46,486 nucleotides of DNA from Candidatus Zixiibacteriota bacterium (GTDB lineage: Bacteria; RBG-13-66-14; B26-G2; WVWN01). Positions within the stretch are counted from its first letter, which is position 1, and each line of letters starts with the position of its first letter. The position numbers and the translations under genes are program-made. The notes under the pieces are model-generated. The model had not been told where the DNA came from and ran no database searches. It saw only the letters and a program-made list of their open reading frames with translations. Positions 1 through 46,486 of this stretch are shown here, in pieces. The stretch covers positions 1 through 46,486 of the forward strand of contig JAUWLW010000023.1 of assembly GCA_030613505.1 (NCBI GenBank). Direction: 5' to 3'.

Positions 1-10
1 TATAGAGGAA

Positions 11-35
11 ACCCGGCCTCGCGGCCGGGTTTTTT
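11..35 (+). terminator. Rho-independent terminator
   Basis: Perfect 8-bp stem (ACCCGGCC at 11-18, GGCCGGGT at 23-30) with a TCGC loop, followed by a T run at 30-35. The T run lies on the plus-strand side, so it mainly ends a plus-strand gene left of the window. It also sits just beyond the stop of the minus-strand gene at 62 and may act in both directions, although the minus-strand side has only three T. Confidence 0.8.
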
Positions 36-61
36 CGTACTGATTCGGAATGGTGCGTTAC

Positions 62-1090
62 CTATCTTTCCTTGGGACATTCCACCACGAAATACGAGAA
101 CCCGGAGCCGTCGAAGAACCCGGGCGAACCCTCGAACTTCCACGTTTCGGGGTCGTATATGATCTTCTCGGTGATTTCGCCGCCCTTTTCGTCCTGCGCC
201 GTATCGTGGGCCACGTATAGTACGTATTTGCCGTTAGCCAGTCTGGCTATGCCGACCACCGCGGCGCAATGCCAGTCGCCGCATAACTCGACGTCCTGGC
301 CGGCCTTGATCTCCTTTATGATCTCGTCGAAGTCTGTTATCTGGCGGGTAGTTACGCCGTAGCCTCTATCTTGCATATATTGATCTTTGGTTTTATACCA
401 TTCGTAGCCGCAACCCTTGGGGTCCCAACCGGTAGCCTCTCTCATCGTGGGGATGCTCATTTCCTCTTCGGTCAGGCCGAGTTTGTACTTCGCGTTGAGG
501 AACTTGAGGCTGTTCGAGACGGCCGCCGGAACGCACTCGTTCAGGCTGGCGCCGGTATTCGGGAATTCGCCTTCGTGAAAGGCCGAATCGGCGACGCTGT
601 CGCCGAACTCGGCGTCAGGCGGGTCCTGCAGGATGGGTGTTCCCTCTTGGAAGCCCGGGGCCACAACGACCAAGCGGTCGGTTACCGACGCCCGTTTGAA
701 ATCGCCGGGCATCGTCGTGAGGACGTTGGACGTCAGCTTGTAGGCGTACTCCAACGTCGTTACGTCGGTCCCTTTGGCCACGCCCAGGTCGAAACCGAAC
801 GTCCAGTGCGCGCGTTCTGTCGAGGGCGGAACCGGGACGTTCCGAACCACCCATCTTTTGTCTACGGCCAAGTTGAGATATAGGGTGGTGTGCGCGCGCT
901 CATAACCTAGGGTAGCCGAACCCCAGGGCGTATTCGGTTCCTCGCGGTTGACCCAGAAGAACTCAAGTTGGTGAAACTCATACGACACGTTGTACGGGTT
1001 CTTGGTTTCTTCCTCGCAAGACGGTATAGCTAAAAGAACGGCGATAAAGAACGCGGTGGCGACGAACCTGTTTAAGCGTCCTCGTTTCAT
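62..1090 (-). CDS. C39-like cysteine peptidase lipoprotein
   Basis: Secreted lipoprotein of 342 residues. The N-terminus (MKRGRLNRF, then a hydrophobic stretch) ends in a lipobox-like IPSC with the anchored Cys at about residue 25. Residues 26-170 resemble no family I know. The C-terminal half looks like a C39-like papain-fold domain: nucleophile Cys186 in NECVPAAVSNSL, His274 in DWHCAAVVGI, and an HD pair at about 295-296 as possible third catalytic residue. This layout is known from peptidase_C39_2 proteins, but the active site is inferred. The start was chosen at ATG 1090, where AAGGGG lies 8 nt upstream; a longer frame upstream has no signal sequence. A weak promoter (TTGCCT, 16 bp, TATACC) may lie near 1150-1180. 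It is a single-gene unit ended near the hairpin at 11-35. The substrate is unknown. Confidence 0.7.
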   Translation of the reverse strand: MKRGRLNRFVATAFFIAVLLAIPSCEEETKNPYNVSYEFHQLEFFWVNREEPNTPWGSATLGYERAHTTLYLNLAVDKRWVVRNVPVPPSTERAHWTFGFDLGVAKGTDVTTLEYAYKLTSNVLTTMPGDFKRASVTDRLVVVAPGFQEGTPILQDPPDAEFGDSVADSAFHEGEFPNTGASLNECVPAAVSNSLKFLNAKYKLGLTEEEMSIPTMREATGWDPKGCGYEWYKTKDQYMQDRGYGVTTRQITDFDEIIKEIKAGQDVELCGDWHCAAVVGIARLANGKYVLYVAHDTAQDEKGGEITEKIIYDPETWKFEGSPGFFDGSGFSYFVVECPKER

Positions 1091-1292
1091 CTTCCATACC
1101 CCTTGGTCTGCCGTTCTGTGTGAGCTGAAATTGAATATTCCGATAACACAATGGGTATAGCAGGATTTCGCCCGAAGGCAAGTCGTACCGAAGGAACGAG
1201 TTATTTTAAAGCGGGTCAAGGGACTGAAATCGTTTGGTCCCCGGCGTTGCGGCCGGGCTTTATTGGCGGAAGAATGTGCCTGCTCAAAACCG

Positions 1293-1321
1293 TTGACATA
1301 ATAGTTGGGTTACTTTATTAT
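1293..1321 (+). promoter_or_regulatory. sigma70-type promoter
   Basis: TTGACA at 1293-1298, 17-bp spacer, TATTAT at 1316-1321 (6/6 and 5/6 matches). The predicted start of transcription is near 1328, giving a leader of about 18 nt that carries the Shine-Dalgarno GAGGGG of the gene starting at 1346. Confidence 0.85.
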
Positions 1322-1345
1322 TGCGTATAAGAAAGAGGGGATATT

Positions 1346-2209
1346 ATGAGAAAAGGTTTACAGGTATGCGCCGTTGTTATGGCTTTGGCTGCCTCGGCCT
1401 TCGCCGAACCCGGCGACGTTATTTGGTGGGGTAAGATCGCCGCGTCGGAGAATATCGTCATCGGCGGCCTGGCGTACGACCCGCAGGACGGCAAGATATG
1501 GGCCGCGGGGCCTATTTCCGGTACCAAGCGTCAATGCAGGTATTGCAAATTCGACCCCGAGACCCGCGAAGTAGTCAGGCCCTGGGCGTCTATGGCGTCG
1601 ACGGTCGGCAGCTGCTTCGACGTAGGCTACGGCTACGAGTACGGGGGCGTCAGATGCCTCGTCGTCAACGACGACGTCGATTATTCGCCGTACACGAAAA
1701 TTATCGACCCGCGCGACGGCTCGTATAAAGGGGGCCTTCCGGATTATTACAGCCGGCCGAGCTACACCGCCGGCTGCGCCGTGGACTGGAATACGAACGA
1801 CGTGTACATCTCCAGCAATATGCGCACGCTCGACGGCGGTACCGACGACCCCCGCGTCGCTCGCTACGACGGTAGCTCGTGGAAGGTGTTCGCGACGGTA
1901 GGGGAGGCCAACGAGGGGCTGGCCGTGGGCTGGGGATACGTGTTTCTTTTAAGGATGTTCCCCTATTACGACATATACGTCTTCGACAAGGGCGGGGAAT
2001 TGAAGGATACGATTCACCTAAAGAACCTCCCCGCCAATTTCGTCGCCGGCCTGAGCCTGGGGAGGGTGGACGCCGTCGGCACGAACGAGTCGATGTACGT
2101 CGGCATCAAGTCGGGCGACCATAGCGTCGTCGAGGTCGAGGTGAAAGATTACGCCGGCGTCGCCGTAGCGCCGACGTCGTTGGGGCGCGTTAAAGCGCTC
2201 TTCCGGTAG
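1346..2209 (+). CDS. secreted propeller-like protein with SLGxVxALxR tail
   Basis: 287-residue exported protein. A signal peptide (MRKGLQVCAVVMALAASAFA, cleavage after AFA) is followed by repeated short blocks (LAYDPQDGKIWAA, VDWNTNDVYIS, LAVGWGYVFL) that look like beta-propeller blades, as in proteins that report on or bind to surfaces. No catalytic motif is visible. The last residues, VAVAPTSLGRVKALFR, are nearly the same as the end of the secreted protein at 6138-6899, although the two bodies differ. This suggests a shared tail signal or a common C-terminal module. The start is supported by GAGGGG 5 nt upstream. It has its own promoter and terminator, hence a monocistronic unit. Function unknown. 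Confidence 0.75.
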   Translation: MRKGLQVCAVVMALAASAFAEPGDVIWWGKIAASENIVIGGLAYDPQDGKIWAAGPISGTKRQCRYCKFDPETREVVRPWASMASTVGSCFDVGYGYEYGGVRCLVVNDDVDYSPYTKIIDPRDGSYKGGLPDYYSRPSYTAGCAVDWNTNDVYISSNMRTLDGGTDDPRVARYDGSSWKVFATVGEANEGLAVGWGYVFLLRMFPYYDIYVFDKGGELKDTIHLKNLPANFVAGLSLGRVDAVGTNESMYVGIKSGDHSVVEVEVKDYAGVAVAPTSLGRVKALFR

Positions 2210-2231
2210 GACTCCACGTAGTTTTATAAAT

Positions 2232-2257
2232 AAACCGGGCCGGGCGGCCGGGTTTTT
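2232..2257 (+). terminator. Rho-independent terminator
   Basis: Hairpin with outer arm AAACC (2232-2236)/GGTTT (2251-2255), one G/G mismatch and inner GGCC/GGCC stem, loop 2242-2245, followed by T residues to 2257. It lies 23 nt after the stop at 2209. The flanking A and T runs let it also serve the minus-strand permease ending at 2284. Confidence 0.75.
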
Positions 2258-2283
2258 ATCGTTTCCCGCGAGCCGATTTTCAA

Positions 2284-3573
2284 CTAACGTATTATAATTT
2301 TTCTCCCCTTACCCCAACGGTAGGCGGCTTCGATGGCGAACGCACTGCCGACCAGGCCGACGAGGACCCAGAGAGTGCGGGGCTCGAGCTTCGCCGTCTC
2401 CCATATTAGCGCACCCAGTGCCCCCAGACACAAGATGACTCCCAACGCAGGTAACCACGGCGTACTGCGCGTGTCCTTACGCAAGCGGATGTTGGCCGCG
2501 TTGACCGCGGCGAAGATGATTAGGAAGCCCGCGCTCCCGACGGTAGCGATGCGGGAAAGGTCGAAGAGGTTCGCTATAGCCAGCGTGAGAGCGGCCGAAA
2601 TCAACAGCCCCGCGAGCGGTTTTCTCCAGATTTTCTTCTCCAATATGGCCGGGAGTTCGCCGTCCTTGGCGATGATATAGCTCATGCGGGTAACGCCGTA
2701 GAGCGTGGCGTTGATGGCCGAGGCGGTAGACGCCAGCGCCGCTATCGCTATAAGGGCGTAGCCCGGTTTTCCGAGAAACGGCTCGGCCGCTACGGCCAGA
2801 GCGTAGTCCTTGGCCGCCACGATCTTGGCGACCGGCAGGTTGCCCAACGTTACGAAGGCTATGACGATGTACAGAAAGATGACGAAGCCGACGGCGGCGA
2901 AGAGAGCGCGGGGGATTGTCCGGGCTGCATCCTTAGCGTCTCCGGCGGCGTTGGCGATAAGTTCGAAACCCTCGTACGCGACGAAGATGACCATGCCGCC
3001 GGCGACTATTTGCCGGGCGCCGACCCAGGTCGCGGGCGCGAAGCCGGCGCTGTTGATGCTCCAAATGCCAGCGACGGCGAAAACCGAAAGGATGGCTATT
3101 TTAAAGGCGACGATCCACACCTCGGCGTTACCTATAACTTGGGCGCCCATGACGTTCAAAGACGTCATCAAGATTACGACGGCGCTTATAAAAACGTGTT
3201 TGAACAAGGGCTGCGTGGAGGCCGAGAAGAGGCTCGCGCCGTAGCTGCCGAAGGCGTACGCGTACAGAGAGAGGGTGACGATGTAGCTCAGCCACAGTAG
3301 TACGTTCGCGGACCCGGTGAAGTACCCCGCGCCGAAAGCACGGTCCAGGTAGGCTACCGTCCCCACGCCGTGGGGATACGCGACCGCGAGCCGCGCGTAG
3401 GAATAGGCCGTTATTAGCGCGATGACGCCGGCCACCGCGAACGCGATGGGCGTCGCTCCACCCGCCATCTGGACCGCCAGGCCCAGGACCGCGAAGATGC
3501 CGCCGCCCACCATGCCGCCGACGCCGATGGCGACGACGGGCCAAAAACCGAGGGCTTTTTTTTCAGCCGTCAA
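2284..3573 (-). CDS. APC-superfamily amino acid permease
   Basis: 429-residue integral membrane transporter, about 12 hydrophobic helices, of the amino acid-polyamine-organocation type. The first helix carries GGMVGGGIF (residues 19-27), the unwound substrate-binding motif of the family (usual form G-[IMV]-V-G-[SAG]-G-I-F). VAYEGFELIANAAGD in the middle matches the helix 6 region. Family members usually import amino acids with H+ or exchange them for related compounds; the substrate cannot be read from sequence. The start is TTG at 3573, with AAGGA close upstream (spacing about 3, rather short), and no better start lies before the first helix. It is downstream of, and in the same direction as, the DOMON lipoprotein gene, 114 nt away, with no promoter recognised in the gap. 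Confidence 0.85.
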   Translation of the reverse strand: MTAEKKALGFWPVVAIGVGGMVGGGIFAVLGLAVQMAGGATPIAFAVAGVIALITAYSYARLAVAYPHGVGTVAYLDRAFGAGYFTGSANVLLWLSYIVTLSLYAYAFGSYGASLFSASTQPLFKHVFISAVVILMTSLNVMGAQVIGNAEVWIVAFKIAILSVFAVAGIWSINSAGFAPATWVGARQIVAGGMVIFVAYEGFELIANAAGDAKDAARTIPRALFAAVGFVIFLYIVIAFVTLGNLPVAKIVAAKDYALAVAAEPFLGKPGYALIAIAALASTASAINATLYGVTRMSYIIAKDGELPAILEKKIWRKPLAGLLISAALTLAIANLFDLSRIATVGSAGFLIIFAAVNAANIRLRKDTRSTPWLPALGVILCLGALGALIWETAKLEPRTLWVLVGLVGSAFAIEAAYRWGKGRKIIIR

Positions 3574-3687
3574 AGGTCCTTCGACTAAGATAGTTTGCGT
3601 TTACTTTTTTACGTTGGATTTGAACGTTGCCGAAGCAATTGCTGTCCGGCGAACGGCCTCGCCGCCGACTTGAGGGTACGCTCTTTT

Positions 3688-4248
3688 TCAAATTTTTAAA
3701 TCCGTCTTCGTCCGCACCTGGTGTTGCGTCTTGAAGTTGTCGGCGCCGTCGGGGCCGTACGCGAAGAGTACTTTGTGCGTCTGGCCCACGACGAGCTTGC
3801 GGTCGCGCTCGTCGCCCGAGTCGAGCGGGATAGTAAAACTTATCTCCGTAGCGCCGCCCTCCTCTTTCCCCCTCTTGTTCGTGACGTTGTCTTGGCCGCC
3901 CCCGTTCACGTCGGCGTCGTGGCCGAACAAGCCGTCGCCGTAGTCGTCCCGGATGAAGACCTGGCCGTCTTTGACGTAACCTATTATCAAGTTCGCGTCC
4001 TTCATGACGACGGCGGGGTCGAAGCCGACGGCGACCCAGCCGGTTGTCGGCGCTTTCACCGTCGCGTTCAGGTTTTTCCCCTCCGGCTTCCACGTGAAGG
4101 TTATTCTATCTATAGTTATGGAGCCGCCGTTGCCCGGGCCGACGGGCGACGTTTCGTCTTCGTCGCCGTTGCAACCGCACGTTAAGGCTGCCAACGCGAG
4201 CGCGGCCGACGCCGCGGCCGTAATTACGAGTTGATTATGCACATTCAT
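3688..4248 (-). CDS. DOMON-like lipoprotein
   Basis: 186 residues. The N-terminus has a signal sequence with a lipobox-like LTCGC (Cys24 or Cys26), followed by an acidic linker. From about residue 45 to the end it resembles a DOMON domain: ITFTWKPEG, GWVAVGFDP, MKDANLIIGYV, then a late beta strand VLFAYGP. DOMON domains are beta sandwiches that bind haem or sugar and usually sit outside the cell, as in cytochrome domains of cellobiose dehydrogenase. The typical Met/His haem ligands cannot be assigned safely here; Met at MKD is a candidate. ATG 4248 has a strong Shine-Dalgarno (GAGGAGG) 7 nt upstream. A near-consensus promoter lies at 4336-4364. Role probably in extracytoplasmic ligand or electron binding. 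Confidence 0.7.
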   Translation of the reverse strand: MNVHNQLVITAAASAALALAALTCGCNGDEDETSPVGPGNGGSITIDRITFTWKPEGKNLNATVKAPTTGWVAVGFDPAVVMKDANLIIGYVKDGQVFIRDDYGDGLFGHDADVNGGGQDNVTNKRGKEEGGATEISFTIPLDSGDERDRKLVVGQTHKVLFAYGPDGADNFKTQHQVRTKTDLKI

Positions 4249-4335
4249 TTTAAACCTCCTCGGGCGCGCGAAACCTATCGACTTTTAGATACCGAGTGCC
4301 AAGTCAATTCGATCTAGAGGTTCAAATACGGCGCG

Positions 4336-4364
4336 ATTATAATTCAGTTACGATGCCATGTAAA
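4336..4364 (-). promoter_or_regulatory. sigma70-type promoter for DOMON lipoprotein
   Basis: On the minus strand: TTTACA (4364-4359), 17-bp spacer, TATAAT (4341-4336). It sits in the gap below the SDR gene and gives a leader of about 80 nt to the ATG at 4248. Confidence 0.8.
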
Positions 4365-4405
4365 GCGGAACGGCCGACGGCCCGTAGACGCGCGGCCACC
4401 AGGTA

Positions 4406-5353
4406 CTATAGCAGGACAAGGCCTTCTTTTAGCGTCGCGTACGCAAGCGTGGGGACGAGCTCCGCCTTCATCCGCGACGTATCGCCGTAGTAATTCGCCA
4501 TTCCTATCTTGATAAAGTCACATGTCAGCGGCGCCCGCGTCCCGAAGGCCGAGGCGAATAGTTCGACGGTACTTGCCGCGGCGTAGAAAGCCCACCGGGG
4601 GAGGCGGGGCGGCTGTGCATATCCCCAATGGTCCGCCGCGGCGTCCAGGAATCCTTGGAGCGTGAGCTCGTCGTCGTCGCCAAGATTGAAGACGCCCGCG
4701 ACGCCCGGTTTTTCTATCGCCGCGGCGACGGCGGCCAGGAAATCCGGGAGCGCGAGAAGGTGGACCCAAGTCGGCTCCCGCCACACGGCGAGGAGGTGCC
4801 GTTTCAAAAGCCACCTCGCCGCCTCGATCATTAGAACGCCGCGGCTGTAGATCATCCCGGGCCGAAGGGCTATCGGCGCGGTAGAGGTACGCTCGCAAGA
4901 GGCGAAGAGATATTTTTCCGCCGCCAGCCGGGTCCGCGCGTGTACCGACGCTGGGTTTCCCGCGAGTATCCCGCGCGCGGGGCGTTCGGGCGAGGATTCA
5001 CCTTCGACGTGCGGAAAGCTTACCAGGATTATTTTACCGACGCCGGCGGCCAAGGCCGCGTCCACGACGTTTTGAACGTACCGGACGTTGGTCGTCGGTA
5101 AAAATCTCTCCGGCCGAGGTTCGAAAAGGACGCCGGCCAAATGTACGACGGCGTCGACGCCCCGGAGCGGTTCGGCCAACGTCTCGGCGCGGGCGAGGTC
5201 CGCCCGGAAGGTGTGAACGTTAGGTCTTCGGGCGACGTCGGCGGGAACGGGTCTTCTATGTACGAGCAGATTTAGCTCGTGATTAGACGGGCCCATACGG
5301 CGCGCCAGAAACGAACCCAGATTGCCGGCAGCTCCCGTTATAAGGATTTTCAT
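4406..5353 (-). CDS. atypical NAD(P)-binding SDR/epimerase-like protein
   Basis: 315-residue Rossmann-fold protein of the extended SDR (NAD-dependent epimerase/dehydratase) type. The nucleotide-binding GAAGNLGS is at residues 7-14, DAVVHLAGV at about 67-75, a third beta strand KIILVSFPHVEG follows, and the C-terminal substrate domain contains the typical GVFNLGDDDELT. The catalytic YxxxK of the family is not there: the aligned position reads H138-ART-R142. It may therefore bind NAD(P) without classical SDR chemistry, as in NmrA-like or other atypical SDRs, or use other residues. ATG 5353 has no convincing Shine-Dalgarno. The gene lies in the same direction as the membrane protein gene upstream, about 95 nt away, with a palindrome between them. 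Confidence 0.75.
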   Translation of the reverse strand: MKILITGAAGNLGSFLARRMGPSNHELNLLVHRRPVPADVARRPNVHTFRADLARAETLAEPLRGVDAVVHLAGVLFEPRPERFLPTTNVRYVQNVVDAALAAGVGKIILVSFPHVEGESSPERPARGILAGNPASVHARTRLAAEKYLFASCERTSTAPIALRPGMIYSRGVLMIEAARWLLKRHLLAVWREPTWVHLLALPDFLAAVAAAIEKPGVAGVFNLGDDDELTLQGFLDAAADHWGYAQPPRLPRWAFYAAASTVELFASAFGTRAPLTCDFIKIGMANYYGDTSRMKAELVPTLAYATLKEGLVLL

Positions 5354-5425
5354 ATATTTCGGGGAACGAACGACGGAGCCATTTTAAGCCCGGAAAGTAC
5401 GCAATTTGTATTGTTGGGCACCACG

Positions 5426-5440
5426 CTGTAAGAATTACAG
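5426..5440. repeat. 15-bp palindrome CTGTAA-N3-TTACAG
   Basis: Perfect 6-bp arms (CTGTAA 5426-5431, TTACAG 5435-5440) around GAA. It lies in the gap between the membrane protein stop (5448) and the SDR start (5353), with no T run, so it looks like a dimer-binding operator and not a terminator. No cognate regulator is known. Confidence 0.4.
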
Positions 5441-5447
5441 ATGGTTA

Positions 5448-5942
5448 TTAGGCACTACAATAGATATCCTTATTTTTTACGGGTATTTTCCGCTTTTGGA
5501 GCAACGCGCGGACGGCAAAAACCGCGAATACCGCCACGACCAGCCAGGCGAAGACGTCGCCGGCGCGCGGGTAGACGGCCCATACGCCGCGAGTCGGTAG
5601 ATGGGCTACGACGACCGGGTCCTCGGCGGCGAAGTAGGGCGTCAGGTAGACGACGGCCGCCGCAACCGCGAATGCGACGTACTGGTAGACCGACATTATC
5701 ACGTCGGTTATGCCGCGCCAGGCGAAGGAGTTCGCCGCCGCCGTGGCCAGGACGGCGAGAGGGAGGCCGACCGCGACGCGTTGGCCGCGCAGCCACCGCA
5801 ACATAAAGACCGGCGCAAGCCACGCCGCGACGCCGACGACGTAGCGGCCGCCGGCGAAGAGCCAGAAGACGGCCGCAAACCCAAGCCATAACCAAGGGGT
5901 CGCCACGGAAAAGCGCGGTTTATGGGATCGAGGTATATCCAT
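5448..5942 (-). CDS. Lnt-like membrane region, no nitrilase domain
   Basis: 164-residue membrane protein with five or so hydrophobic helices. The part from residue 15 to 50 (FAAVFWLFAGGRY, AWLAPVFMLRWLRG) and the C-terminal GDVFAWLVVAV recall the N-terminal membrane half of apolipoprotein N-acyltransferase and related nitrilase-fused proteins, where such helices precede a catalytic carbon-nitrogen hydrolase domain. That domain (Glu-Lys-Cys triad) is absent here: the frame ends at 5448 and nothing downstream encodes it. It could be a truncated relic or a stand-alone helper. The resemblance is from memory. Its promoter leaves only a few nucleotides before ATG 5942, and there is no Shine-Dalgarno. 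Confidence 0.6.
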   Translation of the reverse strand: MDIPRSHKPRFSVATPWLWLGFAAVFWLFAGGRYVVGVAAWLAPVFMLRWLRGQRVAVGLPLAVLATAAANSFAWRGITDVIMSVYQYVAFAVAAAVVYLTPYFAAEDPVVVAHLPTRGVWAVYPRAGDVFAWLVVAVFAVFAVRALLQKRKIPVKNKDIYCSA

Positions 5943-5953
5943 GATTGGTAGGG

Positions 5954-5982
5954 ATTATAACAACGGCGCGCCCGGCGGTCAA
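5954..5982 (-). promoter_or_regulatory. promoter predicting a near-leaderless mRNA
   Basis: Minus strand: TTGACC (5982-5977), 17-bp spacer, TATAAT (5959-5954), matching 5/6 and 6/6. The -10 box ends only 11 nt before the ATG at 5942, so transcription should start about 3-5 nt before the start codon. Confidence 0.75.
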
Positions 5983-6091
5983 TTACGGCCACGGACGTTA
6001 CCGTATTGGTACCTCGCCGGCGGGAGTTTATAGATAAGGTTTATTACGCCGAGGCCGTGAAAAATTGTTTAACCAATTGAGTATTATAAAG

Positions 6092-6115
6092 AAAAAGCCG
6101 CCCGGAGGGGGCGGC
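6092..6115 (-). terminator. Rho-independent terminator
   Basis: Minus strand: 7-bp stem GCCGCCC (6115-6109)/GGGCGGC (6103-6097), loop of 5, then TTTTT (6096-6092). It lies 23 nt after the stop of the secreted protein gene at 6138. Confidence 0.85.
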
Positions 6116-6137
6116 CTGCTTACTCCTTAATTTACGT

Positions 6138-6899
6138 TTAGCGGTAAAGGGCCCTGACTTTTCCGAGCGAGGCCGGCGCGACGCTAACCGTAGCCGGGCA
6201 CGAGACGCGGTAGATAAAGCCGTTCGTACAGCCGATAAACAGGGCCGAGTTGTAATACGCCATGCCGTACGAGGTAGAGGGCGGCGCGAGGAACGAAGCG
6301 ACGATCGACCCTCCGCCGGCGACGGAATAACCGAAAATGCTAGGTCCGTAAGCGCCCCATATCAGCCGATTCCGGTGGTCGTACGTGATGTCGCGGTAGT
6401 CGGAGTTGGGCATGGGGAAGGATGAGAGGACGCTGCCGGTCGACAAGTTGTGGCGCCAGGTGTAGCTCGGATCGCTGTCGCTCGCGAATAATGCGGTAGT
6501 ACCGGCGCCGCCGTCGCCCGTTTGTTGCGGGGCGAGGCCGTACGGGTCGTGGTTTACACCCCAGGAACCTATCACCGACCCCGTCGTCCAATGGCAGTTG
6601 TAGACGGTGTCGTTGTTGTAGGAGCCGACCCAGACGTGGCCGGTGGTTGAGTACGCCAGGCCACGGTTGCTCGTACTGGACGGTACGGCCCACGAGCCCC
6701 GGACCGAACCGTTACCCGGGTTAAGGTTATAAACCGTGCGGGGGTGAACCAAGACGTGGAGGTACGTCCCGGAATGGGCGAGGCCTCGGATGCTGTTCGA
6801 GGGGGCTCGATAGGAGCCTAATATGTCGCCTAGCGCGGCGAGAGCCACGCCCGCGGCGCATAACGAAAGTACTAAGATACAAAACCAGCTTCTCGACAT
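6138..6899 (-). CDS. secreted propeller-like protein with SLGxVxALxR tail
   Basis: 253-residue exported protein. The signal peptide runs to about residue 22 (CAAGVALA, then ALGDILGSY). The body has blade-like repeats (IRGLAHSGTYLHVLV, NRGLAYSTTGHVWVG, YGMAYYNSALFIGC) that suggest a beta-propeller, each strand ending in an NG/TG turn, for example YNLNPGNGSVRGSW and YNCHWTTGSVIGSW. It ends VSVAPASLGKVRALYR, matching the tail of the protein at 1346-2209. ATG 6899 has AAAGGA 8 nt upstream. It has its own promoter and terminator. No enzymatic motif is visible; a surface or extracellular role is inferred from the signal peptide alone. Confidence 0.75.
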   Translation of the reverse strand: MSRSWFCILVLSLCAAGVALAALGDILGSYRAPSNSIRGLAHSGTYLHVLVHPRTVYNLNPGNGSVRGSWAVPSSTSNRGLAYSTTGHVWVGSYNNDTVYNCHWTTGSVIGSWGVNHDPYGLAPQQTGDGGAGTTALFASDSDPSYTWRHNLSTGSVLSSFPMPNSDYRDITYDHRNRLIWGAYGPSIFGYSVAGGGSIVASFLAPPSTSYGMAYYNSALFIGCTNGFIYRVSCPATVSVAPASLGKVRALYR

Positions 6900-6946
6900 C
6901 GATATAGTCCTTTCCGTTAAGGGTGTGGGTGTTAGTATTTAGGTTA

Positions 6947-6975
6947 TTAATATCATATATGACGTTATGAGTCAA
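6947..6975 (-). promoter_or_regulatory. sigma70-type promoter
   Basis: Minus strand: TTGACT (6975-6970), 17-bp spacer, TATTAA (6952-6947). It lies in an AT-rich stretch, with about 40 nt between the likely transcript start and ATG 6899. A second TATAAT-like box lies further upstream near 7020. Confidence 0.65.
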
Positions 6976-7111
6976 ATATATTTTGGTTTCGTCTATATTG
7001 CCTTTCAAAATACCTTATATTATACCGTCGAATCCGTTTTAGATAAGGATTTTATACGATAATAGGGGAAACCGCTTCGTTTTGGGTGTTTTTACGGGGA
7101 GAATGCGAGCG

Positions 7112-7776
7112 CTAAAAGTCCCAATCGGGTTTGGGGTCGGGGAGCCGAAGTACGGCGTCCAGCCGCTCTAAAAGTTCGTGCGGCCCGGCCAGATTGTCGG
7201 TAACGGCCAGGCCGGTCGCGGGCCTGACGCCGAGCCACATCCTAGTAAAGGCGTTTACCGAAGCCGAGAGCGTGGGTGGAGCGTCGTCGGAGCCTTGCTC
7301 CGCTCCAGACAAAGGCCCAGCGTTACGACGTAGTCGCCGGCGACGCAGCGCCACTGCGCGTCTTCGCCCAGCGCATCCTCAACCGGGTCGGTCAATTTTA
7401 GGTTGAAACGTACTTCCTCCCCGGGGAGGTGGGTCCGGGCGAGGCACCCGGGCAGGTCGCATATCCGCATCTGCCAGTATGCCGCGGCGCCCATTTTGTG
7501 TTCGAACCTGGACTTCGCCGTAAGGGTACGTAGTTGGAACGGCCGTAACGCACGAGAACGGTAAGTCCTCCTCCAGATAACGGATTTCTCCCAGGCACGT
7601 AGGGACCAGGCATTCGGCTTCGCCGCGGATGTCCGCGACGAGCGCCCGGCCGGCCCCAACGAAGAAGTCCATGCCTCCTCGTGTTCCGCTTTGCCGGGTT
7701 CGAGCCAGCCGGTTTCGCGCCAGATGCGGTGGGCTGCTTCTCTATCCCGCCCGCCGTCGTAAACGCGGTACTCCAT
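7112..7776 (-). pseudogene. decayed GNAT acetyltransferase (Eis/SCP2-like)
   Basis: Remnant of a GNAT N-acetyltransferase with a C-terminal SCP2-like domain. Reading from ATG 7776 (AAGGAGA just upstream), frame 1 gives MEYRVYDGGRDREAAHRIWR. After about 7673 the sense continues in another frame (MDFFVGAGRALVADIRGEAE, then EIRYLEEDLPFSCVTAV). Near 7500-7530 it returns to the first frame but now in the C-terminal domain (AAAYWQMRICDLPGCL, VAGDYVVTLG), and near 7300 it shifts again (SVNAFTRMWLGVRP to DPKPDWDF). The central acetyl-CoA-binding part is missing: about 220 codons remain where relatives have about 400. Sequencing error could explain a single shift but hardly the deletion. A good promoter (7847-7875) and Shine-Dalgarno remain. 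Confidence 0.75.
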
Positions 7777-7846
7777 TTTGGAATTCTCCTTCGCCCGCCT
7801 TCGTAAAAGTGTTGAGTAGAAAGGGCTTCGGCGTTTACGGTTCCTG

Positions 7847-7875
7847 ATTATATCCCCCCGGGCCGGCGTGGCCAA
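7847..7875 (-). promoter_or_regulatory. sigma70-type promoter of the decayed GNAT gene
   Basis: Minus strand: TTGGCC (7875-7870), 17-bp spacer, TATAAT (7852-7847). About 65 nt separate the likely transcript start from the ATG at 7776. Confidence 0.6.
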
Positions 7876-7971
7876 CCGAGGATTTACTTTAACGTACCTC
7901 CTCTCAGGTCGGGCGAAACTCGAAGCCGCGTCATCGTGGGTTACGCAAATAACGTTTTTAAACGATTTCGC

Positions 7972-8007
7972 CCTTTTTAGGCGCGCGAATTTTTTTCCCT
8001 AAAAAGG
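7972..8007. repeat. inverted repeat CCTTTTTAG-N18-CTAAAAAGG
   Basis: Perfect 9-bp arms at 7972-7980 and 7999-8007, ending 11 bp before the -35 box of the dcw promoter. The loop (7981-7998) holds a T run. It could be a distal operator, or a bidirectional end signal between the divergent units. The remaining 7777-8018 stretch contains no gene that I can support. Confidence 0.4.
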
Positions 8008-8018
8008 TCATTTTTTCC

Positions 8019-8047
8019 TTGACAACTATCCCCCGGTTTGATTTAAT
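8019..8047 (+). promoter_or_regulatory. main promoter of the dcw operon
   Basis: TTGACA at 8019-8024, 17-bp spacer, TTTAAT at 8042-8047. Transcription should start near 8054, exactly where the GTGGT boxes begin. The leader to the mraZ ATG (8116) is about 62 nt and has no clear Shine-Dalgarno, but contains a 10-bp palindrome AGAACGTTCT (8089-8098). Confidence 0.85.
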
Positions 8048-8054
8048 GTCCTTG

Positions 8055-8079
8055 GTGGTGAATTGTGGTGATTTGTGGT
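8055..8079 (+). promoter_or_regulatory. three MraZ-type operator boxes
   Basis: GTGGT occurs three times at exactly 10-bp steps (8055-8059, 8065-8069, 8075-8079) with 5-bp spacers GAATT and GATTT. In E. coli, MraZ represses its own operon by binding direct repeats of TGGGN with 5-nt spacers; the geometry here is the same and the core (TGGTG/TGGTA) is similar. The boxes cover the predicted transcription start. Binding by this MraZ is inferred. Confidence 0.7.
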
Positions 8080-8115
8080 AGAACTAGTAGAACGTTCTCT
8101 TAAAAAATAAGTTAT

Positions 8116-8616
8116 ATGCCAGAATTCGACGACAAACAGGGCAGTGGCGTAGACTTCAGTCGTTGGTCATTCGGCTTCAACGGCCAATACCGCCACTCGC
8201 TCGACGAAAAAGGCCGGTTAAGCGTCCCTGCGAACTTCCGCCGCGACGCCGCCGGTAACGCGATCGGCCGATTCAAACTTACGGTCGGCTTCGAGCGGTG
8301 CCTTTTCCTTTTTCCCACGGAATACTGGCAAGCCGTAGTTGAGCCCCAACTACTTGAGCTACCCATTATGGAACGGGAGGCGCGGCTCGTGACGAGGATG
8401 TTGTTGAGCCGCGCGGCCGATTGCGAGCCGGACCGCCAAGGGCGCGTTATGGTCCCCGCGCCGTTGCGCGAGTACGCCGGCCTCGGCGGCGAGGGCATAA
8501 TTAACGGCATGTTTAACCGCGTCGAAATTTGGAGCGTCGACCGGTGGTTGGCGTACGAGGCTGAGGCCGTCGCGGCGTTCGAGGATATGGCCGCCCGGTA
8601 TAGGATTAAGTTCTAG
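8116..8616 (+). CDS. mraZ: MraZ, transcriptional regulator of dcw operon
   Basis: 166-residue DNA-binding protein made of two AbrB/SpoVT-like halves that form a ring-shaped multimer. The first half carries HSLDEKGRLSVPANFR and the second DRQGRVMVPAPLREYAGL, the diagnostic D-x-[KR]-GR motifs. The family is usually near 145 residues; the extra length is an N-terminal extension of about 20 residues before GFNGQYRHSLDEK. ATG 8116 has no visible Shine-Dalgarno, but no later start precedes the domain. First gene of the dcw operon, 2 nt before rsmH. It probably represses its own promoter through the GTGGT boxes at 8055-8079. Confidence 0.95.
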   Translation: MPEFDDKQGSGVDFSRWSFGFNGQYRHSLDEKGRLSVPANFRRDAAGNAIGRFKLTVGFERCLFLFPTEYWQAVVEPQLLELPIMEREARLVTRMLLSRAADCEPDRQGRVMVPAPLREYAGLGGEGIINGMFNRVEIWSVDRWLAYEAEAVAAFEDMAARYRIKF

Positions 8617-8618
8617 CT

Positions 8619-9566
8619 ATGGTTACCGTTTGGGAAGACGTCGCGTTTTCTTCGCCCGCCGTAGAGAGCCAGGGCGGTTACGCCGAGCCCCGCCACCAGG
8701 CCGTAATGGCGGCCGAGGTTGCAAAGGCGGTTATGCGGCGGTACGGCGGCGTATGCATCGACGCCACGGTAGACGGCGGCGGCCACGCCGCGAAACTTCT
8801 GGACGTTTTACCTTCGGATAATATCTACGTGGGTGTGGACGTCGACGCCGACGCGCTGGCGCGGGCACGACGGCGCCTTGCTCCCTTCGGCACGCGCGTG
8901 GTTTTACAGAACGTTTCTTTCGTGAAGCTCGCCGAAGTAGCGGCGCCGTACGCCGGCCGCGTTACCAACGTCCTGTTCGACCTCGGCCTCTCGAGCGAAC
9001 AACTCGCGGACGAGACCCGGGGTTTTTCCTTCAACGCGGCCGGCCCCCTTAACATGCGCTTCGACGGCGACCCGTCGGAGTTGACCGCGGCCGAGGTAGT
9101 GAACACTTTCGACGAGGAGGAGTTGGCGGACATAATCCACGAGTTGGGCGAAGAGCGGCGTGCGCGCGCTATCGCCCGGGCCATCGTAAACCGGCGTGCG
9201 CGGGATTTATTCGCCGACGCCGCCGATCTCGCCGAAGTGGTTACCCGGGCCGCAGGCGGCCGGCGCGGCCGCATTCACCCCGCGACGCGGACGTTCCAGG
9301 CCTTGCGTATATTCGTAAACGACGAACTGGGCGCGCTCGAGGCGGCGTTACCCGAAGCGGCAGCGATAAGTACGCCCGGCGCGCGCTTGTTCGTGATTGC
9401 GTATCACTCGCTGGAGGACCGTATTGTTAAGAAGTTCTTCCGAGCGTCGGCCGCAGCGGGCGAATTACGGCTCGTAACCCCCAAACCGCAGCGGCCTTCC
9501 GCGGCGGAGGTACGGGGAAATCCGCGGAGCCGCAGCGCGCGCTTGCGCATAGCCGAAAAGGTTTAA
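8619..9566 (+). CDS. rsmH: 16S rRNA m4C1402 methyltransferase RsmH
   Basis: 315-residue SAM-dependent methyltransferase (MraW) that methylates N4 of C1402 in 16S rRNA in the cytoplasm. The sequence shows the family start PRHQAVMAAEV, the SAM-binding motif I DATVDGGGHA, the acidic loop YVGVDVDADALARARRRL, FDLGLSSEQL, and the closing NPRSRSARLRIAEK. Length is normal. It follows mraZ after 2 nt, so it is probably translationally coupled, and has no own Shine-Dalgarno. In many bacteria it is the second dcw gene, as here. Confidence 0.95.
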   Translation: MVTVWEDVAFSSPAVESQGGYAEPRHQAVMAAEVAKAVMRRYGGVCIDATVDGGGHAAKLLDVLPSDNIYVGVDVDADALARARRRLAPFGTRVVLQNVSFVKLAEVAAPYAGRVTNVLFDLGLSSEQLADETRGFSFNAAGPLNMRFDGDPSELTAAEVVNTFDEEELADIIHELGEERRARAIARAIVNRRARDLFADAADLAEVVTRAAGGRRGRIHPATRTFQALRIFVNDELGALEAALPEAAAISTPGARLFVIAYHSLEDRIVKKFFRASAAAGELRLVTPKPQRPSAAEVRGNPRSRSARLRIAEKV

Positions 9567-9567
9567 T

Positions 9568-9900
9568 ATGGCGACGGTGCATTATCGCCCCCCGACTATC
9601 GACGTCGCGCGTCGCCCTAAACGGCGCCGGCGGTTATACGTTTGGGCCGTAGTCGTGACTTTTGGGGTTCTGCTGTTGGCGTTTTTATATTTGTGGCAGT
9701 GCGTATCGATCCTTGAGCTCAACTATGAGGTGGCGCGCCTCCAGCGCGAATTGGACGAGGCGTACCAGGAGAAGGTGACTTTGAAGGCCGACTTGTACCG
9801 GCGGCGTTCGATGGCCGAGATCGACGAGGTAGCGCACGAGAAACTCGGGTTGCGGCCACCGGCGCCCGGTCAGGTCATCATCATAGAGGACGGAAGTTGA
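9568..9900 (+). CDS. ftsL: FtsL-type divisome protein
   Basis: 110-residue bitopic membrane protein. A basic cytoplasmic segment (RRPKRRRRLYVW) precedes one membrane helix (about residues 26-46), then a periplasmic coiled coil (ILELNYEVARLQRELDEA) and the short conserved ending EVAHEKLGLRPP. This is the layout of FtsL/DivIC-like proteins, which pair with FtsB and FtsQ and activate FtsWI. The identification rests on layout and position between rsmH and ftsI, since the family is poorly conserved. Start ATG 9568 has AAAAGG 6 nt upstream. Its stop overlaps the TTG start of ftsI (TTGA). Confidence 0.85.
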   Translation: MATVHYRPPTIDVARRPKRRRRLYVWAVVVTFGVLLLAFLYLWQCVSILELNYEVARLQRELDEAYQEKVTLKADLYRRRSMAEIDEVAHEKLGLRPPAPGQVIIIEDGS

Positions 9901-12035
9901 GGTCCGCCCGCAAAATACGTTTCGCTACATTGTACTTTTTCTTCGTCGTCGTTTTCGGCGCCGTTCTTGCGCGCCTTTTGTGGATTCAAGTGTTGCACCA
10001 CGATTTCTATGCCGAGGCGGCATTTAAACAACAATACGGAAGGAGTTACCTACCGGCGGCGCGGGGCGTTATCTACGACCGCAACATGAGCCCGCTGGCG
10101 ATGAGCAGGCCGGTTTACGATATCTATTGTATACCGCGGCTCATCCAGGATGGTAAGGCCGTGGCGAGAGTGCTTGCGCCGGTGCTCGGCGCCGACGAAG
10201 CGGAGCTCGAGCGCAAATGCGCTTCGGAAGCGGAGAGTGAGTGGCTGGCCCGCGAGGTGGCCCGGGGCAAGGCGACGAAAGTGTTGGCGATGGGTTTAAC
10301 GGGTGTGTTTGCCCGCCCTTGCGAGCGGCGGATCTATCCCGAGGGTGAGCTCGCGTGCCACGTACTGGGCTACGTCGGTCCTCGCGACGGCGCTCGCGCC
10401 GGCGCCGAGAGCACGCTCGACGTTTTCCTGGAGGGTTTGCCCGGCTACTTCGATGGGGGCGCCGACGCTGCGGGACGCGCTCTCCCGGACCTGACCGATA
10501 ACTTTGTACCCCCGATGAATGGCTTGGGGTGCGTCCTGACCATCGATAAATGGTGCCAATATGTCGCCGAACGCGAGCTGAGAGCGAGTTGCGAACGATA
10601 CGGCGCCGAAGCCGGTGCCGCGGTCGCCATGGACCCCCACAGCGGAGAAATACTCGCGCTGGCTTCCTATCCCGCGTACGACCCCAACGATTACGGCGAG
10701 TACCGGCCGGCCTGTTGGCGCAACAACGCCGTTACGTCGGCCCTCGAGCCCGGGTCGATCGTGAAACCTTTTCTCGTAGCCGCGGCGTTGGAGGAGCGGG
10801 TCGTATCGACGCGCGATATTTTCGATTGTTCGAAAGCTTTACGTCTGGGGCGTTTCGAGGTAACGGACGTCAAACCCCGTGCCGAGCCGCTCACGCCGTC
10901 GCAGATAATCGAGCGCTCCAGTAATATCGGCGCAGTCCTTATTGCCCAAAGGTTGGGTGGCCGTCGTTATTACGAGTATTTGCGCAGGTTCGGCTTCGGC
11001 GAGCGGACCGGCGTAAAGCTGCCGGCCGAGAACCCGGGTATCCTCCGTTACGACGAATTCAAAAGGCCGCTCGGCCGGGCGTTCGCCAGTTTCGGTCAGG
11101 GGCTCTCGGCCACCCCCCTGCAGCTCGCTACCGCAGCTTGCGTTCTCGCCAACGGCGGCAAGTTGGTCAAGCCGATGCTCGTCTCGGCCATAGTCGACGA
11201 GAACGGTCGAACGCTCCGGCGTTTCGCACCCGAGACTCAGCGGCGGGTGATCTCCGCCGAAACGGCGGCTGCGGTAAGACAGATGATGACGCTCGTCGTC
11301 GAGCGCGGCGGCGGCAAGTTGGCCCGGCTGCCCGGGTACCGCGTAGCCGGCAAGACCGGGACGTCGGAGATCGCTTCCCCCGGCGGCCGGGGATACGTGC
11401 TCGGCGCGTATCATTCGTCTTTTTTGGGGATTTTCCCGGCCGACGACCCCCGCGTCGTGATCTTCGTTACGATAAGGAAACCGCGGGGCGAAGTCTTCGG
11501 CGGCAAGGTAGCGGCGCCGGCGTGCGCCCGGGTTGCCGCGGATATCTTGCCGGCGCTAAATGTGCTTCCCGCCGGCGGCCGCACGCTGGATTTACCGGCT
11601 CCGCCCGCCGGTAATCGCGCCGCCGTCACGTTCCGGGATGTCGCCGCGTCGACGGCGATAAAACGCCTGACGGCGGCGGGTCTCCGCGCCCGTTTCGAGG
11701 GAAGGGGAAGCCGCGTTTTGTGGAGCTCGGCAGATGGCGGGACGCCCCCGGAGGCCGGCAGCGTCGTCCTATTGAAGTTGGGCGGCGGCGCCGGCGGCAT
11801 GCCGAGCGTCGTCGGCCTTTCGGTCCGGGAGGCCATGAGGCGCTTGGGGCCTTCGGGCGTTACGGTTAAACTGCGCGGCGGCGGTGGTTGGGTAGTCGAC
11901 CAGTTGCCGGCGCCGGGCGCGAAATTGGACGCTGAATGCACGCTAATGTTAGCGGAACGCCGGTCACCGCGGCCGAGGCTTTCTCCCGCCGCGGGGAAGC
12001 CGTCGCCGGCGACCGGGGCCGAAATAGCCGGGTGA
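9897..12035 (+). CDS. ftsI: FtsI/SpoVD-type penicillin-binding protein with PASTA
   Basis: 712-residue monofunctional class B PBP, the transpeptidase that cross-links septal peptidoglycan. It has an N-terminal membrane anchor (about residues 8-30), a dimerisation domain beginning RGVIYDRNMSPLA, and a transpeptidase domain with S287-IVK290, S341-SN343 and K486-TG488. Two PASTA domains follow (about 575-625 and 633-680; the second begins MPSVVGLSVREAMRRLG), which bind peptidoglycan or lipid II fragments. PASTA tails on FtsI are known from SpoVD/PBP2x-type proteins and several deep phyla; proteobacterial FtsI lacks them. The start TTG 9897 overlaps the ftsL stop. murF follows after 4 nt; murE, often next, is missing. 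Confidence 0.93.
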   Translation: MRSARKIRFATLYFFFVVVFGAVLARLLWIQVLHHDFYAEAAFKQQYGRSYLPAARGVIYDRNMSPLAMSRPVYDIYCIPRLIQDGKAVARVLAPVLGADEAELERKCASEAESEWLAREVARGKATKVLAMGLTGVFARPCERRIYPEGELACHVLGYVGPRDGARAGAESTLDVFLEGLPGYFDGGADAAGRALPDLTDNFVPPMNGLGCVLTIDKWCQYVAERELRASCERYGAEAGAAVAMDPHSGEILALASYPAYDPNDYGEYRPACWRNNAVTSALEPGSIVKPFLVAAALEERVVSTRDIFDCSKALRLGRFEVTDVKPRAEPLTPSQIIERSSNIGAVLIAQRLGGRRYYEYLRRFGFGERTGVKLPAENPGILRYDEFKRPLGRAFASFGQGLSATPLQLATAACVLANGGKLVKPMLVSAIVDENGRTLRRFAPETQRRVISAETAAAVRQMMTLVVERGGGKLARLPGYRVAGKTGTSEIASPGGRGYVLGAYHSSFLGIFPADDPRVVIFVTIRKPRGEVFGGKVAAPACARVAADILPALNVLPAGGRTLDLPAPPAGNRAAVTFRDVAASTAIKRLTAAGLRARFEGRGSRVLWSSADGGTPPEAGSVVLLKLGGGAGGMPSVVGLSVREAMRRLGPSGVTVKLRGGGGWVVDQLPAPGAKLDAECTLMLAERRSPRPRLSPAAGKPSPATGAEIAG

Positions 12036-12039
12036 GGCC

Positions 12040-13422
12040 GTGAGCGTTAATTGGACGCTGCGTGAGGTTGTCGATTTGCTCGGTGCCGAGGTCTCGGGCG
12101 ACGGAGGCGTTCGCCTTGCGGGGGTGAGTACCGACAGTAGGTTAGTCCGCTCGGGAGACCTCTTCGTCGCCCTGCTCGGCGCCCGGCACGACGGCGCCGA
12201 TTACGTAGCGGACGCGGCCGCGAGGGGTGCCGCGGCTGCGGTAGTCGCCCGCGAAGTGCCCGAAGCGATACCCCAAGTCTTGGTCGAGGATACTCTCGAG
12301 GCACTGCGGATTTTGGCCCGCGCCCGGCGGCACGAGTTCTCGGGGCCGGTGGTAGCCGTAACCGGCTCTTGCGGGAAGACGACGACCAAAGACTTGATAG
12401 AGGCCGTTTTGGCCCGCAAGTACCGCGTACGCGTCGCCCCCGGCAATTACAACAACGAGGTGGGCGTACCGGTTTCTATACTTGCGCTTGAGGACGACGA
12501 CGAGGTGCTCGTGCTCGAGCTGGCCGTTAGCGCGCCCGGCGAGATGGCGCCGTTGGCCGACGCCGCGGCGCCGACGGTGGCCGTCATCACGAACGTCGCG
12601 CCGACGCATTTAGAATTTTTCGGCGACGTGGCTGCGGTGCGTCGCGAGAAGATGGCGCTGCTCAACTACGTCAAACCCGGCGGGACGGCGGCCTTGAACG
12701 CCGACGACCCGCTGGTGGTCTCTATGGCAGAAGAGCTCGTTAACGGCCTGAAGGTCGTTACTTTCGGAACGGCCGAGGATGCGGATGTACGGGCCGAGGA
12801 TTTGGCCGCGGAAGGTTTCCGCGGTTCGACCTTTAAGCTCGCCGGCGGGGCGCGAGTCCGGTTGCCTCTCCCCGGCCAATACAACGTAATGAACGCGCTG
12901 GCCGCGGCGGCGGTAGGTTACGTTTTGGGCGTGCCGGAAGAAGATGTCGCGGTCGGCCTGACCGCTTACGCCGGCAGAGAACTCCGCTCCAAGGTGGTTG
13001 TCAACGGCCGAGGCGTAACTTTCTTCGTGGATTGTTACAACTCGTCGCCGCAGGCGGCGAGAGCCGCCATCGGTCTCGTGGCGGCCGCGCCGGCCGACGG
13101 TCGCCGCGTCGCCGTATTGGGCGATATGCTCGAGCTGGGGGCGACGGCGGAACAGGCCCATCGAGACGTAGGGAAATTCGCCGCCGAGGCGGGGCTCGAC
13201 GTTGTCGTGGGCCTGGGCGGTGGGGGCCGTCTGATCGTGGAAGGCGCGCGCGCGGATGGGATGTCGCGCGAGGCCGCGCTCTCCTTCCAAGACCGGGACG
13301 AACTGGCCGACTTTCTGGCGGCGTGGTTGAAACCCGGCGACGTCATCTTAGTAAAGGCCAGCCGCGCCGTGCGGTTGGAAGGAGTTTTAGACAAGCTGGG
13401 CGTCGACGTCCAAGGAGGCTGA
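12040..13422 (+). CDS. murF: MurF, UDP-MurNAc-tripeptide:D-Ala-D-Ala ligase
   Basis: 460-residue cytoplasmic Mur ligase. It adds D-Ala-D-Ala to UDP-MurNAc-tripeptide with ATP. Domain 1 has GVSTDSRLVRSGDLFVAL, the P-loop is VTGSCGKTTTKDLI (about residues 107-120), then the MurF-type GNYNNEVGVP, VAPTHLEFFG, and the C-terminal VDCYNSSPQAARAAI. The GN-x-NNE-x-G-P segment favours MurF over MurE. The usual ELGM-x-x-x-GEI reads ELAVSAPGEM. The start is GTG 12040, 4 nt after ftsI. Because murE is not beside it, the tripeptide substrate must be made by a gene elsewhere. Confidence 0.93.
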   Translation: MSVNWTLREVVDLLGAEVSGDGGVRLAGVSTDSRLVRSGDLFVALLGARHDGADYVADAAARGAAAAVVAREVPEAIPQVLVEDTLEALRILARARRHEFSGPVVAVTGSCGKTTTKDLIEAVLARKYRVRVAPGNYNNEVGVPVSILALEDDDEVLVLELAVSAPGEMAPLADAAAPTVAVITNVAPTHLEFFGDVAAVRREKMALLNYVKPGGTAALNADDPLVVSMAEELVNGLKVVTFGTAEDADVRAEDLAAEGFRGSTFKLAGGARVRLPLPGQYNVMNALAAAAVGYVLGVPEEDVAVGLTAYAGRELRSKVVVNGRGVTFFVDCYNSSPQAARAAIGLVAAAPADGRRVAVLGDMLELGATAEQAHRDVGKFAAEAGLDVVVGLGGGGRLIVEGARADGMSREAALSFQDRDELADFLAAWLKPGDVILVKASRAVRLEGVLDKLGVDVQGG

Positions 13423-13425
13423 CGG

Positions 13426-14514
13426 TTGCTCTACCTGCTACTGTATCCATTACATACCGAAATTTCGTGGCTCAACCTCTTTCGCTACGTCACTTTCCGC
13501 TCGGCCTACGCCGCCGTAACGGCGTTTTTGATAGCCGTCCTTTTGGGGCCGCCGCTCATTAGGTTCCTCAAGCGAAAGATGGTCGAAGAGATAATCCGCG
13601 AGGAGGTCCCGCGGCGCCACCTTCAGAAAGCCGGGACGCCGTCGATGGGCGGCCTGCTGATATTGGCGGCCATAGTCGTGCCGACAATCTTATGGGCCGA
13701 CGTCACGAGCCGGTACGTCATCGCCATCCTCATAGTGACTATCTCCCTGGGTGCGATGGGTTTCGCCGACGACTATTTGAAACTGGTGGTCAAGAAACCG
13801 CTGGGCTTGCTCGCACGATGGAAGTTTTTCGGCCAGGCTTTACTGGCGCTGGCTATTGGCCTTTTCGTGTATTTCTTCCCGCTCGATAACGGCATGACCA
13901 CCTGGCTTACGTTCCCCTTCCTCAAGAACGTAGTCGTCAACGTCGGCGCCTTCTATATCCTTTTGGTGATGATCACGGTCGTCGGTTCGACCAACGCCGT
14001 TAACCTGACCGACGGCCTCGACGGCCTCGCCGCGGGCGCGATGCTCTTCACGGGCGCGGCCTACGCGGTGATGTGTTACGTCGTAGGGAACGTCAATTTC
14101 GCCGGATACCTCCAGGTGATGTACGTATCGGGCGGCGCCGAGTTAACGGTATATATGGCCGCCATGGTAGGTGCGCTGCTGGGCTTTTTGTGGTTCAACA
14201 GCTACCCGGCCCAGGTGTTTATGGGCGATACGGGCGCGCTCCCGCTGGGCGGCGGCATCGGCACCGTCGCGATTCTTATTAAACAAGAGTTGTTGCTCGT
14301 CATAGTGGGCGGCGCTTTCGTGATCGAGACGTTGTCGGTTATTATCCAGGTACTGTATTTCAAGGCCACAGGCGGCAGGCGCGTCTTCAAGATGTCGCCG
14401 CTGCACCACCATTACGAGCTCAAGGGTTTGGCTGAGCCTAAGATAACGATCCGTTTCTGGTTGATTTCGGCGATATGCGCCGTCATCGGCCTTTCGACGT
14501 TGAAGATAAGGTGA
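13426..14514 (+). CDS. mraY: MraY, phospho-MurNAc-pentapeptide translocase
   Basis: 362-residue membrane enzyme with about ten helices. It transfers phospho-MurNAc-pentapeptide from UDP to undecaprenyl phosphate, making lipid I. Family motifs are present: RRHLQKAGTPSMGGLL, FADDYLK (Asp pair), STNAVNLTDGLDGLAAG, FMGDTGALPLGG and the HHHYELKG near the C-terminus. Length is typical. The start is TTG 13426 with a strong AGGAGG 7 nt upstream, located in the end of murF. It overlaps murD by 4 nt (GTGA). Confidence 0.95.
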   Translation: MLYLLLYPLHTEISWLNLFRYVTFRSAYAAVTAFLIAVLLGPPLIRFLKRKMVEEIIREEVPRRHLQKAGTPSMGGLLILAAIVVPTILWADVTSRYVIAILIVTISLGAMGFADDYLKLVVKKPLGLLARWKFFGQALLALAIGLFVYFFPLDNGMTTWLTFPFLKNVVVNVGAFYILLVMITVVGSTNAVNLTDGLDGLAAGAMLFTGAAYAVMCYVVGNVNFAGYLQVMYVSGGAELTVYMAAMVGALLGFLWFNSYPAQVFMGDTGALPLGGGIGTVAILIKQELLLVIVGGAFVIETLSVIIQVLYFKATGGRRVFKMSPLHHHYELKGLAEPKITIRFWLISAICAVIGLSTLKIR

Positions 14515-15896
14515 GCACGTACGAGGAGAAACTGGAAGCCTTCCTCGGCCGCCGCGTCCTGGTGGTCGGATTGGGGCGTTCCGGCGTAGCGGCGGCCAGG
14601 GCGCTTGCGCCGGCGGCCGCTGAGGTCGTGGCCTGTGACGAAAAGCCGGCCGACGAACTGAGCAAGGAAGCCCGGGAGCTCGCCGGTGCCGGCGTGGAGC
14701 TCCGCGCGGGCGACCAAACGCCGGCGCTACTCGCGGGCGTGGACCTCCTTGTTCGTAGCCCCGGCGTTCCCTGGGAAGCGCCCCTTATAGTAGCCGCCCG
14801 CGAAAAGGGTATAGAGGTCGTAGGCGAGCTCGAGTTGGCGTACCGCCTGCTCGTGACGGAACGCGTCGTCGCCGTCACCGGGTCCAACGGGAAGTCGACG
14901 ACGACGGTTCTTTTGGGCGAGATCTTCCGGCGGGCCGGCGAAGACGTGGTCGTCGCCGGCAACATAGGCGTCGCGTTGACCGCGGTGGGGGCGGAAATCC
15001 GACCGACGACCACGGTTGTGGCCGAGGTTTCATCGTTCCAGCTTGAGGACGCCGTGACGTTCAGGCCGCGCGTAGCCGTATTGCTCAACCTCGCGCCCGA
15101 CCATTTGGACCGGCATGGCTCGCCGGCCGCGTACTATCGCACGAAGTGGCGCCTGTTCGAAAACCAGCGGCCCGAGGACTACGCGGTGTTGAACGCGGAC
15201 GAAGAATCTTCCGGTAACCGGGACGAACTTCAGGCCGCGGTGTTGTTGTTCGGGCGCGGCGCGGCGCCGGGGCCCGGCGTGTGGCTCGCCGGCGACGACG
15301 TAGCGTACGATGTCCGTGTGCAGAAGGGGACGTTGTTGCCGAATCGCGATATACGGTTGCCCGGGCCCCATAACCTATCGAACGCGATGGCGGCGGCCTG
15401 CGCGGCGTTGGCGATGGACGTATCCCCCCGGGCGATAGCGGAAGCCCTCGTCGAATTCGAAGGGCTGCCGCACCGGTTGGAGTTCGTCGGGGAAGCGGGG
15501 GGCGTACGTTACGTGAACGATTCCAAGGCCACGAACGTGGCGAGCACGCTTACGGCACTCGCTACTTTCGAGGGGCCTATAATATTGATCGCAGGGGGCA
15601 AATCGAAGGGCGGCGATTTCGGGGCATTGGCGGCTGCGGCGCGCGGGAAAGTGCGGCTGGCGGTACTTTACGGCGCCGCGCGCGACGAGCTCGCCGCCGT
15701 TTTTGAAGGTGTCGTTCCTCTCGAGCGAGTGGATACCGTGGGGGGAGCGGTGGCCAGGGCCGCGGCGTCGGCCCGGCGCGGCGACGTCGTACTTCTCTCA
15801 CCCGCTTGCACGTCGTGGGACCAGTACCGCGATTTCGAAGAACGGGGCGACGATTTCAAAAGAGCCGTGGCCGAGTTGAGCCGGGAGGCCAGTTAA
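14511..15896 (+). CDS. murD: MurD, UDP-MurNAc-L-Ala:D-Glu ligase
   Basis: 461-residue Mur ligase that adds D-Glu to UDP-MurNAc-L-Ala. The N-terminal Rossmann domain has VLVVGLGRSGVAAARAL, the ATP site VAVTGSNGKSTTTVLLG, then NLAPDHLDRHGS and the C-terminal HRLEFVGEAGGVRYVNDSKATN, the MurD signature, ending with SPACTSWDQYRDFEERG. I start it at GTG 14511, which overlaps the mraY stop as GTGA, giving the usual length; an upstream start within mraY would add 12 residues without family support. ftsW follows after 3 nt. Confidence 0.95.
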   Translation: MSTYEEKLEAFLGRRVLVVGLGRSGVAAARALAPAAAEVVACDEKPADELSKEARELAGAGVELRAGDQTPALLAGVDLLVRSPGVPWEAPLIVAAREKGIEVVGELELAYRLLVTERVVAVTGSNGKSTTTVLLGEIFRRAGEDVVVAGNIGVALTAVGAEIRPTTTVVAEVSSFQLEDAVTFRPRVAVLLNLAPDHLDRHGSPAAYYRTKWRLFENQRPEDYAVLNADEESSGNRDELQAAVLLFGRGAAPGPGVWLAGDDVAYDVRVQKGTLLPNRDIRLPGPHNLSNAMAAACAALAMDVSPRAIAEALVEFEGLPHRLEFVGEAGGVRYVNDSKATNVASTLTALATFEGPIILIAGGKSKGGDFGALAAAARGKVRLAVLYGAARDELAAVFEGVVPLERVDTVGGAVARAAASARRGDVVLLSPACTSWDQYRDFEERGDDFKRAVAELSREAS

Positions 15897-15899
15897 AGA

Positions 15900-17060
15900 A
15901 TGCCGCGTTCACTCGTCATTACGTTGATAGCCGTATCGCTTATGCTGGCGACGGCGGGCGTGCTCATGGTTTTCTCGTCGAGCGCGGCCCTGGCGTACGT
16001 GAAGTACGACGGCGATAGCATGTACTTCCTGAAACGTCACTTGATCAATTTGGCGGTGGCCTTGGCCGTGGGCGCGTTTTGCGCGTTTGCCGATTATCAT
16101 CTGTGGCGACGGCTCGCCTGGCCCGCGGTGATCGTCGCGGTTTCGCTACTGGTTTTAACGTTGGCCTTCGGCGTCGGGAGTTACGCCGCGCCGGTTCACC
16201 GTTGGCTGAAATTGGGGCGATTCTATCTCCAACCCTCGGAACTAGCGAAATTGGCGACGGTTTTCGTGTTGGCGAAGTACATCGCCCGACGCGGCCAGCT
16301 CGAAAACGCGTATGAGAAGTGGCTTCCCCTCGGCGCGGTAGTCGTGATGTTCGCGGCGGTGGCGGTGCAACCCGATTTCAGCATGGCTTTTCTCATCGCC
16401 GCTTCGGCGTTCGTGATGCTCTTTCTGGCGGGCGTCCGGTTCCGGTACATCGTCGGCGCCGGGGCGTTAGTGGTGCCGCTCTTGGCGATAATGATATCCG
16501 CGCAGAAGTACCAAATTTCGCGGCTGATATCTTACGTCGACCCGTGGCGTTACGCACGCGGCAGCGGCTACCAGGTAATACAATCTTTGATCGCGCTCGG
16601 TTCGGGCGGCCTTTTAGGCAGAGGCCTCGGCGCTAGCAACCAGAAACTATTCTACTTGCCCCAAGCCCATACCGACTTCGTGTACGCTATTTTAGGCGAG
16701 GAGTTCGGTTTCGTGGGTGCGGCGGCGGCGCTGGCGGCGTTCGCGATCCTGGTTGCGGCCGGCTTCAAGACCGCGGCGCGGGCGAGCGACGCCTTCGGCA
16801 GATACTTGGCGGCGGGGTTGACTGCCGTCGTGGGCCTTTGCGCCGCGGTGAACCTTTGCGTCGTCACCGGTTTAATACCCACAACCGGCATCCCGCTGCC
16901 GTTTATATCTTACGGCGGCACGTCGCTCGTCGCCACGTTCGCCGCGGTCGGGATATTAATAAGTATCGCCCGGCGTTCCGGCGTCGACAGCGCTTTCGGG
17001 TACGCCCGCCGCGAGATGCCGTCGGCGTCGCTGAACGGCACGTTCGTCGACTACGTTTAA
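15900..17060 (+). CDS. ftsW: FtsW, septal peptidoglycan glycosyltransferase (SEDS)
   Basis: 386-residue SEDS membrane protein with about ten helices. With FtsI it polymerises lipid II at the septum. It shows the family pattern VFSSSAALAYVKYDGDSMYF at the start, the YFLQPSELAKL-type segment (FYLQPSELAKLATVF), the loop YQVIQSLIALGSGGLLGRGLG, HTDFVYAILGEEFGFVG and the end PLPFISYGGTSLVAT. GGGAGG lies about 13 nt upstream of ATG 15900. It sits between murD and murG, the usual place. Confidence 0.95.
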   Translation: MPRSLVITLIAVSLMLATAGVLMVFSSSAALAYVKYDGDSMYFLKRHLINLAVALAVGAFCAFADYHLWRRLAWPAVIVAVSLLVLTLAFGVGSYAAPVHRWLKLGRFYLQPSELAKLATVFVLAKYIARRGQLENAYEKWLPLGAVVVMFAAVAVQPDFSMAFLIAASAFVMLFLAGVRFRYIVGAGALVVPLLAIMISAQKYQISRLISYVDPWRYARGSGYQVIQSLIALGSGGLLGRGLGASNQKLFYLPQAHTDFVYAILGEEFGFVGAAAALAAFAILVAAGFKTAARASDAFGRYLAAGLTAVVGLCAAVNLCVVTGLIPTTGIPLPFISYGGTSLVATFAAVGILISIARRSGVDSAFGYARREMPSASLNGTFVDYV

Positions 17061-17064
17061 AACG

Positions 17065-18171
17065 ATGACGTCGAACAAAGAGATACTTCGGATCGTTATC
17101 GCGGGCGGTGGGACCGGCGGCCACCTCTTCCCGGGGCTCGCCGCTGCTGACGCAATAACGACCGCGGCGCCCCGGGCCGGTATAACTTTCGTCGGTACCG
17201 GGCGGCCGGTAGAGGAGCGGGCGCTGGCGGCAAAGCCGTACGGGTATCGTGTTTTGCGGGCGCCGCGCCTCGAGCGTAGTCTGCACCCGCTCAACCTCCT
17301 GATGCCCGTTCGGTTCGCTTGCGCCGCGGCGCGGGCGCGTAAGCTGCTTCGCGAGCTTAAACCCGCGCTCGTGATAGGGACCGGCGGGTACGGCAGCGCG
17401 CCGGTGGTCGTTGCGGCGCGGCTTCGTCGGACGCCGACGGCAATACTGGAGCAGAACATAATACCGGGGCTGACCAACAGGTTATTATCCCGCGTCGCGG
17501 ACTTAGCGTGCGTAGCGTTCGAGCCGTCGCGCGATTGGCTCGCCGACCGCGTCAAGGTCGTCGTGACGGGTAACCCCGTGCGCGACGTCCGCGACGCCGA
17601 CGACGTGGAGGGGGCGCGCGCCAGGCTCGGCCTTGACGCCAGGACTTTTACCGTCTTCGTATTCGGCGGCAGCCAGGGCGCGCAGCGCCTCGTTAGCGCG
17701 ACGGCGGCCGCGTTGGACGAGCTCGTCGACCGGGATGTACAACTCGTCGTCCAGACGGGCGACGCCGCGACGCTCGACGTACCCGCGCCTTGGCGAGGGC
17801 GCCTCGTTGTGCGGCCGTTCTTCGACGAAATATACGACTGTTACCGGGCCGCCGACTTAGTGGTATGCCGCGCCGGCGGCGGCGTGGCGGAAGTCCTCGC
17901 TTTCGGCCGGCCGATGGTCCTGGTGCCTTATCCCTTCGCGGCCCACGGCCACCAACAACGCAACGCGGCGTACGTGGAACAAGAGGGCGCGGCCGTCGTC
18001 GTCGAAGACGAGGATCTGGACGGCGCCAAACTGGCGGCGCTTATCTTGGAACTTCAAAACGACGACGGACGACGGGGGGCGATGGCGCGCGCGGGCCGTG
18101 AGCTAGGCCGCCCCGACGCGGCCCAACAGGTCGCGCGCGCGGCGTTGGCCCTTATAGGGGTTGGGACGTGA
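17065..18171 (+). CDS. murG: MurG, lipid II-forming GlcNAc transferase
   Basis: 368-residue GT-B glycosyltransferase (GT28) on the inner face of the membrane. It adds GlcNAc to lipid I, making lipid II. The N-terminal loop IAGGGTGGHLFPGLA (G-loop 1), IGTGGYGSAPVV and ILEQNIIPGLTNR bind the membrane substrate. The C-terminal half holds VFGGSQGAQRL and the UDP-GlcNAc site CRAGGGVAEVLAFGRPMVLVP (quoted in part of the family form), with HQQRNA after it. It starts at ATG 17065, 4 nt after ftsW, and overlaps murC by 4 nt (GTGA). Confidence 0.95.
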   Translation: MTSNKEILRIVIAGGGTGGHLFPGLAAADAITTAAPRAGITFVGTGRPVEERALAAKPYGYRVLRAPRLERSLHPLNLLMPVRFACAAARARKLLRELKPALVIGTGGYGSAPVVVAARLRRTPTAILEQNIIPGLTNRLLSRVADLACVAFEPSRDWLADRVKVVVTGNPVRDVRDADDVEGARARLGLDARTFTVFVFGGSQGAQRLVSATAAALDELVDRDVQLVVQTGDAATLDVPAPWRGRLVVRPFFDEIYDCYRAADLVVCRAGGGVAEVLAFGRPMVLVPYPFAAHGHQQRNAAYVEQEGAAVVVEDEDLDGAKLAALILELQNDDGRRGAMARAGRELGRPDAAQQVARAALALIGVGT

Positions 18172-19550
18172 CCGATTTCGGGCCCATAAAGAAGATCCAC
18201 TTCGTCGGCGTCGGCGGCGCCGGGATGTGCGGCCTGGCCGAGATACTTAACAACTTGGGTTTCGACGTGTCCGGATCGGACGCTAGGCCGAGCGAGGTTA
18301 CGGCGCGCCTTAGCGAGCTGGGCGTAAAGGTCTACGAGGGCCACGCCGCGGGAAACCTGGGCGACGCCGAGGTAGTCGTCGTCTCCGCGGCCATACCGGC
18401 CGACAACGCCGAAGTGATGGAGGCCCGGGCGCGGCGCGTTCCGGTTATTCCGCGAGCCGAGATGTTGGCGGAGCTGATGAGATTAAAGAAAGGGGTCGCG
18501 GTCTGCGGCACGCACGGTAAGACGACGACGACGTCGATTTTGGCGACGCTTCTGGCCGAGGGGGGCCTCGAACCTACTTTCGTCGTCGGCGGCCGTTTGA
18601 ACAGCGTGGGCACCCACGCCAAATTGGGCGAGGGGGATTACTTCGTCGCGGAGGCCGATGAGAGCGACGGCTCGTTTTTAAAACTCTCGCCCATATACGC
18701 CATATGCACCAACGTCGACGAAGACCACCTGGACTACTACGGAACCTTCGAGCGGTTGCAGGAGGCCTTCGTCGAGTTTTTGAACAAGGTGCCTTTTTAC
18801 GGCCTGAACCTGGTATGCGCCGACGACCCGGGCGTCGCCGCCGTTCTCGAGCGCATCTCGAAGCCGACGATGACGTACGGTACTTCGCCCGAATGCGACG
18901 TCGTCGTTTCCAATATCGTAGCCGAAGGTCTTAAAACGTCGTTCGAGCTGGCGTTCAAGGGCGAACGGTTCGGCCGGCTGACGGTTAACCTTCCCGGCGA
19001 ACACAGCGCCTTGAACGCCGCGGCGGCCGCGGCCCTCGCCGTCGTCGTCGGCGTAAGCTTCGACACCGTTCAAAAGACGTTGGAGGAATTCGAAGGAGTC
19101 GAAATGCGATTCCAACGGTTGGGCCAAGTGCAGGGTTCGGTAACGGTGATGCACGACTACGCGCACCACCCGCGTGAAATCGAGACGATGTTGGCCGCGC
19201 TCCGCCAGGCTTACCCGGGAAGGCGTTTGGTGGCGGTGTTTCAGCCGCACCGTTATACGCGGACGCGCGACCAGATGAAGAAATTCCCCGGCGCGTTGGC
19301 GGCGGCCGACGTCATCATCGTTACCGGGATTTACGGCGCAGGAGAGGCCGCTATCGTGGGCGTCTCGGAAGAAGGTATCGTCGCCGGCCTGGTTCGCCAA
19401 GGCCACGGCGACGTATATCACATACCGGATAAGGCCGACGTTCCGGCGCGCGTGGCCGCGGTAATGCGGCCGGGTGACGTAATCGTACACGTAGGCGCGG
19501 GAGACGCGTGGAAGGTCGCGGAAGATGTATTGCGTTTTCTTACCGATTAA
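18168..19550 (+). CDS. murC: MurC, UDP-MurNAc:L-Ala ligase
   Basis: 460-residue Mur ligase that attaches the first amino acid, L-Ala, to UDP-MurNAc. It has the N-terminal IHFVGVGGAGMCGLAEIL, the P-loop VCGTHGKTTTTSILATLL (about 107-124), EADESDGSFLKL, VDEDHLDYYG, and the late DYAHHPREIETML with FQPHRYTRT. Length is normal. The start is GTG 18168, overlapping the murG stop. The end overlaps murB by 26 nt. Confidence 0.95.
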   Translation: MTDFGPIKKIHFVGVGGAGMCGLAEILNNLGFDVSGSDARPSEVTARLSELGVKVYEGHAAGNLGDAEVVVVSAAIPADNAEVMEARARRVPVIPRAEMLAELMRLKKGVAVCGTHGKTTTTSILATLLAEGGLEPTFVVGGRLNSVGTHAKLGEGDYFVAEADESDGSFLKLSPIYAICTNVDEDHLDYYGTFERLQEAFVEFLNKVPFYGLNLVCADDPGVAAVLERISKPTMTYGTSPECDVVVSNIVAEGLKTSFELAFKGERFGRLTVNLPGEHSALNAAAAAALAVVVGVSFDTVQKTLEEFEGVEMRFQRLGQVQGSVTVMHDYAHHPREIETMLAALRQAYPGRRLVAVFQPHRYTRTRDQMKKFPGALAAADVIIVTGIYGAGEAAIVGVSEEGIVAGLVRQGHGDVYHIPDKADVPARVAAVMRPGDVIVHVGAGDAWKVAEDVLRFLTD

Positions 19551-20457
19551 CGGCGGTTCGTCGAGCCGGTGGCAGGACCGCATAGAGGGGTCGGTCGCGG
19601 AGGGCGCGGCGCTCGCGCGTCATACGACGTACCGGGTAGGCGGGCCGGCCAAGTATCTGGTCGTACCGGCGACGACCGACGACGTACGTGAGGTTTTCGT
19701 CTCGGGCGAGGATACTTTCGTGATGGGTGCCGGGAGCAACGTGCTCGTCGCGGACGCCGGTTTCGACGGCGTCGTCCTCAAAATATGCAATACCATGGCG
19801 CATATCTCGGTGCAAGACGGCGAAGTCGTCGTGGGCGCGGGACGGTTGTTGCCGTCGCTCGTAAATAGTTGTGTCGAGATGGGGTTGTCCGGCATGGAGT
19901 GGGCGGTAGGTATTCCCGGCACGGTGGGGGGAGCGGTTTGCGCCAACGCCGGCGCGTTCGGCTCCGCGACGTGGGATTGCGTCGATTACGTTGGAGTTGT
20001 AACGGCCGACGGCTCGTGTCAACGGCTGGGGGCGGCGGATGTCGAGCACGGATACCGCTTCGCCGATTTTCCCGTCGTCGGGCCGTTCGCCGTTACTGAG
20101 GTGGCGTTCCGCCTTGCGGGATCGGACGTGGGGCGGGTACATGCGCTAACCGAGGAGTACAAGGCCCGGCGCGGCGCGACTCAACCTTTTGGCGCGGCGT
20201 CGGCGGGATGCGTTTTTAAGAACCCTACCGAGGGTCCCGCCGCCGGGGAGTTAATTGATAAGGCGGGGCTGAAAGGATTGACGCGGGATGGCGCAGTCGT
20301 CTCGGCCAAGCACGCTAATTTTATCGTTAACGAAGGCGGCGCTGCCGCCGCCGATATATACGACCTTATCGAGGAAATCCGCGAAGCCGTAAGAGAAAAA
20401 TTCGGCGTGACGTTGGAACTCGAGATCAAACTAGTAGGAGATTTCCACCGTGGCTGA
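19525..20457 (+). CDS. murB: MurB, UDP-GlcNAc-enolpyruvate reductase
   Basis: 310-residue FAD enzyme that reduces UDP-GlcNAc-enolpyruvate with NADPH, giving UDP-MurNAc. It has HTTYRVGGPAKYLVVPAT, the FAD loop GAGSNVLVADAGFDGVVL, GMEWAVGIPGTVGGAV and AGCVFKNP. The Cys in GCVFKNP replaces the Ser of the E. coli type, which is the pattern of type II (Bacillus/Staphylococcus-like) MurB. The last segment LELEIKLVG carries the conserved acidic residue. Start ATG 19525 lies within murC. No good alternative start exists before the first motif. It overlaps ftsQ by 8 nt. Confidence 0.94.
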   Translation: MYCVFLPINGGSSSRWQDRIEGSVAEGAALARHTTYRVGGPAKYLVVPATTDDVREVFVSGEDTFVMGAGSNVLVADAGFDGVVLKICNTMAHISVQDGEVVVGAGRLLPSLVNSCVEMGLSGMEWAVGIPGTVGGAVCANAGAFGSATWDCVDYVGVVTADGSCQRLGAADVEHGYRFADFPVVGPFAVTEVAFRLAGSDVGRVHALTEEYKARRGATQPFGAASAGCVFKNPTEGPAAGELIDKAGLKGLTRDGAVVSAKHANFIVNEGGAAAADIYDLIEEIREAVREKFGVTLELEIKLVGDFHRG

Positions 20458-21304
20458 GGTCCGGGACGAAGGGCGGACGTTGGGAGTTAGGCCGGCGCGC
20501 CGGCGGAGGCGCCGACCGTCCGCGAGCGCCATAGGAAAGCGTCTGGCGGCGGCGGCGGTCGTCTCGGCTGCTGTCTTCTTGGCGGCGTTCCTCGTTTACG
20601 CGTCCGTTACGTCCGCGCCGTGGCGCCTGGGTCGATATACGGTTCGCGGCGCGTCGTATTTAACATCTACCGAGGTTTTGACGGCGGCGGATTTGGAGGC
20701 CGGCGACAACCTATTCTGGGTCGACCTCGAGAAGGCGGAAGAAAAGCTTTGCCGGCACCCTCGCATCAGATGCGCGGAAATCCGGCGCCGGCTGCCGGCG
20801 GAAGTATTGGTAGAGGTCGACGAACGGCCGGCGGCTGCGGCGGTAATAATAAACGGTGCGTTGTATAAAATCTCGTCCGACGGCGTCGTGCTCGAGCCGA
20901 TGGCGGCCGGGTACGAGGATGTTCCCGTTCTGGTCGGTATGCGCTTCCGCGCGTCGGGCGGAGTTACCGGTAAAAGGGTGACCCGCGGCGACGTAATGGA
21001 TGCGCTGGCGACGGCGGAGGCGCTGGGCGGCGTCGACCCGGCGTGGGCCGCCGCGGTAGAATACGTCGACGTCGGCGAGCGGGTCGTCGTGTTGGCCGCG
21101 GGCCGATATAAGGTGAAGTACGCCGCGGGTTTCGACGAGTCGGCGGCCCGGCGTCTCCGGCGAGTTTTCGAGGCCACGCGGGCGAATAGCGGCGCCTTAA
21201 TAACGTACGATACCCGTTTCGGCACGGACGTTATAGTGACGGGCGGAAGTCGCGGCGTCGGCGGCGCCGCGGGAGGTGGTTCGGCGGATGACGGAGCGAT
21301 TTAA
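20450..21304 (+). CDS. ftsQ: FtsQ/DivIB divisome protein
   Basis: 284 residues. A long basic cytoplasmic head (RPARRRRRPSASAIGKR), one membrane helix (about residues 34-52), then a POTRA domain starting at RYTVRGASYLTSTEVL and including WVDLEKAEEKLCRHPRI and PAEVLVEVDERPAA. A beta domain follows (VLVGMRFRAS onwards) and a low-complexity Gly-rich tail. FtsQ links FtsL/FtsB to the rest of the divisome and works in the periplasm. GTG 20450 has AGGAG about 10 nt upstream. It overlaps murB at its start and ftsA at its end. Confidence 0.88.
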   Translation: MAEVRDEGRTLGVRPARRRRRRPSASAIGKRLAAAAVVSAAVFLAAFLVYASVTSAPWRLGRYTVRGASYLTSTEVLTAADLEAGDNLFWVDLEKAEEKLCRHPRIRCAEIRRRLPAEVLVEVDERPAAAAVIINGALYKISSDGVVLEPMAAGYEDVPVLVGMRFRASGGVTGKRVTRGDVMDALATAEALGGVDPAWAAAVEYVDVGERVVVLAAGRYKVKYAAGFDESAARRLRRVFEATRANSGALITYDTRFGTDVIVTGGSRGVGGAAGGGSADDGAI

Positions 21305-22526
21305 CATAGTCGCCGGCCTGGACGTCGGCACGACCAAGGTTTGTTGTGTGATAGCCAAACGAGACGGCGGCCCCGCGGTCGAGGTTTTGGGCACGGGGCT
21401 CGCGCCCTCGTTGGGCAGCAAACGCGGCATGGTCGTGAATATCGAGAGCACGGTCCAGTCGGTGGTGGAGGCGGTTCGCGAAGCGGAGCAGATGGCTGGG
21501 GTCGAGGTCGGCGAAGTGAACGTGGGCATTGCCGGCGGCCACATCAAGAGTATGAACAGCAAAGGCATCGTCGCCATCTCGAGCGCCGACCGCGAGATAA
21601 CGCAGAAAGACATCGAGAGGTGCATCGAACAAGCTAAGGCCATCGCGCTACCGGTGGATCGGGAGGTCCTACACGTCCTTCCCAAGGAATTCGCGGTTGA
21701 CGATCAACGCGCCATACGGGACCCGCGCGGGATGGTCGCGACGCGCCTCGAGGCGGACGTACATATCGTAACGGGCGCGATAACGTCGGCGCAGAATCTG
21801 GTGCGAAGCGTAAACCGGGCGGACCTGAAAGTCGCCAGGTTAGTTTTGGAGCCACTGGCGTCGGCGCGCGCCGTCCTTACTCCCGACGAAATGGAGCTGG
21901 GCGTGGCTTTGGTGGACATGGGCGGCGGTACGACCGACGTAGCCGTCTTCCACGAGGGTTCGGTCCGGCATACGTCGGTATTGGCGGTAGGCGGCGACCA
22001 GATCACGCGCGACTTGGCCGTGGGGTTGCGTACGCCCCGCCTGGCCGCGGAGCAGATAAAGCAGAAGTACGCGTTGGCCATGGCGTCGCTCGTGGACGAG
22101 GACGGCGTTGTCGAGGTGGTCGACGTAGGCGGCCGGCGCGCTCGGATGATAGACCGTAGTTATATAGCCGAGATCGTCCAAGCCCGGTTGGAGGAGATAA
22201 TCACGCTTCTGAAGCGCGAGATAAACGAATCGGGATACGCGGACCATCTCGCGGCGGGCGTCGTGCTCACCGGCGGTTGCGCCAATTTGGAGGGCATAGC
22301 CGAGCTCGGCGAGCAGATATTCAATATGCCTACTCGCATCGGCGTTCCGCTCGGCGTCACCGGCCTGTCAGATTCGGTAGCCGACCCCATCTTCGCCACC
22401 GGCGTCGGCCTGATCCTATACGACTTGCCGGAAGGGGGCCGGTTCCACGAAGGCTCTGACAACGACGCGGTTATATTCCATAAGATCTTTTCCCAAATGA
22501 AATCCTGGATGGAAAACATCTTTTAA
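21288..22526 (+). CDS. ftsA: FtsA, actin-like Z-ring anchor
   Basis: 412-residue actin-family ATPase which tethers FtsZ to the membrane. It has phosphate 1 AGLDVGTTKVCCVIAKRDG, the 1C region VNVGIAGGHIKSMNSKG, phosphate 2 LVDMGGGTTDVAVFHEGS, the adenosine motif GVVLTGGCANLEGI, and a C-terminal amphipathic tail (IFSQMKSWMENIF) that fits the membrane-targeting helix. I choose ATG 21288, with GGGAGG 11 nt upstream; GTG 21276 in frame would add four residues. It overlaps ftsQ by 17 nt. ftsZ begins 13 nt downstream. Confidence 0.95.
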   Translation: MTERFNIVAGLDVGTTKVCCVIAKRDGGPAVEVLGTGLAPSLGSKRGMVVNIESTVQSVVEAVREAEQMAGVEVGEVNVGIAGGHIKSMNSKGIVAISSADREITQKDIERCIEQAKAIALPVDREVLHVLPKEFAVDDQRAIRDPRGMVATRLEADVHIVTGAITSAQNLVRSVNRADLKVARLVLEPLASARAVLTPDEMELGVALVDMGGGTTDVAVFHEGSVRHTSVLAVGGDQITRDLAVGLRTPRLAAEQIKQKYALAMASLVDEDGVVEVVDVGGRRARMIDRSYIAEIVQARLEEIITLLKREINESGYADHLAAGVVLTGGCANLEGIAELGEQIFNMPTRIGVPLGVTGLSDSVADPIFATGVGLILYDLPEGGRFHEGSDNDAVIFHKIFSQMKSWMENIF

Positions 22527-22539
22527 CGGAGGTAATAAA

Positions 22540-23682
22540 ATGCTCGAGTTCACGCCGGAATACGAACATTTCGCCACCATAAAGGTGATGGGGATCGGCG
22601 GCGGCGGCGGAAATGCCGTGAACCGGATGATCGACGCCAAGATCCGGGGCGTGGAGTTTATCGTCGCCAACACCGACGCCCAAGTACTGCGTCAATCGAA
22701 GGCCCTTCAAAAGATTCAGATCGGTTCCCGCCTCACCAACGGCCTGGGAGCCGGCGGGAAACCGGACGTCGGTCGCCTCGCCGCGGAGGAGGACCGCGAA
22801 GCGCTGTACCGCGCCCTCGACGGGTCCGACATGGTCTTCATAACGGCCGGGATGGGCGGCGGCACCGGTACCGGCGCGGGTCCAATAATCGCGGAGATCG
22901 CAGGTGAGATCGGTGCGTTAACGGTAGCGGTGGTGACCAGGCCTTTCCATTTCGAGGGGCCGCGGCGTCTCAAGATTGCCGAAGTCGCCCTGGCGGAGTT
23001 GGCGGACCGGGTGGACACGCTCATCGTAGTCCCCAACGAGAAACTCCTTAAGATCGTAGCACGCGAGACCACCATCACGGAGTCCTTCCGGTTAGCCGAC
23101 GACGTCCTAGTGCAGGCGGTCCGCGGGATATCGGACCTCATCACGGTTCCGGGTCTTATAAACGTAGACTTCGCGGATGTCCGCGCCGTAATGTCGGAAG
23201 CCGGCGGGAGCGCTATAATGGGCACCGGCGTCGGCGTGGGCGAGGACCGGGCCGCGGCCGCGGCGCAGAACGTCATCTCCAGCCCCTTGCTCGACGGTAT
23301 GAATATCAAGGGTGCGCGCGGGATCCTCATCAACGTAACCGGCGGGGTCGACATGTCGCTCCACGAGATAAACGAGGCGGTAAGCATTGTCAACGAGGTC
23401 GCCGACGACGACGCGAACATCATCGTCGGCGCGGTGGTGGAAGAGAGTTTGGATGAATTCCGCGTAACTGTCATCGCGACGGGTTTCGAGGCGCCCCCGG
23501 TGCAAGAGGTGAGCGTGTTTGGCGAGACTCAGATCCCGGCGTCAATGGTCCACGCGGCACCGCTTCCTCCCGCGCCCCCCGATGGCGTAGAAATAGATTT
23601 CGACGATGCTCTCCTGAGTTCGGAATTCGACATCCCGGCGTTCATCCGTCAACGTTCGCGCAGTGACGATATTAAAAACTAG
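22540..23682 (+). CDS. ftsZ: FtsZ, tubulin-like division GTPase
   Basis: 380-residue GTPase that builds the Z-ring. N-terminal GIGGGGGNAVNRMI, VANTDAQVL, the tubulin signature GMGGGTGTGAGP (about residues 105-116), PNEKLLKI, and NVDFADVRAVM (T7 loop region, NxDxxD). After a short linker the conserved C-terminal peptide EFDIPAFIRQRSR binds FtsA. It has the strongest Shine-Dalgarno of the operon (CGGAGGTAA, 6 nt spacing), in line with the need for more FtsZ than other dcw products. Last gene of the operon, followed by a strong terminator. It ends in TAG. Confidence 0.98.
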   Translation: MLEFTPEYEHFATIKVMGIGGGGGNAVNRMIDAKIRGVEFIVANTDAQVLRQSKALQKIQIGSRLTNGLGAGGKPDVGRLAAEEDREALYRALDGSDMVFITAGMGGGTGTGAGPIIAEIAGEIGALTVAVVTRPFHFEGPRRLKIAEVALAELADRVDTLIVVPNEKLLKIVARETTITESFRLADDVLVQAVRGISDLITVPGLINVDFADVRAVMSEAGGSAIMGTGVGVGEDRAAAAAQNVISSPLLDGMNIKGARGILINVTGGVDMSLHEINEAVSIVNEVADDDANIIVGAVVEESLDEFRVTVIATGFEAPPVQEVSVFGETQIPASMVHAAPLPPAPPDGVEIDFDDALLSSEFDIPAFIRQRSRSDDIKN

Positions 23683-23700
23683 GGCCGAATACAGAACGCA

Positions 23701-23728
23701 AAGCCCCGGCTCAGGCCGGGGCTTTTTT
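23701..23728 (+). terminator. Rho-independent terminator of the dcw operon
   Basis: Perfect 10-bp stem AAGCCCCGGC (23701-23710)/GCCGGGGCTT (23715-23724), loop TCAG, T run 23723-23728. It lies 18 nt after the ftsZ stop. The convergent minus-strand gene ends at 23748 and may share it. Confidence 0.92.
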
Positions 23729-23747
23729 CGTCGGTAAAGGGGGCCGT

Positions 23748-24557
23748 CTAGCGAGTGTGGGCTTTATTGCGCAGGATGGTTTTATAGTCGATTCCCGCGG
23801 CGCCGATGGCGTCGCCCCACGAGCCGAAGCGCCTGAAAGCCGCGGAGAAGAGGCTGGGGTCGTGGCGCTGCATGTACCCGCTGGCCAGCTTCCCGCCCGA
23901 GTGATATCTCTCTTGGATCTCTTCGATTATGCGCTCGGGCGTCCACTTCCGGTTCTTGAAACTCTTCTTGACGAGTTCTTCCGGCAAACCCGCGGCGCGC
24001 AACGCGTTTTGCCAATTTCCGAACCTGCGGTACGCCGCAGAATAGAGGAGCAAGTTCTCTTTGGTCATGTTGCCGTAGGAAAGGCGATCCGGAGGTAATT
24101 CGCGGATCATTTTTACTATTTTTTCCCTGGTCCATGACGTGTAACGCGTACCCGCCGCTTTATTTACCTCGTCGTAGTCGTAGCCCGCGGCCTCCAGCGC
24201 CTTGCGCCACGAACCGAATTCCCGGCGCGCTGCCGAATGGAGGGCGACGTTGTTTTTGTACACGTACCAGAGTTTGTCGAATGGGACCTTTTTTACCTCC
24301 GCCAGGACGCGCGCGCGGTCCCATTTGGTAATCTTCTTCACCGCTTCGCGCCGGCTTTCCTTCTTAATCGAATCGTAATCGATGCCGGCGGCTTTTACGG
24401 CGTCGCTCCAGCTCCTGTAATACCGCAGCGCGGCGCTATAGAGGGCGGAGTGTTCCCGGGAGACGTTTTTGACAGTGAGCCGCACGCCTTTGTCTGACAG
24501 TTGTTTTATTTCGGCGGCGATCTTTTCGCGATTCCACCGGCTTTTCTTGGGGGACAT
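23748..24557 (-). CDS. four-repeat protein, HNH-associated-repeat-like
   Basis: 269-residue basic protein made almost wholly of four repeats of about 63-71 residues. They start with W-x-R-E-K-I-type helices (Trp8, 79, 142, 205) and end in L-[YHF]-SAA-x-R-x-F-[GR]-[SN]-W-x-x-A-[LVI]-x-AAG (second Trp at 50, 117, 182, 247). This resembles the homing-endonuclease-associated repeat seen next to HNH nucleases and in DNA-binding tandem arrays; I recall the family as HNH_repeat. No HNH motif (H-N-H or HH) is present, so DNA binding without cleavage is inferred. ATG 24557 has GGAGG about 13 nt upstream. It is 40 nt after the histidine kinase gene, probably its operon partner. Confidence 0.65.
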   Translation of the reverse strand: MSPKKSRWNREKIAAEIKQLSDKGVRLTVKNVSREHSALYSAALRYYRSWSDAVKAAGIDYDSIKKESRREAVKKITKWDRARVLAEVKKVPFDKLWYVYKNNVALHSAARREFGSWRKALEAAGYDYDEVNKAAGTRYTSWTREKIVKMIRELPPDRLSYGNMTKENLLLYSAAYRRFGNWQNALRAAGLPEELVKKSFKNRKWTPERIIEEIQERYHSGGKLASGYMQRHDPSLFSAAFRRFGSWGDAIGAAGIDYKTILRNKAHTR

Positions 24558-24597
24558 AGGCTATCGAGATCCTCCTCGTGTTGTAACGTTTGCCATT

Positions 24598-25326
24598 TTA
24601 AGACAGTTTCTTGGGGATCGTTAACTTTAATTCGGCGCCGGTCGATACGTCGCCCGGCTCGAGTCGGCCGCCCAAAGATTCGGCGATGGCGCGCGCCGTA
24701 GGCAAACCCAAGCCGGACCCTTCCGGTTTCGTTGAATAGAACGGTTCGAATGCTCGAGCGGGTTCGGCTAAGCCAGGGCCGTCGTCACGTACGGTTACGA
24801 CTACGTTGTCGCCACGGTCTTCGGCGACTACGTCGACGCGGCTGGCGCCGGCCTCGAAAGAATTTAAAATAACGTTTAATAACGCTTGCTTTAAAAGGTC
24901 CGGGTCCGTTTTGACGGCGACGTCGGAGCCCGGTCCGAATTCTAACGTCACGCCGCTCGTAGCCGCCACCGGCGCGATAAACGTTTTCAGGTCGGCCAAT
25001 ACGTGGCCGAGCTTCAGCTCTTGCGTTTTGGGTACTTTGGGGCGGGCAAACCGGAGGAAAGCGGTCAACAGCTCGTCGAGCCGCCGGACCTCTCGTAAGG
25101 CGGCGTCCAGTTTATCGGCGCCCGGGCCGTTGCCTATTTGCCGCGAAAGCAAATTGAGGTTAATCGATAACGCGTTGAGTGGGTTGCGGATTTCGTGGGC
25201 GAGCGAGTTCACGAGCGTAAAGTAATAATCGTTACGCTCACCCGCGCCGCCCTCGTCGGCGTTACCGGGTGCCGCGCATTCGGGGGCGTTATTCAAGGCT
25301 ATTTCGTTTTGTGTCGTCCGATTCAA
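24598..25326 (-). CDS. soluble sensor histidine kinase
   Basis: 242-residue HisKA plus HATPase kinase. The H-box SLAHEIRNPLNAL holds phospho-acceptor His44. The ATP-binding part has N-box NVILNSFEA (Asn155), DDGPGL (181-186) and GSGLGLPTARAI (203-214). Only about 35 residues precede the H-box, with no sensor or membrane domain, so it is likely cytoplasmic and gets its signal from a partner, or is truncated. No response regulator gene lies in the window. The start is TTG 25326 with no clear Shine-Dalgarno; the start is uncertain. It follows pdxA by 44 nt and precedes the repeat protein gene by 40 nt, suggesting co-transcription. Confidence 0.85.
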   Translation of the reverse strand: MNRTTQNEIALNNAPECAAPGNADEGGAGERNDYYFTLVNSLAHEIRNPLNALSINLNLLSRQIGNGPGADKLDAALREVRRLDELLTAFLRFARPKVPKTQELKLGHVLADLKTFIAPVAATSGVTLEFGPGSDVAVKTDPDLLKQALLNVILNSFEAGASRVDVVAEDRGDNVVVTVRDDGPGLAEPARAFEPFYSTKPEGSGLGLPTARAIAESLGGRLEPGDVSTGAELKLTIPKKLS

Positions 25327-25370
25327 AATATGCGATTTGGGAATTACCTCGGCGCCGCGGGTTTATTTGG

Positions 25371-26381
25371 TCACCGCGGGCGCTCGGCGCGCACGAGTTG
25401 TGCGGCTAAATTTACGGCGTTCTTCAAGCTATCTACTTTGGCTACCCCTCGCCCTGCGATATCCAAGCCGACGCCGTGGCCGACCGACGTCCTGACGAAG
25501 GGGAGCCCCAGCGTAACGTTTACGGTTTTGTGGGGTTTCAGAACTTTGAGCGGGACCAGGCCCTGGTCGTGGTACATAGCGACCACGCCGTCGTACTTGC
25601 CCGCCAGGTGTTTGATAAACGCGGCCTCGGCGCTTACGGGCCCGTCCAGGTTTATATCCATGGCCCGGCAGGCTTCTATGGCGGGTTCAATTTCGTTGAT
25701 TTCTTCGGTGCCCAACAGGCCGCTTTCGCCGGCGTGCGGGTTCAAGCCGGTCACGACGATGCGGGGCTTTTTTACGGCAATGGTACGCAGGAATTCGTCG
25801 AAGAGGGATACGGTCCTGACGACGCGCGCCAGCTTTACTTTGGAATGGACCTTGCGTAGAGCGTAGTGTGCCGTTGCCAGGGCGACTCTTAACGAGTCGC
25901 CGAGGAAACACATGGCGTATTTAGAAGTATTCGTACGGTTGGCAAGGTAGTCTGTGTGGCCGGCGAAATAGTACCCGGCTTCGTTGATCGCCTTCTTCGA
26001 TATAGGAGCGGTCACTACGGCGTCCACTTGGTGAAGCATTACGAGGTCGGTGGCTTTTTCTACGAAGGCCATCGCTGCGCGGCCTGTCTTCGCCGTCGGC
26101 TTACCGGCCTCGACGTCTTTGGGGTTCACGGCTTTTAACGACGTGAAGTTGGGGGCGTCCGGTACGAATTTCTCGCGGCTCGGCCTCGACACTACGTTGA
26201 GTTTACGGATTTTCAATTTAAATTTCGCCGCCGCGTCCTGCAACAGCCGCTGGTCGCCAACGACGACTAAGGTAAAGTCGGTCCTCTTTAGGGCGGCGAC
26301 GTACTTGGCAACTATTTCGGGGCCTATCCCGGCGGGCTCCCCCATGGTCAACGCGATTACCGGTTGTTCGTTAACTGGCAT
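25371..26381 (-). CDS. pdxA: PdxA, 4-hydroxythreonine-4-phosphate dehydrogenase
   Basis: 336-residue NAD-dependent, metal-dependent dehydrogenase of DXP-dependent vitamin B6 synthesis. The N-terminus PVIALTMGEPAGIGPEI is typical, metal ligands are in AGHTDYLA (His142), LNPHAGESG and MYHDQGLVPLK, and the end reads RTSVGHGVGLDIAGRG. Length matches the family. A close paralogue, PdxA2, acts on threonate phosphates and cannot be excluded. It lies 48 nt after rplT on the same strand with no terminator between, so B6 synthesis may be co-transcribed with translation genes. ATG 26381 has a weak AAAGAG upstream. Confidence 0.92.
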   Translation of the reverse strand: MPVNEQPVIALTMGEPAGIGPEIVAKYVAALKRTDFTLVVVGDQRLLQDAAAKFKLKIRKLNVVSRPSREKFVPDAPNFTSLKAVNPKDVEAGKPTAKTGRAAMAFVEKATDLVMLHQVDAVVTAPISKKAINEAGYYFAGHTDYLANRTNTSKYAMCFLGDSLRVALATAHYALRKVHSKVKLARVVRTVSLFDEFLRTIAVKKPRIVVTGLNPHAGESGLLGTEEINEIEPAIEACRAMDINLDGPVSAEAAFIKHLAGKYDGVVAMYHDQGLVPLKVLKPHKTVNVTLGLPFVRTSVGHGVGLDIAGRGVAKVDSLKNAVNLAAQLVRAERPR

Positions 26382-26429
26382 GGGCGGCTCTTTCCACGCA
26401 GCCGTGAAGAAATGATTTGACGCCGGGTG

Positions 26430-26792
26430 TTAAGATTCGTTTAAAGTGCTGCGCGCGACTTCGACCAACGAACGGAAGGCGCCGGGCGATCGCGCCGCCG
26501 TTTCGGCTAACATTTTTCTGTTGAGGTTGACGCCCGCTTTCTTAAGGCCGCACATGAAGCGATTGTAAGGTAGGTCGAAAGGCCTGACGGCGGCGTTGAT
26601 GCGTGTTATCCACAAGCGTCTTAAGATGCGCCGACGGCGCCGGCGGTCGGCGTACGCGTGTTGCCGGGCTTTAAAGGCCGCGTTACGCGCGACCCGGTAG
26701 AGGTTTTTACGCGCGCCGCGAAAGCCTTTGGCCCGTTGTAGTACTTTTTTACGCCGACGGCGCCGATGAGGCGCGTTGGTAGCCCTTACCAT
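26430..26792 (-). CDS. rplT: 50S ribosomal protein L20
   Basis: 120-residue, very basic rRNA-binding protein of the large subunit, needed for early 50S assembly. It shows the conserved start RRRRRKKVLQRAKGFRGARK, RVARNAAFKARQHAYADRR, LWITRINAAVRPFDLPYNRF and GLKKAGVNLNRKMLAE. ATG 26792 has AAGGG 6 nt upstream. It follows rpmI by 22 nt, the standard infC-rpmI-rplT order. L20 represses this operon in other bacteria. Confidence 0.97.
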   Translation of the reverse strand: MVRATNAPHRRRRRKKVLQRAKGFRGARKNLYRVARNAAFKARQHAYADRRRRRRILRRLWITRINAAVRPFDLPYNRFMCGLKKAGVNLNRKMLAETAARSPGAFRSLVEVARSTLNES

Positions 26793-26814
26793 CGGAACCC
26801 TTCTTTTTGTTAGG

Positions 26815-27024
26815 TTAACGTTTGCGCCGCGCGTAGGGGAGTAACTTCTTTACTCCTTTACGGTCGACCCGGGAGACGGCGGTTTTTCGGCGGAGCCGCC
26901 GTCGCCGCCGCGGCGATTTGCCGGTCATGAGGTGGCCGCCGTACGAACGGTCCCTTATAAATTTCCCGCGTGCGGTGCGCCGGAAGCGCTTGGCGGCGCC
27001 CCGGTTGGTTTTCATCTTGGGCAT
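26815..27024 (-). CDS. rpmI: 50S ribosomal protein L35
   Basis: 69-residue small basic ribosomal protein. Family motifs PKMKTNRGAAKRFRRTARGK and GGHLMTGKSPRRRRRLRRKT are present, and the end is LLPYARRKR. ATG 27024 has AAAGGTAG upstream. Placed between infC and rplT as in most bacteria, 28 nt after infC. Confidence 0.97.
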   Translation of the reverse strand: MPKMKTNRGAAKRFRRTARGKFIRDRSYGGHLMTGKSPRRRRRLRRKTAVSRVDRKGVKKLLPYARRKR

Positions 27025-27052
27025 GTAACTACCTTTCTAACCCGGCGCGTCG

Positions 27053-27589
27053 TTAATCGCCACGGGGGGGCGATCGTTTTTGGGCGGGCGCGAGCAGCAT
27101 CGTCATATGCCTACCGTCGAGAGAAGGCGGGTTTTCGACTGCGGCGTAGCCGTCGAGCGCGGATATGATATTAGCCAATAATTCGCGGCCGCGCTCGGAG
27201 TGTGATACTTCTCGGCCCCTGAAAACAACCGTTACTTTGACGCGGTTTTTTTGCTCGAGGAATTTCTTAATGTGTTTTAATTTAAAATCTATATCGTGAG
27301 CTCCGATTTTTGAACTTATCTTTATCTCTTTGACGAGGCCGCCGGTTTGTCCTTTACGGGCTTCGCGCGACCGCTTTCGTTGCTCGTAGAGGTATTTACC
27401 GTAATCCATTATTCGGCATACGGGCGGTCTAGCTTGTGCCGCGACCTCGACTAAGTCGAGGCCTTTCTCTTCGGCTTGGGCCAACGCTTCGCGAGTGGGG
27501 ATTACGCCGACCTGCCCTCCTTCCTCGTCTATAAGGCGAACCTCCGGAACTCGTATCCGCCGGTTCACCCGGGCCCTCTTTTCTACGAT
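27053..27589 (-). CDS. infC: translation initiation factor IF-3
   Basis: About 178 residues. IF-3 binds the 30S subunit and checks the start codon and initiator tRNA. The N-domain has VNRRIRVPEVRLIDEEGGQ and RIMDYGKYLYEQ; the C-domain has KEIKISSKIGAHDIDFKLK and VKVTVVFRGREVSH. Two starts are possible. I choose ATC at 27589-27587, with a perfect AGGAGGT 8 nt upstream, since infC is known to use rare starts such as AUU that let IF-3 control its own synthesis. GTG at 27568, with AGAGGG 5 nt upstream, would give 171 residues. It heads the infC-rpmI-rplT operon. Confidence 0.93.
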   Translation of the reverse strand: MVEKRARVNRRIRVPEVRLIDEEGGQVGVIPTREALAQAEEKGLDLVEVAAQARPPVCRIMDYGKYLYEQRKRSREARKGQTGGLVKEIKISSKIGAHDIDFKLKHIKKFLEQKNRVKVTVVFRGREVSHSERGRELLANIISALDGYAAVENPPSLDGRHMTMLLAPAQKRSPPRGD

Positions 27590-27637
27590 ATCGAGTTACC
27601 TCCTAGTTAATTGTGTCGACCTTGGTTGAAGTTATGC

Positions 27638-27666
27638 CTTATACCATACTTTCGCGCATTTGTAAA
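27638..27666 (-). promoter_or_regulatory. promoter of the infC-rpmI-rplT operon
   Basis: Minus strand: TTTACA (27666-27661), 17-bp spacer, TATAAG (27643-27638). The likely start near 27631 leaves a leader of about 42 nt to the ATC start of infC, too short for a classical L20 leader attenuator. A palindrome AGCTAA-TT-TTAGCT (27666-27679) overlaps the edge of the -35 box. Confidence 0.75.
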
Positions 27667-27679
27667 GCTAATTTTAGCT

Positions 27680-28005
27680 GACGAAAATGAACATTTTATC
27701 TCTCACGTTTCGATACAGGGCCGTCGGGTTAGATTTCGGCGGCGCCGTGGATAAAACAGGGATTCCATTAGGCCGGCGTCCTTTCTACTAGGCCCCTTCC
27801 ATAGGGCCCCAAGCGCCAGCTAATATTATACGAATATGCATTGTAAAGCAAGGATTTCCCGTGCGAGAGCGTTGACGGTTACCCTCCGGGGTATCCGGCG
27901 AACCGCCAGTTACGCGCAGGTCTTTTAACGAACGTGAGAAGCCCCCTTGGCCGTTCGTTCCCGCCGTCCTTGCAGTCGTATATTAGATATGGTAGATTTA
28001 CGGCG
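27680..28005. other. intergenic stretch between divergent operons
   Basis: About 325 nt between the infC promoter and the chosen start of the UbiB-like gene. An open frame runs on the plus strand from 27934 into that gene, but its first 24 codons look non-conserved. A TTGACG (27872-27877) has no matching -10 box at 16-18 bp. I see no RNA gene, repeat or further coding region that I can support. Confidence 0.5.
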
Positions 28006-29700
28006 ATGGTCCGGCCTTTCTTGTTCCGAGGGATAGGACGTACGTACCGGCACGCGGTGCGGCTGCGGCAGATTCTGGAAGTTTTACTAGCCGAAGGTTT
28101 CGGCTTCGTCGTCGTCCGGATGAACCTGCATAAGCTCATCCGCTTGCCGAAGCGCCTTCGCCGCTCTTTGACCGCGGCCCCGTCCGCCGTAACGTTCCCC
28201 GAGCAAATCCGCCGCGTCGTCGAGGAGCTGGGCCCTACTTTTATAAAATTCGGCCAGATGTTGGCGACCCGGCCCGACGTTTTACCGGCGACGTACGTCC
28301 GCGAATTCAGCCAGCTGCAGGACCACGTAGCGCCGCTGGCGTTTAACGATATCAAACCGGTCTTGGAAGCCGAGCTCGGCCGGCCGTTCGACGAAGCCTT
28401 CGCGTCGTTCGACCCGGAGCCGTTGGCGTCGGCCTCGTTGGCGCAGGTTTACGCGGCGGTTCTCCACGGCGGCGAGGCCGTGGTAGTAAAAGTCCAACGG
28501 CCCGGCATACGGGAAGTAGTCAGGACCGACGTGGAGATTCTGCGTTACCTGGCCGTCAAACTCGACGAGCGGTTTCCGGAGCTCAGGCCAATCCAACCGC
28601 GCGAACTCGTCGGCGAATTCGCCGTCACGATTAAGCGGGAGCTCGACTTCTCGAGCGAGGCCGGGAATACGGACCGCCTGCGAAAGAACCTGGAATCGTT
28701 TGAGGGGGCGCGGGCGCCGCGTGTTTTTTGGGAATACACCACCGACCGCCTTCTCGTCGTCGAGCGGTTCGAGGGCGTCCGCGCCGACGACGTACGGGCC
28801 ATAGAGGACGCGGGGCTTGAGCGCGCCGCGTTAGCGCGCCGGCTGGTCGAGTGTTTTATGAAGCAAGTGTTCGTGGACGGGTTCTACCACGCCGACCCCC
28901 ATCCCGGGAACGTCCTCGTCGCGCCGGGGGGCGAAATCCTGCTCGTGGATTGTGGCGCTATGGGGTACCTGACCGCGGACCACTTGAATTCGCTCGGCGG
29001 GTTCCTTCTCGCTTTTAGCGAAGGAAATTACGAACGCGTCGCGACGGAAGTACTCCGGCTTGGCGGCGCCGACGAGTTGCTCGATATCAACAGGTTTAAG
29101 AGCGACGCCGCCGCAGTGGTGGCTCGGTATTACGCGATGCCGCTCCGCTACATGCGGATAGGGACGATGATCGAGGAGATTACGGTGCTCGCGTATCGCA
29201 ACGGCGTCCGGTTGCCCCGCGAGCTTGTTCTCCTAGCCAAGACCATCGTTCTTATCGAAAACCTTGCCCGCACCCTAGACCCTAACCTCCGACTGGTTGA
29301 TATCGCGGCGCCGTTCGCTCGCGACCTCGTAAAAAAGCGCTATTCCCCCGTAAGCCTCACGAAGAGTTTCGCGTACGGCGTATCCGACTTAAACTATTAC
29401 CTGAACGAAGTGCCCCGCGACGTCAGCGTTTTAATCAAAAAGCTACTGCGCGGTAACGTCAAGTTTGGCCTCGATCACCTTGGCCTTTCCGATGCAATAG
29501 GGGAGTTGGACCGGTCGATGAATCGGCTGTCCTTCGCCGTCGTCGTCGCGTCCATCGTCGTAGGCTCGGCGCTGATCTTCGCCTCGGGGATAGGGCCGCA
29601 CGCGTACGGCTACCCGATATTAGGCGTCGTCGGTTTCGTATTCGCCGGCCTTCTCGGTTTGTCGCTCGTGTTCGCGATACTGCGCTCGGGGCGTTTATAG
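28006..29700 (+). CDS. UbiB/AarF/ABC1 family atypical kinase
   Basis: 564-residue membrane-associated atypical kinase/ATPase. The family's KxGQ motif is in GPTFIKFGQMLATRPDVLP, the Ala-rich loop that replaces the Gly-rich loop is ASASLAQVYAA, the lysine is in VVVKVQRPG, the catalytic loop reads HADPHPGNVLV and the DFG-like motif is LVDCGAMG. Two C-terminal membrane helices end the protein. UbiB supports quinone synthesis; other ABC1 members act in lipid metabolism, so the role is not fixed. I start at ATG 28006 (MVRPFLFRG), where family similarity begins; ATG 27934 in frame is the alternative. Shine-Dalgarno is weak. The AMMECR1 lipoprotein gene follows after 2 nt. Confidence 0.88.
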   Translation: MVRPFLFRGIGRTYRHAVRLRQILEVLLAEGFGFVVVRMNLHKLIRLPKRLRRSLTAAPSAVTFPEQIRRVVEELGPTFIKFGQMLATRPDVLPATYVREFSQLQDHVAPLAFNDIKPVLEAELGRPFDEAFASFDPEPLASASLAQVYAAVLHGGEAVVVKVQRPGIREVVRTDVEILRYLAVKLDERFPELRPIQPRELVGEFAVTIKRELDFSSEAGNTDRLRKNLESFEGARAPRVFWEYTTDRLLVVERFEGVRADDVRAIEDAGLERAALARRLVECFMKQVFVDGFYHADPHPGNVLVAPGGEILLVDCGAMGYLTADHLNSLGGFLLAFSEGNYERVATEVLRLGGADELLDINRFKSDAAAVVARYYAMPLRYMRIGTMIEEITVLAYRNGVRLPRELVLLAKTIVLIENLARTLDPNLRLVDIAAPFARDLVKKRYSPVSLTKSFAYGVSDLNYYLNEVPRDVSVLIKKLLRGNVKFGLDHLGLSDAIGELDRSMNRLSFAVVVASIVVGSALIFASGIGPHAYGYPILGVVGFVFAGLLGLSLVFAILRSGRL

Positions 29701-29702
29701 AA

Positions 29703-30419
29703 GTGGCGCGTAAGAATATGAGGACTAAGTGCGAAGGGTTTGTGGTATGGTTCTGCCTCGCCGCGTTGTTTGTGGCCGGGGGGGCCTGTAAAAGAAAGGA
29801 GCCGGTTAAAGTGAGCCCGCCGGAGAGCGCTGAAGTCCCGCGCGAAGAGGGAACGCCGGCAACAACGCCGGTCGAGAAGGAGCTTTTAAGAATTGCCCGC
29901 GAGACGTTGCGCGCCGCGGTGGAAGAGGGCCGGACGTACGAGCCGCCCCGGCCTGAATCGGCGGAGCTACTCGAGGAACGCGGCGTCTTCGTGACGTTGA
30001 AAAGCCGCGGCATGTTACGCGGCTGCATCGGCTACGTCCTGCCGACGGTGCCGCTCTACCTCGCCGTCCGCGATATGGCCATAAACTCGGCGCTGCGCGA
30101 CCCGCGCTTCCCGCCCGTGGCCCCGGCCGAACTACCAGGACTATATATCGAGATATCGATTATGACCCTCCTCCAACCGGTAGAAGATCCGAACGAGATC
30201 GTCGTCGGCGAGGACGGCCTGGTCATCGAAGCGGGAGGCCGCAGCGGCCTATTGTTGCCCCAGGTGGCGCCGGAGCAGGGGTGGAACCGCGAACAGTTTC
30301 TGGAGGGCATTTGTATGAAAGCGGGCCTCCCGCCCGACGCCTACACGCGGGAAGACGCCAAACTTCAAAAATTCCAGGCCCATATCTTCGGCGGCCCGTA
30401 CCTCGAGCCGGCGGCGTAA
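29703..30419 (+). CDS. AMMECR1-domain lipoprotein
   Basis: 238 residues. An N-terminal membrane-signal segment ends in a lipobox-like AGGAC (Cys at about residue 29), then a Pro/Glu-rich linker, then an AMMECR1 domain from about residue 55 to the end: VFVTLKSRGMLRGCIGYV with the invariant RGCIG, INSALRDPRFPPV, LLLPQVAPEQGWNREQFLEG and CMKAGLPPDAY. AMMECR1 domains are known from the human AMMECR1 protein and from cytosolic bacterial/archaeal proteins, often near MEMO and radical SAM genes. Here none of those is adjacent, and the predicted lipid anchor puts the domain outside the cytoplasm, which is unusual. GTG 29703 or ATG 29718 may be the start. Confidence 0.85.
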   Translation: MARKNMRTKCEGFVVWFCLAALFVAGGACKRKEPVKVSPPESAEVPREEGTPATTPVEKELLRIARETLRAAVEEGRTYEPPRPESAELLEERGVFVTLKSRGMLRGCIGYVLPTVPLYLAVRDMAINSALRDPRFPPVAPAELPGLYIEISIMTLLQPVEDPNEIVVGEDGLVIEAGGRSGLLLPQVAPEQGWNREQFLEGICMKAGLPPDAYTREDAKLQKFQAHIFGGPYLEPAA

Positions 30420-30456
30420 TATGCCCACCTTTTTTACCCGATAGAGGAGAAGCGCG

Positions 30457-31944
30457 ATGAAAAACCTATGTTTTATACTACTATTTTTTGCCGGCGTCTT
30501 AGCCTGGGCCGCTCAGCCGTTCACCATACTCTTCTTCAACGACTTCCACGCGCACCTCGAGCCGTTCGAGGTCCCGGGAACGGAAGGAGAGGTGGGGGGC
30601 CTTGCGCGCCTTGCCGGCCTGGCGGACGAAGTCCGCGCCGAAAATGAAGTTGCCGGCGTGCCGACCTTCCTCTTGATCGCCGGCGACGCGCTGCAGGGGA
30701 CGCCGTACTCGACGGTTTACCGCGGCGAGGTCGAATTCGCGTGCTTGAACGAGATGGCGGTGAGCGCGATGTGCCTCGGCAACCACGAGTTCGACTACGG
30801 CCAGGAGAACCTGCGCCACCTCATAGAGTTGGCGGATTTCCCCGTGATTAGCGCCAACGTTTCGGCGGCGGAGGAGGCCGGGAACGCGGCTTTTACGAAA
30901 GGGTTCACGTGGCTCGAGGCGGGCGATAAAAGGGTTCTCGTGATAGGTCTAACCACGGCCGAGACGCCCATCACGACGGCGCCGCGCAACGTCGTCGGCC
31001 TGGCGTTCGCCGACCCGGCGGCGACGGCGAAGGCCGTGATAAGTGAGTACGGCGAAGACGCTGACGCGATAGTGGCGCTTACGCACCTCGGCTTCGAGAA
31101 CGACCTCGCCCTCGCCGGCGACGTACCCGAGTTGGACGTGATCGTCGGCGGCCATACTCACACGAAAGTCGACGAGCCGGCCAAAGTCGGCAAGACGCTC
31201 GTCTGTTCCGCGTACGAGTACGGGATATACTTAGGCCGGATGGACTTGGGGGTGGGCGACGACGGCGAGCTTAGTTTGATGGGTTATGAACTTATGCCCG
31301 TCACCGGGGCGGCGCCGTCGGACGAAGCCGTTGCGGCTGTCATCGAGGAATACAAGAAGGGCCTTTCGGAGAAGCTCGACGTCGTCGTCGGCACCGTAGA
31401 TACCGTCCTAAATCGGAAGGCGGTTACGGAAAAGGAGACCAACTTCGGCGACTTCGTCGCGGACCTGATGCGCGAGGCGACGGGGGCGGACGTAGCGCTG
31501 GTGAACGGCGGCGGCGTCCGTGCGGATTTGGGCCCGGGCGAGATTACGTTGGGCGACGTCCTGACCGCGCTACCGTTCGGCAACGAGGTCGTCGTTCTCG
31601 ACGTGCCGGGGGCTACGCTGCGCCAGGCTTTCGAGTTGTGCGCCCGGGAGAAAGTGGGCGAAGGCGGCTTTTTACAGGTCTCGGGTTGTGAATACGCCGT
31701 CGGCCCGGGTAGTATACTGGCGGCCGTGAACGTGGGTGGGGGACCGCTCGACGACGGCGTCACCTACAAGGTTGCGATGCCGGACTTCCTTGCTGAGGGT
31801 GGTGACGGGTACGGGATGTTTGCGTCGCTCGAGCCGGCATATAAGACCGGCCTCGTCCTCTACGACGTCGTAGCCTCAGGCCTGCGCGAAGGCCGGGCCG
31901 TCCCGGAACTGCCGGCGGGAAGGATAGAGTTTGTAGGCGAATGA
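30457..31944 (+). CDS. secreted 5'-nucleotidase (UshA-like)
   Basis: 495 residues. Signal peptide (MKNLCFILLF to about residue 19), then a dimetal phosphoesterase domain with LFFNDFHAH (Asp29, His31), AGDALQG, LGNHEFDYG, ALTHLGFENDLAL and VGGHTHTKV, followed by the C-terminal 5'-nucleotidase domain from about residue 310 (NFGDFVADLMREATGADVAL, NGGGVRADL, EGGDGYGMF). Such enzymes hydrolyse nucleotides or related phosphate esters in the periplasm to recover phosphate and nucleosides. ATG 30457 has GAGGAG about 8 nt upstream. It overlaps the next gene by 4 nt (ATGA), a sign of coupling. Confidence 0.92.
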   Translation: MKNLCFILLFFAGVLAWAAQPFTILFFNDFHAHLEPFEVPGTEGEVGGLARLAGLADEVRAENEVAGVPTFLLIAGDALQGTPYSTVYRGEVEFACLNEMAVSAMCLGNHEFDYGQENLRHLIELADFPVISANVSAAEEAGNAAFTKGFTWLEAGDKRVLVIGLTTAETPITTAPRNVVGLAFADPAATAKAVISEYGEDADAIVALTHLGFENDLALAGDVPELDVIVGGHTHTKVDEPAKVGKTLVCSAYEYGIYLGRMDLGVGDDGELSLMGYELMPVTGAAPSDEAVAAVIEEYKKGLSEKLDVVVGTVDTVLNRKAVTEKETNFGDFVADLMREATGADVALVNGGGVRADLGPGEITLGDVLTALPFGNEVVVLDVPGATLRQAFELCAREKVGEGGFLQVSGCEYAVGPGSILAAVNVGGGPLDDGVTYKVAMPDFLAEGGDGYGMFASLEPAYKTGLVLYDVVASGLREGRAVPELPAGRIEFVGE

Positions 31945-32876
31945 AGGTAGTCGTCGACGGCAGCGAGCTACAGGTACGGGCCGGCGCGCCCGTCGAGAGC
32001 GTATTGTCCGAAGGGCAAAGGCGGGCCGCCGGCGATGGCGCTTTATACGTCGTGGACGCCCGGGGCCAGCGCGTCGGCCTTAAGGGCGCTCTAACCGACG
32101 GCGGCGCGTATTTTACGGTAACGGTCGGCGCCAGGCCGCCGTCGGTCAACGCGTGCCTCGAGGCGTGGGAATCGCTTGAGGACGCGGCCCCGCTTCCGGC
32201 CGACCTGGTCAAATTCCTCGTCAGGCGTGCCGTAGCGACGGTTGGGAAGGCCGGCGGCGCCGCTTCCGTAGAGGGCACGGCGGCGTTCGCAGCCGCGACG
32301 GCGTTGCGCGAGGACGCCCCGGCGGTGTGGGCGTACGTCGCGGGCGAGGACGCTGCCGTAGCCGTCTATGCCGGCGGCAAAGCGCGCGTACGGGACGCGG
32401 CGCGGGATGTCGGCGCCGCGGTGGTCGCGACGCGCGACATCTTTACGTTTCGATCGGGCGCAACGACTTTCGATTACCTCGAAGGCGTGAACGTCGTAGA
32501 GGTCGGGACGACGAACAAAGTCAAATTAGCCGATTACGAAAGTAAATTCGCCGATGTCGACGCCGTCGTTGCTTGCCGGGCCGGTGATTTCGCGATAGAG
32601 GGATTTGTGGCGTCGCCCGATCCAGACGAATTGGCGGCGGCCGCGGCGGCGGCGGGCGTCGCTTTCGTAATTATATCGGCCGACGACGCGCTCTTCGACG
32701 AGCGCGGCGCGCCGCGGCGCTTGGCCGGCGACGTCGTCGTGTGGGCTACGCCGCGGGAAGCGCGGCCTTACGACCTCGTCTTCGCGGGCGGGGCCGGGTT
32801 CGTTAGTACAGCGGGCGACGCGGCTTTGTACGACGAGGCCGCGGCGGCGTTGTGGGCTTATTTAAAACAGAGGTAA
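31941..32876 (+). CDS. SelA-like pseudoenzyme with beta-grasp-like N-terminus
   Basis: 311 residues, no known function. The middle is clearly like SelA, selenocysteine synthase: FRSGATTFDYLEGVNVVEVG then TTNKVKLADYE, DFAIEGFVASPDPDELA. In SelA the corresponding LVEVGTTNRT and SNYxIxGFT segments form the PLP enzyme core. The SelA lysine segment GDKLLGGPQAG, which holds PLP, reads YDLVFAGGAGFVSTAGD here, without Lys, so catalysis is unlikely. The N-terminal SelA part is shortened, and residues 1-60 (VVVDGSELQVRAGAPVESVL) look like a beta-grasp fold. Coupled by ATGA to the 5'-nucleotidase gene. selB, selC and selD are not in the window. Confidence 0.6.
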   Translation: MKVVVDGSELQVRAGAPVESVLSEGQRRAAGDGALYVVDARGQRVGLKGALTDGGAYFTVTVGARPPSVNACLEAWESLEDAAPLPADLVKFLVRRAVATVGKAGGAASVEGTAAFAAATALREDAPAVWAYVAGEDAAVAVYAGGKARVRDAARDVGAAVVATRDIFTFRSGATTFDYLEGVNVVEVGTTNKVKLADYESKFADVDAVVACRAGDFAIEGFVASPDPDELAAAAAAAGVAFVIISADDALFDERGAPRRLAGDVVVWATPREARPYDLVFAGGAGFVSTAGDAALYDEAAAALWAYLKQR

Positions 32877-32887
32877 ATAAAAAACCA

Positions 32888-32902
32888 GCCGGCGAGGCCG
32901 GC
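32888..32902. other. GC hairpin between genes
   Basis: GCCGGC (32888-32893), GAG, GCCGGC (32897-32902). It lies 12 nt after the stop of the SelA-like gene, but only a short TTT follows, so it is at best a weak terminator or a processing/attenuation site. Confidence 0.3.
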
Positions 32903-32931
32903 GCGCGTTTCCGCGGAACGAAAGGGGTCTT

Positions 32932-33351
32932 ATGACCGTTTATAGCGATTCATTCGAACTTTCGTGTAAGGGCGACGCCGAAATCCACGACGTTACGGCC
33001 GAGGTAGTGCGACTCGTCGCGGCCTCGGGGATAAAGGATGGTATCGGCCTCGTGGCGTCGCCCGGGTCGACGGTCGGGATTACGACCGTCGAATACGAAC
33101 CCGGGTTGGTGTCGGACCTAAAAAACCTTTTCGAAAAGTTCGCGCCCAAGGGCGAGCGGTACGGCCACGACGCCCGTTGGGGCGACGGCAACGGCCACTC
33201 GCACGTACGCTCGTCGCTTCTGGGGCCGACGTTCGCGTTCCCGGTCGCCGGCGGCGGGCCGGCCTTGGGTACTTGGCAGCAGATAGTTTTCATCGATTTC
33301 GACAATAAAAAACGGCGCCGGGAAATCACGGTAACCGTCGTCGGCGACTAG
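32932..33351 (+). CDS. YjbQ/UPF0047 family protein
   Basis: 139-residue protein of the YjbQ (UPF0047) family, a small trimeric beta protein; family members have been linked to thiamine phosphate synthesis activity in vitro, but the true role is unsettled. Visible family features: DLKNLFEKFAP, Y-GHD, GNGHSHVRSSLLG (His89, His91) and LGTWQQIVFIDFDN. The His of the usual HTTAGI segment is replaced by Gly45 (PGSTVGITTVEYEPG), and the following NE is VE, so one family active-site residue is missing. ATG 32932 has AAGGGG upstream. It sits 55 nt after the SelA-like gene and 15 nt before the creatininase-family gene. Confidence 0.85.
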   Translation: MTVYSDSFELSCKGDAEIHDVTAEVVRLVAASGIKDGIGLVASPGSTVGITTVEYEPGLVSDLKNLFEKFAPKGERYGHDARWGDGNGHSHVRSSLLGPTFAFPVAGGGPALGTWQQIVFIDFDNKKRRREITVTVVGD

Positions 33352-33366
33352 GTTCCGGAGGAAAAT

Positions 33367-34122
33367 ATGGCCCAAGAGCCAGGTAACGCGCCGCGGTTGG
33401 CGGAGCTTAATTGGAAAGAATTCAGGAACATGGTGCCGGCCACGTACGACGGCGTCGTAATCCCCATAGGCACCGTCGAGGCGCACGGCGGCATCCCGCT
33501 CGGGACCGATATCATAATACCAGAGTACCTCGCCGAACGACTCGCCGCGCGGCTGAGTTTGATAATAGCGCCCACCGTAAACTACGGCGTTACGCGAAGC
33601 CTGCTGCCTTATCCCGGCTCACATACCGTTACGTCGGCGACGTTTAGGCAATACGTGACCGAAACGTTCGCGGGCTTCGGCCGGATGGGGTTCCGTAAGC
33701 TCGTCGTCGTGAACGGCCACGGCGGCCATATTAACGAGCTGAAAGAAGCCGCACAAGCCGCGTACGGCGACGCCGGCCTATTCAGCATCGTCCTTCATTG
33801 GTGGCTAATGGCGCCCGAGGCTAGCGAGGAGGTGTTCGGCGCCGAGGGTGGCCACGCCGCTGTGGAAGAGACCGCGGGCGTAGTCGCCGCGAGGCCCGAT
33901 TTGGTGAAGGCCGCCACGCTCGACGGTTTAAAGGCCGCTACGTACGACAAAGGGGTATTCCGGATGCCGTTCCCGCGGTCGGTAGGGGTGCGCGAGTCCG
34001 GCAAGGGGATGCCGTCGACCGACGTTAAGAAAGCGGAACGATATATGGCGCTGGTCGAAGAGCGCTGCGCCGAGGCGGTCGAAGAAGCGTTCGCCGGTTG
34101 GCGCGAAGAACTCGGAAAATAA
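33367..34122 (+). CDS. creatininase-family amidohydrolase
   Basis: 251-residue metal-dependent hydrolase of the creatininase superfamily. Metal-binding residues are in GTVEAHGGIPLGTD (Glu38, His40, Asp48), NGHGGH (116-121) and GGHAAVEET (His163, Glu167), all intact. The family includes creatininase, FAPy deformylase ArfB and the mycofactocin peptidase MftE; nothing here decides among them. ATG 33367 has GGAGG about 6 nt upstream. It lies between the YjbQ gene and ftcD, in the same direction, so the four genes may form one operon with possible links to one-carbon or formamide chemistry; that link is inferred from position only. Confidence 0.88.
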   Translation: MAQEPGNAPRLAELNWKEFRNMVPATYDGVVIPIGTVEAHGGIPLGTDIIIPEYLAERLAARLSLIIAPTVNYGVTRSLLPYPGSHTVTSATFRQYVTETFAGFGRMGFRKLVVVNGHGGHINELKEAAQAAYGDAGLFSIVLHWWLMAPEASEEVFGAEGGHAAVEETAGVVAARPDLVKAATLDGLKAATYDKGVFRMPFPRSVGVRESGKGMPSTDVKKAERYMALVEERCAEAVEEAFAGWREELGK

Positions 34123-34162
34123 GAGCTAATAAACTATAAAGGCGTTAGGAGGTTTCGTTCGT

Positions 34163-35071
34163 ATGGCCGAAATAATCGAATGCGTTCCCAACATCAGCGA
34201 AGGTACGAAACTGGAAGTTGTCGAAAAAGTAGCCGACCGGATACGGGCGGTGGATGGCGTGCGGCTCTTGAACGTCGCCCCCGACGCGACCCAGAACCGC
34301 ACCGTCTTTACGATGGTCGGCGACCGGAGCTCGCTCAAGGCGGCGGTGGAGGGGCTCTTCGACGAGACGCTTAAACACGTCGACCTCACCAAGCACAAGG
34401 GCGAACATCCCCGGATGGGCGCGGTGGACGTCGTGCCGTTCGTCCCCATCGTGGGGGCGACCACCGACGATTGCGTTGAACTCTCGCGCGAAGTGGGCGA
34501 GATGATAGCGACTAAGTTCAACGTTCCCGTCTATTTATACGAAGATAGCGCGACTGCGCCTGGCCGTAAGAACCTGGCGAAAGTACGCAAAGGTCAATTC
34601 GAAGGTTTCTTTGAGAAGATCAAAGACCCGGCATGGAAGCCCGACTTCGGCCCCGCCGAAGTGCATCCCACGGCCGGTTGCACCGCGGTTAGCGCGAGGG
34701 CGTTCCTTATCGCTTTTAACGTCAACTTAGGTACGAATCGGTTAGAAGTAGCGGAGAAGATCGCTAACGAGGTGCGCTTCCTCGGCGGCGGCCTTCGATT
34801 CATCAAGGCCAAAGGTTTCGCAACCGACGACCCCAACGTGGCGCAGGTTTCGATGAACCTCACCAATTACGAAAAAACGCCCATCTTCCGCGTAGTGGAA
34901 CTGATACGACGTGAGGCGGCGCGTTACGGCGTATCCATTGTCAACACCGAACTTATAGGTATGTCGCCGTTGCAGGCGCTGCTCGATTGCGCGGCTTGGT
35001 ACTTGCAGATGGACGACTTCAAGCGTGAGCAGGTCCTCGAAGCTCAAATATTCGAAGGGTCGTCGGATTAG
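34163..35071 (+). CDS. ftcD: glutamate formimidoyltransferase
   Basis: 302-residue enzyme that transfers the formimino group of N-formiminoglutamate to tetrahydrofolate, the last step of one histidine breakdown route. It has the family start IIECVPNISEGTK, HKGEHPRMGAVDVVPFVP with catalytic His82 (same number as in the mammalian enzyme), YLYEDSATAPGRKNLA, the linker VHPTAGCTAVSARAFLIAFN, and VSMNLTNYEKTP. Only the transferase half is present; the cyclodeaminase domain of animal FTCD is absent, as in most bacteria. AGGAGG lies 10 nt upstream of ATG 34163. Other histidine utilisation genes (hutH, hutU, hutI) are not in the window. Confidence 0.93.
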   Translation: MAEIIECVPNISEGTKLEVVEKVADRIRAVDGVRLLNVAPDATQNRTVFTMVGDRSSLKAAVEGLFDETLKHVDLTKHKGEHPRMGAVDVVPFVPIVGATTDDCVELSREVGEMIATKFNVPVYLYEDSATAPGRKNLAKVRKGQFEGFFEKIKDPAWKPDFGPAEVHPTAGCTAVSARAFLIAFNVNLGTNRLEVAEKIANEVRFLGGGLRFIKAKGFATDDPNVAQVSMNLTNYEKTPIFRVVELIRREAARYGVSIVNTELIGMSPLQALLDCAAWYLQMDDFKREQVLEAQIFEGSSD

Positions 35072-35089
35072 AGGCGTATCGTTGCGGTT

Positions 35090-38000
35090 ATGCTGTGTCC
35101 TTCGTGCCATGCTACGGTAGGGGCCGACGCCAACTTTTGCCCCGCGTGCGGCGCCCCTACGGGGGGCGCCCGCGGTTACGGCGTCGAGTTGCGCGAGGTC
35201 GCTTGCCTGGCGGGTGACGTTCAAGGATTGGCGAAACTCGTGGGTAGGATACCTACGCCGCAAGTTTCCGGGTATGTGGCCGAGTGTATGGGAACCCTTG
35301 ACGACACGTGCGCGGCGCACGGGGGTACGGTGATTAGCAGGCACAGCGCGGGCCTTACGGCTATTTTCGGCGCGCCCGTGGCCAGGGAGCGGGAAGTGGA
35401 GCTTGCCGTGCGTGCCGCCTTTGCGTCGCGCGATTGCATAGCCAACATCTCGGAGCGGTTATACGCCGCTTCCGGCCAAAACGTCGCTGGCCGGTTCGCG
35501 ATAGATTTCGGCGTCGTAAGAGTGGGCGCCAACGTCGCCGCCACGGATTACGTGGCCTTGGGTTCGACGGTAGAAAATGCCGCGCGCTTGCGAAACAACG
35601 CTCGGCCGAATACGGTTTTATTGAGTGCCGCGGCGGCGGATCAGGTGCGGCGGTTGTTTACGATGAAGCCGGTGGCGCTCGGCGCGACTACCGCCGAAGG
35701 CCTTACCGAAACCGGTTTTATCGTTGAAGGGTTCGCGGATTCGCTTGCGGGCGTAGCGCCGTCGCGTAAAGTATTCGTCGGCCGGCGCGAGGAATTGTCG
35801 GAATTGCGCCACGCTTTGGATGAACTCCGGGCGGGGCGCGGCGCGGCGGTGGGTATTTCGGGCGGCCCGGGGATAGGCAAAACGCGCCTCGTGTTGGAGG
35901 CGTTGGCCGGCGTCGAAGACGTACGCGTCTTCGTGGGTAAATGTTTACCCGTAACGGTCGAGGTTTCGTACGCCGCGTTTCGGGGTCCGTTGAGCGACGC
36001 GCTGTCGCGCTACTCCGGCAAGAGCCACCTCGAACGGGCCGAGAGCCTCCTCCGCGCCGCCAAGCCGGAGCTGTTAGAGGCGGCACCTCTCTTGAGCGCG
36101 GTCCTGGAGCGACAGCCTCTGGAGTCCTCTATTACGGAGCAGCTTAGGGGCGTAGCGCGGTTCGAACGACTTTACGAGTTATTCGAAGCTGTTTGGGTCG
36201 ATGTGGCCGCGAGCGCGCCTACGGTATTGGTGCTCGAAGACGCCCAATGGGCGTCGAATGCTGATTTCCTACTCCTCTCGCGTTTCGCCTCGCGCGTCCG
36301 TAAGCTTCCGTTATTGTTAATCATAACGGCGCGCGAGCCGGAGGTTCTGCGGCGCGTTACCGCGGACGTCGTCGAGTTGCCGCCGTTGGCGGACGCCGAC
36401 GTTGCAGAGCTGGTTCGCGCTTTAATTCCGCGCGAGCGCCTGGCTCCGGAGTTGCTGCAGCGTATAATCACGTGGGCGAAGGGCAACCCTCTTTACTGCG
36501 AGGAAGTAGCGGCGGCGTTTTTAACCCGCGGCGCGGGGGAGGCCTTCAAGCCGCCGGCATCGGTTAAGGCCGCGGCCCGGGCGCGCGCCGATAGGTTGAG
36601 CCCGGAAGCTTTGAAGGTGGGGAAGATAGCGACTTGCGCCGGGTTGGAGGGCGAGCTGGCGTTGGTGCGCGACGTGGCGCCCGCGGAAATCGCCGAAGTC
36701 GTGGACGAGCTGATCGCCGAGCTTGAGCGAAGCGGGATACTAACCGTTTCGGGGGGAAGTTTCTCGTTCGTCCACGACGTTACGCGAGAGGTTTTATACG
36801 AGTCTCTGGTTAAGAAGGAACGGACCGCGATCTTTTCCGCTATCGCGCGCGCGACCGAAAGAAGGGGTGCCGAGCCGGGTATGGTGGCGCACTACCTTTT
36901 GGAGGCCGGCCGGAATCGGGAAGCGGTCGAGCATCTCAAGGAAGCGGGAGATAGGGCGGCGGGAGCTTACGCGTTGTTGGAAGCGATATCCCATTATCAA
37001 CGTGCGTTCGATTGTCTTCGCGACGTGAGCCCGGCCGACGCCGCTTTGAGGATGGAGTTAATAGAGGGGTTTTCTTCTTGTCTTCTAGACTACGCCGACC
37101 CCAGGCGTGCCCTTGAGCTAATCGAGGAAGAGCTGAAGTATGCCGAAACACCGGTTGCGAGGGCGAAATTATTATGCTTGGCCGGAAAAGGTTATAGCGA
37201 CTTGGGGGAGAACCGCAAAGCGCGGCTATACCTGGAGGACGCGCGTAATATCTATAACGCTTTGAACGAGCCCCTTATGGAAGCGGAGACGCTCCATTCG
37301 CTGGTTAAGGTTTTAGTTTTTTTAGGCGACGAAGGGGCGCGCCGTCGGGCGATAGCCGAGGCGTTGGCGCGGTTCACCGAGGCCGGCGACGACGTCGGCA
37401 TAGCGCGCTGTTATAATATTATAGGGTCCGACTATTTGAACGCCGATGAGCCGGAGCGGGCGTTGGAGTATTTCCAAGATGCGCTTTATATTTGGCAACA
37501 GGGCGGCGACCTCCCGGGCCAGGCTATCGCTTTGACCAACTTGGGGTTCGCCCATTACCTTTTGGGGCGTTATCACGACGCAGTAGGGTTTGCCGAACGG
37601 GCGTTGGAGATAACGCGGCGTATCGGCACGCGCCGGACGCAGGCGGCCGCAGTATGCAATCTCGTCGCTTATTATATGTACCTCGAGCCGTCAAAGGCCG
37701 ACGAATACGGCCGGGAGGCCGTAGCGTTAGCCGTGGATATCCCCGACTACGAGATTTTGTCCGGGGCGCATATTAACTTGGGTGAGCTCGAGCGCTGCCG
37801 CGGCCGGTGGGAAGCGGCTCGCGGGCACGTAACGGAGGCGTTGGAAGCGGCCCGTAAGATCGAGTCGACGCCGCATAAGTTTTACGCCGAATTGTTGGGG
37901 GCAAAGGCGGAATTAGACGCCGGCGCGCACGACTCGGAGGAATTCCGGCGTCATTACGAGGCGGTTTTCACGCTCGAGCCTCCGTCCCGGGAGACTGCCG

Positions 38001-38398
38001 CGCTCGTACGGGCCAACCTCGACGCCGACCTGGCGTTGGCGCGGCAGGACGCCGAACGCGCGGCGGAACTGGTAGGCGAGCTGGCGGCGACGGTGGCCGC
38101 GGCGAAAAAAGCCGAAGAGGTGCATGAGGGCCGCTTGCGGCTCGGCGAGCTTAAACTATTTCTGGGGGACGCGGCCGCCGCAGCGGCCGAATTCGAATGG
38201 GTAATGCGGCAGACGGACGGCCGGGATTTCTTACATTGGCCGCGCGCCGCCTTCCGTTTGGCGCAGGCCTGCGTCGCATCGGGGCGCCGCGGCGACGCCG
38301 CCAACTACCTCGAGTTGGCTGAAAGTGTATTTCGTAAATACGATTGGTTATATTGGTCGGATCGCGTGACCCGTTTCCGGGAAGAAGCAGAGCTTTAA
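35090..38398 (+). CDS. zinc ribbon-pseudocyclase-ATPase-TPR regulator
   Basis: 1102-residue cytoplasmic multidomain protein. Residues 1-23: zinc ribbon CPSC...CPAC. About 35-210: class III nucleotide cyclase-like domain (AGDVQGLAKLVG, TAIFGAPVARE, IDFGVVRVG, DYVALGSTVENAARL). Asp43 fits the first metal ligand, but the second GDG is S86-A87-G88, so the second metal Asp is lost and cyclase activity is unlikely. About 225-600: AAA16/STAND-like ATPase with Walker A GGPGIGKT (Lys264) and Walker B VLVLEDAQWA (Glu383/Asp384). From about 640: TPR-like repeats (AIALTNLGFAHYLLGRYHDA). This architecture is known from signalling ATPases of unknown input. It starts at ATG 35090, 18 nt after ftcD, with a weak ribosome site. 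Confidence 0.88.
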   Translation: MLCPSCHATVGADANFCPACGAPTGGARGYGVELREVACLAGDVQGLAKLVGRIPTPQVSGYVAECMGTLDDTCAAHGGTVISRHSAGLTAIFGAPVAREREVELAVRAAFASRDCIANISERLYAASGQNVAGRFAIDFGVVRVGANVAATDYVALGSTVENAARLRNNARPNTVLLSAAAADQVRRLFTMKPVALGATTAEGLTETGFIVEGFADSLAGVAPSRKVFVGRREELSELRHALDELRAGRGAAVGISGGPGIGKTRLVLEALAGVEDVRVFVGKCLPVTVEVSYAAFRGPLSDALSRYSGKSHLERAESLLRAAKPELLEAAPLLSAVLERQPLESSITEQLRGVARFERLYELFEAVWVDVAASAPTVLVLEDAQWASNADFLLLSRFASRVRKLPLLLIITAREPEVLRRVTADVVELPPLADADVAELVRALIPRERLAPELLQRIITWAKGNPLYCEEVAAAFLTRGAGEAFKPPASVKAAARARADRLSPEALKVGKIATCAGLEGELALVRDVAPAEIAEVVDELIAELERSGILTVSGGSFSFVHDVTREVLYESLVKKERTAIFSAIARATERRGAEPGMVAHYLLEAGRNREAVEHLKEAGDRAAGAYALLEAISHYQRAFDCLRDVSPADAALRMELIEGFSSCLLDYADPRRALELIEEELKYAETPVARAKLLCLAGKGYSDLGENRKARLYLEDARNIYNALNEPLMEAETLHSLVKVLVFLGDEGARRRAIAEALARFTEAGDDVGIARCYNIIGSDYLNADEPERALEYFQDALYIWQQGGDLPGQAIALTNLGFAHYLLGRYHDAVGFAERALEITRRIGTRRTQAAAVCNLVAYYMYLEPSKADEYGREAVALAVDIPDYEILSGAHINLGELERCRGRWEAARGHVTEALEAARKIESTPHKFYAELLGAKAELDAGAHDSEEFRRHYEAVFTLEPPSRETAALVRANLDADLALARQDAERAAELVGELAATVAAAKKAEEVHEGRLRLGELKLFLGDAAAAAAEFEWVMRQTDGRDFLHWPRAAFRLAQACVASGRRGDAANYLELAESVFRKYDWLYWSDRVTRFREEAEL

Positions 38399-38412
38399 GG
38401 AGCGCGCTAAAT

Positions 38413-38679
38413 ATGAAGATTTTCATTACAGCATTCGGTTTGATATTACTTGCCGAACTCGGCGACAAAACGCAACTTGCGGCTATAATGATGGCTTCGC
38501 AAACCGGTAAGCCGTAGCACGTATTTTTCGGCGCCGCGTTGGCTATGGCGGCGGTGACGTTCATCGGCGTCTTCCTGGGAGTGGGTTTAGCCAAGGTAGT
38601 CCCGACGGCGATTATCCAGAGAGCGGCCGGCGTTCTCTTCGTCGCCGTCGGCGCTTTGATTTTTTTCGGTAAGTTTTAA
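38413..38679 (+). pseudogene. half-size GDT1/UPF0016 transporter with in-frame amber
   Basis: 88 codons starting at ATG 38413 (AAGGAG 10 nt upstream) that encode one UPF0016 unit: a helix with the signature ELGDKTQLAAIMMAS, then VFFGAALAMAAVTFIGVFLG and AAGVLFVAVGALIFFGKF. GDT1/TMEM165 proteins carry two such units and move Mn2+/Ca2+ for H+; bacteria also have single-unit forms. Codon 35 is TAG (38515-38517), exactly between the two halves, with the rest of the frame intact. One G to A change from TGG (Trp) would explain it. TAG is the ordinary stop of mraZ, ftsZ and others here, so recoding is unlikely; recent inactivation or a sequencing error fits better. Confidence 0.8.
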
Positions 38680-38699
38680 GTGGATGCTGGGAAAATGAG

Positions 38700-38729
38700 A
38701 AGGCGGCCTCGCGGCCGCCTTTCTTTTTT
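38700..38729 (+). terminator. Rho-independent terminator
   Basis: Stem AAGGCGGCC (38700-38708)/GGCCGCCTT (38713-38721), loop TCGC, then TTCTTTTTT. It ends the plus-strand run that finishes with the GDT1 remnant. Its core GGCC-TCGC-GGCC is the same as in the terminator at 11-35. The convergent carbamoyltransferase gene ends at 38741. Confidence 0.9.
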
Positions 38730-38740
38730 ATGTGGGCGGG

Positions 38741-40450
38741 TCACTTCCGCTGGACGAGGTAGGGCCCCAACGCCAGCGCGTCCAGGCTGGAGCGGAGGAA
38801 AACCTCCACCGCTTCCTCCGGCTTGTAGACGATGGGGTAGCCGTGGAGATTAAAAGACGTATTGAGGATTATACCGCGGCCGGTCGCTTCCTCGAAGGAC
38901 TTGAGCACGCGGTAGTAACGCGCGTTCCAATCTTCGAATACTTCCTGCGGCCGCGTTGTTTTGTCGTACGGATGGGTGGCCGCGCGGTACTCGTCGCGTC
39001 GGGCGGTGGAGTCGAAGGCCATGATCATATACGGTGCCGCCATAGCTTTGGGTTTAACGGCGTACTCCTCGGCTCGTTCGGCTAAAACCGACGGCGCGAA
39101 CGGCATCCAGAAGTCGCGGCTTTTTATCATATCGTTTATTTTGGGAATGACGGCCATGTCGGTGGGGTCGGCCAGGATGGAACGATTACCGAGTGCGCGG
39201 GCGCCGAACTCCATCCGGCCGGCGTAGCGCGCCGCGATTTTTCCCGCTCCCACCAGCCGGCCCAATTCCCAATCTATGTCTTCCGGTTCGGAGACCGTCA
39301 CGTTGTCGGCGCGCTTTACTGCGACGAGGGCGCGCTCGCAATCCACGTCGCCGAATTCGCCGCCGAAGTAGATCGGTCCGAGGTATGGAATGTCGGTGGC
39401 CAGACCGGCGCGGCGCCGCTCCTCGTCGTATACGGCGTAACAGGCCCCGATAGTATTGGATTCGTCGCCGCACGACGGCATTACGAAAAGCTCCTCCACT
39501 TCCGGAAGGTCGTAAACGACTTTGTTCACCTTCACGTTCATGAAGACGCCGCCGGAGAGCGCGATTCGTTTTATACCCGTTTCGCGGATGCAGTTCGCGA
39601 CCCATTCCGCGAGTGCTTTTTCTGCAAGGAGTTGGATGGACGCGCTGGCGTTGTCGAAGCGCGTAAGGCCCAGGCGTCTCTTCATGTATTTGAAGGATTG
39701 GTAGGCGTCGGGCAGGCCGTCGGCGCGCTCCCACGTCACGCCGTGTACGTTGAGGAGGCCGGCGAAGCAGTCTTCCTCGGGGCGGGAGGTGACGCGGCGC
39801 TGGCCGTAGGGGGCCATCCCCATAACTTTATGCTCGTCTTCCAACGGCATCATGCCCAGAAGCGTCGTCGCCATGGCATATATAATGCCTAGTGAGTTGG
39901 TCTCATGGACGGCGGCGATACGTTCGATCTTGCCGTCTTGGCCTACGTTGACGGTGGCGCATAGGTCGTCGCCGGAACCGTCGCAGGTCAGGATAAGAAC
40001 GGGCCCCTCTCGCCACGGCGAGCACCAATAAGCCGCGTATGCGTGCGAGCTGTGGTGTTCAACGAAGCGGACTTGTTTCTCGTCGAAGCCGAGGCGTACG
40101 GCGTCCGCGACTCGGGCGGCGCGCCGGCGCTTGCGGAAGTATCTGTTTACGGGCGTACGCCTAAGGAATTTCCTGACCGCGGCGCGGGGACTCGATGCTT
40201 GGCGGAACGAGGCCATGAGTTCTCCCCGCGTACGGGAGTAGGGTTGGTGTTCGCCGTTGAAGGCTACGACGTCGACGTCATTCTCGGAGCAGCCGGCTAT
40301 TCTAAGGCACTCGGCTATCGCGCTTTCGGGGAAACAATCTATATTTTTAACGCGGACGAGCCTTTCTTCGGATATCGCCGCGACGACGCGGCCATCTTCG
40401 ACGAGCGCCGCGGTAGCGTTATGGCCGTCGTGTATACCTAATACCTTCAT
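38741..40450 (-). CDS. NodU/CmcH-family carbamoyltransferase
   Basis: 569-residue O-carbamoyltransferase. The N-terminal Kae1-like domain has VLGIHDGHNATAAL, ISEERLVRVK, and the metal-binding HHSSHAYAAYWCSPW; LTCDGSGDDLCATV and ALSGGVFMNVKVN follow. The C-terminal YrdC-like domain, which makes carbamoyl adenylate, has GRMEFGARALGNRSILADP, MPFAPSVL and ILNTSFNLHGYPIVY. Family members transfer carbamoyl from carbamoyl phosphate to sugars, Nod factors or antibiotics; the acceptor is not evident, but a surface polysaccharide is plausible. I start at ATG 40450 (GGAGAAG just upstream) and not at an in-frame ATG 42 nt earlier, because the family begins with VLGIHDGHN. Divergent from the PfkB-type kinase. 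Confidence 0.92.
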   Translation of the reverse strand: MKVLGIHDGHNATAALVEDGRVVAAISEERLVRVKNIDCFPESAIAECLRIAGCSENDVDVVAFNGEHQPYSRTRGELMASFRQASSPRAAVRKFLRRTPVNRYFRKRRRAARVADAVRLGFDEKQVRFVEHHSSHAYAAYWCSPWREGPVLILTCDGSGDDLCATVNVGQDGKIERIAAVHETNSLGIIYAMATTLLGMMPLEDEHKVMGMAPYGQRRVTSRPEEDCFAGLLNVHGVTWERADGLPDAYQSFKYMKRRLGLTRFDNASASIQLLAEKALAEWVANCIRETGIKRIALSGGVFMNVKVNKVVYDLPEVEELFVMPSCGDESNTIGACYAVYDEERRRAGLATDIPYLGPIYFGGEFGDVDCERALVAVKRADNVTVSEPEDIDWELGRLVGAGKIAARYAGRMEFGARALGNRSILADPTDMAVIPKINDMIKSRDFWMPFAPSVLAERAEEYAVKPKAMAAPYMIMAFDSTARRDEYRAATHPYDKTTRPQEVFEDWNARYYRVLKSFEEATGRGIILNTSFNLHGYPIVYKPEEAVEVFLRSSLDALALGPYLVQRK

Positions 40451-40482
40451 ATCTTCTCCGGTTGCGGTGATTTTTAACGTTG

Positions 40483-40511
40483 AAAATAACATAGGCGGCG
40501 CCTTTAGTCAA
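40483..40511 (-). promoter_or_regulatory. promoter of the carbamoyltransferase gene
   Basis: Minus strand: TTGACT (40511-40506), 17-bp spacer, TATTTT (40488-40483). The likely start near 40476 gives a leader of about 26 nt holding GGAGAAG. Confidence 0.7.
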
Positions 40512-40557
40512 TTGATGTTTGGGTTTCGGCTTGGCGCGTCGCGGCGCGCGTTTTTTA

Positions 40558-40586
40558 TTGCCGCTTATCGGTGTTTGTCGTATGCT
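40558..40586 (+). promoter_or_regulatory. candidate promoter of the PfkB-type kinase
   Basis: TTGCCG (40558-40563), 17-bp spacer, TATGCT (40581-40586); if used, transcription would begin at or next to GTG 40593. A rival is TTGGCG (40531-40536), 17 bp, TTTATT (40554-40559). Both match 4/6 in each box, so neither is firm. Confidence 0.35.
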
Positions 40587-40592
40587 GGAGAC

Positions 40593-41576
40593 GTGCGGGC
40601 CCGGAGTTTGGCGGAAGTATTGCGACGAGTGGAGAGGACGCGCGTCGTCGTCGCGGGCGACCCGTGCTTGGACGCGAACGTTTACGGCCGGGCGGGATCG
40701 GTTGCGAAGGAAGCGCCGGTCGTAGCGCTCGAGGCGGACGAAAAGGTCTTCGCCCCCGGGCAGGCGACTAACGTCGCCGCCAACGCCGCGACGTTGGGAG
40801 CCCGCGTTTTTTTTATCGGCGTCGCGGGCGACGACGAACGGCGCGCCCGGTTGGCCGGCCTGTTAAACGAATTAGGCGTGGACGCGGGCGGCCTCGTCGC
40901 CGAGGTCGGCCGGCCTACGACATATAAGATTAAATACGTAACGCGCGAAGCGCAGCGGCACGACCAGCACCTTTTCCACGCATACTGGCAGGAAGGAAGG
41001 CCGGCCGCACGCGGGACCGTCCGGCGGATGCGGGCGTTGGCGGCGGAGGCATTAAAAAACGCCCGGGCGTTGGTGCTCTCCGATTACGGTAACGGCACGC
41101 TTACCGCCGGCTTCGCGAAATGGCTTGTCGAGGAGAGCGCGCGACGGCGGGTCGTATCGGTTGCGAACGCGCGCGGCGACTTGAAGAAGTTTCGCGGCGC
41201 GACGGCCGCGGTGGCCAATATGGAAGAGCTTGCGGCTCTCGCCGGGCCGCGCGCGCTGGCCGGGGGCGACCTCGCGGCCGCTATGGACGCCGCGGCCCGA
41301 AGACTTAACGTCCGCTATTTAGTAATTACCGCCGGTGGAGAGGGAATGTACGTATGGCCGGTGCGGGGCCGCGCTCGACATTTTCCTCCGGCGGCGCGCG
41401 AAGTGGTCGACGTGACGGGGGCGGGCGATACCGTTACCGCGGCGCTTGCGGTCGCGCTGGGGGCCGGTTTTGGGCTATCGGCGGCGGGAACGCTTGCGAA
41501 CCTGGCCGCGGCGGCCGTTGTGGGCCGGGAGGGGACGTCCGTTGCCCGAGCGGTTGAACTGCGGCATTTCTTGTAG
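40593..41576 (+). CDS. PfkB-family sugar kinase, RfaE/HldE-like
   Basis: 328-residue ribokinase-fold kinase. VVVAGDPCLDANVYGRAGSV, then KEAPVVALE, PGQATNVAANAATLGARVFF with the sugar-binding GG/NVA pattern, LVLSDYGNGTL, LVITAGGEGMYVW and the anion hole plus catalytic base DVTGAGDTVTAALA. The order and the SDYG-x-G segment place it near the kinase half of heptose-7-phosphate kinase (RfaE/HldA), which serves LPS heptose synthesis; the usual SPEAPVPV reads AKEAPVVAL. The nucleotidyltransferase half of HldE is absent. The start is GTG 40593 (GGAG close upstream) or TTG 40608; a far longer open frame upstream overlaps the divergent gene and is not supported. Confidence 0.82.
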   Translation: MRARSLAEVLRRVERTRVVVAGDPCLDANVYGRAGSVAKEAPVVALEADEKVFAPGQATNVAANAATLGARVFFIGVAGDDERRARLAGLLNELGVDAGGLVAEVGRPTTYKIKYVTREAQRHDQHLFHAYWQEGRPAARGTVRRMRALAAEALKNARALVLSDYGNGTLTAGFAKWLVEESARRRVVSVANARGDLKKFRGATAAVANMEELAALAGPRALAGGDLAAAMDAAARRLNVRYLVITAGGEGMYVWPVRGRARHFPPAAREVVDVTGAGDTVTAALAVALGAGFGLSAAGTLANLAAAAVVGREGTSVARAVELRHFL

Positions 41577-41591
41577 CGCGGCGTTACCGTT

Positions 41592-41620
41592 TTGACAAGA
41601 AGCCGGCGGCGTGTTAGAAT
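41592..41620 (+). promoter_or_regulatory. sigma70-type promoter of the XRE-SH3-ImmA module
   Basis: TTGACA (41592-41597), 17-bp spacer, TAGAAT (41615-41620). The leader to ATG 41670 is about 43 nt. A 6-bp inverted repeat GGCGTT (41580-41585)/AACGCC (41622-41627) brackets the promoter and might be part of an operator, though it is short enough to be chance. Confidence 0.85.
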
Positions 41621-41669
41621 AAACGCCAGGGAAGGGAAACGCGTCTAAAATTATGTAATGAAATAAAGA

Positions 41670-42035
41670 ATGCTTACCCTTGGCGAAAAGATAAAAAAGT
41701 TGAGAACGGCGCGCGGCTATACGCAGAGCGCCTTCGCCCGCGAGCTCGATATTTCGCCCGGCTACCTCAGCCAGCTCGAGATGGGGTTGCGAAAGCCGTC
41801 TCGAGACCTTATCGGAAGGATGGCGGACACTCTGGACGCTTCTTTAGATTACTTACTACGTGATGAAAAGGGCCCTTCGGTAGAAGGCGTCCCCGAGGAG
41901 ATCGTCGAGTTTTTCCGCAGCGAGCACGTGACGGCTACGGACCGCGAAGAGCTGCTGTCCTTTTTCAGTTGGTGGCGCCGCGAGCGCGGGCGGCGGGGCC
42001 GGGCGGCGAAAGCCAAGAAGACAAAGGGCGCTTAA
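41670..42035 (+). CDS. XRE-family transcriptional regulator
   Basis: 121 residues. The N-terminal helix-turn-helix of the Cro/CI type is GEKIKKLRTARGYTQSAFAR then ELDISPGYLSQLEMGLRKPS (recognition helix around residues 30-45), ending at LDYLLRDEK. The C-terminal part, EEIVEFFRSEHVTATDREEL, is helical and ends in a Lys/Arg tail. Such proteins bind operators as dimers and often repress their own gene. It is first in a unit with an SH3-domain protein and an ImmA/IrrE peptidase; XRE regulators paired with ImmA-like peptidases (ImmR/ImmA, DdrO/IrrE) are relieved by cleavage. ATG 41670 has only a weak AAAG upstream. Confidence 0.88.
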   Translation: MLTLGEKIKKLRTARGYTQSAFARELDISPGYLSQLEMGLRKPSRDLIGRMADTLDASLDYLLRDEKGPSVEGVPEEIVEFFRSEHVTATDREELLSFFSWWRRERGRRGRAAKAKKTKGA

Positions 42036-42053
42036 TATTCGCAGGAGGTCGGA

Positions 42054-42416
42054 ATGGTTAGCAGGTCAATTTGGACCGCGACGTTGATTCTGGTATCGGC
42101 GGCGCTGGCGGCTGCCGCTAACGTAGAGCTCAAGCTATCTGCACCGCTGGCGGCGACGTTGAACGAAGCTTTCTGTTTGCACGAATCGCCCGACGGCGAC
42201 TCGGATATTATTATGTGCCTGAACGCGGGCGCGCCGTTGACGCTCGTCGCCCGGCTTAAGGATAACGGGGTTTTGGAAGGCGAAGAGGGTCACTGGTATA
42301 AGGCCGAGGTCGCGGGCGGCGCGGAAGGCTGGGTTTTCAGCGCCTATCTCGACATCCAACCGGCCGGCGAAGGAGATGCGACGGTCGACCCCGCCAACTC
42401 GCCGGAGGGGGATTGA
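42054..42416 (+). CDS. secreted bacterial SH3-domain protein
   Basis: 120 residues. Signal peptide MVSRSIWTATLILVSAALAA with cleavage after AAA, then one SH3b-like domain of about 65 residues: FCLHESPDGDSDIIMCLNAG, PLTLVARLKDN, WYKAEVAGGAEGWVFSAYLD. Bacterial SH3 domains bind peptidoglycan or mediate protein contacts outside the cytoplasm. A short acidic tail follows. GGAGG lies 7 nt upstream of ATG 42054. Its place between the XRE regulator (18 nt upstream) and the ImmA gene (20 nt downstream) is unusual, since the flanking genes act in the cytoplasm. Confidence 0.85.
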   Translation: MVSRSIWTATLILVSAALAAAANVELKLSAPLAATLNEAFCLHESPDGDSDIIMCLNAGAPLTLVARLKDNGVLEGEEGHWYKAEVAGGAEGWVFSAYLDIQPAGEGDATVDPANSPEGD

Positions 42417-42436
42417 AGTACTCCATCGGTTAGGCT

Positions 42437-42940
42437 ATGAAGCAGCGGGACGGAGGGTCGGCTGATGCAGAAAGGAGGGCCCAAGAGGTCGTCGACCGTT
42501 TCGGCTTGAAGGGGCCGCCGGTATCGCCGGGCGAAATATGTCGGGCTTTAGGGATTACCGTACGCGTCCGGCCGTTCGATTACGTAGCGGGTTTATTCAT
42601 AAACGACGACGTCTTTCCCGTAATAGTCGTTAATTCGCGCGAACGGCGCGTAAGGCAACGTTTCACCATCGCCCACGAGTTGGGCCATTATTTTTTGGGT
42701 CACGGCCGAAAATCCTTCGCGGAACCCGGAGGGCGAGGCCGTCGGGAACGGGACGCCGAGCGCTTCGCAGCCTGTTTGCTGATGCCCGCGGCCTGGGTGC
42801 GCCGTCAATGGAAGGCGTACGCAGCCAATTACGAAAACCGCCTGGCCATACTCGCCGACTTGTTTCAGGTGTCGTCCGCGGCTTTGAAGCGCCGCGTCAA
42901 GGAATTGGGTTTAAAGGGGCCGGCCCGGTTGAAAATATGA
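42437..42940 (+). CDS. ImmA/IrrE-family metallopeptidase
   Basis: 167-residue zinc peptidase. After a helical start (ERRAQEVVDRFGLKGPPVSP) comes GLFINDDVFPVIVVNS, the zinc site FTIAHELGHYFLGH (HExxH, about residues 79-83), then DAERFAACLLMPAAWVR with the third ligand Glu, and a small C-terminal helical part (FQVSSAALKRRVKEL). Relatives cut XRE repressors (ImmA of ICEBs1, IrrE/PprI of Deinococcus). The likely target is the XRE protein two genes upstream. The start ATG 42437 has a weak ribosome site. The stop overlaps the trmFO start as ATGA. Confidence 0.9.
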   Translation: MKQRDGGSADAERRAQEVVDRFGLKGPPVSPGEICRALGITVRVRPFDYVAGLFINDDVFPVIVVNSRERRVRQRFTIAHELGHYFLGHGRKSFAEPGGRGRRERDAERFAACLLMPAAWVRRQWKAYAANYENRLAILADLFQVSSAALKRRVKELGLKGPARLKI

Positions 42941-44247
42941 AAACGCCGATTACTGTTGTGGGCGGCGGCTTAGCGGGCGTAGAAGCGGCGTGGCAATGCG
43001 CCCGCTTTGGCGTGCCGGTAGAACTCTACGAGATGCGGCCCGCGACGATGACGCCGGCGCACCGCACCGGCGCTCTGGCGGAGTTGGTATGCAGCAACTC
43101 GTTTAAATCTATGGTGGACGGTACGGCGCCGGCTTTGTTGAAAGAGGAAATGCGCCGCTTGGGTTCGTTGACCCTTAAGGCCGCGGCGGCGTCCCGGGTT
43201 CCGGCCGGCGGCGCTTTGGCCGTAGACAGGGTGCGCTTCGCCGAAGAAGTTACCACCGCGCTCGAGGCGGAAGCCGGCGTCAACGTTACGCGCGTTGAAT
43301 TTGAAGAGTGGCCGCCCGCGCCCGCCGTCGTGGCCACCGGGCCGCTGACGTCGGAGGTTATGGCCGAGGCACTCGCCGACGCGGTAGGCCGTGGTAACCT
43401 GTACTTCTTTGACGCGCTCGCGCCCATAGTGTCGGCGGAGAGCGTCGATATGGGTAAAGCTTTCGAAGCCAGCCGGTACGACAAAGGCGACGGCGCGTAC
43501 GTCAACTGCCCGCTGACGGCGACGGAATACCGGGCGTTTACCTGCGCGCTGACCGCGGCGTCGACGGCTCCTTTTCGCGACTTCGAGAAGAAATTGTTCT
43601 TCGAGGGATGTGTACCGGTTGAGGAACTCGCGCGGCGCGGCGAAGACACGTTGCGGTTCGGGCCGATGAAGCCGGTCGGTCTGAAGGACCCGCGGACCGG
43701 TAGAAGGCCCTATGCCGTTTTGCAACTCCGCCCCGAGGTTTTAAGCCGCGAAATGTTCGGCCTCGTAGGCTTTCAGACGCGGCTCAAGCAGCGCGAACAA
43801 CGCCGCGTTTTCCAGATGATACCGGCCCTTGCTGAAGCCGAGTTCCTTCGTTACGGCGCCGCCCACCGCAACACGTATATTTGCTCCCCGACGGCGCTCG
43901 AAGCCACGACCGAGCTAAGCTCGAGGCGGGGCGTTTTCGTCGCGGGGCAATTGACGGGCGTGGAGGGGTATATGGAATCGGCCGCTACCGGCATCGTCGC
44001 CGGCATTAACGCGGCCAGGTTCGCTCGGGGCGAACCGTTCGTCTATCCGCCCCCCGAGACGGCGACGGGGGCGCTCCTTCGCTACATATCGACGGCCCCG
44101 GCGGCAACGTTCGCCCCTATGAACGTGAACTTCGGCCTGTTCCTGCCGGCCGGCGGAAAGGGGAAAAGGGACCGGCAACGCCGGGTCGTCGCCCGGGCGC
44201 GGGAGGCTTTTACTAAGTGGCTGGCAAATGTAGGGGAGGAATTTTAA
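42937..44247 (+). CDS. trmFO: TrmFO, folate-dependent tRNA U54 methyltransferase
   Basis: 436-residue flavoenzyme that uses methylenetetrahydrofolate and FAD to make m5U54 in the T-loop of tRNA. The FAD site is VVGGGLAGVEAAWQ at the N-terminus, then PAHRTGALAELVCSNSFKS, ALAVDR, VATGPLTS, and the close GVFVAGQLTGVEGYMESAATG. The conserved LxRxxQGGLP-type region and Cys residues in VCSNS and NCPLT fit the family. I begin at ATG 42937, which overlaps the ImmA stop (ATGA), because the FAD motif should start within a few residues. A glycosyltransferase gene follows 1 nt later. Confidence 0.94.
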   Translation: MKTPITVVGGGLAGVEAAWQCARFGVPVELYEMRPATMTPAHRTGALAELVCSNSFKSMVDGTAPALLKEEMRRLGSLTLKAAAASRVPAGGALAVDRVRFAEEVTTALEAEAGVNVTRVEFEEWPPAPAVVATGPLTSEVMAEALADAVGRGNLYFFDALAPIVSAESVDMGKAFEASRYDKGDGAYVNCPLTATEYRAFTCALTAASTAPFRDFEKKLFFEGCVPVEELARRGEDTLRFGPMKPVGLKDPRTGRRPYAVLQLRPEVLSREMFGLVGFQTRLKQREQRRVFQMIPALAEAEFLRYGAAHRNTYICSPTALEATTELSSRRGVFVAGQLTGVEGYMESAATGIVAGINAARFARGEPFVYPPPETATGALLRYISTAPAATFAPMNVNFGLFLPAGGKGKRDRQRRVVARAREAFTKWLANVGEEF

Positions 44248-44248
44248 A

Positions 44249-45772
44249 TTGGCCTTTAGGCTACCGGGAAAATTGTTGCCCTTATTCGGCCTTGCTGCGG
44301 CGGTCGTCATTTTCCTGGCCCTGACGGCCGCCTATTTCGATTACACGATCGACGACACGTACATATCGTTGCGGTACGCGCGCAACGTCGCCGCCGGTAG
44401 CGGGTTCGTCTTTGACGAGGCCGTCCCGCCGGTCGAGGGATATACGAATTTCCTGTGGATTACTTGCGAGGCGGCGCTTTTCGCTTTGGCCGTACCGGGT
44501 GACGTCGTGACGTGGGTGAAATTAATCGGCGTATTATGGGGGGTCGGGGTTTTGGCGGCGGCGTATCTAGTGGGTCGCGAGGCGTACGGCGCAGGGGCGG
44601 GGGCGTTCGCTGCGTTGTTCCTGGCCGGTACGGGCAATTTCGCCTTTTGGGCCGTGGGCGGTTTGGAAACGATGCAATACGTATGTTTAATATTATTCGC
44701 GTTACTGTTCACTATAAACGCCGGCCGGAGCTTCGCGCTCGCGGCCGCGGCGGGGACGGCGTGGGCCCTCGCGGCCCTGGCGCGCCCCGAGGGGCTCGTA
44801 TTGGCGGTAGTGACGTTAGCGTTTGGCGTCGCGGCCTCCCCTCGGGGACGGCAGAGATACAGATACCTGTCCGCCGGTGCGGTATTGGCGGTCGGTTACG
44901 GCGCTTACTTCGTTTGGCGGTACCATTTCTTCGACACGTTTTTACCTAATACCTATTACGCCCGGGCCGGTATTTCGCCGGCGACGTTTTTAGCGCGCGT
45001 GCGGGGGGTCCTGCCGTTTCTAATATACGCGGCGCCGCCGGCCGTTTTCGCTATGTGGCGAGGCCGAAAGGGTATAAATAAAAAAGCCGGTTTGGTTTGG
45101 GTTGCGGCAGCCACAAGTTTGATATTGGCGTTTGCAGCCAGGCGAGAGTGGATGCCGGGGTTCCGGTACGAGCTGCCGTTCGCGGCGTTTCTTTGGATTA
45201 CGGCCGCCGGAGCTTTCGCCGCTTTTATGCGGCCCCGTTCAAAAGTGGTTACGGCGGTCGTTACGGTTTTAGTCTTATTGTATATGTTTATACCGGGCGT
45301 ATTTCTTTTCAAAGAAACGTCTTACGCCGTCAGGCTGGACCGCGCTCACGTCGCCTTGGGTAAGTGGCTGCGGCGCGCAGCGCCGCCGGGCAGCTCGCTC
45401 GCCACCTGGGATATGGGTGCCGTACCCTACTTTTCGGAATTGCCCGTCGTATACGACGTCAATCCGGAAGGGCTATTATCGCGCGAGACTACGCGCCGCG
45501 GGTATAATCCCGCGTATTTCGTCGCCCGGCGGCCTTCCTTTTTTATATTATATAGCTCCCGCGCCTACGGGATAGCGGCGCCGCGGGGGAATTGGGCGTG
45601 GCGTTATTATCGGTCGGCGGCCTTCAACCGCGCGTACGTGTACCTCTTCACCTTTAGTTTCCGCGAAGACTATCACCTGCGAGTTTACGTCGCCAAGGGC
45701 GTCGAGCTCTCGCCGTCGGACGTAGCGGAGGGTGCGGCCCTGGCGGGCCTGAGTCGGAACTTCAGCCGGTAA
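44249..45772 (+). CDS. GT-C-like membrane glycosyltransferase
   Basis: 507-residue polytopic membrane protein with about ten helices. After the first helix the outside loop has DYTIDDTYISLRYARNVAAG then GFVFDEAVPPVEGYTNFLW, the acidic DD motif and G-x-G-x-VF/GYTNFLW pattern of GT-C transferases that use polyprenyl-phosphate sugars (PMT and arabinofuranosyltransferase-like). A soluble C-terminal part from about residue 360 follows. The donor and acceptor are not known; cell-surface glycan or protein glycosylation is inferred. The start is TTG 44249 with GGGGAGGA 9 nt upstream, 1 nt after trmFO. It ends in TAA at 45770-45772. Confidence 0.78.
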   Translation: MAFRLPGKLLPLFGLAAAVVIFLALTAAYFDYTIDDTYISLRYARNVAAGSGFVFDEAVPPVEGYTNFLWITCEAALFALAVPGDVVTWVKLIGVLWGVGVLAAAYLVGREAYGAGAGAFAALFLAGTGNFAFWAVGGLETMQYVCLILFALLFTINAGRSFALAAAAGTAWALAALARPEGLVLAVVTLAFGVAASPRGRQRYRYLSAGAVLAVGYGAYFVWRYHFFDTFLPNTYYARAGISPATFLARVRGVLPFLIYAAPPAVFAMWRGRKGINKKAGLVWVAAATSLILAFAARREWMPGFRYELPFAAFLWITAAGAFAAFMRPRSKVVTAVVTVLVLLYMFIPGVFLFKETSYAVRLDRAHVALGKWLRRAAPPGSSLATWDMGAVPYFSELPVVYDVNPEGLLSRETTRRGYNPAYFVARRPSFFILYSSRAYGIAAPRGNWAWRYYRSAAFNRAYVYLFTFSFREDYHLRVYVAKGVELSPSDVAEGAALAGLSRNFSR

Positions 45773-45831
45773 GTTTTTAGGCGCCGTTAAGGTCACCCAC
45801 TGAGTACGTACCATGCGGCGGCCGTTTTCTG

Positions 45832-45859
45832 TTGCTTTGTATTTAATAATTATTATAAT
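45832..45859 (+). promoter_or_regulatory. candidate promoter of the last gene
   Basis: TTGCTT (45832-45837), 16-bp spacer, perfect TATAAT (45854-45859), in an AT-rich patch unlike its surroundings. The leader to ATG 45906 would be about 40 nt. Confidence 0.55.
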
Positions 45860-45905
45860 AGTCAACGCATAAAGGTTAACGTAACCCTAATCGGTTGCGG
45901 TCGTT

Positions 45906-46486
45906 ATGTCGCTTCAGGAAAAAATCCCGCGGTCTCAAGGCCCTGCGAAGGTTCTCGGCAGCGTGTTAGGCGCGTTGACGTTTATATTCGCTGCCGCTTT
46001 ATTCTATTCGGTTTTGGATGCGGTTTTTATACGTTTGATTTTCCTGGGGGCGCGGTTTTCCGATTACGGCGTTATGACGTATTTCTACCGGTCGTACGTT
46101 CTTTACGCCGTTTTTTTAGCGGCGGCGGCCGGCGCCGCAGCCGTACTCGGCCTTTTGCTGAAAAGAATATGGCCGCGGCCATGGCCGGGTTTTGCAGCGG
46201 TGGCGGCGGGGGGCGCGTTGTGCTCGCCCGTTTTCGCGCTCGCCGCGTTGGCGAACAGGGCGGTAGCGTTGACTGTTACGCACCCGGTGATGCTCGCGGT
46301 CGACGTATTTGTATTGTTAGGGTGGCTTATTTTATCGGCGTCACTCGGCGCGAAGCTCTACAACCGGTTCGGGCCGGCTTCCCGCGGCCTGGGGCGCATC
46401 ACCTGGGCCGTTTTGGGATACGGCGGCGCGGGTTTGTTTGTCGGCGTTTTGTTGGCGGTATTCGCGCTCCCGGCCGTTACGCGGCC
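45906..46486 (+). CDS. partial polytopic membrane protein
   Basis: Open frame from ATG 45906 to the end of the window, 193 codons without a stop, so the C-terminus is missing. After about 15 polar residues (MSLQEKIPRSQGPAKVL) there is a series of hydrophobic helices: about residues 17-50 (GALTFIFAAALFYSVLDAVF), 65-85 (LYAVFLAAAAGAAAVLGLLL), 95-115, 125-145 and 165-185. No soluble domain is yet reached. This layout occurs before sulfatase-like domains of some surface enzymes, but nothing visible decides that. Codon use is like its neighbours. No clear Shine-Dalgarno. Confidence 0.6.
   Translation, partial: MSLQEKIPRSQGPAKVLGSVLGALTFIFAAALFYSVLDAVFIRLIFLGARFSDYGVMTYFYRSYVLYAVFLAAAAGAAAVLGLLLKRIWPRPWPGFAAVAAGGALCSPVFALAALANRAVALTVTHPVMLAVDVFVLLGWLILSASLGAKLYNRFGPASRGLGRITWAVLGYGGAGLFVGVLLAVFALPAVTR

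Follow-up and report, generated by a model that had tools for sequence, protein, structure and literature searches.

The window, that is, the whole stretch of 46,486 nucleotides that was analysed, comes from a genome that belongs to the phylum of Candidatus Coatesbacteria and contains two ORFs, located on opposite strands, which code for exported proteins that share their C-terminal end. The features of the locus are the following:

1346..2209, + strand: exported protein of 287 aa with the C-terminal tail (ORF)
1346..1405, + strand: predicted Sec signal peptide, MRKGLQVCAVVMALAASAFA (sequence and crude signal-peptide test)
2159..2206, + strand: C-terminal tail, VAVAPTSLGRVKALFR, with a TAG stop immediately after (ORF end, genome pattern)
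6138..6899, − strand: exported beta-propeller protein of 253 aa with the C-terminal tail (ORF, AlphaFold)
6837..6899, − strand: predicted Sec signal peptide, MSRSWFCILVLSLCAAGVALA (sequence and crude signal-peptide test)
6201..6824, − strand: folded propeller body, residues 26–233 (AlphaFold)
6141..6188, − strand: C-terminal tail, VSVAPASLGKVRALYR, with a TAA stop immediately after; a detached, low-confidence helix is predicted at residues 245–252 (ORF, AlphaFold)

The original prediction had placed two ORFs with near-identical ends at these coordinates and on opposite strands, and all of this was confirmed. It had also considered that both could be full-length homologs of one family, which failed in two comparisons: in pairwise BLASTP the alignment was limited to approximately 40 C-terminal residues, which are little more than the tail, and in phmmer searches against all the fetched tail proteins (E ≤ 1e-5) the 6138–6899 protein found 25 others and the 1346–2209 protein five, with no match between the two. 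Because phmmer finds paralogs of each protein and never the other, we conclude that they belong to different families. Searches of Pfam and NCBIfam gave no match for either of the two proteins. Two homologs of the 1346–2209 protein are present in another genus of the same phylum (L086 and L084) and these are tail-ended too.

In this genome, many other proteins carry the tail. A degenerate pattern (G-x-[VI]-[KR]-A-L-[FY]-x-stop) gave 105 matches (48 + 57) in the 2.86-Mb genome of the window, while the reversed pattern, used as a control, gave 0. In the DNA fetched from the same genome, 115 copies of the core motif precede a stop codon by one residue and none lies elsewhere in the six frames. 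A chance origin of the tail was rejected on the basis of the control and of this exact-end test. The family of dozens per genome that the original prediction had asked for is thus present, both here and in three genus mates with 73–107 matches each; its placement of the tail at the exact end of exported proteins agrees with the exact-end test; and its concern that no other protein in the genome might carry the tail was unfounded, as at least 16 clusters of bodies carry it here. The interpretation as a sorting signal that it had put forward is supported.

Alignment of 101 tail ORFs showed V at −14 (89), P at −12 (98), S at −10 (99), L/V/F at −9, G at −8 (101), R/K at −7, V/I at −6, K/R at −5, A at −4 (98), L at −3 (93), F/Y at −2 (101) and R/K at −1 (92). 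The consensus for the genus is [AG]VxP[AT]S[LV]G[RK][VI]KAL[FY][RK], with a length of 10–16 residues. The logo of the last 16–22 residues contains no long hydrophobic stretch, as the original prediction had stated when it noted that the tail lacks the hydrophobic helix of exosortase tails. A DNA-level repeat or terminator-like element lying across gene ends was also considered, but nothing spoke for it and the chance of this is negligible: the control pattern gave no match, 94 of 99 tail 27-mers are distinct, the information over the last 12 codons amounts to 1.35 bits at the first codon position, 1.61 at the second, and 0.60 at the third, and downstream of the stop it falls to 0.09 bits per base. 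Because codon positions 1 and 2 are conserved, the third only weakly, and the signal ends at the stop, selection acts on the protein C-terminus and not on the DNA. The DNA repeat was therefore rejected on the codon-position and 27-mer evidence.

Most of the proteins that carry the tail have an N-terminal export signal. By a crude test, a signal peptide was present in 82 of 99 complete tail ORFs and in 105 of 377 other long ORFs from the same regions, a contrast that is conservative because these background regions are enriched for exported proteins. A lipobox was rare (7 of 242 tail proteins by a loose test, vs. 1 of 92 proteins with the Type A C-terminal domain of Type IX secretion), and lipoprotein anchoring of the tail proteins was rejected given how few contain one. 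The tail genes include tandem arrays.

The bodies to which the tail is attached are diverse. With our own BLAST threshold the 101 tail ORFs fell into 16 clusters, and according to Pfam their bodies include NHL and other propellers, cupredoxin/plastocyanin, InhA-like MAM, and YCF48-like domains. The AlphaFold model of the 6138–6899 protein is a propeller with a mean pLDDT of 89.6 (>90 over most of residues 26–233), whose closest solved folds are propellers of the glutaminyl cyclase type. In this model the tail is detached from the folded body, as the propeller is followed by a disordered linker and then by the separate helix at residues 245–252, with pLDDT <50. A tail protein from Marinimicrobia with an unrelated, FN3-like body was predicted to have the same arrangement of linker and detached helix. 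Given the low pLDDT, the helical tail is a tentative prediction, and it comes from AlphaFold, as the hydrophobic moments were ambiguous between helix and strand. From the single broad propeller cluster, which holds 71 of the 101 ORFs, it could be argued that the tail is nothing more than a conserved family end or the product of a recent paralog expansion. This is very improbable, since 15 further clusters exist, the bodies include named unrelated domains, the two window proteins gave no match to one another, and the tail lies outside the folded propeller. A shared domain end was thus rejected by BLASTP, clustering, phmmer, and AlphaFold.

Outside the genus, the same pattern gave 0–12 matches in the other genera of this phylum of 14 genomes, in which a related form of the tail was seen by inspection (for example QPTSLGEIKALFR and SSSVGEIKALFH). 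A further variant, the W-form ([ST]WGxIKA[LM][FY][RK]), was found in Zixibacteria, Latescibacteria, Marinimicrobia, Calditrichota, Eisenbacteria, and Bacteroidota. When 84,980 species were scanned with a single restricted pattern, 68 stretches were returned; those with a real C-terminal tail ORF came almost all from these groups and their relatives and mostly had the form [ST]WGxIKA[LM]FK. This host range is a lower bound, since the restricted pattern misses Arg-ended tails. Several of these genomes contain many tails (37 in Meg22_46_Bin_130, 11 in 'Fibrobacter sp. IMS_BF', nine in 'Gemmatimonas sp. SW.020', and seven in an Eisenbacterium), and in the one with 37 they are also found on diverse signal-peptide proteins. 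Zixibacteria, Marinimicrobia, and Bacteroidota usually have one tail per genome. In the case of Bacteroidota, exactly one strict W-form match was found in 63 of 296 sampled genomes (control 0), and the 16 tail proteins examined, out of 16, belong to one orthologous FN3-like family of which the tail is the best-conserved part. In Zixibacteria the tail is found on another single protein. The Zixibacteria gene adjoins Rex and STAS/anti-sigma/PP2C genes, and the one of Bacteroidota has varied housekeeping neighbors.

The tail shares properties with several known sorting systems. Like the Type A C-terminal domain (CTD) of the Type IX secretion system (T9SS; TIGR04183/PF18962), it is C-terminal, occurs on diverse Sec-exported proteins, dozens per genome, is found in the same genomes and on related bodies, and has a conserved Lys near the C-terminus. 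However, the Type A CTD is a beta-sandwich of 70–80 residues, whereas the tail has 10–16 residues and no fold of its own, and the TIGR04183/PF18962 models did not match the window proteins. What is recognized in Type A cargo is the folded beta-sandwich, near whose C-terminus a Lys is almost invariant (PMC10994853); the near-invariant Lys/Arg at −5 of the tail may be compared to this residue as an analogy only. Different CTD classes use different shuttles (PMC12618676), and Type B (TIGR04131) and Type C are alternative C-terminal signals in T9SS bacteria that use different shuttles (PMC12618676, PMC10202324). The tail could be seen as one more such alternative, but the Type B and Type C domains have ~100 residues or more and several motifs, while the tail is a single short linear motif. 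With PEP-CTERM/exosortase, GlyGly-CTERM/rhombosortase, MYXO-CTERM/myxosortase, and LPXTG/sortase it has in common a short C-terminal homology on unrelated exported proteins; nevertheless, those tags combine a signature motif with a transmembrane helix and a basic end, whereas the tail lacks a hydrophobic helix as well as any PEP, GG, Cys, or LPXTG motif. The C-terminal beta-signal of outer-membrane proteins is also a short motif with a glycine and a near-terminal aromatic residue, although it sits on barrels whereas the bodies of the tail proteins are soluble (propeller, cupredoxin, FN3-like, and others), its hydrophobic spacing differs, and the tail is predicted to be helical. By their defining features, the tail is a member of no CTERM-transmembrane or T9SS CTD family. 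Neither Pfam nor NCBIfam contains a match to the tail family, and no paper in the open-access PMC library searched contains the tail peptide strings tried. By its pattern it is a further type of C-terminal sorting tag, and the chance that it represents a new class is real.

The tail co-occurs with the T9SS translocon protein SprA (TIGR04189). In the genome of the window the SprA match is over the cut-off, with 218.5 bits, all 14 genomes of the phylum have SprA matches (12 over the cut-off), and SprA was over the cut-off in 40 of 42 other tail genomes. One of the two exceptions is UWMA-0216, labeled 'Desulfobacterales', whose contig also contains T9SS-type C-terminal domains and which is probably mis-binned; the other is RS_11_27, with weak and short SprA matches only. 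Among the 296 Bacteroidota genomes the strict W-form was present in 63 of 227 with SprA and in 0 of 69 without it, with a Fisher p of 6e-9 that ignores phylogeny. The association is correlative and confounded by phylogeny, and the 63 Bacteroidota genomes are not independent events because all the tail proteins examined in this phylum belong to one orthologous family. PorV (PF19572) was found in seven of eight tested tail genomes and not in that of the window at E ≤ 1e-3, an assembly that is 93% complete. The genome of the window contains 50 matches to Type A domains at E ≤ 0.1, and five other tail genomes 76, 18, 3, 34, and 43; as canonical Type A domains are present in the same genomes, the tail is an additional class and not a replacement. 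Furthermore, the tail and the Type A domain are swapped on related bodies: in genome G037 a beta-helix protein with a Type A domain (L224_9014) matches tail-ended ones (L284/L225) with an E of 1.7e-27, two adjacent genes in L220 match with 1.4e-10, and between phyla the same holds for an Omp28-like pair (L276 and L161, 1.5e-19) and for an NHL protein (L165) and tail proteins of the genome of the window. The original prediction had also proposed to look for a linked protease or secretion system. The presence of the tail tracks SprA, which is suggestive, but a gene-linked protease or receptor did not appear: clustering of the neighbors in three locus sets, with identities assigned partly by eye, showed no recurrent machinery, protease, or receptor gene.

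All these data lead us to propose, with moderate confidence, that the tail serves as a short linear sorting tag at the C-terminus, most likely read by the T9SS in place of a Type A domain. We infer from its pattern that it is read as a signal; a reader within the T9SS and the destination are proposed as well. Tail proteins would be exported to the periplasm by Sec through their signal peptides, where the bodies would fold and the flexible linker and the last 10–16 residues would stay exposed. An outer-membrane receptor could then read the free C-terminus and route the protein to the cell surface or the medium, the most likely reader being the T9SS, with SprA and a PorV/PorP-like shuttle, and the tail would take the place of the 70–80 residue Type A domain. 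Several facts count against this explanation: the tail does not have the Type A fold, and published recognition is of the folded beta-sandwich (PMC10994853); the strict W-form is missing from most SprA-containing Bacteroidota; the association with SprA is confounded by phylogeny; and neither PorV in the genome of the window nor a partner gene linked to the tail genes was found.

The main rival to this explanation is that the tail sorts or anchors proteins through a dedicated outer-membrane or periplasmic receptor, independently of the T9SS, so that the proteins would be retained or displayed and not secreted through SprA, which we regard as a doubtful but serious possibility. According to it, one can understand that most tail genomes other than those of Coatesbacteria have many Type A cargos and just one protein with the tail, that the single proteins of Zixibacteria and Bacteroidota are unrelated and have the tail in common, and that the tail and the Type A domains share no fold. 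However, no linked receptor gene was found in the neighborhoods clustered, the exchange of tail and Type A domain on related bodies points to a similar destination, and the strict W-form is absent from all the SprA-negative Bacteroidota. The single-tail state in most phyla favors a dedicated ligand–receptor pair that later became a general code in a few lineages. In a more far-reaching reading, somewhat less probable than not, the tail would represent a previously undescribed class of sorting signals, ~10-residue linear C-terminal tags with their own receptor across the Bacteroidota superphylum, ancestrally a single dedicated ligand that in Coatesbacteria and other lineages was independently expanded into a general sorting code of tens to ~100 proteins. 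PDZ proteases and tail-specific proteases also read hydrophobic peptides at free C-termini, and a short tail that is exposed in the AlphaFold model of the 6138–6899 protein could bind a periplasmic protease or chaperone as a quality-control or degradation tag, but this is improbable, as it is hard to fit with conservation over many phyla, with ~100 abundant-looking cargo genes and with the tandem arrays, and Arg/Lys ends are not a usual degron.

PEP-CTERM, GlyGly-CTERM, MYXO-CTERM, and the T9SS CTD were bioinformatic tags that later led to new surface-sorting machines. The tail is shorter than these, has no membrane helix or domain, is present on ~100 proteins in one genome, and is found in many phyla of one superphylum, that of Bacteroidota. 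If it is linked to Type IX secretion, the T9SS would read a minimal linear signal, contrary to the current picture of folded domains; if it is not, these bacteria would have a second general sorting pathway that has not been described. Either way, an envelope or surface fate is likely for many unannotated proteins.

Among the proteins that carry the shared C-terminal tail, a secreted FN3-like protein of 132-155 aa is found as a single copy in Bacteroidota and Marinimicrobia (loci L290-L308 and L104-L166), and its end, TWGSIKAxF, is invariant. In Zixibacteria (L140:2099-6810 and similar loci) a gene order is kept in which Rex, the tail protein, a STAS protein, an anti-sigma kinase and a PP2C phosphatase follow one another, the identities of these neighbours having been assigned by eye. 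In the window itself, the two tail genes have the following gene between them:

3688-4248, minus strand, DOMON-domain protein that lacks the tail and whose N-terminus resembles that of a lipoprotein

The window also holds an mraZ-to-ftsZ cluster of division and cell-wall genes (8116-23682), whose gene names other than MraZ were given by eye.

The MAG published as 'Candidatus Zixiibacteriota bacterium A-C077' (L136, L145, L150 and L162; WVWN01 records) is probably misnamed, since its matches are identical to those of G004, which belongs to the same genus as the window. On the Desulfobacterales-labelled contig L135 (DTYH01000246.1) a tail gene occurs together with C-terminal domains of the T9SS type; SprA is absent from the genome, and the contig is probably mis-binned.

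Finally, in the window's own genome (G000) two MotA/ExbB genes and two ExbD genes come after the gene for SprA, the T9SS translocon (L236:2872-11262, G000:C76), and possibly encode a motor; this candidate differs from the GldLM of Bacteroidota.
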